From Cristatella mucedo (taxonomy: Eukaryota > Bryozoa > Phylactolaemata > Cristatellidae): 64,000 nt of DNA. Below the pieces are notes generated by a model. It searched no databases. It saw nothing but the letters and a program-made list of their open reading frames with translations, and had not been told where the DNA came from. This document shows positions 1 to 64,000 of the stretch, piece after piece. Numbering within the stretch: the stretch's first letter is position 1; every line of letters starts with the position of its first letter. A program made the position numbers and the translations under genes. The stretch spans positions 3,506,001 through 3,570,000 of the forward strand of contig WPIO01000007.1 of the NCBI GenBank assembly GCA_009760855.2. The letters run 5' to 3'.

Positions 1-455
1 CTAGCTGCCGAGTCTGTCACCAACTAGAAGCACGTTATTGCACAGGCCAAAAGACCTGCAACAAGTGATTAACAGAAGTTGAGACAGGATGTCACAATGC
101 CTTCTACCAACGTGGGTGTGAAATCTCTATTAAAGCAAGCCCGAATTTTTGCAACGTTTCATATCTAACATTAGGCAGACTTGACTGTCGAGATGGTCTG
201 GTCGTTGGGTGAAAAATTACTTTGAAACAGGACACCAGATTCTGTACAGATGGTAGCTATAAGCTATGCTTACCAAGTCCATTTCGAAGGATAGGTTTAC
301 CTATTTCTGAGTAACACTCGGTTTGCCCATAATTAATAAGTTGGTTCATTATCATTCAATTTGGCGAAAGCTTGTCGCAGCCCAAGTGCGAATGTCAGCA
401 ATAAGTGCAGCAAGGCAGTTGAGAGTTTGACATGCAGGAGGCCAGGGAGGAATGG
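1..455 (-). mobile_element. LINE-A-related relic
   Basis: Minus-strand similarity to the LINE-A RT C-terminal half (for example CTGCCGAGT, GCACAGGCC, AAGCCCGAATTTT blocks, and a block near 361-430 like 53210-53270). Heavily decayed; it starts before the window. Confidence 0.6.
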
Positions 456-1398
456 AAGCACTGGAAGTTTGCAGAGGTCGGTCGGCCTGTCATCACATCA
501 GGAAGTAAACTTCTGCAAAAACGTGACAACTCCAAGGACCGGCAGACCGGAGCCGACTCAGCTTGACTCCGTCAAGCCGCGAGACGGGGCATGGCCGGTT
601 GGCACTGGTGGAGCTGGAGGCACAAGTGGGCCCCGTGGACTGTGGACTCGCTTCACTGGTTCATCTATTCCCGGTGGTTAAGTCGCGAAAGACAACGCTT
701 CGCCATCTTGCCGATTGACGGTAGTGCGCCATCTTGCCGCGCTACGAAAGCGCGCCATCTTTCGGCGTGACGGACTTTCTCGCTTCAATCGGTAGATACT
801 CCGTAAACGGAAGTCGCTGCAGCTTTGATGAAAGGACATTGACTAATAAGAAAGGAAGCATACAAAACATATATGCGAATAGCAAAATCCACTCAAGTAG
901 CTAAAGTATTAGTTGTGGTTTAAATGGAATTTCATTTTACTTCCATATGCAAGGTAAAATGTTTCCAAGAAAAAATTTGTAGGTTGTATAATTTTATGTT
1001 TCCATATATAAGGTGGTTACAAAAGTGCGAGGACATTAGCTGTAAACTCAGTGCATTGCGTAACAGAAATCGAGGTGCACTAAAGGGATTGAGAAAAACG
1101 AGTGCACGAAAGTGCACCCTCTCCTTTCTCTATTCAAGTTGGTTCTAAAAGAAAAGCCAACTAGCATTCGTTTGTGAACAATTCTGTTTTGATAGGAATG
1201 AATTCCAATCAAAACGCAGAATTTTTGTAAAAACAAGCTCAGCATGCCAAATATGTTTCCTTTTTTCAAAAAAAAAATCCTTTTTACGATAGGAATAGAT
1301 TCCTATCGAGAACGAGCTAAAGGCTCTCACTATAAAGTACTTGATGTTAAACTATCACAGACTCACAGACAACCGCACGAGAGACCAAGAACAGAGGA
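456..1398. other. No gene recognised
   Basis: Mixed then AT-rich sequence. A short duplicated GCGCCATCTT-type motif occurs at 699-765 (GCCATCTTGCCG twice and a third variant). Overlapping short frames at 924-1330 look like chance. Confidence 0.5.
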
Positions 1399-1680
1399 AT
1401 AATAATAATAATACACTTGATACAGCGCCCTCGGAGAACTCCATCTCTCTCCAGGGCGCTTTACATTTGCTGCAAAGGAAACACGATCGAGTGGTAAGAG
1501 GAAATATCATGCTTGATAAATAAAATAATATGGTTAGGGGTGACATGCACAGGGCCAGAATGCAAGAGTGGTAAGTGGAGGCATGCAAGGTGTCAGCACG
1601 CCTAAGTTCATGAAGGACGAATTACAGGGATCCACCAAATGCTGTCATAAATAGGTGCATCTCTGTGTTCTTTTTAAATA
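1399..1680 (-). mobile_element. LINE-A 3' end
   Basis: Has the AAT repeat, stem-loop (about 1423-1465) and the 3' UTR modules, and is cut off at 1680 where LINE-B sequence begins on the other strand. Confidence 0.8.
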
Positions 1681-1681
1681 G

Positions 1682-2946
1682 GGTCAATAATCGGTCTGGC
1701 AGACGAGGCACTGGCGTGGTTCAAATCGTACTTATCTGATCGTGTTCAATCCGTGTCGTGTGGGGGTCAGGTCTCACAAGCGAGACGGGTCAACTGAGGA
1801 GTCCCTCAAGGGTCCCGTCGTCGGTCCCTTGCTGTTCTCCATTTATTCCTAACACCTGGGAAAAGTAAGGCCCGTGGAGTAGGATATCACTTTTATTCTG
1901 CCGATGCTCAGCTGTATTTTTCATTCAAACCGTCGGAATCTGCTGTAGCAACTGATAAACTGAATGCTTGCCTTGCTGACATTAGATCCTGGATGTCGGA
2001 AAACTTCTTGAAACTAAATGACAATAAAACTGAACTGCTGCTCATAGGACACCCTAAGCGTGCGGCTAGATTAAAAGGCTTTGCTCTTCTAATAGGCGAT
2101 TCTATTGTGCGACCATCACTACGTGCTCGAAATGTAGGTGTCGTTTTTTGACAGGTGCCTAAATTTTAAAAGCTTCATTCAGAAGACTGCTTCTACAGCT
2201 AGCCATCACGTCCGATCCCTATCAAATATTAGGAGCTGTCGTCCACAGTGGCTTGCAAAAAATTCAACTAGCTCCTTAGTTCTGTCTCTGCTTGATTATT
2301 GCAATTCCCTTCTGGCTGGGCTACCAAAAAAAGCAACTAGGCCAGCAGCTGGCTATGAACATGGCTGCAAGGCTAGTTTTCCAGTCCCGAAGGTTTGACC
2401 ACTTGTCTCCTTTGCTAAAAGAGCTAGGATGGCTGCCGGTTGATCAACGGATACAGAGCAAAGCTCTTATGCTGATACACAAGGCACGCCACAACTTGGC
2501 TCCTCCATACCTAGCTGAACTTCTGCACCAGTTTCAGCCTCCTCGTGCCTTCATGTCATATATAGATAATAAATTAGCTGCTCCATTCCTCTGTTAAAGA
2601 CCGTTGGCGACAGAAGCTTTAGCTCTGCAGGCCTTAGACTGTGAAACTTGCTTACACCATTCTTACGCAACGACAGCTACTCTCCTGCTGCCGACTATGG
2701 CTCACTCTTTTCAGCGGTCCTGAGCTGCTACTTCCATGCTACTCACTACCTCGACTGTTCTGCTGATTGTGCTATGCTTCCCACTTTCTCTTTCTTACGC
2801 GATAGGAAGTCTGTTGGCTACCGAATGCATACCGAAAGCCGCATAAGCTGTGAGTGCGCTATACAAAACTCTCCTTCGTAACGCCCACATAGTCTTTATG
2901 GCTTTGCCGAGTTACAGACAGAAAAACATTACATTATGTTACAATA
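1682..2946 (+). mobile_element. LINE-B, 5'-truncated and decayed
   Basis: Starts inside the RT (GLADEALAWFKSYLSD) and runs through ALAWFKSYL, a PQGS-like site, a YSAD version of YADD, FLKLNDNKTELLLIGHP and the C-terminus, to a hairpin tail and ACATTAC repeats. Several frame breaks. It ends at a junction with minus-strand LINE-A that is repeated at 28296. Confidence 0.82.
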
Positions 2947-2947
2947 C

Positions 2948-3350
2948 CACCAGCACAGGGTAGGGGTGACATGCACAGGGTCAGCATGCAAGTGTGGTTT
3001 AGTGGCAGCATGCAACAGCGTCAGCACGCATAAGCACACAAAGGACGAATCACAGGGACCCACTAAATGTTGTCATAAATAAGTGCGTTTTTAATTTCTT
3101 TCGAAATGTGGTCAAGTCGGAAGATGTCGTGACGAAAGTCGGGAGTGCGTTCCAGGCTTTGGGAGCATACGAGCTACAGGCACGGAATCCAAATGATTTG
3201 AGTTTAGTACGAGGTATAGATAAACAGTTAGTTTCCGAAAAGCAGGTGGTACGATGCTCCTTCTGGTGGGGCAGTAGATCTTATAGGTAGGCTGGAGCCA
3301 AAGAATGAAGGAACCTAAAAGTGAGCGACAGAACCTTGAGCGAGTAAGCC
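2948..3350 (-). mobile_element. LINE-A fragment lacking its 3' stem-loop
   Basis: 3' UTR modules and C-terminal coding similarity. The terminal ~130 bases, including the hairpin, are missing at the junction with LINE-B. The identical breakpoint occurs in the copy at 28297-30900. Confidence 0.78.
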
Positions 3351-3989
3351 TATAAGCATAGCTTCAGAAACTTCAGAAAACTTCAGAAACTCGGCGTAGA
3401 CACTACTTTCGTCATTCAGGCGCTACAACAATAGACCGAAGAAGAAGCTACTGGGCGTCATGATTTGACTGACTTCATGATTCGATTGACTTTCGAGTCA
3501 AATTTCTCAACGAGCTTCTCAACGAGGCCAAGTCAGCCCACCGGGAATACCAAGTCATTCATTTAAATAAAAACCTTTCATTGTGCCTTCGAGAAGTCTC
3601 GATCCATGAAAAGACTAGTTGAATGCAAACAGACTTGTGGTGCAAGCCTTACACAGCAATTTCGTGGAAAACTTAGGTGATAAATAGTGGGGGGGTGGGA
3701 GGTGGGAGACTTCATCCAAAGGCTCGACATGTGACTCGGCAATTCCAGTCTACCGTTTGCGATGCAACGAAACCAGTTCCGCTGTTTTGGCATTTCAAAT
3801 CATAAGGATAATCCTTCGACCGAGTTGGTGTCTAACTTCGTAAGCCAGTCTTTACATACGGACAATCGTAAGTGGTATTGACTCGAGGAAGCCACGACAG
3901 AGATGATTGCTGCAAAACTAGCATCAAAAGCCTTTTAACAAGAAAATGCTATGGAATCGACGACATAAACTAATATTCGGCTTAAGGAC
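3351..3989. other. No gene recognised
   Basis: Contains a small tandem ACTTCAGAAA-type repeat at 3362-3391 and a GACTTCATGATT/GATTGACTTTC-type repeat near 3470-3500. Otherwise featureless. Confidence 0.5.
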
Positions 3990-4075
3990 ATAAATAATAA
4001 TAATAATAACAATAGTAATGCGTCTGACATAGGGCCCTCGGAGAACTCAATCTGCTTCTAGGCACTTTAAATATA
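3990..4075 (-). mobile_element. LINE-A tail-only relic
   Basis: AAT repeat followed by a degraded stem-loop (GGGCCCTCGGAGAACTC). Lies downstream of the receptor stop codon. Confidence 0.55.
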
Positions 4076-4673
4076 AATACCGTGTTAGGCTAAGGTTTGC
4101 ATTGAAAAAGAAATGCTTAAAATTTCAAACTTTCGAATTTGAGCATAATTTTATTTTCAAACTTTCAGCTTCACTTTCACCCAATTAGGACGTTCCTGAT
4201 CTGATCGCACCTGATCGCGCGGGTCTGAGCCAGTGTGCAGGTGAGAATCATGCTACACTGCAGTGACATGGTTCGCTTTAATGAAAAACCCAGTTCCTAT
4301 GACAAACGGCCAAGTCAGCATGCTCAGACCACAGCTGCAACTTGGAAGCACTGAGACTGCGGACCAACACATAACTATGAATAATATTAAAAAAATAGAA
4401 AAATATTTGGGCACATTCCAGCTAGTATGGCATGCTGGCACTACTTGGCACCACTCAGTCTAGCACTAGCACAGGACTGACAGCTAGTGGTGCTAGCACT
4501 AAGACTCTTATTCGCCACATTACCATAAGCACCTTTTCTTACTTGAGCACAGAATGCCCACCACGGCCACGGCTCCCACATGCAAAGGGACCAGCTAGAG
4601 CTAAAAACTGTGTCGACACTGAAACAGCACATTGACGTACAACATCAGCAACGAAGGTTGTTAGAGTGAAGGG

Positions 4674-4865
4674 TCAGGTGAAATCGGCCACACGGGGCTG
4701 CATGGCACCAATCAGCGAGCTGCGCTCGGAGGCAAGTTGTGACGTCGAATTCTGCCTTGGCAGCATCCACTGAGGCACTCGATCGCGCATCAGCTTTCGG
4801 ATTGCCCTCGTGGTGAAAATGAAGACCAAGCAGTTGAGCAATCCTTGAGAGCTGTCACCCATACC
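4674..4865 (-). CDS. GPR157: GPR157-like exon 4 (TM7 and C-tail)
   Basis: The acceptor ATGTGATTGCAG|GGT is at 4866/4865, phase 0. The exon codes residues 302-364. GMGDSSQGLLNCLVFIFTTR completes TM7 and matches the family's GxGxxxQGxxNC pattern; then comes a short basic C-tail (RAIRKLMRDR) and TGA at 4676-4674. The tail is Ser/Thr-containing and has no further domain. A poly(A) signal could not be assigned with confidence; an AATAAA on this strand lies near 4150. Confidence 0.83.
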   Translation of the reverse strand, partial: GMGDSSQGLLNCLVFIFTTRAIRKLMRDRVPQWMLPRQNSTSQLASERSSLIGAMQPRVADFT

Positions 4866-7800
4866 CTGCAATCACATGAACATGTGATGTGCCTGTCTCC
4901 TGCTAACAGCACCGATTGATGCACCGACGAGTGCTTGCTCTTTGTGCCGACGCATTGGCTGCGCTGTATAGCTCACAAGCAGAGAGAAATAGTCCAAATA
5001 TTTAAGCACAACTTGAAACTCCTCGCAGCCGAGAAGACTAACTGGCCGTCAAACGAAAATGTTGGCTCATGCACATGCACGTGCCGTAGGTAGCACCGCT
5101 TAAGGCACCGCAGGCAGTCAGCATACACGATCGGCAAAGAAGAAATACGAGAGCAAATACATAGCTGATAAAGTAGATCGCCTGAAAAAAAGCAGCGCAG
5201 CGGCATCGACAAAAGTAAAGAGTGGTATCGATGGCACACAAAGTAAAGTATCTCCTCAAAATAGCAGTGAACGACAGTTTCACCGTGGGCCTGAGACTGC
5301 CACAATGGTGGACCTTGCAGACCCAGTTCACCCGGTGCCAACAAGATCTGGTAAATAAACAATAAATAAAAATAAATCCTAGCTGATTAAAACAGCCTCT
5401 TTTTGCATAGCGACAGAAGAGTCTTTACGGCTATCGCCACCACTTGCAGTGGGGATAAAGGATCGCCCACCACAGGAATCGAACCCACGACCTCGGGACC
5501 GAGGTCGTGAAAGCAACCGCCTTGCCTAGTGTGCCATCACGGCTCACCTAACTCACACCCCCCCGTCAGCATTTAGGACCAAGTCCTCACAATTCCAACC
5601 GGATTGGATGCATGTCACCTCTAACCACTATATATGCTTGTTGGCATTGCGCATTTTACCAATAACCATTTGATCATGCTTTCTTTGCAGCAAATGTAAA
5701 GTGCCTAGAAAGAGATTAATTTATCTGAGGGTGCTATACAAATTTGTTATTATTATTATTATTGAGCAGAAATGGGAATCTCGAGTACTGTTTTCGAGTC
5801 ACGTGATAGTACACACTGCTAGATTTGTACTTTATTAGGACTCTAGATAAATTGTATTTGACCATCGTTTGTGGACAGTATGTGATATTTTCCAACCTGC
5901 AATAACCTTGCATCCTTCAAGTCTCAGCTCAAAAGGCATCTTTTTCCGTTAGCTTCCCCTTCGCCCCAGTGAACCTGCTTTTTTTGTTCTGTGTGTGCTA
6001 TCATTGCATGTGTGTGCATGATTCAGGGCATGTTACTTGCCATGGGTCTTACTAACCGGTGGCCACGGATGTCTCCGTGTTTGCTTTAGCATGATGGCCT
6101 AAGCATGATACTTGTATGCTTTTGTATGCTTGATATTTATATTATACTAACCATTGGGTACTGATTCTCCTGCAGTGAGCTGTAAAGCACCTCGGTAAAG
6201 ATTAAGTTCCCTTAGGATGCTATTCAAACAACCTATCACTGCTAGATTATTAGACCTATAGAAAATGACCATCATTCCCCTTAAGCTTTTGTTTTGTTGA
6301 GCAGGAAAGCATACATGTGATAATTTTACCCCATTAAAGTGACGGAAGTGATAAATTTGAAAATTACTTTGTCTCGGGACACTGCAGATACAGCTATGGC
6401 CCAAAGTAAGGTGCTAAGTAAAAAGATATTTTTGCATTAATGCATATTTTTTGTACGAGTTCACACAACTAAATTATAATTTAATAAAACCCTATAAAAA
6501 TCAATGGCCATAAAAACTGTGCTGAAAAATATACTTTTATTCGTCTACCTTAACTGTTAATCATTGGATGGAATCTTTAAGGCATGGTACTGATCAGTCG
6601 TTATAGGCGTCACAATACATATATACATCATAACATATGCATCACAAGTGGTAATATCTTCCTCATTGATATTGCATGCGGTTTTAAAGCTCCGGCTTTA
6701 AGTGGAACCGCCCTGAGTTCAAGAGCACCGAATGAAAGGTAGTCTCGATAGCTCAATCCATTACAGTAAACAGCTAACAAAGAGGTTGCCGGATCGTTGC
6801 CAGCTCCAAGCGAAATTCTTTTTTTGCACTCACTACAATGACAGACGGTGTATGGTCGCTCTGTGTTTTGAAAATATTTCGTGTGCCTGATATGTTATAT
6901 CAAGTTCTGTACGTGTGTACAATATAAACTGTTGGTAGCCTCCGAGTACCTACTGAATTTTTTCCCTAAGCTATATGATGCAAACAGCAAAGACGATGTC
7001 TTTGAGGAACTACAGATACAGAAGACAATACTGCTATGCATTGCAGCATCCTGAGACAGGCATGCAAAAGCAATATCATTCTTGGACCAGCATGCGAAGC
7101 ACACAAAAAGGCACTCGGACCACGGGTTAGCAGGACCTCTGGTTAGTAGCAATGCACTGAATCATGCGTAGGTAAGTATGCAAAGCACCCAGGGTAAAGT
7201 GAAAGTTAAAAAAAAATTAACTGGGGCTCAAGGAAAGCTGAGCGGGACTGATATGTCTCTAGCTGAGACTTAAATTATGCAAGATCAATGCAGGTGGTAA
7301 TAGAAGCCGGAAGCTAGTTCCAGACGAACAGAACAGCCTGATCACCAAAAGATATCTAGTTAGTGCAAGGATTGGTGAGACGACTGGAAGAGCAGGGTGG
7401 GGCAAGAGCCTGACACTGGTAGAGCAATAATGTAATGTAAAGTAATTTATCTTTATCTGTAACTCCACAAAGTCATAAAGACCATGTGGGTGCTACGCAG
7501 GAGAGTTTTGTATAGCGAACTCACAGCCTAAGGGGCTTTCTGTATGCATTCGGTAGCCAACAGACTTCATCTCACACAACAAAGATGAAGTAGGAAGCAT
7601 AGCCGAGTAAGGAGCTGAGGTAGTGAGTAGCATGGACGTAGCAGCTCAGGACCGCTGAAAAGGATGAGCCATAGTCGGCAGCAGGAGAGTAGTTGGCTGA
7701 CGCTAGCTAGTAAAGCGAATTGAAAGCCAATGGGAGGATTTTGAAGTCAATTCGATACTTGATACCAAGCCAGTGAAGCTCAGATATAAGAGTTGTATGG

Positions 7801-10800
7801 TGTGGCAGCTACCCTGTTGACTACAAACCAGACAAGCTGCGCAAGGTTTCGCACTAATTTATTAAGGAGCTTAGGCCAGTAGTCCTGGATAAAAGGCAGA
7901 GCAGCAATCTAGATGCCATGCCACGAGCGAGTAATAAGGTCCTATTTGTGGCAATGCTTGTAAACTGAAAGTAGGACGACTATATGGTAGAGGCAACGCG
8001 CTCATCCAATGCTAAGTCGTTTTTGAAACAGCAAACCAAGATTACGGGCAGTCGCCACAGGAATGATGCTAGATGAATTTGTTTTTCAGGTAAGGTTTTC
8101 CAAATCGAGGCTAGTTCATAGTACTATTGGATTGGTTTCATCGTCACTCGAGCCTCGAGAAGTTATTGGCCATCCATGTGTAAATGACTTCAATGGATGC
8201 TGCTAAGGAGTTAATTGAGTCGGATAGGAAGCAAGGATGAAAGGGCTAGAAGAATAAATAGAGCTGAGTGCTATATGAGCCAGGATTGTATTTCGCGATG
8301 ACATCAGCTGGAAGAAGAGTGCAGCTAGTGAAAAGAGGGTCTAAGACCGAACCCCGAGGTACCACATACTTAAAGGGTTCGCCGGATGACAGATGGTCAT
8401 TTACATTCACTCTCTAACAGGCCCTTCCAAGTCCACATGCTTGATGCTCATCTTGGTAAGTTCAAGAATGTGGCCGCTTACTTAAAGGAACATGGTGAGC
8501 ACTCCCAGCCAGATTTACTAGACTTGAAATGGAGCTACCAAGGTCAGTAAAACAAGAACATCATGGGAGACTATATTTTGGGGCTGATTTACTAAGTACT
8601 CATACATTTAGAAAAATACTTAGAGCCAAATCTTGTGGGGCCACGTTTGTGCAACTTGAATAAAAAGATATTTTAATCGTAATTTCATTGGGTTTTTTCT
8701 GACGAAATTTTTACCTGAAGACAATAATTCTGTAGACGTTTTCTAATTAGAAACGGGTATATTTCAAGTGAATAACTGCCCTGGCAACTAAAGAACAGTT
8801 TGAGGGGCTAAACGGATCTTATTTCTGTACTATTGATGCATAAGAAATAAGGAAGTAATCTAGATTGCGCTGCAATAAAATTTGCTTTCCTTAGCGTGAG
8901 TTTGCATTTTTTTATAGTAGAATATCATCCAAGATCTGAAGTACTAAACCAAAACAATACTAAACATGTAAAGCAATGCATTATTGTGGCCTTTAATATA
9001 AGTAACAGACAGACAGCTTCCATAAGACTGCATACAGGAATGGCTTTGCTACAGCGCCTACAGGTTAAGGAGAAGCAAGCGGCAAAGAATTGGGCAAAAC
9101 GTTCAAACGCTCTCAGTGACCGATCTCAACATTTAGCATTAGCTTCCTTAACTTCAGAAAAGGCAATCTAATCTTGGTTGAGATGTGGGGTTTTAATCAA
9201 CTTTCAATAGTGTAACCAGTTATAAAAAATAGGACAACTAAAGTCCGAGCAATTGTGATGGTCGCACATCAGAATCAGCCACAAGAAGAACAGTTTCCTT
9301 GCATAGCGAGCAGCAGGCTAGGGTGCCTTGTGATTAGGAGTTCGATTGTACCGTCGTTTAGTTTAATGAAATTGGCCACAATTCAGTAACAAATGACTGC
9401 AAGGTAAGTACCCGGTTCATCAGTCGCTTCAGCACAATCCAATGGTTAAACGATGAATACAGCCGAATACTGTCAGCGTTGGGGACCCCACCCGACCCGA
9501 ATCCCAGACCCAACTTGTCCCAGAGGCTCGGTATAAATGGAGAATAGCAAAGGATCGAGGATGGACTATCGTGGAACTCTGCAGATGACTGGTGCGCACA
9601 CTTCTGTATGCCTCTATGATTGCATGCAGTCTCTCTCTCCATATATAAAAATTCTTCCAAACGTGGGCTTCACAGCCACACTAATTACACTAATCTATAT
9701 GGAATAGCTTACCTGCAGTGGAGCCATGTATTCACTCACAATCCACAACAAATTTTGGTCGTTTGCCGAAGGAAAGCTTGACATATTAGCTGCATTCAGG
9801 ACGAATCTTACTATTCCGAATATTCGTGAAATAATAAACACAAGTGGCACGAATAGCAGCTTTCGGCTTGCATACTTGTAAGTCGTGTCGGTATCCCAGT
9901 TCGAGCTGGGCCACTGAGCAGCTTGTTGCGACTGCAAGAGAGCAATGTAATGTAATGTATCTCTGTCTGTAACTCCACAAAGTCACAAAGACTATGTGGG
10001 TGTTACGAAGGATAGTTTTGCATAGCCCAATCAAAGCTTAAGCGGCTTTAGGTACGCATTCGGTAGCCAACAGACTTCGTCTCACGCAACAAAGAGAAAG
10101 TGGGAAGCATAGCACAGTCAGCAGAACAGTCGAGGTAGTGAGTAGCATGGAAGTAGCAGCTCAGGACTGCTGAAAAGGATAAGCCATAGTCGGCAGTAGG
10201 AGAGTAGTCGTTGTTGCATAAGAATCGTGGAAGATTCCACAAGAAGAGCTCCACAGTCTAGGACCTGCAGAGCACAAGCTTCTGTCACCAGGTCTAAAGG
10301 TCTTAAAGGTCTTTAAACGAAGGAATGGAACAGCTAGTTTATTGTCCATACAGGACCTGAAGGCACAAGGAGGCTGGAACTAGAGCAGCAGTTCAGCTAA
10401 GTATGGAGGAGCCAAGCCCCTGCAGGCTTTATGGGTCAGCATAAGAACTTTGCTCTGTATAATTTATTCAACCGTCAGCCATCTTTAAGCATCTCTGTTA
10501 GCAAAGGAGACACGAGGTCAAACCTCTGGAATTTTCAAACCAGCCTTGCAGCAATATTCATAGCCATCTGCAGAGGCCTAGTTGCTTTTTACGGTAGCCC
10601 AGCCAGAAGGGAATTACAATAATCTAGCCCACACAGAACTAAAGAGCTAGTTAATTTTTTGCAGGCCACCGTGGAAGACAGTTACTAATTTTAGATAGTT
10701 ATCGGACGTGAATGGCTAGCTGTAGATGCAGACTTCTGAATGAAGCTTTAACAATGTAGGCAGTTGCCGAAAAACGGCACCTAAATTTCGAGCACGTGTT

Positions 10801-13800
10801 GATGATCGCACATCACCTATTAGAAGAGCAAAGCATTTTAATCTAGCCACACGCTTAGGGTGTCCTATGAGCAGCAGTTCAGTTTTATTGTCATTTAGTT
10901 TTAAGAAGTTTTCCGACATCCAGGATCTAATGTCAGCAAGGCAAGCATTCAGTTTATCAGTTGCTACAGCAGATTCCAACGGTTTGAATGAAAAATACAG
11001 CTGAGCATCGGCAGCATAGAAGTGATATCCTACTCCACGGGCCTTACTTTTCCGAGGGGTTAAGGATAAGTGGAGAACAGCAAGGGACCGAGGGCGAGAC
11101 CCTTGAGGGACTCTACAGTTGACCCGTCTCGCTTGTGAGACCTGACCTCCACACGACACGGATTGAACGAGATCAGATAAGTACGATTTGAACCACGCCA
11201 GTGCCTCGTCTGCCAGACCGATTATTGTTCTCAATCGTTCAAGTAGAACATCGTGATCAATGGTGTCAAAGGCAGCTGACAAATCTAGCAGAGCTAGGGC
11301 ATTAAAATTCCCGTCATCGTTCCTGCATAGGACGTCATTAATAACACGGAGGAGTGCCGTTTAACTGGAGTGCTGCCGCTTGAACCGTGATTGAAAGTTT
11401 TCTAACAGCAAGCTGGCTGAGGCAACTCAATCGCCAACTGTTTGCTTACTGGGTAGGCCAGTGCTAAAAACAGGTCGCCGGTCACTGTAACATGAGCATA
11501 TGGGGATAGCACAGTTCTCGGCGGTAGCTCATCAGCAAGACTGAGACAACAAGGCAGCCCAGATGCTTTCAATGTAGCTCTGTAAGCACGACAGTGAAGA
11601 GGGGCCAGAATCTAGAGCCCCGGTAGGCAGGCCAGACGAACCTAGAAACACAGGCTCCAAAGACCTGATTCCACAAACAACCGAAACAGCTGAAACAAGT
11701 AAAACCACACTCAGTGGCTTAGACATGCTCACTTCAATGCTGCACTCTGCCAAGCAGACATGTACAGAGCAGGTTAGCCGGCCCAGCTAAAGCAAGGCAG
11801 GTCTACGATTGCTGCCCCCCCCCCAGTGACACTGCCACTGTTGCTGCTGCCGATGCTGCCAGAGGGGCACATTGATTATGACACAAGTACAGGCATGCTC
11901 TTACCTGTCGGTGTATCCGCCTCCACGACAAGAAAAACAACACCACGGTGATGGCTACAGTGAGCACCTCGTATGCCTTGCCCGTGACAAGCTGCCAGAT
12001 GAACGTGTTCGATCCGTTGTATTTGCTATTAGCATCACCATACTGCCTGCGTACCCAGCACCAGTAGATGGTGCATTGGTCGTACCCGAACTGTCCCTGT
12101 GAAGCAGTTATGGTGACGATTGTAATGCCCATGCCCCAGCATAAAAAGTGTGACAGCACTGCAAGTCGTCGTGTCACATAGTCGCTTCCACGGACTGCTG
12201 TCACGAATATATTGACAGCAATGACCACCGACCAGCTGAAACTGGATATGCTTGAGAATGTCGACCAGGCAGCCTGAACTTGGCAAGCCATGTCGGTCTC
12301 GGGTGAGCTCCAATCGGATGCCAAGTCAGTTCTGAGGGCAAACCTGAGGACACACAGAGCCCATGAGACATCAGCACAAATCCTGCGCCAGGAGCTGCAG
12401 AAACAGGTATGTATAAAAACCAGCACTGGCATGAAAGAAGGGACGACCAAACATAAAGGTATGAACATGTAGGCGTGTGGCCCCGATCGGTGAAAAAGAG
12501 TTACTATGTTCATGCCCTGGCATATAATAATAATTATTAAAATACACTTAATAAAGTGCCCTCAGAGAACTTAATCTCTTTCTAGGTGCTTTACATTTGC
12601 TGCAAAGGGAAATGCAATTGAATGGTAAGTAATATCATGCTTGATAAACAAACAAAATGAATAATATGGTTAGGGGTGACATGCACAGGGTCAGCATGCA
12701 AATGTGGTTAGTGGCAGCATGCACAGTGTCAGCACGCATAAGCACATCAAGGACAAATCACAGGGACCCACTAAATGCTGTCCTAAATAGGTTGTTTTTA
12801 AGTTCCTTTTAAATGTGGTCACGTCAGGGGATGTTCTGACGCAGGTCGGGAGGAAGTTCCACGCATTGGGAGCATTCGAACTAAATGCACGGTTTCCAAA
12901 GGATTTAAGGTTTGTACGAGGTATTTGTAGACTGTTGGATTCCGAAAAGCGGGTGGTACGATGATTGGCCTGATGGGGTAGTATATCTGAAAGATAGGCT
13001 GGAGCCATAGAATGAAGGGACCTAAAAGTGAGCGACAAAACCTTGAAGTCAATCCGTTGCTTGACTGGTAGCCAGTGCAGGTCGGCGAGAAGTGGTGTGT
13101 TGTGGCAACAGCGACGTTCACGACAGACAAGCCTAGCTGCAGAGTTTTGCACCAGCTGCAATCGTCTGATCGCACATGCTGGTAGGCCAGTAAGCAGTGA
13201 CTTGCAGAAGTCGAGACGGAATGTCACGAATGCATGGACCAACTTGGACGTGGTATCCTTATCTAAACAAGCCCGGCATGGCTCACAGATCCAAATCTTT
13301 TAACAAGCCTATGAGCTAGGCACATACTCTCAAACTTCACCTGCTGCATGGATGCAGGAGAACATTAAGCAATGTGTGGTAAAAGTGAAATTAAGGTCGG
13401 CAGATTTAACAGCCTCGATTACCGTTTACAGCAGCAGAAACGTGCTTATGCGTGCTGACACTCTGCATGCTGCCACTAACCACATTTGCGATGCTGACCC
13501 TGTGCATGTCACCCCTAACCATATTATTCATTTTGTTTGTTTTTCAAGCATGATTTTACTTACCATTCAATTGCATTTCCCTTTGCAGCAAATGTAAAGC
13601 GCCTAGAAAGAGATTGAGTTCTCTGAGGGCGTTTTATCAAGTGCATTATTATTATTATTATTATTAAAGCATTATAAGCTGATTTAACAGCCGCATTTGT
13701 ACAGCAGAAGAGGAGCCTTAATGGCCATCACCACCATTTGCAGTTGGCAATAAGGGATCGCACAGTGATGGATCCCGGTCGTGAAGAGCACGAGTCTTAC

Positions 13801-15425
13801 CTCCTGGGCTATCACGGCCATAGGAGGTGAGCCGTGATGGCACACTAGGTAAGGCGGTTGCTTTCACGACCTCGGTCCCGAGGCCGTGGGTTCGATTCCT
13901 GCAGTGGGCGGTTCTTTATCGCCACTGCAAGCCGTGGTGATAGCCGTAAAGGCTCTTCTGTCGCTATAAAAAAGAGGCTGTTTAATCAGCTAGGATTAGA
14001 GACAATTACCTGGCTTGCAATGGGCAATAAAAGATTACCCCATGCAGGACTCGAATCCACGACCTGGTTTGTGAAGTGAGCATATAACCCCTAGCCCCCC
14101 CCCCCTGTTTGTTTCGGTTACGCCGCTCCAGCTGCCCTTCACGCGAGTTACAAAGGCACTTAAGGCTTGCAGCACGGTCTCCGCTGCCCCAGGAGGCTAA
14201 AAAGTCGCAATAGTAGGCAAGGTCTCCGCCTCCGCAGCTTCACTAGGGCGGGTAAGCTCTGCCCGGGAGCATACGGCTTGCTTGGGCAGGGGTGAGCCGT
14301 AATGGCTCACTATGTAAGGCGGTTGCTTTTCACGACCTCGGCCCCGAGGTCGTGGATTCGAATCCTGCGGTGGGCGATCCTTTATCGCCACTGCAAGAGG
14401 TGGTGATATCCGCAAAGGCTCCTCTGTCGCTATACAAAAAGAAGCTGCTAAATCAGCTAGCATTTATTTATTTATTTATTAGACGTCCTAAAAAAACCCG
14501 GCTGTTACAGTCTCGGGCCTTGGGTGGCAGCAACGACCTAAATCTCCTAGTTCATAATTTCGCTGAGGCTACGAGCTTATCTTCTATGCTTTTCACAGAG
14601 AATGGCCGTAAAACAGCAATCAGCAAGTAACAAACTTGCTGCAAACGCGATCTGAAAGTGAGAAGGCACCCTCCAGCCTATGTGGACCCGCCAAAGTCAA
14701 GGTTCCGCCTGGTTTGGAGAACTCCTGGGTTGGCAGTCATCGAGTTAAAGGTGCCTCGCTTGATAAACGCCAACTTCGAGACGCTGGGAAGACCAGTTGG
14801 TAGGCAGATCTCTGCTCGCAGCCCAAGAAGTACGGATGTAATTAATACACGGCTCCGAAGCAAGCAAAATACCCACTTCCTGCGGCCGATATAGGCACCG
14901 GGTCAAACGGTGAGCTTGCAAGCGCTTTATCGAGTGTCGCTAATACTTGAGGCGTATCGTGTCACTGACGCGAGTCACGTCCGCAGCCAGGCAAGCGCGG
15001 TAAGCACGGCCCAGCCGCGCGCGGTAGCGTTTCGCGCTTGCGCTGACCGCGAGCTCGCCCCAACGCCGAACCTGCGGCGGCGACTCAAGAGCCGACAGAT
15101 GCCGTCAAAGGCGGCGCTCCGGCGAGCGAGCGCGTGGCGCGGCGCTCGCTCGCCGAAGCGCTGCGCGAAGCGCAACCTACCAGCACAGACCGGCGAGGTT
15201 GCCGGCAGCTGTTAGGAAGTCGGCAACGGACAAAAAGACCAGCAGTCTGCGGCCCGGCGAGCGTATGTCCTTCACCCGGGCGTAAAGGGCGACAATGCTC
15301 GAAGACCCGGCCATGGACAGGACGGCGAAGAGCAGCGACGGCCAGAAGTAGAGCTGCGTAAGCAGCCCGCGCGCATACCGACCGCCCCAGTCGTCGGACC
15401 ACGAGCAGTTGCTTCCATTCGTCAT
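4674..15425 (-). CDS. GPR157: GPR157-like seven-transmembrane receptor, four exons
   Basis: The CDS is join(15425-15181, 12343-11905, 9931-9713, 4865-4674) read on the minus strand: 1095 nt, 364 residues plus TGA. Seen: GT-AG at all junctions, matching phases (2, 0, 0), and seven hydrophobic segments at roughly residues 22-48, 61-81, 102-130, 143-163, 196-222, 253-273 and 290-322. Family signatures include RRLLVFLSVADFLTAA in TM2, STFSSISSFSW in TM3, GYD...WCW in extracellular loop 2, a TGK segment opening TM5, VPLVFIISR and VRFVL in TM6, and QGLLNCLVFIFTTRA in TM7. The length is close to vertebrate GPR157 (about 335). Known: GPR157 is a plasma-membrane or ciliary orphan receptor linked to Gq signalling in vertebrates. 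The N-terminus has glycosylation sites NGS and NCS. Inferred: expressed and functional, since no stop or frameshift is seen. A GPR157 paralogue is the main alternative. Introns are 2837, 1973 and 4847 bp and full of LINE/SINE copies. Confidence 0.88.
5380..5549 (-). mobile_element. SINE-1 (tRNA-derived)
   Basis: On the minus strand: a head GAGCCGTGATGGCACACTAGG, B box GGGTTCGATTCC, then the conserved body (CTTTAT, GTGGCGATAGCCGTAAAG, CTTCTGTCGCTA) and 3' end GCTGTTTTAATCAGCTAG. Sits in receptor intron 3. Confidence 0.82.
5590..5765 (+). mobile_element. LINE-A 3' end
   Basis: 3' UTR module (ATGCATGTCACCTCTAACCA), TTTGCAGCAAATGTAAAG, stem-loop and (TTA)n. In receptor intron 3, antisense to the gene. 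Confidence 0.75.
5890..6240 (+). mobile_element. LINE-C 3' end
   Basis: Short C-terminal coding block (FKSQLKRHLFPLASP then TGA) followed by a 3' UTR with CATGATTCAGGGCATG and a degraded stem-loop AAAGCACCTCGGTAAAG...CTTAGGATGCTATT. It resembles 44640-44915 and differs from LINE-A and LINE-B. Confidence 0.55.
6260..7424. other. Receptor intron 3, unique AT-rich part
   Basis: No repeat or exon recognised. The frame at 7152-6895 (minus) has no splice support. Confidence 0.5.
7425..7690 (-). mobile_element. LINE-B 3' end
   Basis: Minus-strand tail (GTAATGTAAAGTAA) and hairpin region (GTAACTCCACAAAGTCATAAAG...GCAGGAGAG), then the C-terminal coding block. In receptor intron 3, same sense as the gene. 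Confidence 0.75.
7700..8450 (-). mobile_element. LINE-A-like RT relic
   Basis: On the minus strand, recognisable LHWLxxKYRIDFKIL near 7780, and near 8350 a degraded GSV-type motif B followed by ADVIAKYNPG. Many stops. In receptor intron 3. Confidence 0.6.
8460..9229. other. Receptor intron 3, unique part
   Basis: AT-rich; no element or exon recognised. Confidence 0.5.
9230..9645 (-). mobile_element. LINE-B-like RT relic
   Basis: Blocks matching LINE-B RT in the same order (antisense of LLIGHP, the conserved LKLND stretch and the motif B region near 9545). Highly decayed. Just downstream of receptor exon 3. Confidence 0.55.
9713..9931 (-). CDS. GPR157: GPR157-like exon 3 (ICL3, TM6, start of TM7)
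   Basis: The acceptor GCTCTCTTGCAG|TCG is at 9932/9931, phase 0. The exon codes residues 229-301: the third intracellular loop, RKLLFVPLVFIISR of TM6, FVLNAANMSS, and the beginning of TM7. The donor CCACTGCAG|GTAAGC at 9713/9712 is phase 0. A LINE-B 3' tail ends only about 12 bases before the acceptor dinucleotide region. Confidence 0.86.
9944..11420 (-). mobile_element. LINE-B, 5'-truncated, in receptor intron 2
   Basis: Same sense as the receptor gene. It contains SAAFDTIDHDVLLERL, ALAWFKSYLSD, a frame-disrupted PQGS region, YAAD in place of YADD, FLKLNDNKTELLLIGHP, the C-terminal block, hairpin and the ACATTACATTACATT tail. The tail ends next to the exon 3 acceptor. Very similar to 26400-28296. 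Confidence 0.85.
11905..12343 (-). CDS. GPR157: GPR157-like exon 2 (ECL1 to TM5)
   Basis: The acceptor is TGTGTGTCCTCAG|G at 12344/12343 and the first base completes the Trp codon begun in exon 1. The exon codes residues 83-228: extracellular loop 1 with Cys102, TM3, TM4, the long loop 2 with GYD, Cys172, WCW and a further NGS glycosylation site, then TM5. The donor CGACAG|GTAAGA at 11905/11904 is close to consensus, phase 0. Cys102 and a loop-2 cysteine are the expected disulfide pair of a class A-like fold. Confidence 0.88.
12523..13275 (-). mobile_element. LINE-A 3' half in receptor intron 1
   Basis: Starts with AATAATAATAATT, stem-loop, 3' UTR modules, and C-terminal RT coding from SKLVHAFVTFRLDFCKSLL onward. 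5'-truncated at about 13275. The 3' end lies about 180 bp upstream of exon 2. Confidence 0.82.
13445..13667 (+). mobile_element. LINE-A 3' end, inverted partner of 12523-12760
   Basis: Carries the 3' UTR modules, TTTGCAGCAAATGTAAAG, stem-loop (about 13596-13636) and (ATT)n. Opposite in orientation to the neighbouring copy. Confidence 0.78.
13678..13822 (-). mobile_element. SINE-1, decayed
   Basis: Minus-strand SINE-1 body and 3' end (GCTGTTAAATCAGCTT). The head is damaged around the B box. Head-to-head with 13827-13999. Confidence 0.68.
13827..13999 (+). mobile_element. SINE-1, well preserved
   Basis: Head GAGCCGTGATGGCACACTAG, arms CGACCTCGGTCCCGAGG, B box GGGTTCGATTCCTGC, body TTTATCGCCACTGCAAG, GTGATAGCCGTAAAGGCTC, 3' end AAAGAGGCTG...ATCAGCTAG. 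Confidence 0.85.
14000..14085 (-). mobile_element. SINE-1-like fragment
   Basis: Minus strand shows GGTCGTGGATTCGAGTCC (B box) then a TTTATTGCCCATTGCAAG body. Diverged; no 3' end. Confidence 0.55.
14286..14482 (+). mobile_element. SINE-1 with (ATTT)n 3' end
   Basis: Complete head, B box GGATTCGAATCCTGC, body, GCTGCTAAATCAGCTAGC and a short (ATTT)n tail. The tail shows how this SINE terminates. Confidence 0.83.
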
Positions 15426-15570
15426 GGCTCCGGCAGAGTAGCGGACAACCGAAGCTACAGCCCGCCTCGCCGATAGCGGCGACGGCCCGCTGCCGGTGCG
15501 AGACTGTTCTCGGGCAGGACTCTCTCGGAGAGCGCGCGCAACGCGGTCTTTCAGCGTCGCCTCACATGAC
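14960..15570 (-). promoter_or_regulatory. CpG-rich segment around receptor exon 1
   Basis: The sequence becomes markedly GC- and CpG-dense here compared with the AT-rich flanks. It covers exon 1, its presumed 5' UTR and the start of intron 1. Inferred to be the promoter or first-exon CpG island of the GPR157-like gene. No TATA box was identified. Confidence 0.4.
15181..15425 (-). CDS. GPR157: GPR157-like exon 1 (N-terminus, TM1, TM2)
   Basis: Codes residues 1-81 plus two bases of codon 82. The ATG at 15425-15423 is the first in-frame ATG of its open stretch and has G at -3. It is followed by N-glycosylation sites NGS and NCS, then TM1 and TM2. The donor is TGCTG|GTAGGT at 15181/15180, phase 2. 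Reading through gives TGG TAG, so without splicing the protein would stop at once. Upstream in-frame sequence (15572-15426) is open but has no ATG and is GC-rich, so it is probably 5' UTR. Confidence 0.87.
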
Positions 15571-15599
15571 ACCCACGATCACGGAAGTAATCAAACCGG

Positions 15600-16530
15600 A
15601 TGTATTAGGATGAGGCCTGTGCGTTATACCTCCCCCCTGCCAGTCCCCGCCCCTCCCTGCAGAGCGGTGCGTCTGGCGATCCAGATGTTTTCCAGGGTTT
15701 AGTCAGCCGCACCCGCGAGGCAGGTCACGAGACGTTGCTGCCGAGTCAGCTGAGAGCTCGCCGGCAGACGCAAAACAAGCCAAATTCGAAAGGCCGCGGA
15801 AAGAAGTCGGGCCAGGGTTTTGGGGGACGGCGTTCCTTAGTAGAGTGCCCGGCTCGCGTCGCTTCTCCCACGTCTTCGTTCTCGCTCGACGCAGCCCTGC
15901 GAAGTCTTAGCGAACCTTAGGCAGTTGCTAAGTCGCAACTGCCTAAGGCTTATACACGCCTGAGATCCTACCGGTCACACTCGCGCACTCGTAGAACCCG
16001 GCTGCAGTTACTCACGATTCGCCCTTCCGCGTCGATCGCAGGATCCGGCTGCGCAGAGACAATGTCTGTCTAATCGCTTCACAGAATTCCCTCTTTCGGC
16101 GGACGGGAGGTGTTGTATGACAGTGTCTCAGGCGGCGGCTGTTCTAGCGGGAGTCTCACGGAGACACAGCGGGCGCACGCGTGCGGTAAACGAGACTCTG
16201 CTTTATTACTCCCAACTGGCACATATATGGAAGCCCGATCAATCGCAGCAGACGACACGAAATACAATCTGCATTAGTGGCCCAACGCTGCACTGCTTCA
16301 ATGGCTTAACTATTGGCCACAGGTGAGGCATGTACATTAGTGTCGGGCGCTTCACTAATTACAGCAGCAGTAGCCGCACACGCACACAGCAAAGGCCTAG
16401 CAGCACTGGGGACGCAGCCACGGAGTCGCGGGACGAAGACTGCCGCGCCCCAACGTGCGGTGGACAATTCGACACACTGGAGCGTCTCTCTAGCTCTCCA
16501 TCGAGCAGTTGATTTTAACCATGCTTCCTT
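15600..16530. other. Sequence upstream of the receptor gene
   Basis: GC-rich near 15600-15900. Includes a direct and inverted AGGCAGTTGCTAAGTCGCAACTGCCT palindrome-like segment at about 15917-15946. No gene recognised. Confidence 0.45.
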
Positions 16531-16531
16531 T

Positions 16532-16620
16532 AATGTATCTCCATCGGGAACTCCACAAAGCTATGAAGACTATGTTGGCGTTACGCAGGAGAGTTTTGTT
16601 TAGTGCACCCACAGCTTCGG
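16532..16620 (-). mobile_element. LINE-B tail fragment
   Basis: Minus-strand LINE-B hairpin region (AACTCCACAAAGCTATGAAG...ACGCAGGAGAG). Confidence 0.6.
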
Positions 16621-16637
16621 CGGCTTGCGTTACGTAT

Positions 16638-16690
16638 TCCAGTGCACGTAAAGCGCCGAGAAAAAGATCAAGTTCTCTGTGGGCGCTAAA
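16638..16690 (+). mobile_element. LINE-A-like stem-loop fragment
   Basis: GTAAAGCGCCGAGAAAAAG...TTCTCTGTGGGCGCTAAA, an isolated copy of the terminal hairpin between two opposed LINE-B pieces. Confidence 0.55.
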
Positions 16691-16696
16691 CAAACG

Positions 16697-16990
16697 TATT
16701 TCTTACGCAACGACAGCTACTCTCCTACTGCCGACTATGGCTCGTCGTTTTCAGCGGTCCTGAGCTGCTACTTCTATGCTACTCACTACCTCAACTGCTC
16801 TCCTGACCCTGCTATGCTTCCCACTTTCTCTCTGCTGCGTGAGACGAAGTCTGTTGGCTACCGAATGCGTACCGAAAGCCGCTTAGGCTGTGAGTGCGCT
16901 ATACAAAACTCTCCTGCGTAACACCCACTTGGTCTTTATGACTTTGTGGAGTTACAGACGGAGATACATAACATTACATTATTATTATTG
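16697..16990 (+). mobile_element. LINE-B 3' end
   Basis: C-terminal coding block, hairpin at 16911-16963 and the AACATTACATTATTATT tail. Confidence 0.78.
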
Positions 16991-17097
16991 GGCGTTTCCT
17001 GCATCCACAGGCGCGGCAGCGCTTGCACATCTGAGCATGAGAGCTCGTGTGCTAGAGAGGGTTGAATCATGCATACAAGTGAAACAATAATTATAAT

Positions 17098-17720
17098 AGC
17101 AACAATGCACTTGATAAAGCGCCCTCAGAGAACTCAAATCTTATTCTAGGTGCTATATATTTGCTGCAAAGGAAACACGGTCGAATGCTGAGTGGTATCA
17201 TGCTAGATAAACAACAAGAATGACATGGTTAGGGGTTAGGGGTTAAGTTAGGGGTGACATGCAGAAGGTCAGCATGCAAGTGTGGTTAGTGGCAGCATGC
17301 ACAGTGTCAGCACGCATAAGCTTATAAAAGACACATCACATGGACCCACTAAATGTTGTCCTAAATAAGTACGCTTTCAAGTTCTTTTTTAATATGGTCA
17401 AGTCAAGGGATGTCGTGACGCAAGTTGGAAGTGAGCTCTAGGCATTGGGAGCATACGAACTAAATGCATACTTGCCGAAGGATTTGAGGTTTGTACGAGG
17501 TGTAGGTAAACAGTTAGATTCAAAAAAGCGGGTGGTGCGATGCTTGGCCTGATGGGGGAGTAGATCTGATTGGTAGGCTGGAGACAAAGAATGAAGGGAC
17601 CTACAAGTGAGAGACAAAACCTTGAAGTCAATCCGTTGCTTGTCCGTTGCTTGACTGGTAGCCAGTGAAGGTCGGCGAGAAGTGGTGTGATGTGGCAACT
17701 GCGACGCGAACGACAGGCAA
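17098..17720 (-). mobile_element. LINE-A 3' half
   Basis: Stem-loop, 3' UTR with a small duplication of GGTTAGGGGTTA-type sequence, and C-terminal coding in two frames (17734-17438 and 17799-17398). It carries an internal repeat of TCCGTTGCTTG near 17632-17655. Confidence 0.8.
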
Positions 17721-17841
17721 GCCAAAACAAGCATGAAAAGTGTTTGGCTTTTTTCAGAACTATATTTTTTAACAATTTCTTTAAGAATTGCATCGGCAAT
17801 GTGCTACCGTTGCTGGCGTGCCCCCTCCCCCCACTGTTGTT

Positions 17842-20575
17842 TTATAATAATATAATAATAATATTGCACTTGATAAAGCGCCCTCAGAGAACTTAATCTC
17901 TTTCTAGGCGCTTTACATTTGCTGCAAAGTGATACGCAATAGAATAGTAAGTAAAATCATGCTTGAAAAACAAACAAAATGAATAACATGGTTAGGGGTT
18001 ACATGCACTGGGTCAGCATGCAAATGTGGTTAGTGGCAGCATGAACAGTGTCAGCACGCATAAGCACATCGAGGACGAATCACAAGGACCCACTAAATGC
18101 TGTCCTAAATAGGTATGTTTTTAAGTTTCTTTTAAATGTGGTCAGGTCAGGGGATGTTCTGATGCAGGTCGGGAGGGAGTTCCAGGCTGTGGGAGCATAC
18201 GAGCTAAATGCACGGTCTCCAAAGGATTTAAGGTTTGTACGAGGTATTTCTAGACTGTTGGATTCCGAAAAGCGAGTGGTACGATGCTTTGCCTGATGGG
18301 GTAGTATCTCTGAAAGATAGGCTGGAGCCATAGAATGAAGAGACCTAAAAGTGAGCGACACAACCTTGAAGTCAATCCGTTGCTTGACTGGTAACCAGTG
18401 CAGGTCGGCGAGAAGTGGAGTAATGTGGCAACTGCGACGCTCACGACAGACAAGCCTAGCTGCAGAGTTTTGCACCTGCTGCAATCGCCTGATCGCACAT
18501 GCTGGTAGGCCAGTAAGCAGTGAGTTGCAGAAGTCGAGACGAGATGTCACGAATGCATGGACCAACTTGGACGTGGTAACCTTATCTAAACAAGCCCTAA
18601 TTTTAGCAATGTTATGAAGCTGAAAATAGGCTGATTTGACTGTGGAGCTGATGTGGTCGTCTAACGAGAGGTCGCTTTGGAATATGACACCTAGATTTCG
18701 AGCTGATGCAACTGGAGATATGCTGGCAGAGCCAATTTTGAAAGTCAGCCTTTCCAATTTCTGAACCACACTGTTTTGCTCATAACTAGTAAGTTAGTTT
18801 TATCATCGTTTAGTTTTAGAAAATTTGCTGCCATCCATGATCGGATGTCATGAATGCATGCAGCAAGTGAGTTGAGAGAATTTGAGGTGCTCGAAGGCTG
18901 GGAGGGATCAAAGCAAAGGTACAACTGAGTGTCATCCGCATAGAAGTGAAAGCCTAGATTGTGCTTGGCAATCACATCAGCGAGAGGGAGAGTATAAACG
19001 GTGAAAAGGACCGGACCTAGCACAGAGCCCTGAGGTACTCCATATTTTAGAGGTACTTCAGATGATCTTTGTCCATTTACGTCAACACTCTGGAGTCTCC
19101 CACTGAGATAGGACCTGAACCACTGCAGAGCAGTGCCAGTGATGCCCAGGCGAGATGAGAGGCACTCTAGAAGTACTTTGTGATCGATGGTATCAAAAGC
19201 TGCCGAAAGATCGAGCAAAACAAGAAAGAGACACTCTACCCATGTCTGCATTCCTAAGTAGGTCGTTGTATACCCGAAGCAATGCTGACTCTGTGGAGTG
19301 ATTAGCTCTAAAGCCAGACTGGAACTTACTAGCAAGGTGTGAGGTTTCGATATACGAGTTCAGCTGGTCTGCCGCGACCCGTTCCAGTGTCTTTGATAGG
19401 AATGGTAGAAGGGAGACTGGGCGGTAGTTGCTTAAGTTCTCTTGGTCTAGTGTAGCTTTCTTGAGATGTGGCCTGACTACAGCTTTTTTGAAAGGTGCTG
19501 GGACCTGACCTGAGGCTAATGACATATTAATGATGTTGGTTATGCATGGCAGCAGCAGATCAATGCAACGTAGGAGCAGGACAGTGGGAATAGGGTCCAG
19601 TGGACTTGTTGTCTTCTTTGATTGAGATACGAGCTTTAGGACTATGTCACTGGTGACCTGTTTAAATGCAGACATTGAGGCGCAGCCAGGAACCGAGGAA
19701 CAGCATTCTAGTGGGAAGGTTGTCATCGCAGGGATGGATTCCCTGATTTTGTCTATCTTCTGCACAAAGAATCGAGAGAAGCGATCGGCTAGATCATCAC
19801 AAGGATCATCAGGTAAGGAGCTAACCTGGGAACGGTTGAGGAGATGGTTTATTGTCGACATCAGCATTTTTGGATTGTGCATCTGTGATTCAACAATGTT
19901 TCTATAGAAGCTAGACTTAGCCTTTGCTAGGATCGATTGGTACGACCTACAGTAGTCTTCATATGCCTGTCGATGGACAGTTAGTCCGGATCTTTTGTAT
20001 GCCTTTTCAAGCTTTCGTTTAGTAGACTTGGCTAGTTTAATGTCTGTGGTAAACCATAGGCCGTCTGGGCTGGGGCGCACAGTGCGCTTTGTCAAAGGTG
20101 CAAACTCGTCGAGCGTGTCAGCTAGTGTCGTGTTGTAGCAATCTACCAGTGATGACAGATCGGAGGGAGGACTGAGCAGCAAAGGTGAAGCAGATATGCT
20201 CGCACGGACAGCATCGATGTCAAGGGTCTTGAGGTTTCGCGATTCACAGGTTATTTTAGAGGAGAATGTGGGCACACACTGTAGATTGAATGAGATCTGC
20301 ATGTGGTCAGATAAGCAGGATTTGGTGATAACTGGTGATGACAAAGTGCAGTTATATGAGAAAATTTGGTCGAGTGTGTGACCCTTGATGTGGGTAGGGC
20401 ACATGAGCCACAAGAGATAGTGAGTCTGTCAATGTACGAAATTCGGTGCTGAAAGCGTCAGATTAGTTATCAAGTGAACGTTGAAATCACCCATAACGAG
20501 GAAGGATCGATTTCTTGCACACAGAATCGAAATGAGATCGGAGAAATCTGAGATAAAGGAGGATTTGGTACCTGG
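17842..20575 (-). mobile_element. LINE-A, 5'-truncated, RT almost whole
   Basis: Begins on the right inside the endonuclease (near CCAGGTACCAAATCC) and ends on the left with the stem-loop and ATT/ATA repeats. Frames at 20413-19193, 19335-18745 and 18769-18080 together cover SDHMQI, the whole RT (AAFDTIDH, PQGSVLGP, YADD) and the C-terminus. Two frame breaks are seen, near 19230 (one extra T) and near 18770. It is very similar to the copy at 57678-60955, and both share a 3' UTR variant absent from most other copies, so both are recent members of one subfamily. Confidence 0.88.
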
Positions 20576-20787
20576 TTTTGCCCCCATCCGGACTCACACA
20601 GCTCCGCCCGAGCAATGGGTGCGATGCGTACCTACTCATTAAGCACTGCAGTCGGGCAGCATCGGCTGATTAAGGCCAATTTAACTAGGAAGTGAAAGGC
20701 AGGTCATCGGAGCCTGCAAACGTAGCAGTGACCTACTTCCTGCGTGTGCATTGCCCTGTACGCAGGCAATGCCCTTTGTCTTTCTTT

Positions 20788-21060
<273 letters not shown>

Positions 21061-21357
21061 CTCTCTTCGCGCCTCATACTCCGGAGCAGCATTCCTGACG
21101 GTTACTACACCAGAATGTACGCTCACCCGCCTGGTCGCCAGCGTACAATACAGCCGTCGTCGTCTCATCCACAACAAGTATGCGAGTACATCGTTCATCA
21201 TTGCTGTTCGTCGCGCCCCCATCGCCGCGCAGGCGAGTCCTGCAAAGTAACCGAAATCTAGGATCGAAGTAATAGCACATGTGCTAATCCGCTGCTAGAG
21301 TTTCGCTACTCTATAATTAAACATTGGTACTGCGTGCTCAGAGAACTATCTAGGCAC

Positions 21358-21840
21358 ATGTAATGTAATGTATCTCCGTCAGTAACTCCACAAAGTCATA
21401 AAGACCATGTGGGCGTTACGCAGGAGAGTTTTGTATAGCGCACTCACAGCCTAAGCGGCTTTCGGTACGCATTCGGTAGCCATCAGACTTCGTCTCACGC
21501 AACAAAGAGAAAGTGGGAAGCATAGCAGAGTTAGGAGAGCAGTTGAGGTAGTGAGTAGCATAGAAGTAGCAGTTCAGGACCGCTGAAAAAGATGTGCCAT
21601 AGTCGGCAGTTGGAGAGTAGATGTCGTTGCGTAAGAATTGTGGAAGCGAATTCCACAGTCTAGGACCTGCAGAGCTAAAGCTTCTGTCGCCAACTGTCTT
21701 TAAGCGGAGGAATGGGACAGCTAATTTATTGTCCACACAGGACCTGAGGGCGCGAACAGGCTGAAACTGATGTAGCAGTTCAGCTAGGTATGAAGGAGCC
21801 AAGCCGTGCCGGGCCTTGTGGGTCAGCGACATGACGACTG
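21358..21840 (-). mobile_element. LINE-B 3' end
   Basis: TGTAATGTAATGTATCTCC tail, hairpin, and an open C-terminal frame (21832-21416) with THKARHGLAPSYLAELLHQF and AGPRLWNSLPQFLRND. One of the least damaged LINE-B C-termini. Confidence 0.82.
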
Positions 21841-21859
21841 CTGGAAACGAAGCGTGTCA

Positions 21860-22570
21860 ATTGGTTAACGATAACATGCACAGTCAGCACACATAAGCGT
21901 GAGAAGGACTGTTTGCATCGACCCAAATCCTGCGAGGAACGGTTGACGTTTTAGATTCACATAATTGTAGTCAAGAGGAGAGTGGTTGTGACGTCAGTCG
22001 AGAGTGGGCTACAGGCTCTGGCAGCACATCAACTAAACGTACGGCCTTCAAACGATTTTTTGGTTAGATGCACAGCTCAACGACATGCGTCAGAAGAGCG
22101 GTCGGTAAGATGCCTAGCCGAGCTTGGAAATAGCTCGGAAAGGTCCGCCGCAGCGAGAGAGCGGCGGGCCTGCAGCTGAGTACAAAACCTCGAAGCCGAT
22201 ACGCGGCTCGGTGGGGCGACTAGTGCAGGTCAAAGGTGAGAGAAGCGGCTTCGTCTGGCTACGTTCGGCCGCATCCGCGAGAGACCATTCTAGCTGCAGC
22301 ATGCGGCGCCAGCTGCTAGCGCCTTTTTCGCACCTGCGAGTAGAGAGCGACAGAAGTCGGGACCGCGAAAATGCTACAAATGCCACGAGTGCCTGAGTCA
22401 GCTCAGTGACGTTGTACCCTTTCTAAGTAGGCGGCAAACTTTACAAATTGTAACTAGCTGAAGTAAGCCAGATTTTACTGTGGAGCTGATGTGGTTGTCT
22501 AATGAAAGTTCGCTTTGGTACAAGACAGCCAGACTGCGTTGAGATGCTACAGGAGCTACGGGTAGTCCTT
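21860..22570 (-). mobile_element. LINE-A relic
   Basis: Decayed antisense LINE-A: 3' UTR block (CACAGTCAGCACACATAAGC) then C-terminal RT blocks up to the GTGGAGCTGATGTGGTTGTC stretch near 22490. Locally GC-rich compared with other copies. Confidence 0.6.
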
Positions 22571-23454
22571 ACTTGGCATCATTTCAGTTACCTTCGGTAG
22601 AATCGCTACGAGCTCTGGCCTGCTAAATAAAAATGCTTCCTAAATCTCACCACCCTTTAATTTCTTTTACGGTGAATCTGTCAATGCCGGACTTCTTTTA
22701 CAAAAAACAGCGAGTCATCCTGGTTTGATTCTACGAGCATCTAAGTACGGTAAAGGGCTAATGGTACTGTAGTCCGGCCGTTCGAATAATGGAAAGCCTC
22801 AGAAGAAATGTATGGCTACAGAGGTGCCCTGGCCAATTGATGTTAGGCATATTTTTCGTCTGATTCGTAATATTTTTTAGCAGAATGCTCAGATTAAAAT
22901 TTGCTCCTTAGTTAGCGTTATGTAGCCCGAGTCTCCCACGATCAGATCGCGTTCAGGACTAGCAGCAATTTTAAGTAGGGGCCAAGCTTTAAGTGGGCCC
23001 GCGGAGAGTTGTCAGGGCAACCCAAAATGGGGGTTACCACAAGGGGTGGCCTCTAAAGATACTTTTTTTCATAAGCCTCTTCGATACAGAGATTTAGTCA
23101 CCCACATTAGGTTATACGAATTTGTGTAGATGTGGTGAGCAGTCCTCGGCAGAGCTTTTTCAGCTCGATGAGTCTCTACGTATCCGAGAGTGGCTGGAAT
23201 TGTTTTTAGACAAAGCTATAACAAGTTTCCTTGGAGATCGGCTACAGGGACAGACTATCAGACTCGACACTTCTGAGACGTAGAAGCTTCGAAGTGCAGC
23301 CTCAAGCGCAGCCTGCAAAACCTAAAAAGGTGCTATTAGATTATTAATAGTAGATCCTCTAATAAACTATCCCTGCGTGCAGCAAGCTTCCACGGCTCTA
23401 CTGGGGAGTGAGTGTTTCAGATAGGCACGCCCCGAGCATGAGAAGGCAGTGAAT
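22571..23454. other. No gene recognised
   Basis: Unique-looking sequence; no open frame or motif stands out. Confidence 0.45.
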
Positions 23455-23700
23455 TACAAGTGAGGCGATGTGAAAATCGATTCGCTGATCGATTGGGAGC
23501 TCCAGTACTGATCGAGTGATGTGTAGCAATGTGGTAGCTGCGACTTAAATGCTGAAAAGCCTGGCCGCGGAGTTTTGAAGCAGCTGTAAGCGTTTGCTTG
23601 CTGGAAAACCTGCGTGTAGAGAATTACTGGAGTCTGATGGATGTCGCAATTGAATGGGCTAACTAGGCTGCGGTGTCCTCGTCGATAAACACCAAAATCT
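23455..23700 (-). mobile_element. LINE-A-like relic
   Basis: Minus-strand remains of the RT C-terminal block (GATTCGCTGATCGATTGGGAG, ATGTGGTAGCTGCGAC, GGAGTTTTGAAGCAGCTGTA). Confidence 0.5.
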
Positions 23701-26379
23701 GTAAATATCACCTACGCTGCGTTTACACGGCAGATTTTCCTCCTAAATCTCGACAGATTACGGACCAATTTTCCTCTGCTTTGGGCTACTACGTCACTAC
23801 ACGTCACCACATCTTGGGAATGAGCCAAGTCAGCAGACTCTCATAAAGGAGAATCTGTTTCTATTTCTTGGCTAATTGATGGTCCGCTTGACCAATCAAA
23901 ACCATAAGGTTTGTTACACATATTCCGCCGCGACCAAAATATAAATGGCTGACTGGCATTCCTACGCTCGATGCTGAGGCATTCTCAGAGCAAGTCCTTA
24001 AATATAAGATGCATATGCGTTGTAGCCAAGACTTAAGCCTTTTGTTTACATAGAAGACGCCCTGCGTCTGCATATGAAATCCCCCCAACAAACTTATAAC
24101 AGCGCACATTACCTCGCTTTGTACACCCACAACAGCGAGAATTACTTAGTATAGTGCACTTTCACAAAAAAGCTTTGTATCTTCCTTTTATTTATTTCCT
24201 TCTCGTGCTACAATACAATGATGACTGCAGCGGCGAACTCAAATTCTGCGGGTGATGACTTGACGTCTTTCCGGGAAAGGCCGCTTAACACACCGACCTC
24301 CAGGATTTGAGCACGAGCTGTGGGCGGGACTAAGTCGGCCTTCAACAAGGTTGTGCAAAAGTCCTGACCGGGAGGAAAGTCGGCGTCAGTCAGATGTCTG
24401 CAGTTAAACGCGTAGCTTTAGCTGAAGCTGGGAAGACGTGGTTGCTGCGCTGGGGGGCGGGCATCTGGCGAAAGCTATTCTTGTGGAACAAGGCTATCGA
24501 AGCATCCTCGGCTGCTAACGTCGCTCGCCTACTGACTGCCGGTGCTTCCTCTGGCGGCAGGCAGTGCGTCCCGTAAACGAGAATATGTCGCCCTCTCAGC
24601 TTTTCCTCCCAGCTTTTCTCAGCTTTCCTTACCTCTTCCGGAACCTTTTCGATTCGCTCGATCTTCGGAGTTGGTTTCACGCGTCGAACTAGCCAATTCC
24701 AAGCCGTTCACGTCCTTTCGAACATCCGGCGTCGCGCGCCGCAGCTACCACTCTTGCGAGCGTGCACGTTCGGTATGCTCGCTTACGTGTTAGTCGCCGA
24801 CCTTTGTCTTTTGACTAGGCACCTCACAATTTACCAGAAGGTTTGGCGTGAAAAAATGTCGCGAGTTTTTGTCATGAACGGAATGCTACAACCCACCGGG
24901 GGTCACAGGACAGGCTAGCATGCACGGCGCAACGTTACGTAAACGCTGACTATTACAGCGCGACCGCTTAAGCGCGCTGTTAACCGGCAGTACTGGCAAA
25001 GGCTCAACGATGGACTGGCAGCTTAAAAACACGAGACTCGTGAAATCTGTGCGTCAATCGGAAAGTGCAGTCGACAGTTACTGCCGCTGCGGCAGCAGTT
25101 ACAAAATCCGCCATTCGAAAACGGCTTCTCAGATAAGTAGGAATGGGGCCTTGAGTGAACCTCTATCACCAAGGTCGCGACCTGCGACGACCAGATATGC
25201 ACGCTACAAACTGTCACAACGTAGCTGCGACAGTCGCCCTTTCTTATCTGTTGAGCAGACATCGGTCTGCTAGCAGTCGCGCTAATCTTATCTGCTGTTG
25301 CCGCTAGTGTCTGCTTCCGACTACCTTGTTTTGTTTGGCCGGTACCAGTTAAATCGCTCTCGCGTATCGCTGGGCTCAGCTCACGTGCGAGCGCTCGCCG
25401 CCTACACAATGACATCGAAGGAAAAAATGTTCTCGAACAGCCGCTTAAGCGTTGCCGCCCCCTCGAGTAACGAGGATTGCGGACAAGGGTAAGCGCTACA
25501 TAGCGACCGAATGGATAAGCAGGTCCATCCGCTGCACTCGGCAGAAATCTCAAAAAACATCTGTCGCGTCCGCGGTCTAGCCGCGGACATTCGCCGAAGA
25601 CGCCAAGCGGTCTTCGGTGTTCACTCGATCAGCACCTTCCTGCTCACGCCAAAAAAATGCGAAAAGCGTGGCTGAATTGGGTGGGATCGAAGGCGTAGCC
25701 AGAATTGTGGCCTGCGGCAAAACATCGAGCTTCAGGCTTGCGGCACAAGGTCACGGCCTTCTTATCGAAATGCGCCGGAAATACGCGGTGTTTAGCCCTA
25801 TCAGAAGCCCAATATCCTCAGCCACTTTGTGCAAGGCTCTAGCACCGCGAACAAGGCGCGCCACCCTGCCTGCTTCTTTTGATTCAATCCCCACAGAAGA
25901 CGTTGAGCCGATTGAAAGACGCTGAAGCCGAGCGCCGGAGTGGCACCACTCGGCAAGTCTCTTTAGACGCATCTAGGAAGAATCGCTTTTTCACAAGCAT
26001 CTAACGCGCAATTGCACCGCTGGAGATAAAATAAGGCCTCGTCTAGAAACCGAATCTGGCTAGGCTCGCCGAAGGTGAGCCGCTCTAGTAAGCTTCGTAG
26101 TTGTACTTTTGAAAAAGCGGCAACTACCGTGCAACTGGAAAACAGCTCGAAGCCGCCACGCCCCGAAGGCGCGACGCCCCGACGAGCATCTAGCGTCGAT
26201 CTCTGTGCGCGGCTGGCATCTAGCAGGCTAGCACAGCAGCCGTCTTGAAACGGCAATTGAGCTTCAAACGGGTCTATGCATCAATCGGCAGATACAAAGC
26301 ACTTGGCCACACTTTGGTCGTCAGTTGGAGCAACCGGACACACCGCCAAAGAATTTATTAGACAGTAAAAAGTGTATTG
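23701..26379. other. Unique, partly CpG-rich stretch
   Basis: From about 24200 to 26280 the sequence is more GC- and CpG-rich than its flanks and is free of clear LINE or SINE matches. Frames such as 24680-24390 (minus, charged start KPTPKIERIEKVPEEVRK) and 25553-25023 (minus) have no recognised domain or splice support. Possibly a promoter region or a decayed GC-rich repeat. Confidence 0.35.
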
Positions 26380-28296
26380 GCCAATGCTGAGCTGTCTGAT
26401 TCCCCAGAGGTTTAACGATTTAGCCGAAAGGTTTTCAGCCTTCTTTAGTGAAAAAATTGTGCTCATTCGTGCCTCCATAAAGCCCCCTCCGAGTAAATCA
26501 ATAGTGGAATCACAAACTGTGATCTTTCTTAAAATGTTTTCCGATGTTTCTGCGTGCGATGTGGTTTAATAAGGTCTAGAAAATAAGCTCGTCTCCTGGA
26601 AACCCTATACCATCATCTCTGTGGTCTTCACTAGTAGATATACTTGACCCTGCCATGACCGAGACTTTTGGAAAAAGAAGATATACTCAAGTCCTTCTAA
26701 TCGGTAGTTGTTAGATCCATACTTAGAAAGCCCGGACTAGATACAGAGGTCCTTGCAAACTATCGCAGTTTTCCATCTTACCTTCTTGTCAAAGATTCTT
26801 GAAAAAATTGTTGCTAAGCAGCTGGTTGCACATATTGAAAATTATAAAATGTCAGAAACATTTCAATCAGGGTTCAAGAGGCAGCACTCCACTGAAACTG
26901 CTCTCCTCCGTGTTAACAATGACATTCCCATGTGGCAACGATGACGGGAATTTCACTGCCCTAGCTCTGCTAGATTTGTCAGCTGCCTTTGACACCATTG
27001 ATCACGATGTTCTACTTGAACGATTGAGAACAATAATCGGTCTGGCAGACGAGGCACTGGCGTGGTTCAAATCGTACTTATCTGATCTCGTTCAATCCGT
27101 GTCGTGTGGAGGTCAGGTCTCACAAGCGAGACGGGTCAACTGTGGAGTCCCTCAAGGGTCCCGTCCTCGGTCCCTTGCTGTTCTCCACTTATCCTTAACC
27201 CCTCGGAAAAGTAAGGCCCGTGGAGTAGGATATCACTTCTATGCTGCCGATGCTCAGCTGTATTTTTCATTCAAACCGTTGGAATCTGCTGTAGCAACTG
27301 ATAAACTGAATGCTTGCCTTGCTGACATTAGATCCTGGATGTCGGAAAACTTCTTAAAACTAAATGACAATAAAACTGAACTGCTGCTCATAGGACACCC
27401 TAAGCGTGTGGCTGGATTAAAATGCTTTGCTCTTCTAATAGGTGATGTGCGATCATCAACACGTGCTCGAAATTTAGGTGCCGTTTTTCGGCAACTGCCT
27501 ACATTGTTAAAGCTTCATTCAGAAGTCTGCATCTACAGCTAGCCATTCACGTCCGATAACTATCTAAAATTAGTAACTGTCTTCCACGGTGGCCTGCAAA
27601 AAATTAACTAGCTCTTTAGTTCTGTGTGGGCTAGATTATTGTAATTCCCTTCTGGCTGGGCTACCGTAAAAAGCATCTAGGCCTCTGCAGTTGGCTATGA
27701 ATATTGCTGCAAGGCTGGTTTGAAAATTCCAGAGGTTTGACCTCGTGTCTCCATTGCTAACAGAGATGCTTAAAGATGGCTGACGGTTGAATAAATTATA
27801 CAGAGCAAAGTTCTTATGCTGACCCATAAAGCCTGCAGGGGCTTGGCTCCTCCATACTTAGCTGAACTGCTGCTCTAGTTCCAGCCTCCTTGTGCCTTCA
27901 GGTCCTGTATGGACAATAAACTAGCTGTGCCATTCCTTCGCTTAAAGACCGTTGGCGACAGAAGCTTGTGCTCTGCAGGTCCTAGACTGTGGAACTTGCC
28001 TCCACCATTCTTACGCAACGACAACTACTCTCCTGCTGCCGACTATGGCTCGTCCTTTTCAGCGGTTCTGAGCTGCTACTTCCATGCTAATCACTACCTC
28101 GACTGTTATGCTGACCGTGCTATGCTTCCCACTTTCTCTTTGTTGCGTGAGATGAAGTCTGTTGGCTACCGAATGCATACCTAAAGCCGCATAGGCTGTG
28201 AGTGTGCAATACATAACTCTCCTGCATTACGTCCACATAGTCTGTATGGCTTTGCGGAGTTACAGACAGAGAAACATTACATTATGTTACATTAAC
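26380..28296 (+). mobile_element. LINE-B, longest copy
   Basis: Begins in the region before the RT (RFNDLAERFSAFFSEKI), then FQSGFKRQHSTETALLR, an ALLDLSAAFDTIDHDVLL motif A, the frame-disrupted motif B, YAAD at 27240-27251, LKLNDNKTELLLIGHP, C-terminus and ACATTATGTTACATT tail. The largest open frame is 26799-27542. RT is predicted dead because the first YADD Asp codon is GCC (27246-27248). Confidence 0.87.
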
Positions 28297-30900
28297 ACCA
28301 GCGCAGGGTAGGGGTGACATGCACAGGGTCAGCATGCATGTGTGGTTAGTGGCCAAATGCAACTGAGTCAGCACACATAAGCACATAAAGGACGAATCAC
28401 AGGGACCCACTGAATACTGCGATAAATAGGTGCGTTTTTAAATTCTTTTTAAATGTGGTTAAGTCAGGAGATGTCTAGACGCAAGTGGGGGGGGAGTGAG
28501 TTCCAGGCTTTGGGAGCATACGAACTAAAGGCACGGTCTCCAAACGATTTGAGATCTGCACGGGATACAGGTAAACAGTTAGATTCCAAAAAGCGGGTTT
28601 TACGATGTTTAGCCTGGTGGGGCAGTAGATCTGATAGGTAGGCTGGAGCCAAAGATTGAAGGGACCTAAAAGTGAGCGACAAAACCTTGAAGTCGATCCG
28701 TTGCTTGAATGGGGCCAGTGCACGTCGGCGAGAAGTGGTGTGTTGTGGCAACAGTGACGCTCACGACAGACAAGCCTACCTGCAGAATTTTGCACCAGCT
28801 GCAATCGCCTGATCGCACATGCCGGTAGGCCAGTAAGCAGTGAGCTGCAGAAGTCGATACGGGATGTCACGAATGCATGGACCAACTTGGACCTGGTATT
28901 ATTATCTAAACAAGCCCGAATTTTAGCAATGTTATGTAGCTGTAAGCAGGCAGACTTGATTGTGGAGCTGATTTGGTCGTCTAACAAAAGGTCACTTTTG
29001 AACATGACACCTATATTTCGTGCAGATTCAACAGTAGATATGCTGGTAGAGCCGATTTTGAGCTTTAACCTGTATCCTTTCAGAATCACAATTGGTTTTC
29101 CCATAACTGGTAAGTTAGTTTTACCATCATTTAATTTAAGAAACGTTGCTGCCATCCATACTGGGATGTCGTCAATACATGCAGCAAGGCAGTTTAGATA
29201 ATTCGACGTGCTCGAAGGCTGAGAGGGATCAAAACAAAGGTACGATTGATTGTCATCCGCATAGAAGTTAAAGCTTAGATTGTTCTCAGCAATCACATCG
29301 GCTAGAGGAAGAGTATAAATCTAGAAAAGAACTGGACCAAGCACGGACCCCTGAGGTACCCCATATTTCAGAGGTTCCTCGGATAATTTTTGTCCATTCA
29401 CATCAATACTTTGGAATATCCCGCTGAGATAGGACCTGAACCATTGCAATGCAGTGTCAGCGATGCCCAAGCGAGATGAGAGGCACCCAAGAATGATTTA
29501 TTAATCGATATTATCGAAGGCTGCCAAAAGATCCAGAGAAACGAGCAGAGAAACCCTACCCATGTCTGCATTCCTCACTAGGTCGTTGTACACCCGAAGC
29601 AATGGTGACTCGGTGGAGTGATTAGCTCTAAAACCAGACTGGAACTTACTAGCAAGGCTTGAAGTTTCAATTTATGAGATCAGGTGGTCTGCCACGACAC
29701 TTTCCAGTGTCTGATAGGAATGATAGAAAGAAGACTGGGCGGTAGTTCCTCGAGATCTCTTTGTTTTGTGTCGCTTTCTTGAGTAGTGGCCTGACTACAG
29801 CTTTTTTGAAAGGTGCTGGGACATGACCTGAGGCTAATGACATATTAATGATGTTAGTTATGCATGGCAGAAGCAGATCAATGCAGCGTAGGTGCAAGAC
29901 AGAGGGAATAGGGTCCAAAGGACTTGCTCTCATCTTTTATTGGGATGTGAACTTCAGGACGAGATCACTAGTGACCTGCTTAAATGCAGACATTGAGGTG
30001 CAGCCAGGAACCGAGGAACAGCATTCTAGTGGGGATGTTGTCATCGCAGGGATGGACTCCCTGATCTTGTCTATCTTCTGGACAAAGAAGCTAGAGAAGC
30101 GATCGGCGAGATCATCACATGGATCACTAGGTAAGGTGCTAACCTGGGAGCAGTTGGGTAGATGTTTGATCGTTGGCATCAGCATTTTTGGATTGTGCAT
30201 CTGTGATTTAACAATGTTTTTATTGAAGCAAAACTTGGCCGTTGACAGGATCGATTGGTACGACCTACTGTAGTCCTTGTGTGCCTGTCGATGTCAGTCC
30301 TGATCTTGCGTATGTTTTTTTCAGCTTGCACTTAGTAGACCTAGGTATTTTAATGTTTGAGGTAAACCATGGGCCGTCTGGGCGAGGGCACACAGTGTGC
30401 TTAGTCAGAGGTGCAAAATTGTCGAGCATTTCAGCTAGTGTGTTGTAGCTATCTACCAATGATGACAGGTCGGAAGGGGGACTAAGCAGCAGAGGCGAGG
30501 CAGATATTCTCGCACGGACAGCATCGATGTCAAGGTGTTTGAGGTTTCGCGATTCACGTGTGATTTTAGAAGAGAAGAAGGAGGGCACACATCGTAGACT
30601 GAACGGTATCTGCATGTGGTCAGATAAGCAGGATTTGGTAGTAATTGGTGATGACAAAGTGCAGTTGTATGAGAAAATTTGGTCGAGTATGTGACCCTTG
30701 AAATTTGGTCGAGTATGTGACCCTTGATGTGCCATGCACATGGGCCACAAGCGACAATGAGTCAGTCAGTGCACAAATTAAGTGCTGAAGGTTTCAGATA
30801 AGTTATCAAAATTAATGTTGAAATCATCCATAATCATGAAGGATCAATTTTTTGCACACAGAATTGAAATGAGATCGGAGAAATCTGAAATAAAGGAGGC
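28297..30900 (-). mobile_element. LINE-A, endonuclease end to 3' UTR, hairpin missing
   Basis: Antisense copy from late endonuclease (near 30890) through RT to the 3' UTR. Open pieces include 30750-30265 (CLSDHMQI), 30200-29667 and 29296-28475. Contains indels and stops. A short direct duplication of AAATTTGGTCGAG...GTGACCCTTGA occurs at 30676-30726. The terminal stem-loop is absent at the junction with LINE-B. Confidence 0.84.
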
Positions 30901-31320
30901 CTTCTTTAGCGACTCTCAGCTCGCCTGGGTATCACTGGCACTGCATGGCAACGGTTCAGGTACTATCTCATTGGGAGACTCCATAGTATTGATGTAAATG
31001 GACAAAGATCATCCGAGGAACCTCTGAGACATAGGGTACCTAAGGGCTCCGTGCGGGGTCCTGTTCTTGTCACGATTATAAAAAAATATGTGATACTCTC
31101 CCTCTTGCCGATGTGACTGGCAATCACAATCTAGGCTTTCACCTCTATGTGGATGACACTCAGTTGTACCTTTGATTTGATCCCTGCCACCCCTCCAGTA
31201 CGTCGAATTATTTCAACTCCCTTGCTGCATGTATTGATGATATCCTAATGCAGATTCCAGCAAACTTTCTTAAATTGAATGACGATCAAACTAACTTACT
31301 AGTTACGAGAAGTAACTAAA
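30900..31320 (+). mobile_element. LINE-A RT fragment, inverted against its neighbour
   Basis: Plus-strand RT from SRLGITG to the NFLKLNDD...TNLLV stretch, including a damaged YVDD version of YADD. It begins where the minus copy ends and duplicates RT sequence already present there. Confidence 0.7.
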
Positions 31321-31814
31321 ACTAACTTACGAGAGAGATGCTTAGCATGGCTCTCAGAAACACCTATTAAATTGCCATTCCCTCATTCAGGAAGAGTAAA
31401 TCTCCGCGCTGAAGGAACTCTGTTGATTCGTCTTGAAAGACACTGGCTGGCCGCTGGGAGAGCCTGAAGTCGCTGAACGGCTGCAGCTTTGTTTGGGGCT
31501 TCTATGTTCCACCCCTCAGCCAAATCCACGGGCGTGCTTTTGACCCCCGCCACATCTGTAAGATAAGTCTGTGGAGTCGCCAAACCCCAGTTTGTTAGCC
31601 CACAACCCTTCACCCCTTTCGCAGGAGCACAGTTAAGTGGACAACAGCCAAGTGCGTTGGGGTACCAACCAACGACGGGTCAAAGAGAATTTCCACAATT
31701 AGCACGATGAGAGAATAATATAGTGTAATTTGTATTCGTTTGTAACGTCAAAAAGCAGTGGAGGTCAAATATTGTTAGGCGTGATAGTTTACTATAGAGT
31801 ATTTGAAGCCTACG
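31321..31814. other. No gene recognised
   Basis: Short frame 31613-31383 (minus) only; no motif. Confidence 0.45.
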
Positions 31815-31978
31815 GGCCATAATAGCCAAGGAGGTGAGGTGTTCGTTCTTCACGGCCGAGGTTGCGGGTTCAAATCCTGCAGTGGGTGATCCTTTATTTC
31901 CAATTGCAAGCGGTAGTGGTAGCCGTTAAGGCTGTTCTGCCGCTACAAAAATGAGACTGTTAAATCAGCTAACATTTT
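31815..31978 (+). mobile_element. SINE-1
   Basis: Head remnants, B box GGGTTCAAATCCTGCAG, body CTTTATTTCCAATTGCAAGC, GGTAGCCGTTAAGGCTG, and 3' end GACTGTTAAATCAGCTAAC. Confidence 0.75.
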
Positions 31979-31979
31979 T

Positions 31980-33200
31980 TTTAAGCGGATATCGGTGCGC
32001 ACACGGTAGGAAACAGTTTCCTTCTCACGCAACAAAGAGAACGTGATAAGCATAGCTAAGTTAGAATAGTATAATGAATGAAGAAGCTCAGAACGGCTAG
32101 AAAATATGTGCCACAGTCGGCAGCCGGAGAATAGATTTTCGTCGCCAGAGGCTAGTTGGTGTGAGCTCCGCATTCCATGAACTGCAGATCAAAAGCTATT
32201 GTCGCCGACGGTCTTTAAGAGATCTTTATATCTACTCAGGCGCTTTACATACGCCCCTGGGGGGAGCCCACAACCGCGGTCATCAAAGGAGAGTATCCTT
32301 TCACGAGCCCACTCAAAACGGAATTACAATAGTCCTGCCTGCATAGAACCAGAGAGCTTATTAAACTTTAAAAACCACTATGGTTTACAGTCCCTAATCT
32401 TGGGGATGTGAAACAATGGCTCACTGTGAAAGCATCGTTTTAATGAAAATTTCTAAATGTAACCGGTTTTCAAAGAAGACAGCTAAATTTCGAGCACATG
32501 TTGACGGTCGCACTACTGCATCACAATTTAGAAGAACAAATTATCCTATTCCAGCCACATGATTGGGGGTCCTGTGAGAAGCTGTTCGGCTTAATCGTCA
32601 TTAAGTTTACGGAAATGTTCCGAAATGCTGGATCAAATTCTGCAAGACCAGCAATAAGCTTGCCAGTCGCTGCAGCAGATTCCGATCTTTTAAACGACAA
32701 AGACATATTGGTAACTTCACTATATAAGTGATGATAGCCGACCCTTAGAGTCCAAATTAAATTTCTCAGACGCTCGGTATAAATAGAAAATAGTAAAGAA
32801 TTTAGAACGGACCTTCGCTGAATTCCACATGTGATCGGTTTGCTGGATGACACTTAACCTCGGATTGAAGACGATACGACATAGATTAGAGACGATTTGA
32901 CAAATGAAAATTGTAATCACACCAGTGCCTCGTCAGCCAGACCAATCGTTCTTCTCGATCGTACCATTAGGCTATCGTGATCAATAAGGATGAACCCAGC
33001 TGATAGGTCAAGCATGGGGAGGGCAGTGACATCGCCGTAGTAGTTGCTGCTTATGAGGTCATCGATCAGGCATACGAGAGCAGTTTCGGTGGAATGGTGT
33101 CACTTGAATCCCGATTGACAGTTCATTCACTTCAAAGTGTTCTAAAAGCGGCTTATCAACATTCCTTTCAAAAAAATTAGCTACTTTACACGTGCTAAAA
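31980..33200 (-). mobile_element. LINE-B relic
   Basis: Antisense C-terminal to RT blocks in order, up to the HSTETAL region near 33100. Degraded (YSEV in place of YADD). A small insert at about 32220-32280 resembles the SINE-2 tail and head (CAGGCGCTTTACATACGCC). Confidence 0.68.
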
Positions 33201-33599
33201 TGAAGTTTGGTAATTGGTTCGTGATAAAAATCATGAATTTCAGCGTGCTTATGTGGACTTCCGCATCTGGCTCACCAAGAGCCTCTCACTTGTTAGACTC
33301 GTGCAGCCTTTTCCAGTCATCGAAGTTAAAAGTGCGTTGAACTCGGAATCTGGGACACTTAAGACCTGTTTAAATGCTTTTCCGTCTGTTTTTTCCGTAA
33401 CGTTTAAGAAAAATAATAGTGATGGACCTTAAACGCCATCTGAATGTGCCAGCCTTATTGCCGGCATGTGCTTCCTTGTCCATCGTCCTATCGGCAAGTG
33501 CTACCGTACCACGGTTCTGCCAGCGTGTGCCTCTCCGCGGCGAGAGCTAACCACCATTACAGCTTTGAAGATCGTTGGCAGACATACTATTCAGTCAAT

Positions 33600-34060
33600 C
33601 TTGCAAGCATACTGTTAGTTTTCTATTGCCGTTCAAAGGTTTTTCTGGGCGCAGCTGTCTCAGCCAGTGTTCGTGAATTGGGCATCTCCCGCATGAAGTC
33701 TGGAAAAATTAAGAGGAGAATTTCCAGTATTTCAGACACTTTTAGGTCTCTGCACAATATGCACATGTTTCTCTTTCTTGTTAACCCGATGTCTATCAAA
33801 GCTAATGTTGGAGTCGAAATATTCGCCCGTTTCTTGATGAATTGTAAACCATTTGTCGTCACCTTTGAAAGACCATCGGATTTATGGTTTCGAGTCCCTC
33901 TTACCGTTACTGGCTGCTATTGGTGGCAGCCATCTATCCCCCTTGGTATAAAGATTACTTTATTTCTGATTTTCCGGTCTAATTTTAAATCTGTCTTCGA
34001 TAAATAGTGCCTTGCTCATACTGGGTGATTTCAACGTTCATTGTGGTAGAAGAGCAGTTT
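33600..34060 (+). mobile_element. LINE endonuclease relic
   Basis: Plus-strand remains of an APE endonuclease: a region around 33815-33870 resembling the GGGVxxFxR block, and CTCATACTGGGTGATTTCAA at 34016-34035, which reads LILGDFN in a frame different from the upstream 187-codon frame (33444-34007). Function lost. Confidence 0.5.
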
Positions 34061-34061
34061 C

Positions 34062-34320
34062 CAACGAATAGTTAGCTCTAAATCCCAATCGGAACCAGCA
34101 AGCAAGATCTGATCAGCTGCAGCCGTCGTTTAGCTGCAGATGTATCAATTATTCAAGAGTCCGGGATATGAATGACAAGAGGGAGAAAATATCAGTTACT
34201 TATATTACGTGATCTAGAGTCGGCTTTTTATTTGAAAAGCGGCCTGACAACACCAATTTTGAATGGGGAAGCAATTACATATTTATTATATTAGTTACGA
34301 TCGTCAGCAACGGGTCTATT
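34062..34320 (-). mobile_element. LINE-A relic
   Basis: Antisense blocks matching the FRANHSTES region (TTAGCTCTAAATCCCAATCG) and the KKAVVRP region (GCGGCCTGACAACACC). Confidence 0.5.
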
Positions 34321-34321
34321 G

Positions 34322-34690
34322 AGTGAGCCGTGATGGCTCACTGGGTAAGGCGGTTGCTTTTGACGACCTTTTTCCCCGAGGTCGTTGGTTCATATCCTGT
34401 TATGAGTGATATATATTAATATGTATTCATATATATATAATTATTTTGTATAGCGACCTAAGAGAACTTAGTCACTATTCAGGCGCTTCACAGATGCCTC
34501 GGGGCTCAAGCACACGACCTCAGCCAGACCTTGGTCGGAGCGAGCACCTTAACCGCTGGACCAAACCAGCTCGTCAAAAAACTGAAGAAAATTAAGCGTC
34601 TTCCTTTATCGCCGCTGCAAGCGGCGGTGATAGCCGTAAAGGCTCTTCTGTCGCTGTACAAAAGAGGCTGCTAAATCAGCTGGTATTATT
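34322..34690 (+). mobile_element. SINE-1 interrupted by a SINE-2
   Basis: The left part 34322-34408 is the SINE-1 head (GAGCCGTGATGGCTCACTGG, GGTTCATATCC). The right part from about 34600 is the SINE-1 body and 3' end (CCTTTATCGCCGCTGCAAG to CTAAATCAGCTGG). The missing join is occupied by 34409-34599. Confidence 0.8.
34409..34599 (-). mobile_element. SINE-2 (tRNA head, LINE-A-like tail), nested
   Basis: On the minus strand: a tRNA-like head GAGCTGGTTTGGTCCAGCGG with an A-box-like segment, a degraded B box (GCTTGAGCCCC), then AAGCGCCTGAATAGTGACTA...TTAGGTCGCTATA, a stem-loop tail like LINE-A, then an AT-rich end. Confidence 0.75.
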
Positions 34691-34699
34691 TTTTTGGCT

Positions 34700-35060
34700 C
34701 ATAAGGAGAACTTTTGGGACAGGGTCCAGAGAACTTATTATCTTTAAGCCTATAAGAAAAATTGAGCAGCGATTTTAATAAAGTCGTGCAAGGAGGAGGA
34801 GGAGACTGGAGAATTGCATGGAGATGCTGGATTGCAGTCACCTAGGAATGGCAGTGAGGGATACAGTCCGTAATCCGTCCTCTCTTACCTGCACAGAATT
34901 TGTAGAAATGCTCTACTAAATCGCTACTGTGATCATTGGGCAGTATACTTGTTTCAAGCGGTTAAGAAGATGGTTTATTTGAACGCATTTGTCAACTAGA
35001 TTAAACGCTGCTTCGGAAGAGCAGAAAGCTTAATTCAAACCTCGCCAGATCAAATAGTGA
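34700..35060 (-). mobile_element. LINE-A relic
   Basis: Antisense remains of the region between endonuclease and RT (AGAATTTGTAGAAATGC..., GGTTAAGAAGATGGTTTATT). Very decayed. Confidence 0.45.
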
Positions 35061-35304
35061 ATCAGGTATTAACATGATCAGTACCAGCTGTTTTTATTAA
35101 GATATTTGTAATTGCAACGCGAATGACTGAGCGACTGAGGGAAGAAATATTGCTGCCGCTGTTAGACGAACTTCGACAGCCATTTCATGCTGTCTGAACA
35201 TAAGAGCATTGTTGACATATCGTGCCCTACTTGTATGTACACAAGTTGAGAATAAAACTAACCAATTTAAGTTAAAATATGTATATGTTAACAGAAAAAT
35301 TATT

Positions 35305-35410
35305 AATATCACCCTGGTTGCAGCAGCTGGCAATAAGGCATCGCCTTCTGCAAGACTCGAATCCGCTACCTGTGTCGTGCAGTGTGATCCTTTACTCCTG
35401 GGCAATAGAC
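35305..35410 (-). mobile_element. SINE-1-like head fragment
   Basis: Minus strand: CCCAGGAGTAAAGGATC, B box GGATTCGAGTCTTGCAG, then a CTTATTGCCAGCTG body start. Confidence 0.5.
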
Positions 35411-35454
35411 AAAGGGCGTTTTAGCGAGCTTGCACTGGGTTCTGAAAGAGGAAT

Positions 35455-36235
35455 TATAATAATAAATACATTTGGTATATCATCCTTATAGAACTCAGTC
35501 TCTTTCTAGGCACTTAACAGTTTCTTCAAAGGAAACACGATTGAATGGGTAATGATAACATACTCAATAAACAACAAAACAAGCATGTTTAGGAGTGGCA
35601 TTAACAGGGTCAACATGTAAGCATGGTTTTTGGCTGGATTCACAATGTCAACATGCATAAGCACATAAAGGACGAATCACAGGGACCCACTAAATGCTGC
35701 GATAAACAGATGCGTTTTTAGTTACTTTTTAAGTGTGGACAAGTCAGGAGATGTCGTGACGCAAGTCGGGAGTGAGTTCCAGGCTTTGGGAGCATACGAA
35801 CTAAAGGCACGGTCTCCAAAAGATTTGAGGTTCGTACGAGGTATAGGTAAATGATTAGATCCGAAAAGCGGGTGGTACGATGCTTAGCCTGGTGGTGGTA
35901 GATCTCATACGTAGACTGGAGCCAAAGAATTAAGAAACAGAAAAGTGAGTGACAAAACCTTGAAGTCGATGCGTTGCTTGACTGGGAGCCAGTGCAGGTC
36001 GGCGAGAAGTGGTGAGATGTAGTGAGATGTGGCAGCTGTGACGCTCACGACAGACAAGCCTAGCTGCCGAGTTTTGCACCAGCTGTAATCGCCTGAGTGC
36101 ACAGGCCGGTAGACCAGCAAGCAGTGAGTCGCATAAGTCAAGACGGGATGTCACAGGTGCCTGGACCAATTTAGATGAGGTATCCTTGTCTAAACAAGCC
36201 CGAATTTTAGATTTGTTAGACCAATTCCAAAGACG
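35455..36235 (-). mobile_element. LINE-A 3' half
   Basis: Degraded stem-loop, 3' UTR modules, and C-terminal RT blocks up to AAGCCCGAATTTTAG. Has a short tandem duplication of GTGAGATGTAG near 36010-36030. Confidence 0.76.
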
Positions 36236-36737
36236 ACACTTATGGTAGATAATAATATAATCGATGTACTCATACAGCATTAATTCTGAGTGAGATGAAC
36301 GCATTCTTCACTCGAGAAGCGGGTCCTAAGAATAGCGTGCTATCAACGAAATCATTTAAAAATGGGTCAAGCCTAAGTAGGTAACCGCAACGAGATTGAT
36401 ACTATAGTAACATGTCTTGGTAGCATGTATACCAGACCCCACTAGTGTCGGTTGGTGAATACAATCTCCTTATTTAGCGAAAGCTCTCCAACTGTGTCGG
36501 AGAAATGGCAAGACGATGCACTTACGTCGGTTGACTATGACTGGTATCTATCTTCTGAAGGTCATCTGTTAATCACATGGGACTGTACTCTGTCTAAACC
36601 TGGGCGGTCATTTTTAAGTAATCATCGATAATGTGATACAAATTCGGCCTACGCTACGGTCAAAAAGTCAAGGTTCGCTGATTCAGTAGCATCATTTATA
36701 TTTCGCCGGAGGAGCTTTTCCGGCTAAAACTAAACTT

Positions 36738-36833
36738 GAAGCAGGCAATAAAAGATTTCTGCTGCCGGACTCGGACCAACAATCTAGTCGAATGATTGCA
36801 AAGACCTTACCCTAACGCTAAGACCAGGCGTAC
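36738..36833 (-). mobile_element. SINE-1-like fragment
   Basis: Minus-strand tRNA-like head (GGTCTTAGCGTTAGGGTAAG), a degraded B box (GGTCCGAGTCC) and an AATCTTTTATTGCC body start. Confidence 0.45.
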
Positions 36834-37104
36834 ATTTTCGGTAGATGATGAGGCTCCACGTGCCAAATAATCGCGTCGTCCTGAGCAAGCATGAGTATAC
36901 TAGGGCTGGAACATCAAGACGACGGCATTCCAGAGTCTAAACTCCCACTTCAGCTTAAATTTATCGTAGAGCGGCATACTTCGCTAAGAAATGGTTACAA
37001 CCCTGACCTCCAGCTGCCCTTTAACAGGATGATAATATCTGGCACCCAAGAAAATGACTAAAGTCCAAAAGTTGTTCTAGAATTGCTTGTCATCAAAATG
37101 CCTG

Positions 37105-39240
37105 ATATAATAATAATAACTTGACTTGACTTGACAAAGCACCGTCAGAGAACTATATCTCTCTCTCTCTCTAGGTGCTTTACATTTGCTGCAAAGGAAA
37201 CGCGATAGGAGGGTTAGCTGTAGCGAGCTCGACAAACAACCAGGATAACGCAGTGACGGGGTGACATGCACAGGGTCAGCAAGCAAGTTTGGTTAGTGGC
37301 AGCATGCACAGTGTCAGCACGCATAAGCACATAAAGGAAGAACCACAGGGACCCACTGAATACTGCGATAAATAGGTGCGTTTTTAATTTCTTTTTAAAT
37401 GTGGTTAAGTCAGGAGATGTCTAGACGCAAGTCGGGAGTGAGTTCCAGGCTTTGGGAGCATACCAACTAAAGGCACGGTCTCCAAACGATTTGAGATCTG
37501 CACGGCGTACGGGTAAACAGTTAGATTCCAAAAAGCGGGTTTTACAATACTTAGCCTGGTGGGGCAATAGATCTGAGAGATAGGCTGGAGCCAAAGAATG
37601 AAGGGACCTAAAAGTGAGCGACAAAACCTTGAAGTCGATCCGTTGCTTGAATGGGGCCAGTGCACGTCGGCGAGAAGTGGTGTGTTGTGGCAACAGCGAC
37701 GCTCACGACAGACAAGCCTACCTGCAGAGTTTTGCACCAGCTGCAATCGCCTGATCGCACATGCTGGTAGGCCAGCGAGCAGTGAGTTGCAGAAGTCGAG
37801 ACGGGATGTCACGAATGCATGGACCATTTCTGACGTGGTATCCTTCTCTAAAAGGGCCCGAATTTTAGCAATGTTATGAAGCTGAAAATAGGCAGATTTG
37901 ACTGTGGAGCTGATGTGGTTGTCTAACGAAAGGTCACTTTGGAACATGACACCTACATTTCGAGCTGATTCAACTGAGGATATGCTGGCAGAGGCAATTT
38001 TGAGGGTCAGCCTTTTCAATTTCTGAATCACGCAGGTTTTGCACATAACTAGTAAGTTAGTTTTATCATCGTTTAGTTTTAGAAAATTTGCTGCCATCCA
38101 TGTGCGGATGTCCTGAATACATGCAGCAAGTGAGTTAAGAGAATTTGAGGTGATCGAAGGCTGGGAGGGATCAAAGCAAAGGTACAACTGAGTGTCATCC
38201 GCATAGAAGTGAAAGCCTAGATTGTGCTTGGCAATCACATCAGCAAGAGGGAGATTATAAACCGTGAAAAGAACCGGACTTAGCACGGAACCCTGAGGTA
38301 GCCCATATTTCAGAGGTACCTCGGATGATTATGTCCATTCACGTCAATACTCTGGAGTCTCCCTCTGAGATAGGACCTGAACCACTGCAGACCAGTGCCA
38401 GTGATGCCCAGGCGAGATGAGAGGCGCTCTATAAGAGCTTTGTGATCGATAGTATCAAAAGCTGTCGAAAGATCGAGCAAAACAAGCAGAGATACTACAC
38501 CCATGTCTGCATTGCTAAGTAAGTCGTTGTATACCCTAAGCAATGCTGACTCTGTGGAGTGATTAGCTCTACAGCCAGACTGGAACTTACAAGCAAGGTG
38601 TGCGGTTTTGATATATGAGTTCAGCAGGTCTGCCACGACCCGTTCCAGTGTCTTTTATAGGAATGGTAGAAGGGAGACTGGGCGGTAGTTGCTCAAGTTC
38701 TCTTGGTCTAGTGTGGCTTTCTTGAGAAGTGGCCTGACTACAGCTTTTTTGAAAGGTGCTGGGACATGACCTGAGGCTAATGACATATTGATGATGTTAG
38801 TTATGCATGGCAGCAGCAGATCAATGCAACGTAGGAGCAGGACAGTAGGAATAGGTTCCAGAGGACTTGTTGTCTTATTTGATTGGGATACGAACTTCAG
38901 GACGAGATCACTAGTGACCTGCTTAAATTTAGACATTGAGGTGCAGCCAGGAATCGGAGAACAGCATTATAGGGGTATGTTGTCATCGCAGGGATGGACT
39001 CCCTGATCTTGTCTATCTTTTGCACAAGGAATCTAGAGAAGCGATCGGCTAGATCATCGCAAGGATCATCAGGTAAGGAGCTAAACTGGGAGCCGTTGAG
39101 GAGATGGTTGATCGTCGACATCAACACTTTTGGATTGTGCATCTGGGATTCAACAATGTTTTTATAGAAGCTAGACTTGGCCTTTGCTAGGATCGATTGG
39201 TACGACGTACAGTAGTCTTTATATGCCTGTCGACAGAGTA
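37105..39240 (-). mobile_element. LINE-A, 5'-truncated
   Basis: From the linker (YKDYCTSYQSILAKAKSS) through RT to the stem-loop and AAT repeat. Frames 39247-38897, 38936-38655, 38636-38310 and 38286-37405 hold ASKFQSG-like motifs, AFDTIDH, YADD and the C-terminus. Several frame breaks. The 3' end has TTGAC repeats between hairpin and tail. Confidence 0.85.
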
Positions 39241-40234
39241 ATGCCAATCACTGTAAAATATAAGCAAATCAAATGCATCTGATAAGAGCATCGAGTTAGG
39301 CAATCTCCAAACAGACGATTTTCAATGTGTAGGTATTCGCCTAGGAGGTCGTTTTCATTAAAGTTGCTGCCTACTGAATTTGTTTTCCCCACAGTCGTTG
39401 CTCGCTCCTTTTCACTATTTCTAATATCTATTATATATTTTTATTATGTATTATTTATTATTATTTTATTAATATTTATTATTGTCTATTATCTATTATA
39501 TATGTATATATATATATTATTATGTTATCAGTCAGTTTAGCTTTATAGACCAGCATCGCCCTTCTGTATTGATTCTAGATAGTGACCAGGGAGACAAGGG
39601 GTCCTAGAGGACGATAAAACATTATTTAACGTACTCGCTACCCTCAAGAAAGACAGGCGAAGCCTTTCTCTTTTACTTTGGCAGTTCATTTGCTCTTGCT
39701 CCCTGTTCTTTTAATACTACTGATTTTTTTAAATCCCTGATCCCGGAGGTGTTCCTATGAAATACTGTCTTGCCATTGAAACGTATCGTGCATAGAAGCC
39801 TAAGGGATTGTATGGATGGGTTACAACACACTACAGGATTGGATTAATTTTACTCATCATTGAAAACACATCGCACCTCGTTCATCTCTTTATTTTCAAA
39901 ATCCCAATTGTAAATTTAGTCAAATAGATTACTTTTGTATGCAGAGCTCTTCCTTTTATTGCTAGACCCGGAAGTCTCTCTCGCTTCATTTTTTCTCTCC
40001 GTATATTTAAATTCAGTGCCCATTAATGAGCAGCTTTAAAGTTAAAACGCGTTGCATTAGAATATGCATTACAGTGTGCGTACAATACACGTGTCGTTAC
40101 CGCGAACGCAGAGTAATAATTGTCTATAGTCAGAGAGAAGACACAGCTGCTGCCTGGCATGGCGCCTATCAGTTCCACAGGCAGCACATCACTTGTAGCA
40201 TCTGTACGAAATATGGATGTCCTTTTCTAAAGTG
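39241..40234. other. No gene recognised
   Basis: AT-rich unique sequence apart from the tract at 39425-39525. Confidence 0.5.
39425..39525. repeat. AT-rich low-complexity tract
   Basis: TATT/TTAT-type repeats ending in (TA)n. No coding signal. Confidence 0.85.
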
Positions 40235-40400
40235 ACCATTCGCTGGACCACAACATCAGCTCCACAGTCAAGTTTGACTGATTTCGCTATGTAACACTGC
40301 AAAATTTCAAGCTTGCTTAGACAGGGTTACCACATCCACTTTGGTCCTGGCATTTGTGACACCATATCTCGACTTATGTAACTCAGTACTTCCGTAAGTT
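40235..40400 (+). mobile_element. LINE-A relic
   Basis: Plus-strand C-terminal RT block (GACCACAACATCAGCTCCAC, GTTACCACATCCACTTTGG). It abuts antisense LINE-A sequence at about 40400. Confidence 0.55.
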
Positions 40401-41430
40401 GCCGAAGCTGAGTGTCGTCGTCCTAGAAATGAAACTCCTGCGTGCGCTTGGCGATGACGCCGGCAAAATGAGAGCCTCTATTGAGCAATTGACGAACGCA
40501 AATCCTTTGGGGAGGGACACTTTATTATTAGCCAAAGACTCGCTGCATGATTAATGGCGCGAGATTGCGACGAACTCTGAAATATTCCTCAAAGATAGGA
40601 TCCGAACCGCTGCATTGCAATACCCTCGACGCCCAGGCGATTCGCCGGAGGCCGTCAAGAAGGACGTCGGTCCGGCTTACCGATCTGAAAAATGTACTCC
40701 TTAAAACTTCCTCTCGTAATAATCGCCCCTTTGATTGCGGTCGTTTTCCTTCTCTGCCTGTAAATATAGCCTGCGACCTGAAAACTTTTGGTGAGTTGTG
40801 CCTTCGGCTCCATGCACTCATCGCGAGCTCGTTTTGTACATCTAAAAGGAGGAGAGTATAGAATGCCGAAAAAGCATATTCGATCTAGATTACAGATACC
40901 TGGATATTTTCTAGTACTTTAAAACGCTCGCTTGATGGACATTGAAATCTACTCTCTGTCATCTCCGAATAAGATACAACCTAAACCATTGCAAAGATGC
41001 CCTGGCGATTTAATAGGCACTCAAGATGGACTTAGTGCACAGTGTTATCCGATGCTGTCGCTCTTTCATTATACGAAGTATAGAGACTCTACCTGAATCA
41101 GCATTCCTAATAATGTCGCTATACGCTACCAGTGGGGCTAATTATGTCAATTAATCAGCTCTAAAACGTGGATAGAACCGGTGCTAGTTTTGATATTTTG
41201 ATAGGGTTGAAGAGTTTAGCTGATCAGAAACTACCCTTTCCAGTGTCTTTGATAGGAATGGTGATCGAGTGACCAGGCGGAAGTTACTACTAAAGTTCTC
41301 TTGATCTAATTCCGACTTTTCAATACGCATCCTGACAATGGTCTTTTTGAAAAATGATGGAACAATGCCTGAGCCTCGCGACACAGTTACTTTCTTAGTT
41401 ATGCTGCGGAGCAGTAAATTAATGTGGTGA
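40400..41430 (-). mobile_element. LINE-A relic, fragmented
   Basis: Antisense RT blocks, including the motif C region near 40405-40440 and, at 41384-41184, a frame with the NFSSNFRLVTRSPFLSKTLE version of the SNYRPVSLLPFLSKTLE motif. Partly scrambled and interrupted at about 40520-40900. Confidence 0.55.
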
Positions 41431-41469
41431 ACAGTGAGAAGAGGAAGGTACGAAGGGTAAAGACTATAG

Positions 41470-41603
41470 GGAGGATATCACTTTGTGGGTGGAATATCTT
41501 ATTTCTTTCTTATATGGAGGATATCACTTTGTGGGTGGAATATCTTATTTCTTTCTTATATGGAGGATATCACTCTGTGGGTGGAATATCTTATTTCTTT
41601 CTA
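41470..41603. repeat. 46-bp tandem repeat, three units
   Basis: Units start at 41470, 41516 and 41562 (GGAGGATATCACTTTGTGGG...). The first two are identical and the third has one CTC/TTC-type change and a shortened end. Confidence 0.93.
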
Positions 41604-41639
41604 TCTTAATAACAAAAGAGCTTGAAAAATAAAACTACC

Positions 41640-42075
41640 AACAATAGGACCCGAGGATTGTTAGGCATGGTGGTCGGCTTGGGTATGATTAATGAGACGG
41701 TTGATGTCGGCATCGACATTTTATAGCTGTGCATAGCTGCAAACCATAGGCTATTTTGGCGCGGGCGCATAGCCTGCTTATCCAGAGGAGCAAACTCGTC
41801 TACAACATCGGCAAGCGTCTTGTTGTAGCATTCCACCATAAAGCAGGAGTGGAAGGGAGGTATTTTTTGAGAACAGCTTCAATATAAGGGTTCTCATGGT
41901 TTCACGATTTCCAAACAACTGTTCATATCGGAAAGGATCATCTCACAGTGGAATAGTGATCCGAAATTGGGCAGATTCGCAAAAAGTGGTAGTTCGAGTT
42001 GACTTCGCAATTCATACAAAACCAAAATACTAGTTAAAGGCAAAGCAAGCGAGACTCGGAAACTGGAAACACTAT
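41640..42075 (-). mobile_element. LINE-A linker and endonuclease relic
   Basis: Antisense blocks matching NTTLADTLDEFAPLTKRTVRP (open at 41839-41700 as VECYNKTLADVVDEFAPLDK). Decayed to the right. Confidence 0.6.
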
Positions 42076-42966
42076 CGCTCAAAATTCAGCTCCGCCAGCA
42101 CATCTCCTGTTGCATCTGCACGCAATTTTGGTGTCCTGTTCTAAAGTAATGTTTTCCCCGATGAAAACATCTGCTCCATGGTAAATTATGCCTTCTTCTA
42201 GCTGCATAAATTTGCTCAAATTCCGGCTTGCTTACACAGGGATACTACATCCAAATTAGTCCATACATTTGTAACATTTCGTCTCGACTTCTGCAACTCA
42301 CTGCTTGCTTGTCTACCGGCTTGTACAGTTAGGCGTTTACATTCGGCGAAAAACTCTGCAGCTAGGCTTGTCTATCGTGAGCGTTAGATGTGATAAAGCT
42401 GACCGCTACTCGCTGACCTGTACTTACTCCGAATCAAGCAACGCATCGAATTCAATGTCCTTTCACTTACTTTTACGTCCCTTCATTTTCTGGCTCCAGC
42501 CTACCTGTCAGAAATACTCTGCTACCAGGCCAGGCATCGTACCACCCTCTGTTCTGAGTCAAATCGTTTAGTTATATCTCATATTAACTTTCAACACCTT
42601 TGGAGGCCGTGCCTTTAGTTCATACGCTCCCCAAGCCTCGAACTCAATCCCGACTGTCTTCGGGACTTCCCCTGATATGACGGCATTTAAAAAGATGCTT
42701 AAAACACACCTGTTTATTGCATAATGTAGTGGGTCCCAGTGATTCATCCGTCGTGTGTTTATTCGTGCTGAAACTTCGCCTGGTGTTGCTAACTATATTT
42801 ACACGTTGACCCTATGCATTTCAATTATAACAATGTTACGTTTCATGGCACTGCGGATGTCACTATTAATCATTTGGTCATGCTTACTTTACAACATCTG
42901 CAAAGTGCCTACAAAGAGACTGAGTTCTCTAAGGGTGCTATATAAATGCATTATTATTATTATTAC
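42075..42966 (+). mobile_element. LINE-A 3' half, decayed
   Basis: Plus-strand C-terminal RT blocks, then 3' UTR, stem-loop at about 42898-42945 and (ATT)n. Confidence 0.72.
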
Positions 42967-43194
42967 ACCAAAGCTAGTTCATGCGTTGGCGACATCGCGT
43001 TTAGACTAATTGCAAGTTCTATTCAATCGGGGCTTCTTACCTGTGCTCTACATTGTCTACAACTCGTGCAAGCAAACTTCTAGCATCTCATCTGGTCAGT
43101 TGCGTCAGCTGCCTAGCCATCGCAACACACCAGCTCTGTCTCATCCTCCCTGTCTTCATATCGATCATCGAATTGACTTGAAGATCCTCTACCT

Positions 43195-44130
43195 TTACTA
43201 GTTACGGGCAAACTAAGTGTGATTCAGAGATGGGAAAGATTAACGCTCACAATCGGCTGTGCCAGCATATCTCCTGTTGAATCTGCACGAAATCTAGGTG
43301 TCATGCTCCAAAGTGAGCTTTTATTAGACCACCACATCAGCTCCACAATCAAGTCTGCCTACTTTCAGCTACATAACATTGCTAAAATTTGGGCTTGTTT
43401 AGGCAGGGATACGACATTTAAGTTGGTCCATGCATTTGTGACATCCCGTCTTGACTTCTGTAACTCTCTGCTTGCTGGTCTACCAGCCTGTGAAATCAGG
43501 CGCTTACAGCTGGTGCAAAACTCTGCAGCTAGGTTTGTATGTCGTGAGCGACGCAGTTATCACATCACACACCACTTTTCACCGATCTGCACCGGCTACC
43601 AGTCAAGCAACGCATCGACTTTAAGGTTTTGTCACTTTCTTTTTGGTTCCTTCAATCTTTGGCTCCAGTCTGCGTATCAGATCTACTCCCCGCCAGGCTA
43701 GGCATCGTACCACCTGCTTTTCGGAATCTAATCGTTTACTTACACCTCGTACAACCCTCGAATTCTTTGGAGACCGCGCCTTCAGTTTGTATGTTCCCAA
43801 AGCCTGGAACTCACTCCCGACTTGCGTCATGACATCTCCTGACTTGACCACATTTAAAAAGAAACACGTAGGACAGCATTTAGTGGGTCCCTGTGATTCG
43901 TCCTTGATGTGCTTATGCGTGCTAAGCACTGTGCATGCTGCCACTAACCACATTTGCATGCTGACCCTGTGCATGTCACGCCTAACCATATTATTCATTT
44001 CGTTTGTTTTTTCAAGCATGATTTTACTTACCATTGAATTGCATTTCACTTTACAGCAAATGTAAAGCGCCTAGAGAGAGATTAAGTTCTCTGAGGGCGC
44101 TTTATCAAGTGAATTATTATTATTATTGTC
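43195..44130 (+). mobile_element. LINE-A 3' half
   Basis: From LxVIQRWERLTLTIGCASIS through an open C-terminal frame (43219-43701) to the 3' UTR, stem-loop and (ATT)n. One frame break near 43560. Confidence 0.83.
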
Positions 44131-44136
44131 TATTTA

Positions 44137-44402
44137 TCAGAGCATTTAGTGGGTCCCTGCGGTTCGACCGTTATGTGCTTGTGCGTGCTGACACTGTGCA
44201 TATTGCCACTAACCATAGTTATATGCTGACCCTGTGCATGTCACACCCAACCATGTTATTCCTGTTGTATATTGAGCATGTCACCACTAACCATTCGATC
44301 GTGCTTCCTCTGCAGCAAATTTAAAGTACCTGGAAAGAGATTGAGTTCTCTGAGGCCTATCATATGTTTTACTATTATTATTATTGTTATTATTATTATT
44401 AC
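44137..44402 (+). mobile_element. LINE-A 3' UTR and tail
   Basis: Directly follows the preceding copy's tail. Contains three rather than two copies of the CACTAACCA 3' UTR module, a degraded stem-loop and (ATT)n. Confidence 0.75.
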
Positions 44403-44639
44403 CTGGCTTGCATGCCACTTCACTTGCTGGCACTAGCTTACTAACCGCATCTCCTTACTCTTCCAGCGAGCTCTCGCACCACTCGCTCCTTGGTTTCCGG
44501 CAGTCTCGCCGATCCTCGCACTACGTTGAGTCCTTTTAGCATCCGGGCCTTCCGCTTGACTGCGTTGGAAGTCTTAAGCTGGATTTCGGCTTTTGTCACC
44601 ACCTGCACTGAGTTTGTTTCGTCTAAGTGTTAGCTAATG

Positions 44640-44930
44640 ATATGTTGTCTGTTTCACTACATTGTCGCTGTGCCCCACTGAACTTGTCTTTTCGTTCCTG
44701 TTTGCTGTGCCTGCTTAGCCGTGCATGATTCAGTGCATGCTACCATGCAGATGTCTTATTAACCAGCTATCCTGAGTGTCTTCTTGCTTGCTTTGGCTTG
44801 GTTGTCAATTACGATACCTTGCTTATCATTAAAATTTGTTGCTTTTTTAACTGTTTTGAGCTTTAAAGCGCCTTCATAGAGAGCTGGTTCTTCTATAGCG
44901 CTTCACTAAAGATTGCTATTCTGGAGGATG
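44640..44930 (+). mobile_element. LINE-C 3' end
   Basis: CATGATTCAGTGCATGC block, then CTTTAAAGCGCCTTCATAGAGAG...TTCTATAGCGCTT stem-loop. Resembles 5890-6240. Confidence 0.55.
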
Positions 44931-46853
44931 AATTTTATATTTTAGAGTGATTGAAACGGGCTATCAGGGTCTCTAGTCACGCCCTTAAGCAAGTTTCTTC
45001 CTTACCTAGGAGGTACACTGCAATGCACCCCTCGTCCACACTAGACAACGTTATCCGCTTTGCTATTTCTGGAGTGTACCGAAGTGTAGCTCTTGATCTA
45101 TTGACCTTGGTTCCACTATCGCGTTACGTAGCTCCACACAGGTCAACAAGGTCCATGATCTGCTAGAGCTGGAGGTACAGCAAGAATGCTTAAGGTTCAG
45201 CCGCTTAGGCTCGTCGTTGGACGGAAACGTAACATCGGCACATCTGTTCAAGCATTCATTACTAGCAACTCCTCTCCAGATGATCGGCGTTGATTAAAAT
45301 TAAGATCTTCTCGATTTATGGCAGCCTAGTACTTATACGTGCAGTCTAACTCACGATATAGACTATTTTCTGTTTAGTTCTAGATCTGCGATCCCATAAG
45401 AAGACCCCGGGACTCGTCAGCTGATCCTGAATAGGGCTTCGAGCAGAGGCTTTGTACACTAGTGCTGAATCGGAGCTGCGGATAGGGGCCAGATTTCCCG
45501 AACCAAAGACTGCCTGCAGCTACCTTTGCGGTGGCCGCGTGAGTACCACTTGAAAATGGTAAGCAAGCTTTAAATATTTTAGCAGTCCAACCCAGGCGAG
45601 ACTAAATAGAATTAGCCGAGCCACATCGGTACAGTCTTAGCCACCGCTGCCGGTGCTCGCGGCTTTATAAAGGCCGTTACCCTTCGACCTATCCCCTCAC
45701 CCTTCGTCGTGATACCTGAGATCATTGGTCAGCTCGTGGTGAGGGACAAAGACCGCTGTGTCAACGCAGCACCCTGTCTTCCAGGCAGCAACCTGTCAGT
45801 TCGGATGGTGCCTGTGGTCGGGCAGAAATAATAAACATTGGTCAAGAATCGCAAGGGGTGTGGCAGTTGGCTTCCTGGTGCGATTGGTTCAGCCCTACGG
45901 CACTCGCGTGAGCTGGCACGCTGCTGCGAAGTTAGGATCGGTACAAAGCGGTCAGTATAGAGGTCCCAGCAGCGAAAGCGAAACTCATACGACTTTCCCC
46001 GGAGTTTATGTCATCGCGGCAGAGAGTTGGGGGATCTTATTAAATCCCAGAAGTTCGGCCCATTGCATTCAACTGTTGCAGCCTTGACTTGATGTACTGC
46101 GAATGCGACGACGAGTATGCGAAGATTTAGCATTGAAAAAGAAGTCAAATTGGGAAATGGCAGCAATGTAGGAGAATATCCTGTTTATCCAGGTAAGGAT
46201 AGCGTTCAGTGAAATAGCATTCTATGCGATAAAGAAACCTTGAAAACATGGCTGGATTTTTATGGGGAAGAATTAATGGAGAGACTACCTAAGATGCGTA
46301 ACTGACGAGTCACCAATGGTATCACCTACTTGGATAGTGTGCAGAAGAATAGCGTCACCATCAGCAAGCTGGAGCACTTTTGAAAAGTCATTACAAGCAA
46401 TCTGTTTATAGGGATTGTATGATAACTACATTGGTCTAACTTAATCCACCAATCATCTGGTGCTGGACTTGATTTATGGTTCCTTCGATATCCGGTCTGA
46501 GCGAAACTCAAATTATCTTAGAAAAATTCTTGAACTTTAAGACATCGCTTGTATTTCTCCATGACATGTTGTTTGTATTCAGCGAGCATCTCATCTGAGA
46601 AATGAACTGGCCAGCAAAGGCGTACGCAGTATTGAGCCAACGATCGGCTACAATACCACTGCGTACCAGTAGACAATTACATAAGTGCTTCGGGCCAGCC
46701 ATGATCAAGGTTTAGCCCCCTCGTAATCTCCTGGAGTAGCATGCGTTCGTCTGTCTAGATTTCATGCTTATTGTTACGAAATTATAGACTGTTTTAACGA
46801 TGCTATTCTCGTGGAAAGTAAGTACTTCTGTGCTGAAACTTGCTGCAGCTTAA
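44931..46853. other. No gene recognised
   Basis: Unique sequence. The frame at 45758-46087 has no recognised domain. Confidence 0.45.
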
Positions 46854-47180
46854 TAATAATAATAATTATAATAATGCACTTGATAAAGCGCCCTCAGAGA
46901 ACTCAATCTCTCTCTAGGCGCTTTACATTTGCTGCAAAGGGAAATGCAATTGAATGGTGAGTAATATCATGCTTGATAAACAAATAAAATGAATAACATG
47001 CTTAGGGGTTACATGCACAGGGTCAGCATGCAAATGTGGTTAGTGGCAGCATGCACAGTGTCAGCACGCATAAGCACATCAAGGACGAATCATAGGGACC
47101 CACTAAATGCTGTCCTAAATAGGTGTGTTTATAAGTTCTTTTTAAATGTGGTCAAGTCAGGGAATATTCTGATGCAAGTC
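46854..47180 (-). mobile_element. LINE-A 3' end
   Basis: AAT repeat, stem-loop, 3' UTR modules and the start of the C-terminal coding block; truncated at about 47180. Confidence 0.8.
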
Positions 47181-47214
47181 GCTCTCATATACCGTGTGCC
47201 ACGTTGTTACTTGG

Positions 47215-47350
47215 TACCGCCTGCTTATGGTTAGCATATATGGATTAGCTAAGGATCCTACAGTCAGCAAGGAATCATACCCGAGACCTCAGGCACAAGA
47301 TTCTATGACACTAGCCACTAAGCCAGTTGGAATGCCCACGGACAGATGGA
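47215..47350 (-). mobile_element. tRNA-like SINE head
   Basis: Minus strand: A-box-like TGGCTTAGTGGCTAGTG and B-box-like GGTATGATTCC about 45 bases later. No mature tRNA fold or acceptor pairing was evident, so it is called SINE-derived rather than a tRNA gene. Confidence 0.5.
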
Positions 47351-47954
47351 AGTGCAAGTTTCTCCTCGAGGCTCGACTAGGGCATCTAATTTGCCTAATT
47401 CACTAACGACTCCAATTATTTTTTTAGTTCGTTTAACTACTGAAAATTAAATTAAGTTCGTGCAGGTCGTTTAAGCTCCAATAAAAGAATGTTAAGGCAT
47501 TTTATTTTTGCGGAGAGCTTTTAAAACAAGAGTTGAAATGCTCTTATCAATATACATGTACAGCACTCATCTATTTACCGTGCGAAGTAACTCTATTATT
47601 TCGTGAAGACTTAGTCAGGGCTGCATCAAAGATTTCTTGACTGTTGTGTTCTAGCTGATTTCTGGCCGGGTTACTGCCACTAAACGCTCAACTGCCCTTG
47701 TTTCCTTCCCAACCACAGTAAAAAGTGACGAACTGAAAATTTTGAAGGTTTGCGGCGCGGCAGAAAAAGCAGAGAGATCTAATTAAAAATAAGAGCCAAT
47801 AGGCGTAGGAGCATAAATTCTTGTTGAACGAAATAGGCGATTGTAAACTCTTCTTCCAAGGATTTTTATAAGAGATTATCATAAATTTTTGAGCCGGTAA
47901 TTTATTGTCGTATTAGTTCTTGGATTGACAAGGAACTCAGTATTTTGGATTACA

Positions 47955-48080
47955 GTAATTGGTTAGAACACTCGACTAGAGGTAATCCTGTGGTTGTGGG
48001 ATCGCTCTCTGCTTGATGCGAAACTCTTTTCGAAATTCAGTCCCACGGCAGAGACCCTCTTTTAGCTCAGTATTTTAAGT
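47955..48080 (+). mobile_element. Possible tRNA-like SINE head
   Basis: TTGGTTAGAACACTCGACTAG resembles an A-box region and GGTTGTGGGATCGCTC a worn B box. The 3' part is not recognised. Confidence 0.35.
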
Positions 48081-48189
48081 TTAAAATGGCCGTGAATCAT
48101 GAACCGAATGACCCATGACCCGAGGCAAACTCACAGAGTCAATAAATGTTATTGAAAATATTAATTAACTATAATTGCCTTTTTTGCAG

Positions 48190-48410
48190 GTGACGAAGTT
48201 TTGCGTTGACCTGTAGCCGGAGGATAGAATTTTGGGGGGGGCAATCCAGGTTGCCGTTTTTCCTTTAAGTATCACGTTGCACTGGGGACAGCCGCTTACT
48301 GGAAGAGTATCACTTTAACTGGGAGGGGGAATTCAGTGACCAATGCGGTTTGAACCCGGAATCCAATGCTGCAGAATCCGCGACCTTAACCCCACCCTCA
48401 TCGGCCCAGC
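48190..48410 (-). mobile_element. SINE-3-like tRNA-derived element
   Basis: Minus strand: GGCCGATGAGGGTGGGGTTAA, then B box CCGGGTTCAAACCGC, followed by a ~150 bp body. Its sequence differs from SINE-1 and SINE-2; only one copy was seen. Confidence 0.45.
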
Positions 48411-48757
48411 ACTATTGCGAAAAGTTTCTTGAATGCGCTGCTCGAATGATTTTGCTGCTGCAATCTTTCAACTAAGGCACTTACAGCGAATACTAATAGT
48501 TCAGGCCGGTCGGATTCAAGAGCTATTAATATTCCTCGCCGATAAATTGGGGCAAGAACCTCGCGACTTTTTAAAAGATGACGAACGCGGCGACTGCCAC
48601 AGTTGAAAAATGATCATCTACAGGTATTTATCAAACACCAGAGTGGTTGTATTGCGAGCACTTTGTGGGCCATATTATTGCTCGGCTAAAATAAGCACAT
48701 TAAATCGCCGTTGTATGACGGCGATGTCTTTTAATAATTATAAGTTCGGTTTGGGCT

Positions 48758-49093
48758 ATGTCTTCTCTGAGAATGTCAGTCAAAGCATACAACTTATTAA
48801 AAGCATTTCAAAATGCATGCATTTTTACCGAAACAAACACGGCCGTTTTGGGGGACTTTGCGGACACTGGAGCTAGAGCCGTATGCGTGCGAGTGGAAGC
48901 CGGTCACGTGGTTCTGTATGACTATCTCCTGCAAGGCGCGAATCAAAGATGGAGAATGGAAATAAATGGTAATTCTTGCACTGCCGAAAGTTTAGCGGGT
49001 GAGTTCACTGAAGGAGCACATGAGAGCACAACGAACACCGTTGTCAGACGCTATTTGCTATCTGACAGCAAGCTGATATTCAAAGAAACTTAA
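48758..49093 (+). CDS. Unrecognised open frame, 111 codons
   Basis: ATG-started frame in non-repeat DNA with mixed composition (VLGDFADTGARAVCVRVEAG, QRWRMEINGNSC) ending at TAA 49093. A second frame overlaps at 48610-48876. No domain recognised; it could be a decayed element or chance. Confidence 0.13.
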   Translation: MSSLRMSVKAYNLLKAFQNACIFTETNTAVLGDFADTGARAVCVRVEAGHVVLYDYLLQGANQRWRMEINGNSCTAESLAGEFTEGAHESTTNTVVRRYLLSDSKLIFKET

Positions 49094-50462
49094 GGCAAAC
49101 TCATACCCGTTAATTATAAGGCTTTGCCCGGTCGGGGGACATTCGAGACTGCATAGATAGTGAAACAGCCTGTCAAATTTTGCTTAGGGGTACTTATAGT
49201 AAACATGTCAACAGCCTGTGGTAACAGCACATATGTCAGAAAGCTCAACTGTCCTTTCACGACAGTGAGCCAGTCAGTGGATGTTAAAGGTGGCATTATT
49301 ACACCACGCTAGCTATCTTTCCTAGAGCCAAAAAAATTTACTCGACCCTGTCATTCTAAAGCATTTTTTGTTTGTTATCTCATTTTTAAGTCATTGACTT
49401 CTCTCTGAAAAGGAAGGATTCAAAAACTCGTAGTAAAGGTCCAGAGAAAAAGTAGTTCATTCTTCGGGCTGAGGCGAATTTCCACAATCCAACAAAATCC
49501 ACTCTGTCCAATCAGAATTTGGCGAAATAGGCACCGAACTGACAAACTCATTTTGAGTGCACATTAAGGTAAAATATCTTTCAAATATAGCCAAAGGATT
49601 TCACGCTATTTCGCAGGTACGTTCTCCTGCAAATGGAAGGCAAAGACTATTACCGCACTCCACTTTAATTCCCTACAAATCCACCAGAAATTGGCTGTGC
49701 AAAGATCAAGCGTGGATTGCATTTTAATTTTATAGTTCAGTTTGATCCAAAAAATTCCAAACCGTTTCTTACTTTTACTGAAACGCAATTCCCTGCAATC
49801 GATTGCATTAGACCCGGCCAATACCGCAATCTACTGCAATCGGCTGAAAATTACTCAAAAATTGAATTCGCTGTGCATCAGCTTAGACTTTGATTTACAC
49901 TACGCTGACTGCAAAATGCACCCACAAACTTTCAGATCACTTCGCATCGCATTCTCAGACAATTTACAGCAATTGACTGCAAAGGCTAAGCCCAATATTG
50001 CAATCCTCCTCAAATTGAATGGAAAACTATCGGGTCGATTTTCAATGGATATAAGTATTATTTTGGTAGGTAGAGGTTTATTACATTGTATTGTGGCGGA
50101 ATGCCATCTATTTGCATGAAAACGCGCTTAACCAATCGAATAACTTTTCTTGGTGCATTTCGAAAGATGGTTTTCTGTGATATGCCCTTAAAATTCGAGC
50201 TTCATGCAGCTAATTTTCTCTCAGTGTTTGCTTAATTACGGTAGATTTGGGTAGATTTTTGGAAATTTGCCTCACTCTTTTCTTCAAGCCGCGGAAGCTG
50301 TTGTGAACCAAAGCGGTAGTAGCAGTGTGACTTTGCTAGAATTTACGCGAGATTCAATTTCATCTTGTTTCCCTTTTTATCTCGATGTGTGCCGTGCAAA
50401 GGCCAGAAACAATCGTGAGACTGTGTTGGCTAAGGATGGGACGTTTCAGTCTACTGCTAGGT
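49094..50462. other. No gene recognised
   Basis: Unique AT-rich sequence with recurring TGCAATC/CTGCAAT words near 49790-50010. The 125-codon frame at 49742-50119 spans these words and is probably not a gene. Confidence 0.4.
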
Positions 50463-50480
50463 CACACACAAACACACACA

Positions 50481-50548
<68 letters not shown>
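50463..50548. repeat. (CA)n microsatellite
   Basis: CA repeat with AAC interruptions at the left and one TA interruption. Confidence 0.96.
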
Positions 50549-50549
<1 letters not shown>

Positions 50550-50852
50550 CTTGGCTATGTAGGTTGGCTTCATTCTTCAGTGCTGCCATTACCCGAGTAA
50601 CATCTATGTGGTCCTCTAGCCATGCTGGATTCGTATTTCCTACGTTTCCTCTTATATTAAAACCTATGGGAACCGTATTGTTCATGATCAATAGTCTAGA
50701 AAGTATAGCTGGAAATCGGACAAAATAGTTATTGAGATTTGGACTTTCAACAACAGACTTGCACGCTATTGCCAGTGCTTTAAAGATGTAGCCTCTCTAT
50801 GGCTTTTAAATAGACTGCTCTACTCTAACAACATTGACTTGGTATATTCCGT

Positions 50853-52083
50853 CATAATAATAATACAGTTGATAAAGCTTCATCAGAGAACTCTATATAT
50901 ACTCTAATCTCTCTCTATGCGCTTTACATTTGCTGCAAACGAAACGCGATCGAATGGTCAATGGTAGCATGCTCAATAAACAACAAGAATAATATGGTTA
51001 GGGGTGACATTCGCAGGGTCAGCATGCAAGTACGGTTAGTGGCAGCATGCAGGGTCAGCACGCATAAGCACATAAAGGACGAATCACGGGGACTTAATTA
51101 ATTCACTTGATGCTGTCATTAATAAGTGCGTTTTTAATTTCTGTTTAAATGTGGTCAAGTCAGGAGATGTCGTGACGCAAATCGGGAGTGAGTTCCAGGC
51201 TTTGGGAGCATACGAATTAAATGCACGGTCTCCAAAGGATTTGAGGTTCGTACGAGGTATAGGTAACAGTTAGATTCCGAAAAGCGTGTGGAACGATGCA
51301 TAGCCTAGTTGGGGAGTAGATCTAATAGGTAGGCTGCAGCCAACGAATGAAGGGACCAAAAAGTGAGTGACAAAACCTTGAAGTCGATGCATTGCTTTAC
51401 TGGGAGCCAGTGCAGGTCGGCAAGAAGTGGTGTGATGTGGCAACTGCGACGCTCACGACAGACAAGTCGAGCTGCAGAGTTTTGCACCAGCTGTAAGCGT
51501 CTGATTGCACAGGCCGGTAGACTAGCAAGCAGTGAGTTACAGAAGTCAAGATAGGATGTCACAAATGCATGGACCAACTTAAATGTGGTATCTCTGTCAA
51601 AACAAGCCCAAATTTTAGCAATGTTATGGAGTTGAAAGTGGGCAGGCTTGCTTGTCGACCTGATGTGGTCGTCCAATGAAAGGTCACTTTGGAAAAGGAC
51701 ACCTAGATTTCGTGCAGACTCAACAGGACATGGACTGGCAGAGCCGATTGTGACCATTAACCTAACCAATTTCTTAATCACACTTTGTTTGTTCATTACT
51801 ATTAAGTTGGTTTTATCAGCGTTCAATTTAAGTAAGTTTGCTTCCATCCATGTACGGACGTCATCAATACATGTAGCAAGGGAGTTAAGAGAATTCGTCG
51901 TGTTCGGTGGTTTGTGAGGGATCATAGCAAAGGTACAGCTGAGTGTCATCTGCATAGAAGTTAAACCTAGATTGTGCCTGGCAATCACAACGGCAAGAGG
52001 GAGAGTATAAACCGTGAAAAGAACGGGACCAAGCACACACCTCTGTGACATCTCCTACTTCAGAGGCTCCTCAAATGATCTGT
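50853..52083 (-). mobile_element. LINE-A 3' half
   Basis: AAT repeat, stem-loop, 3' UTR modules and a long open frame (52051-51305) from SQRCVLGPVLFTVYTLPLAV to LLDLLPN. The motif C segment is frame-shifted (LGLTSMQMTLSC). 5' break inside motif B. Confidence 0.84.
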
Positions 52084-52214
52084 TGTTAATTTTATCAGCC
52101 GCAATTTACAATTAAAGTCGCCACATAAGTACGAAGCATGAAATAAAAATCAAACAAGTACTAAAAGGATTTGGGTGCTGCAAAAAGTAGTTCTTCTGGC
52201 CTATCCAATGACAA

Positions 52215-52515
52215 ACTGACAGACGGTGCAAAATTATGCCGCCAGGCTCGTCTGTCTTCAAGTCGCAACTGCTGAACTAAGCTATTTCTCACGGATCTGC
52301 ATTAGCTATTCGTTAAGACTTGAAGGCTGTGTCACTTGTTGCTCCCTGTATCCCGTTGCTATGGCCTGCCTACCTGGTCTGAAACACCTGCTAATTCAGG
52401 CTTTTCATCGTTCGCTCCGCTTCGTGCCTTCCGTCGCTTCAAATCCTTCGGAGACCGTGCTTTCCATTCCAGAGCAGTAAAGTCTGGTGCTCACTACCGA
52501 CCTACGTAAGTACAT
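52215..52515 (+). mobile_element. LINE-A relic
   Basis: Plus-strand C-terminal block (ATTATGCCGCCAGGCTCGTC...). Decayed. Back-to-back with the following antisense relic. Confidence 0.55.
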
Positions 52516-53540
52516 TCCCAGACTAAATGCTGTGATGAACAGATTTTTATTGTATCTTCTGTCTAAATGTTGTTGTTAAGTCAATGGCGCCAGTCTGGAG
52601 TGGATTCGAGGCTTTTTGGAGCATACGAAGTACACTTCGAGAGATTTAAGGTTGGTTCGAGGAATAGCTCACGACTTGACACAGTAGAGTACGTGCTAAG
52701 GTTTTTCGCCTGATTTGGAAGTAATTCGGATGGGTGGGCTGGCGAAAGAGAATCAAGGAGCCTAAAATTGAGTGGCGAAACCTTGCAATCGATTCGCTGC
52801 TTGGGCCAGTGCACGAATGGTGAGTTTCGTAATTTGGCAACTACCGGGCTCATGACAGACAAGCCTAGCCATGGAGTTTCGCACCAATTGAGGCGCCTTA
52901 TTGCACAGGCAAGGAGACCTGTAATAAGTTCGAGGAGTCGAGGAAATGTCCCAAATGCATGGACCAACTTATATGATGGATCCCTGACCAACCACACAGG
53001 AATGTGTGCAGAGCTACAAAGCTGAAAGTAGGCAGACTTGACTGTGGAGCATCATGCGGTCGTCTAGTGAAAGGCCACTTTGGAACAGAATTTCGTGTAG
53101 ATCCAAGAGGAAAGATATTGTACGAGCCCATGTTGAGGTATAGGTTTTCGTATTTCTGAGTAACAGTAAAATGCCCATCGCTAGTAAGTTTGTTTTCTCG
53201 TAATTCAATTTGCGAAAGTGTTGTCGTCTTATTCCAAATGTCAGCAATACGTGCTGCAAGAGAGTTGGGAGATCTTGACGTCCAGGAAGTCAGGCAGAGT
53301 TCAGAGCTCAGGAACAACAGCGTACCATCTGCATAGAAAGGAAAGTCTGGATTGTGTTTGACAATTGCATCGGTAAGAGGGATAGTGTAAATTTTGAAGA
53401 AAAAAGGTGGACCCAATAGAGCACCGGCGTATCCCGTACTTTACAGGCTCCGAAGACGATCGTGGCCAGCCGACATCGACGCCAGCTGGTGCTATGTGCT
53501 GCCAAACATTCCTAGAATGGATTCCAGGTCGACTGTCAAG
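52515..53540 (-). mobile_element. LINE-A-related relic, divergent
   Basis: Antisense C-terminus through RT. Frames at 52997-52581 and 53416-52898 show FPFYADGT (motif C, second Asp lost) and LHTxLCGW-like blocks, with motif B remains near 53430. More diverged than the other copies; similar to 1-455. Confidence 0.62.
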
Positions 53541-54951
53541 GTCGACTGGCAAGTTTAACTGTCTAATTCCCACTGGGTGGGCTCCTCGCGCTGTCGAAAC
53601 GATTCGCCAGTTCAGCATTGCTCCTAGGTCGTTTTGGTACGAGCAGCGAACTGTTCTAGAAGAAAAGCCCGGGCAAGTCGGTACGAAAATACTGACAGTT
53701 AATTCTTGGAGTCCTAATTCAGCTTTAATACGGCAGCTGCCCCGTTTTTAGTGTCGGCCTCAATAGACTCGACCGAGATCACGCGAGATCCAGGTGCCAG
53801 CGCCAGCTTTGAGCCCCGCCTCTTCAATCTGTCGGCGACGCTAGAGCATTCTAATTGCCCTCCTCAGCTCGGTTGGAGAGAGGCAGGCCGCCGCCGCCGA
53901 GCCGCCATAACTCGCCCGGTCTGGCTCAACATGAGTGGGCCGCCGCTGCCGCTACCACGGCGAGCTCTGGGCTTCGAGCTCGTCAGAGCAGGCCTCAGTA
54001 AACACCGAACGCTCGGCTCGGCTGTTGACACAAAAGCTTTAGCTGGCCGTCTCGTGCAGCCTCGTGCGGCGCTGGTCAGACGGTTTATTCTTTATTCTGT
54101 CACCGAGTCGCGGGTCAGCTGCTGCTGCCTCCCTCCCCTTGCTTTGTCTACGCTCGGCTGCAGTACAGCCGCTGCCGCTGCCGCCGGCTGCCCTGCCCCT
54201 CTGACTCGTCACCCCCGACCTGCTTAGCGAATTCGCACATCGCGGGCCGCCTTCCTCCTGGATGGTTGCACCACAGTACTTCCGAACGAAAGCCGAACAC
54301 GACTGGCCGCCATGTGGGAACCGACGGGCAGACGACGACAGCCTCGACCCAGGCCAGCTGCTGCTGGCCGACAAATATCTAGTGCCGAAGAAAACACCAC
54401 AAGCGTTAATTAATGGCCAACGTGCCTCGGGGTTGACACTTAGTCGGTCACCTTCAGCAAGGATGCAGCTGCAGTGCTGCCATGCAAGTGACAGGCGCCA
54501 CTCGTGGCAGGCAGCTAGTGCTAGAGAGTTCGTGCGAGTGCTTCGGGCGGGCGTGGAAAATACAATGCATCGGCACTCACCGTTTAATCTGGGAAGAGTT
54601 TCGGCAAGCATGCCTGCGTTGTGCACAAATGGTCAGTCAGCCGTATACTTCGAGGAGGCTGCCTGGAAATAAGTGGAGAGCTCCAGACACCGAGCCCCAA
54701 ATCCCACGGATAGAGCTAGAAAATTCCTTTAAGATCCGGGGCGGGGCGAGCAAATCAATACAGTGGGTTGCAGATGGGAGCATATGGTCGCAGGCCACGA
54801 CCAAGCCGGCTACCAGCGTGAGGGGGACAGAGAAGCAGAAGAAAACTGCAGTGCAGATACGATACGTAGAATTGGCTGAAGTAAGAAAGCACCAGCTGAG
54901 AAGCTAGCCGGGGCAAAGTGACTAAGCTGTAGAAAAAGCTCAACCCGCCGG
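53541..54951. other. CpG-rich stretch, possible promoter
   Basis: GC- and CpG-dense from about 53750 to 54400 with open frames on both strands (53751-54227 plus, 54626-54039 minus), as expected of a CpG island rather than proof of coding. Could be the 5' end of a gene that owns the candidate exon at 56085. Confidence 0.35.
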
Positions 54952-55036
54952 GAGGCCAAAGCGCCTAGAAAGAGATTGAGTTCTCTCAGGGCGCTTTATC
55001 AAGTGCATTATTATTATCATCATTATCATTATTAAG
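54952..55036 (+). mobile_element. LINE-A tail-only copy
   Basis: A clean stem-loop AAAGCGCCTAGAAAGAGATT...GGGCGCTTTATC and (ATT)n-type repeat with almost nothing upstream: an extreme 5' truncation. Confidence 0.8.
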
Positions 55037-55959
55037 GCATGAAAAAGTGGTTCGAGGGGGAAAAGGCCACGGCACTTGGGCTGGGGCAATAGCAGTCGGA
55101 CTGTCACCGTGTCACACGATCGAAGCCCTCCCATCTTCACCGTGCGTTAGTTTGATGAGAGAAACCTATGTAATACTTCGGATTAGGCAAGTGAATCTAG
55201 GAGGTACAGCCGCCCAGTGCCAAAGACGTGAAGTGTTCTTCTCCAACTCCAATCACCTAAAGAAGGAACAGCCAACCCAGAGTGCACCAACGTTGAGAAG
55301 AAGTAGAGACAATGATTGCGACAGAAATTGAGAAACAGGTGGAGAGAGCACATGCGAGGCAGTCACGAGGAACCAAGGTGGTACAGACGGCGATGTAATA
55401 TTGGCAGGCCAGCGGTGCAGCATGCCAATAGTGCAGCCTGGTCTGAGAGACTGCCAGTCTACATGCTCCCCCTCTAGACCTGTTCCAATCATGTTGTGCC
55501 ACACAGTACGACACAGGAGCAAAGTTATATCAACGTGCTGCCTCTGCTCTCTGTTGGGTATGGTTCGAGATGGCAACTACTCAATCATTTATCGATGTAT
55601 TAGCTAGTTCAGCTGCCCTAGCGTAGGCACATTCGCAGTTCTACCCATCGCAATGCTCTGCCTGCAGAAGCTGATCAGTGGCCTTGACTTGCAGTGATGA
55701 CTAGCAGTGACTTGTTGCTGACCTATCTGGCGGGTCTCCTTACGTCGACCATTAGAATTTTCCATTTAGCAAGTTTTTGTATCTCAATAGGAGCCAAAGG
55801 CAATGTGGCCAAGCACATCAAACTGCTTGTCCTCAAGATACTTCGATGGACTACGTCCGGCGCATTTGGACTTGCACAAGTTAGGCTACCACCGGACCCG
55901 TGTGTGTAGGTGTGAACTGTACGCACTGCTATGATATTACTCACCATCCATTCAACTGT
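55037..55959. other. No gene assigned
   Basis: Frames on both strands at 55253-55607. The plus frame is cysteine-rich (RCSMPIVQPGLRDCQSTC, then TCCLC) but lacks a convincing acceptor, and the minus frame is equally open. Confidence 0.4.
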
Positions 55960-56079
55960 GCGCACATGATATTACTCACCATTCAATGGCATTTCCCTTT
56001 GCAGCAAATGTAAAGCGCCTAGAGAGAGATTGAGTTCTCTGAGGGCGCTTTATCAAGTGCATTATTGTTATTATTACTG
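55960..56079 (+). mobile_element. LINE-A tail-only copy
   Basis: ATTCAATGGCATTTCCCTTT, TTGCAGCAAATGTAAAGC, stem-loop and (ATT)n ending next to ACTGTGCAG at 56076-56084. Confidence 0.82.
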
Positions 56080-56084
56080 TGCAG

Positions 56085-56336
56085 CCGGTGCCAGCTGCAA
56101 GCATCCGTTTCCGCGGTGCTGGCTTGAGCCACGTTTCAGACTACACGACGGCAGTGGCCTGCTGCAACTCCATGATTTGAAATTCCTTCTCGGCTGCCAT
56201 GAGATATGCCCACTCTACGATCTGTGCTCTCGATCTCGATCGAGCCTAGTGCCATGCTGCAGCCGGTGCAAGAGCTGTGAGCACCTCGGTGAGCTAACTA
56301 CTCGCCTGCCCATCGAGTGCGTTTGCTCTAGCTATG
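56085..56336 (+). CDS. Candidate exon, cysteine-rich extracellular domain
   Basis: Open from an acceptor-like ATTATTACTGTGCAG to a donor-like AGCTATG|GTTAGT; both ends are phase 1, so the exon is symmetric. It codes 83 full residues with 11 cysteines: CKHPFPRCWLEPRF near the start, CHEICPLYDLCSRS in the middle, then PCCSRCKSC and ECVC. Resemblance from memory: the CxxPxPxCWxEP start and the PCCxxCxC cluster recall N-terminal cysteine-rich segments of invertebrate Methuselah-like or secretin-type receptors. That is inference and no partner exon was proved. A short frame near 57246-57300 (RGPCISCSCPQGCS) could be related. It could also be chance open sequence. Confidence 0.33.
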
Positions 56337-56777
56337 GTTAGTCTCTAAGGGCCAACTACAGTCAGGCTACAAGTAGATAATACTGATCTTGTGTTTCTCC
56401 CTTGGACAGGTCGTCAGGAGTCGCGCCAACAGCTCTGCTCCCGCGCTAGGTCAAATTTGTCGATCAGCTAAAAGTGGGCATTATTGTACGTCGGCCTTCC
56501 ATTTTGTATCCACATGTCAAGACCCGCGTGCTCCTTATTAAGACGTGCTTCTGAATCTTCAGCAGCCGCATGTAACAGGGCTACAGAAATCTAGCTGTTC
56601 TTCACAGTAAACTAGAATTCAGCTCTGCAAACCAGAAACCTTTCACTTTTCTTCCTTCGACAGAACAGCCATTGGTTTACGATCAATGTTTTAGACGGCT
56701 TCACAGAAAATTATTCATGGACAGTTTATTTATGAGCATGGATATCCAGAAAACAATTGGAAACTCGTTCGACATGT

Positions 56778-56778
56778 G

Positions 56779-56842
<64 letters not shown>
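56778..56842. repeat. (TA)n(TG)n(TA)n microsatellite
   Basis: TA repeats flank about 21 TG units. It sits at the 3' end of the adjoining SINE-2 and may have grown from its tail. Confidence 0.94.
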
Positions 56843-56990
56843 ATTCATTTGTACAGCGCCCTACTGGAACCTAATGGAACCAATCTCTGTTCAGGTGCTT
56901 CACATGTGCCGTGGGGCTCGAGTCCATGACATTGGTAACTGCATTCACTTTGACCTAGGTCGGGGCTAGCACCTTAGCGATCGGCGTTAG
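56843..56990 (-). mobile_element. SINE-2 (tRNA head, LINE-A-like tail)
   Basis: On the minus strand: a tRNA-like head (CTAAGGTGCTAGCCCCGACC), a worn B-box region (GGACTCGAGCCCC), CATGTGAAGCACCTGAAC, and a terminal CTA...AGGGCGCTGTAC stem-loop tail leading into the microsatellite. Matches 34409-34599. Confidence 0.7.
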
Positions 56991-57677
56991 GTTCTTTGTC
57001 CGTGACTCCAAGCCACCAGCCATCATTTTCTTGCTCACGTGAGACTGAAAACAGTAGTTCGGGCCATTGTAACTCGTGATCATGGTCTAATGCAGACAAG
57101 TAATTTTTAGGTTATTCGTTAACGTACGACTCTGTAGGAGAGTCTTGGGCCGACCATCCATTGGCAGCCTGTAGGAAATTGCTAAAGTATTGACCCATAT
57201 ATACAGTAACGTAGTTAATGCCCATCAATTCTTCTGAAGTGGCTGTCTCTTGCAGAGGCCCTTGCATCAGTTGCAGCTGTCCACAAGGGTGCTCAGCGAA
57301 CAGGACCTAGCCCTCGGGCAACGTGCACCGTGAGCAAGAGACACATACAGCGAACAAGCAGCTGGTGCGACTTCGTGGCTCACGTGGTCTTCACGAGCAG
57401 CAGCATGAGACTATTCGCATAAACTCCTGTGAATACAAATTGTCAACTCAACTAGTCTCAGCTCCTAATCGTGATGGTTCTTGCAGATGCTGTGTCTACT
57501 TGACTATCACGTTAGCCGAATGATCTACTTGGCAGGATTGAATTTAAGCTTTGCCTCTGCCTTTAAAAAGTTATGAGCCTTCGAAAATAATATCACCATC
57601 TAGTTTTCCAAATATAATAGAATCAATTACTGAATATCGTCGATTTGAGCGCCCCTAGACTTTTGATCGCTGCTTAG

Positions 57678-58547
57678 CGGAACTGCTGGAGACACGCAGA
57701 ATGGCTGCTGCTGTTCCTTGCAGCACCCTGTAGCCGCCGCGGTGGCCGGAACCGCCAGCTTAGACGCTGCTCGTTTGGTATTCCTAGCATTGTCTCGAAC
57801 CGCTTAGCACGCTCCCCCGCATGCGTCACTGTAAATCTCTCAAACTTAGTGGTCATCAGGCCTGTTGTAACCCAATCGGCCAGACTTAACGCTTGCCTTT
57901 GGAATCCTCGCTCAATGTGCAATAAACCTCTAGTAATAAACGACCTTATTTCTGAAAATGGTATCGACCTGCTCGCCCTAACTGAAACTTGGCTGAAATC
58001 GATAAACTGCCCGACAATTAAAGACGCTACTCCATCTGGTTTCACGTTCTTTCACACCCCTAGATCAATCAAAACTGGAGGTGGAGTTGCTATGATCGTG
58101 CGCTCGAAATTCAACTTCAAGCCATTTGCGGTACCCTCGAAGCAGTCTTTTGAATCAATTGTCCTGGTCTCACCCGAAAACAAGCTACCGATAGTGGCAG
58201 TAGTCTATCGCCCACCAGGTACCAAATCCTCCTTTATCTCAGATTTCTCCGATCTCATTTCGATTCTGTGTGCAAGAAATCGATCCTTCCTCGTTATGGG
58301 TGATTTCAACGTTCACTTTGATAACTTATCTGACGCTTTCAGCACCGAATTTCGTACATTGACAGACTCATTATCTCTTGTGACTCATGTGCATGGCCCT
58401 ACCCACATCAAGGGTCACACACTCGACCAAATTTTTTCTCATATAACTGCACTTTGTCATCACCAGTTATCACCAAATCCTGCTTATCTGACCACATGCA
58501 GATCTCATTCAATCTACAGTGTGTGCCCACATTCTCCTCTAAAATAA
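57678..58547 (+). CDS. LINE-A APE-type endonuclease part of ORF2
   Basis: Open from just after a TAG at 57675. Recognisable endonuclease begins at LNACLWNPRSMCNK and includes LLALTETWL (catalytic Glu), GGGVAMIVR, VVYRPPG and LVMGDFNVHF. It nicks target DNA for priming. The frame leaves the homologous reading near 58435, so the last ~37 residues to 58547 are an out-of-frame extension. The start codon is uncertain because no ATG lies at a conserved position. Confidence 0.8.
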   Translation, partial: RNCWRHAEWLLLFLAAPCSRRGGRNRQLRRCSFGIPSIVSNRLARSPACVTVNLSNLVVIRPVVTQSARLNACLWNPRSMCNKPLVINDLISENGIDLLALTETWLKSINCPTIKDATPSGFTFFHTPRSIKTGGGVAMIVRSKFNFKPFAVPSKQSFESIVLVSPENKLPIVAVVYRPPGTKSSFISDFSDLISILCARNRSFLVMGDFNVHFDNLSDAFSTEFRTLTDSLSLVTHVHGPTHIKGHTLDQIFSHITALCHHQLSPNPAYLTTCRSHSIYSVCPHSPLK

Positions 58548-60718
58548 CCTGTGAATCGCGAAACCTCAAGACCCTTGACATCGATGCTGTCCGTGCGAGC
58601 ATATCTGCTTCACCTTTGCTGCTCAGTCCTCCCTCCGATCTGTCATCACTGGTAGATTGCTACAACACGACACTAGCTGACACGCTCGACGAGTTTGCAC
58701 CTTTGACAAAGCGCACTGTGCGCCCCCGCCCAGACGGCCTATGGTTTACCACAGACATTAAACTAGCCAAGTCTACTAAACGAAAGCTTGAAAAGGCATA
58801 CAAAAGATCCGGACTAACTGTCCATCGACAGGCATATGAAGACTACTGTAGGTCGTACCAATCGATCCTAGCAAAGGCCAAGTCTAGCTTCTATAGAAAC
58901 ATTGTTGAATCACAGATGCACAATCCAAAAATGCTTATGTTGACAATAAACCATCTCCTCAACCGTTCCCAGATTAGCTCCTTACCTGATGATCCTAATG
59001 ATGATCTAGCCGATCGCTTCTCTCGATTCTTTGTGCAGAAGATAGACAAAATCAGGGAATCCATCCCTGCGATGACAACCTCCCCACTAGAATGCTGTTC
59101 CTCGGTTCCTGGCTGCGCCTCAATGTCTGCATTTAAACAGGTCACTAGTGATGTAGTCCTAAAGCTCGTATCTCAATCAAAGAAGACAACAAGTCCACTG
59201 GACCCTATTCCCACTGTCCTGCTCCTACGTTGCATTGATCTGCTGCTGCCATGCATAACCAACATCATTAATATGTCATTAGCCTCAGGTCAGGTCCCAG
59301 CACCTTTCAAAAAAGCTGTAGTCAGGCCACTTCTCAAGAAGGCTACACTAGACCAAGAGAACTTAAGCAACTACCGCCCAGTCTCCCTTCTACCATTCCT
59401 ATCAAAGACACTGGAACGGGTCGTGGCAGACCAGCTGAACTCGTATATCGAAACCTCACACCTTGCTAGTAAGTTCCAGTCTGGCTTTAGAGCTAATCAC
59501 TCCACAGAGTCAGCATTGCTTCGGGTATACAACGACCTACTTAGGAATGCAGACATGGGTAGAGTGTCTCTTCTTGTTTTGCTCGATCTTTTGGCAGCTT
59601 TTGATACCATCGATCACAAAGTACTTCTAGAGCGCCTCTCATCTCGCCTGGGCATCACTGGCACTGCTCTGCAGTGGTTCAGGTCCTATCTCAGTGGGAG
59701 ACTCCAGAGTGTTGACGTGAATGGACAAAGATCATCTGAAGTACCTCTAAAATATGGAGTACCTCAGGGCTCTGTGCTAGGTCCGGTCCTTTTCACCGTT
59801 TATACTCTCCCTCTCGCTGATGTGATTGCCAAGCACAATCTAGGCTTTCACTTCTATGCGGATGACACTCAGTTGTACCTTTGCTTTGATCCCTCCCAGC
59901 CTTCGAGCACCTCAAATTCTCTCAACTCACTTGCTGCATGCATTGATGACATCCGATCATGGATGGCAGCAAATTTTCTAAAACTAAACGATGATAAAAC
60001 TAACTTACTAGTTATGGGCAAACCTAGTGTTATTCAGAAATTGGAAAGGCTGACTTTCAAAATTGGCTCTGCCAGCATATCTCCAGTTGCATCAGCTCGA
60101 AATCTAGGTGTCATATTCCAAAGCGACCTCTCGTTAGACGACCACATCAGCTCCACAGTCAAATCAGCCTATTTTCAGCTTCATAACATTGCTAAAATTA
60201 GGGCTTGTTTAGATAAGGATACCACGTCCAAGTTGGTCCATGCATTCGTGACATCTCGTCTCGACTTCTGCAACTCACTGCTTACTGGCCTACCAGCATG
60301 TACGATCAGGCGATTGCAGCTGGTGCAAAACTCTGCAGCTAGGCTTGTCTGTCGTGAGCGTCGCAGTTGCCACATTACTCCACTTCTCGCCGACCTGCAC
60401 TGGTTACCAGTCAAGCAACGGATTGACTTCAAGGTTTTGTCGCTCACTTTTAGGTCTCTTCATTCTATGGCTCCAGCCTATCTTTCAGATATACTACCCC
60501 ATCAGGCAAAGCATCGTACCACTCGCTTTTCGGAATCCAACAGTCTAGAAATACCTCGTACAAACCTTAAATCCTTTGGAGACCGTGCATTTAGCTCGTA
60601 TGCTCCCACAGCCTGGAACTCCCTCCCGACCTGCATCAGAACATCCCCTGACCTGACCACATTTAAAAGAAACTTAAAAACATACCTATTTAGGACAGCA
60701 TTTAGTGGGTCCTTGTGA
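58454..60718 (+). CDS. LINE-A reverse transcriptase ORF (754 codons)
   Basis: A long uninterrupted frame holding the last endonuclease motif (SDHMQI), a linker, the full RT domain with AAFDTIDH, PQGSVLGP and YADD, and a C-terminal thumb-like region rich in LHWLPVKQRIDFKVLSL-type sequence that ends FKRNLKTYLFRTAFSGSL. It makes the cDNA during target-primed reverse transcription. The natural start lies upstream in the endonuclease frame (57678-58435), separated by the T-run length difference. The first ATG here is not a real start; the frame is the 3' part of a single endonuclease-RT polyprotein. Confidence 0.88.
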   Translation: MSSPVITKSCLSDHMQISFNLQCVPTFSSKITCESRNLKTLDIDAVRASISASPLLLSPPSDLSSLVDCYNTTLADTLDEFAPLTKRTVRPRPDGLWFTTDIKLAKSTKRKLEKAYKRSGLTVHRQAYEDYCRSYQSILAKAKSSFYRNIVESQMHNPKMLMLTINHLLNRSQISSLPDDPNDDLADRFSRFFVQKIDKIRESIPAMTTSPLECCSSVPGCASMSAFKQVTSDVVLKLVSQSKKTTSPLDPIPTVLLLRCIDLLLPCITNIINMSLASGQVPAPFKKAVVRPLLKKATLDQENLSNYRPVSLLPFLSKTLERVVADQLNSYIETSHLASKFQSGFRANHSTESALLRVYNDLLRNADMGRVSLLVLLDLLAAFDTIDHKVLLERLSSRLGITGTALQWFRSYLSGRLQSVDVNGQRSSEVPLKYGVPQGSVLGPVLFTVYTLPLADVIAKHNLGFHFYADDTQLYLCFDPSQPSSTSNSLNSLAACIDDIRSWMAANFLKLNDDKTNLLVMGKPSVIQKLERLTFKIGSASISPVASARNLGVIFQSDLSLDDHISSTVKSAYFQLHNIAKIRACLDKDTTSKLVHAFVTSRLDFCNSLLTGLPACTIRRLQLVQNSAARLVCRERRSCHITPLLADLHWLPVKQRIDFKVLSLTFRSLHSMAPAYLSDILPHQAKHRTTRFSESNSLEIPRTNLKSFGDRAFSSYAPTAWNSLPTCIRTSPDLTTFKRNLKTYLFRTAFSGSL

Positions 60719-60878
60719 TTCGTCCTCGATGTGCTTATGCATGCTGACACTGTTCATGCTGCCACTAACCACATTTGCATGCTGACCAATGTAACCCCTA
60801 ACCATGTTATTCATTTTGTTTGTTTTTCAAGCATGATTTTACTTACTATTCTATTGCGTATCACTTTGCGGCAAATGT

Positions 60879-60918
60879 AAAGCGCCTAGAAAGAGATTAA
60901 GTTCTCTGAGGGCGCTTT
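60879..60918 (+). repeat. LINE-A 3' terminal stem-loop
   Basis: AAAGCGCC pairs with GGCGCTTT, and an inner AGAGA pairs with TCTCT. It is followed within about 10 bases by (ATT)n. The same hairpin recurs at most LINE-A 3' ends in the window. In L2/CR1-type elements such tails are recognised by the element's own RT. Confidence 0.8.
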
Positions 60919-60956
60919 ATCAAGTGCAATATTATTATTATTATTATTATTCCTTC

Positions 60957-61301
60957 TCTGCTAAAGCAGACCAACACGAATCTGCTCCTGCGATGGCTTC
61001 TGCTTCTTCTCCTCAAAAGTTCTCGATAACTGCTATAAGGAATATTTTTGTTTGGGCCATAATCGGATAGCAGTTGCATCACTTTTCCCCACTTTGCAGT
61101 CTGCAGGTGCCAATGGAAATTTATTGTGACATTAAAACAGGAATGTACTATCCTAACTTCAGTGGTTGAAGCAGCTGTCATTGCGTTAGTCGCAGGATGA
61201 TTGGGGCGACGTGGCACGCAATCGGCAATTGCTACAAACATCAAGGCAAAGAAAGTAATTTGTGTGCACGAGCCTGCTGTACTGAACCAAGGATAGTTCA
61301 A
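60957..61301 (-). CDS. Unrecognised open frame, possible secreted peptide exon
   Basis: An ATG-started frame of about 115 codons outside known repeats; the last ~19 codons beyond 60957 run into the LINE-A tail. It begins MNYPWFSTAG, then a hydrophobic stretch TFFALMFVAIADC that could be a signal peptide, an NVT glycosylation site, and a basic RRRSRSHRR stretch. No family recognised and no splice partner found. Chance is quite possible. Confidence 0.15.
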
Positions 61302-61512
61302 GGTCAGGTTATAGTTCTCAGGATCCTTGACGGAGATCCCCTTGGATCTTCTCTGCGTCGATCAACATGTGTGAAAGATCTCAAAATAAAAATATCCTTT
61401 GAGTGTCACCTGATTGAAGTTTGAGTCAGCACTGTGGGACACATTTAGGCATGAACTGCCATCACTTTCTCCTCCTCCTGCTCCTCCTCCTCCTTCTGCC
61501 CCTCTTCTCCTA

Positions 61513-61599
<87 letters not shown>

Positions 61600-64000
61600 C
61601 GCTCCTCTATTTCTTTACTTATTGAGCTTACTGTGTGTCGCCACTCTGCTTTTCTAGCATTTGCTACAACTTTGACATCTACTTCCTCAAGCCATCTGTA
61701 GCTTCAGCACATCTTCCAGATCTGCATCTGACGTGTGCATCACCAGCCGTTCAGCCATCGTTGAGATGTTGCTTGGGCTTTATGGCTATAGCAATAATGA
61801 AATGACCAGCAATTACGACCTTTGAGCTTGGAAGCTGACGTTTAACTGACAACCAACTATGAAATTGTTCACGATAATCAAGTTCGAAGCAGTGTGAGAT
61901 TCAACTATAATCAGGTTTTTCTAATGACTTCTAACCGGGCTACTGTGTACAAAGATGACTTCATCCGAAGCCTCTTTTATGGCAAAAGTCTGCCTACGGG
62001 TGAGTTGGCTCACCGAGACTTTTGCTGCTACCGTTGACTTGTAATAAGTCTGCCAGGGTCACCAGCCCTGTTAACTGTAATATATGCTCAATTCTTTGTA
62101 CTTTTCTAGAGCAGTGTGGTTTATAGTACTGCTTGCTTACACTCTGCCTAACCTTTCGGGGGGGGGTGGTGGCAGGTCTTTGCAAATTGCAAATATTGGG
62201 CCGCTATCTGAAACAATAAGCATTGTGCAGACTTACTAGTAATGATTAGAATCGACAGCATCTGTATTTATCACTGCAGAACTTTAATCATACGTCTCAT
62301 TGGTATTTTCTCTTCCCCCTACCTTACAACGAGAGCATCATTGCAAGTGCCAGAGGCATCGACCACGGCTGCACTCTGAAAAGAGGAGTAACTAATTGCA
62401 GTTATGGCCTCTGAACGTGGTCGACCTCCGATTATGAAGCTGCTTAGCCCTTCGCCGATTACTAGGGCTTGTGGCAAAGGTTCTCGCTCACTGACTTCGA
62501 CTCACACAGTTTCATGATTTCCTGGCTGAGGCTTGAACATGGTGTGCCTATACAGGCAGCTCGTCTCTTCCTTGTCCCAGCACCCCAGTGGCATGGTCTT
62601 GCTTAGACTCGGGCTAGGTTCCATTGCTCCAAGGTGGGGCCGGCCACCTGCCATTGGCGCTGGGCCTTATTAGCAAAGCGCATGCTGAGCAAACATGTCA
62701 GTCAGCGTCCAACGAGCAGCTTACGTTCCGAGTGGCATGAATCCGGCTTATGTCCCTAAACTTGGCAGCCTCGTGAGCAATCCAGTGGAAATTCGATGCT
62801 AAGGACACTGTCAACCCTGAGTACCACCAGCTTCCTTCTAAATTCGGGCTCGAACTTGCATTGGGACGGAAGCCTGGCAGCTCTGTCCACTCTCTATTCT
62901 GAGCTGGGCGAACTGAATATGGCCAAGTATACGCTTCTTGCTTGCTGCTTGCGACAGCTGCAGATTCGACCAAACGTTATTTGCAGACTTTTGAGTTGCC
63001 CTTGACTTTAACCGAAAATGAAAATGCTAACCACCAAAATACTGGCAGTTGAGAACAGTTGGCCATTAGTTAAAACACTACTGGTATCGTTCACTAATGG
63101 CTGTCTCTGCACACGCGAAAAACAACTAGGCAATTTAGATATGTCAAGCAGCTGAGCAGCTACTGTTCGCTAATTCTTTAGGTTGAGCTCAACTGCTCCT
63201 GCCCTAGAATGAGCTTTCTCCCTGGGTCACTATCTTGACACTTTCCTTCCGACTCATTCAAAAAGCATTTGCCATTACCTGTCACAGCCTTCTAATACTG
63301 AAGCTTTCATGGTGGAGTAGAGATTCACATCGTCAAGGTTAATCGTTAGCGACTTTTCTGTCTAGTAATGCCAGCCTGATCGTACTGTGCAGCCGGTGGG
63401 GTGAGCTACATGCAGGTTTGACCAACTGGGAATGAGCAATGCACATCCGGTTCATCTGGTCAATGTAACACTGTCATTGTAACTAAAGATCGTCAGTACC
63501 TAAGAATTAGCTTTCTATTTTCTCTCCCCTTGCTAATGGAACAAATTTTGTTGATCATGCAACAAAAAAACTGTCTGCAAAGTTATGCTCTTTCAATTGC
63601 TGCACTCGTGCTACCCAAATCTTGGCCAAGGAAATCTGAGAAGCCAAGCTCTTCGGTCGAACTGCATGTGCATTGTTCTAATCAGATGCCTAGAGTTTAA
63701 CTTACAATTACACTGCCTACGATATCTGACTGACGTGGATGTCCGGTTGAGAAGACTACTTTTCTCCTTTAAGCATAACCAATGAAGCTGATTGTATGCC
63801 TGCTTTCCGAAGTACTGCCATAATTTTACCTTTGTTCATCAAACGCATATATGCAGTGCAAAACGTAAGCCAATAGATTAAAAATGGGAGTAAATGTGAA
63901 GGACTCCGGAGTTACAATACGGCAACATATACTGTATTCAGAGTCATGGAATCTACAACCAAGTCTGCAGTCGTACTCTCATGAGGATGACCATGGTAAC
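61302..64000. other. Mostly unique sequence, no gene recognised
   Basis: Apart from the (CT)n at 61516-61597 and a G run at 62159-62167, no repeat or domain is recognised. The frame 62973-62698 (minus) has no supported splice partner. Confidence 0.45.
61516..61597. repeat. (CT)n microsatellite
   Basis: About 82 bp of CT following a CTCCTC-rich run. Confidence 0.96.

Follow-up and report, generated by a model that had tools for sequence, protein, structure and literature searches.

Gene model and flanking features

The receptor gene described here lies in a 64-kb stretch of DNA, which is called the window throughout, and consists of four minus-strand exons of 245, 439, 219 and 192 nt separated by introns of phases 2, 0 and 0. 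The exons and the features around them are collected in Table 1. Joined, the exons give 1095 nt, which by spliced translation encode 364 residues followed by one terminal stop, and a GT donor and an AG acceptor are found at every internal exon border of the gene. An earlier sequence-only reading of this DNA had proposed four separated minus-strand frames with GT-AG sites, matching phases and a product of 364 residues, and joining the exons bears this out at the same coordinates.

Table 1. Features of the receptor gene and its flanks (positions in the window)
Feature	Position	Strand	Evidence or remark
CpG-rich stretch spanning exon 1 and its upstream side, putative promoter	15001..15900		GC 0.62-0.69, CpG observed/expected 1.0-1.36
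Exon 1, coding: ATG, N-terminus with two N-glycosylation sequons, TM1, TM2	15181..15425	-	donor CTG/GTAGGT
Intron 1	12344..15180	-	53% of bases repeated elsewhere in window
Exon 2: TM3 to TM5, ECL2	11905..12343	-	acceptor CCTCAG/G, donor CAG/GTAAGA
Intron 2	9932..11904	-	74% of bases repeated elsewhere in window
LINE copy, sense to gene, RVT_1 match	9944..11407	-	Pfam and pairwise repeat alignments
Exon 3: third intracellular loop and TM6	9713..9931	-	acceptor TTGCAG/T, donor CAG/GTAAGC
Intron 3	4866..9712	-	22% of bases repeated elsewhere in window
Exon 4: TM7, basic stretch, C-terminal tail, TGA stop	4674..4865	-	spliced translation
AATAAA, candidate poly-A signal, 518 nt past stop	4150..4155	-	sequence match

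Compared with a 9-base donor consensus, the three donors of the gene score 7, 8 and 8; on the minus strand of the gene span, 4 of the 603 GTs reach a score of 8 and 14 reach 7. The pyrimidine share ahead of the acceptors of exons 2, 3 and 4 is 0.65, 0.71 and 0.53, respectively, and because of the last value the exon 4 acceptor is considered weak; the start of this exon is nevertheless fixed, since an in-frame stop lies beyond two open codons upstream of the acceptor. In-phase alternative acceptors are present for exon 2 (at -51, -39, +12 and +36) and for exon 3 (at +18 and +57), so that the starts of these two exons and some of the junction residues are less certain.

In the flanks, an ATTAAA occurs 391 nt past the receptor stop codon, in addition to the candidate poly-A signal of Table 1. 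Upstream of exon 1, at 15915-15948, a short inverted repeat, CCTTAGGCAGTTGC and GCAACTGCCTAAGG with a 6-nt loop, was seen by eye.

Transmembrane topology, profiles and motifs

The protein displays seven 19-residue hydropathy peaks above 1.0, six of which are at least 1.63, TM7 being the lowest at 1.16. The basic stretch TTRAIRKLMRDRV after TM7 was looked at as a candidate helix 8, on its sequence only. In Pfam, the joined protein scores 33.8 bits on Dicty_CAR over aa 93-284 (E 2.7e-8), above the cut-off of 21, and it reaches 7tm_2 with 19.5 bits (cut-off 20.6) and Srsx with 11 bits (cut-off 24.1), both below threshold; these three families, the only ones at E up to 1, are all 7TM families, and no other domain appears. 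As a control, the reversed receptor protein gave no Pfam family. Exon 2 alone supplies 29.4 of the 33.8 Dicty_CAR bits and exons 1 and 2 together 28.1, exon 1 alone reaches only Srsx, below threshold, and exon 3, exon 4 and exons 3 and 4 together have no Pfam match. Among PDB sequences, the two matches were to adhesion receptor V1 (E 0.0055) and to a melatonin-related receptor (E 0.46). The peaks, together with a Dicty_CAR score above its cut-off, agree with the 7TM protein of the sequence-only reading.

Three motifs are attributed to GPR157 in a 2025 survey (PMC12716839): LLxxLS[LVI]xD in TM2, WCW[IVL] in ECL2 and QGxxNxIxF in TM7, the last of which it presents as conserved and not as a requirement for belonging to the family. 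In the receptor, the TM2 motif is present exactly (LLVFLSVAD, aa 61-69, exon 1), as is the ECL2 motif (WCWV, aa 176-179, exon 2), and the TM7 motif is present at 4/5 fixed positions (QGLLNCLVF, aa 308-316, exon 4), with Leu replacing Ile. The GPR157-type motifs claimed earlier are therefore there, two of the three published ones in exact form and the remaining one with a single conservative substitution. The TM2, ECL2 and relaxed TM7 patterns each occur once in the six frames of the 64-kb window, where the strict QGxxNxIxF has no match; the mean counts in simulated windows (n=60) were 0.08 for TM2, 0.27 for ECL2, 0.13 for the relaxed and 0.07 for the strict TM7 pattern.

The receptor was aligned over aa 31-324 with a provisional human GPR157 sequence, not a database copy, which makes the comparison a lead. 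Identities number 97/300 and positives 156/300, with 37 gap columns; the score is 97.4 bits, and 1000 shuffles gave at most 25.4 bits. Junction 2 falls within an ungapped stretch. At junction 1 a gap of 9 columns opens, and another of 6 columns closes two residues ahead of junction 3, with a strong match after it. Because of these gaps, only junction 2 and the residues past junction 3 are supported without gaps nearby. The provisional human protein has all three strict motifs and passes, in Pfam, 7tm_2 (49.1), Dicty_CAR (41.6), 7tm_1 (35.6) and Frizzled (31.4); as a consequence, the Dicty_CAR profile cannot separate GPR157 from cAMP receptors.

Introns and repeat content

Introns account for 9657/10752 bases of the gene span, which matches the earlier figure of about 90 percent. 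The accompanying claim that much of this is LINE and SINE stood in part: 4055 of these bases (42%) have a counterpart elsewhere in the window (E 1e-5 or better) and intron 2 has an RVT_1 match, but the SINE content is read from repeat form only, because ARAGORN detected no tRNA gene in the window and no Rfam family reached its gathering score there. Intron 1 contains an ORF, at 12691-13299, that by eye resembles the LINE reverse-transcriptase ORF 58334-60718 and has no Pfam match. Repeats are also seen in intron 1 at 13825-14480, where the arm 14347-14389 holds GATTCGAATCC; this we take to resemble a tRNA-type B box of the kind present in tRNA-derived SINEs. The introns were probably enlarged by insertions of the LINE and of other repeats, and a gene amid transposon debris is nothing unusual in an animal genome rich in repeats.

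Elsewhere in the window, a long LINE copy lies on the plus strand at 57678-60718. Its endonuclease ORF (57678-58547; Exo_endo_phos, E 3.1e-12) is overlapped in another frame by a 794-aa reverse-transcriptase ORF (58334-60718; RVT_1, E 3.2e-31), and several other window ORFs read like parts of this element. Of the 40 window ORFs of at least 130 aa, 12 were scanned with Pfam, as were the receptor exons. Three tandem 46-bp units, 97% matching, occupy 41465-41602, and a second stretch of raised GC (0.507) extends over 52001-56000; the two ORFs scanned there, 53718-54227 and 54039-54632, matched no Pfam family with an E value of 0.01 or below.

A LINE beside the exon 3 acceptor

The ORF of the LINE copy in intron 2 and that of a copy at 26727-27542 agree at 202/216 positions (94%). 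Compared at length, 9948-11407 and 26850-28284 belong to a single LINE and show 93.8% identity across 1461 columns, a value that suggests a fairly recent spread. In six pairwise alignments the 3' tail of this LINE ends 12, 12, 13, 16, 16 and 21 nt ahead of exon 3, and beyond one common point the six tails, when aligned, no longer agree. These gapped alignments put the end of the element at 9944 to 9953, and an ungapped repeat search gave 9934. The tail is also present at seven other sites in the window; at five of them it extends to roughly the same end, and the other two are partial.

Because the LINE ends 12 nt before exon 3, the branch-point region of intron 2 would be LINE-derived if the junction is used. 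The ATTAC repeats of the tail differ by one mismatch from the metazoan branch-point consensus yUnAy, and no AG is found between offset -29 and the exon 3 acceptor. Should the modelled splicing of exon 3 be correct, the ATTACATTACATT tail of the element would be the most likely site of the intron 2 branch point. We tentatively suggest, at somewhat less than even odds, that the LINE displaced the native branch-point region and that splicing of a conserved receptor exon now uses the ATTAC-repeat 3' tail of the element as its branch site.

In human and mouse introns, transposable elements near exons are reported to be underrepresented, and among mutagenic human L1s four of five are described as lying near acceptors and four as sense-oriented (PMC3088655). 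A LINE so near the acceptor could impair the splicing of exon 3. If the LINE branch site were used partially, exon 3 would be skipped in frame and a TM6-less, possibly dominant-negative isoform would result. The position of the element, the one mildly unusual feature of the gene, offers a natural test of how much retrotransposon proximity a splice site tolerates.

Interpretation of the locus

We interpret the locus as an intact, intron-bearing animal gene for an orphan GPCR of the GPR157 family, with a probability of about 0.88. The GPR157-like identity proposed earlier gains support from the Dicty_CAR match, from the motifs in exons 1, 2 and 4 and from the alignment to the provisional human GPR157 sequence. 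The gene appears to have no second copy in the window, where 0/1095 exon bases match elsewhere (E 1e-5). Searches were also made outside the animals: exon 2 (146 aa) had no pattern match among viral contigs and 30 pattern matches among prokaryote genome contigs, none of them confirmed by tblastn, and the whole protein had no match among phages, all of these being places where animal genes are not expected.

That Dicty_CAR is the best Pfam profile could also mean that the protein belongs to a sister family, the metazoan cAMP-receptor-like GPCRs, and not to GPR157 itself; the 2025 survey does describe cAMP receptors in diverse metazoans as similar to GPR157 (PMC12716839). We consider this improbable, since the provisional human GPR157 passes the same profile with 41.6 bits, its alignment to the receptor covers aa 31-324, and the motifs published for GPR157 are found in three of the four exons. 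A chance chain of unrelated open frames is hardly credible. Open frames are common here, as 110 stop-to-stop frames of at least 50 aa overlap 4000-16500, but profile, motifs, donor scores and alignment all agree, and multiplying the three simulated motif means gives about 0.003 even before the same strand and the correct order are required. The Dicty_CAR match, with its negative reversed-protein control, contradicts such a chain.

The gene could instead be decaying, the LINE having displaced the native branch point with the effect that exon 3 is skipped and exons 2 and 4 join in frame into a TM6-less product. The closeness of the LINE tail, which ends at 9944 where exon 3 starts at 9931, and the phase 0 of both introns 2 and 3 would allow this, and the depletion of transposable elements near human and mouse exons, with mutagenic L1s near acceptors (PMC3088655), points the same way. 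All four exons are nevertheless open, without frameshift or stop, the ATTAC repeats are close to the branch-point consensus, and the interval from offset -29 to the acceptor is free of AG, so that decay is very unlikely. Under the preferred reading of an intact GPR157-family gene, the analysis provides a clearly bounded gene model, of use in annotation, for an orphan receptor that is widely conserved but has been little studied; neither the gene model nor the position of the LINE would surprise a specialist.

Proposed function

Mouse GPR157 is reported to be located in primary cilia and to have no known ligand, and its overexpression to raise calcium via Gq and IP3 (PMC4855140). By analogy with the mouse protein, the receptor would be a plasma-membrane protein, possibly on ciliated cells, and would sense an extracellular ligand. 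Its activation may then be passed from Gq to phospholipase C and IP3, leading to calcium release.

Comparison with known receptor families

With secretin and adhesion receptors, the likeness of the window protein consists of the sub-threshold 7tm_2 score of 19.5 bits and the weak PDB match to adhesion receptor V1; unlike them, it is without an extracellular domain in Pfam, and its N-terminus is short. With Dictyostelium-type cAMP receptors and plant GCR1, the latter itself proposed as GPR157-like (PMC11843928), it shares the Dicty_CAR profile match over aa 93-284, whereas its motifs point to GPR157. A text search of the literature returned no paper combining GPR157 with Dicty_CAR. Among invertebrates, a GPR157-like transcript is mentioned in the oyster (PMC9892467), and GPR157 is mentioned in a paper on a sea anemone (PMC13319465).

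From GPR157 itself the protein differs in having Leu for Ile in the TM7 motif and, by comparison with the provisional human sequence, in nine extra residues between TM2 and TM3 and in missing 7tm_2 and having no 7tm_1 or Frizzled match. Like GPR157, it has seven transmembrane segments and no other domain, a similar length (364 residues, against 335 in the provisional human sequence), the TM2 and ECL2 motifs exactly and the TM7 motif nearly. GPR157 is stated to occur in most metazoans and in other eukaryotes (PMC12716839), and the receptor is therefore a further member of a known family; as far as its sequence tells, it is an ordinary member of a widespread one.
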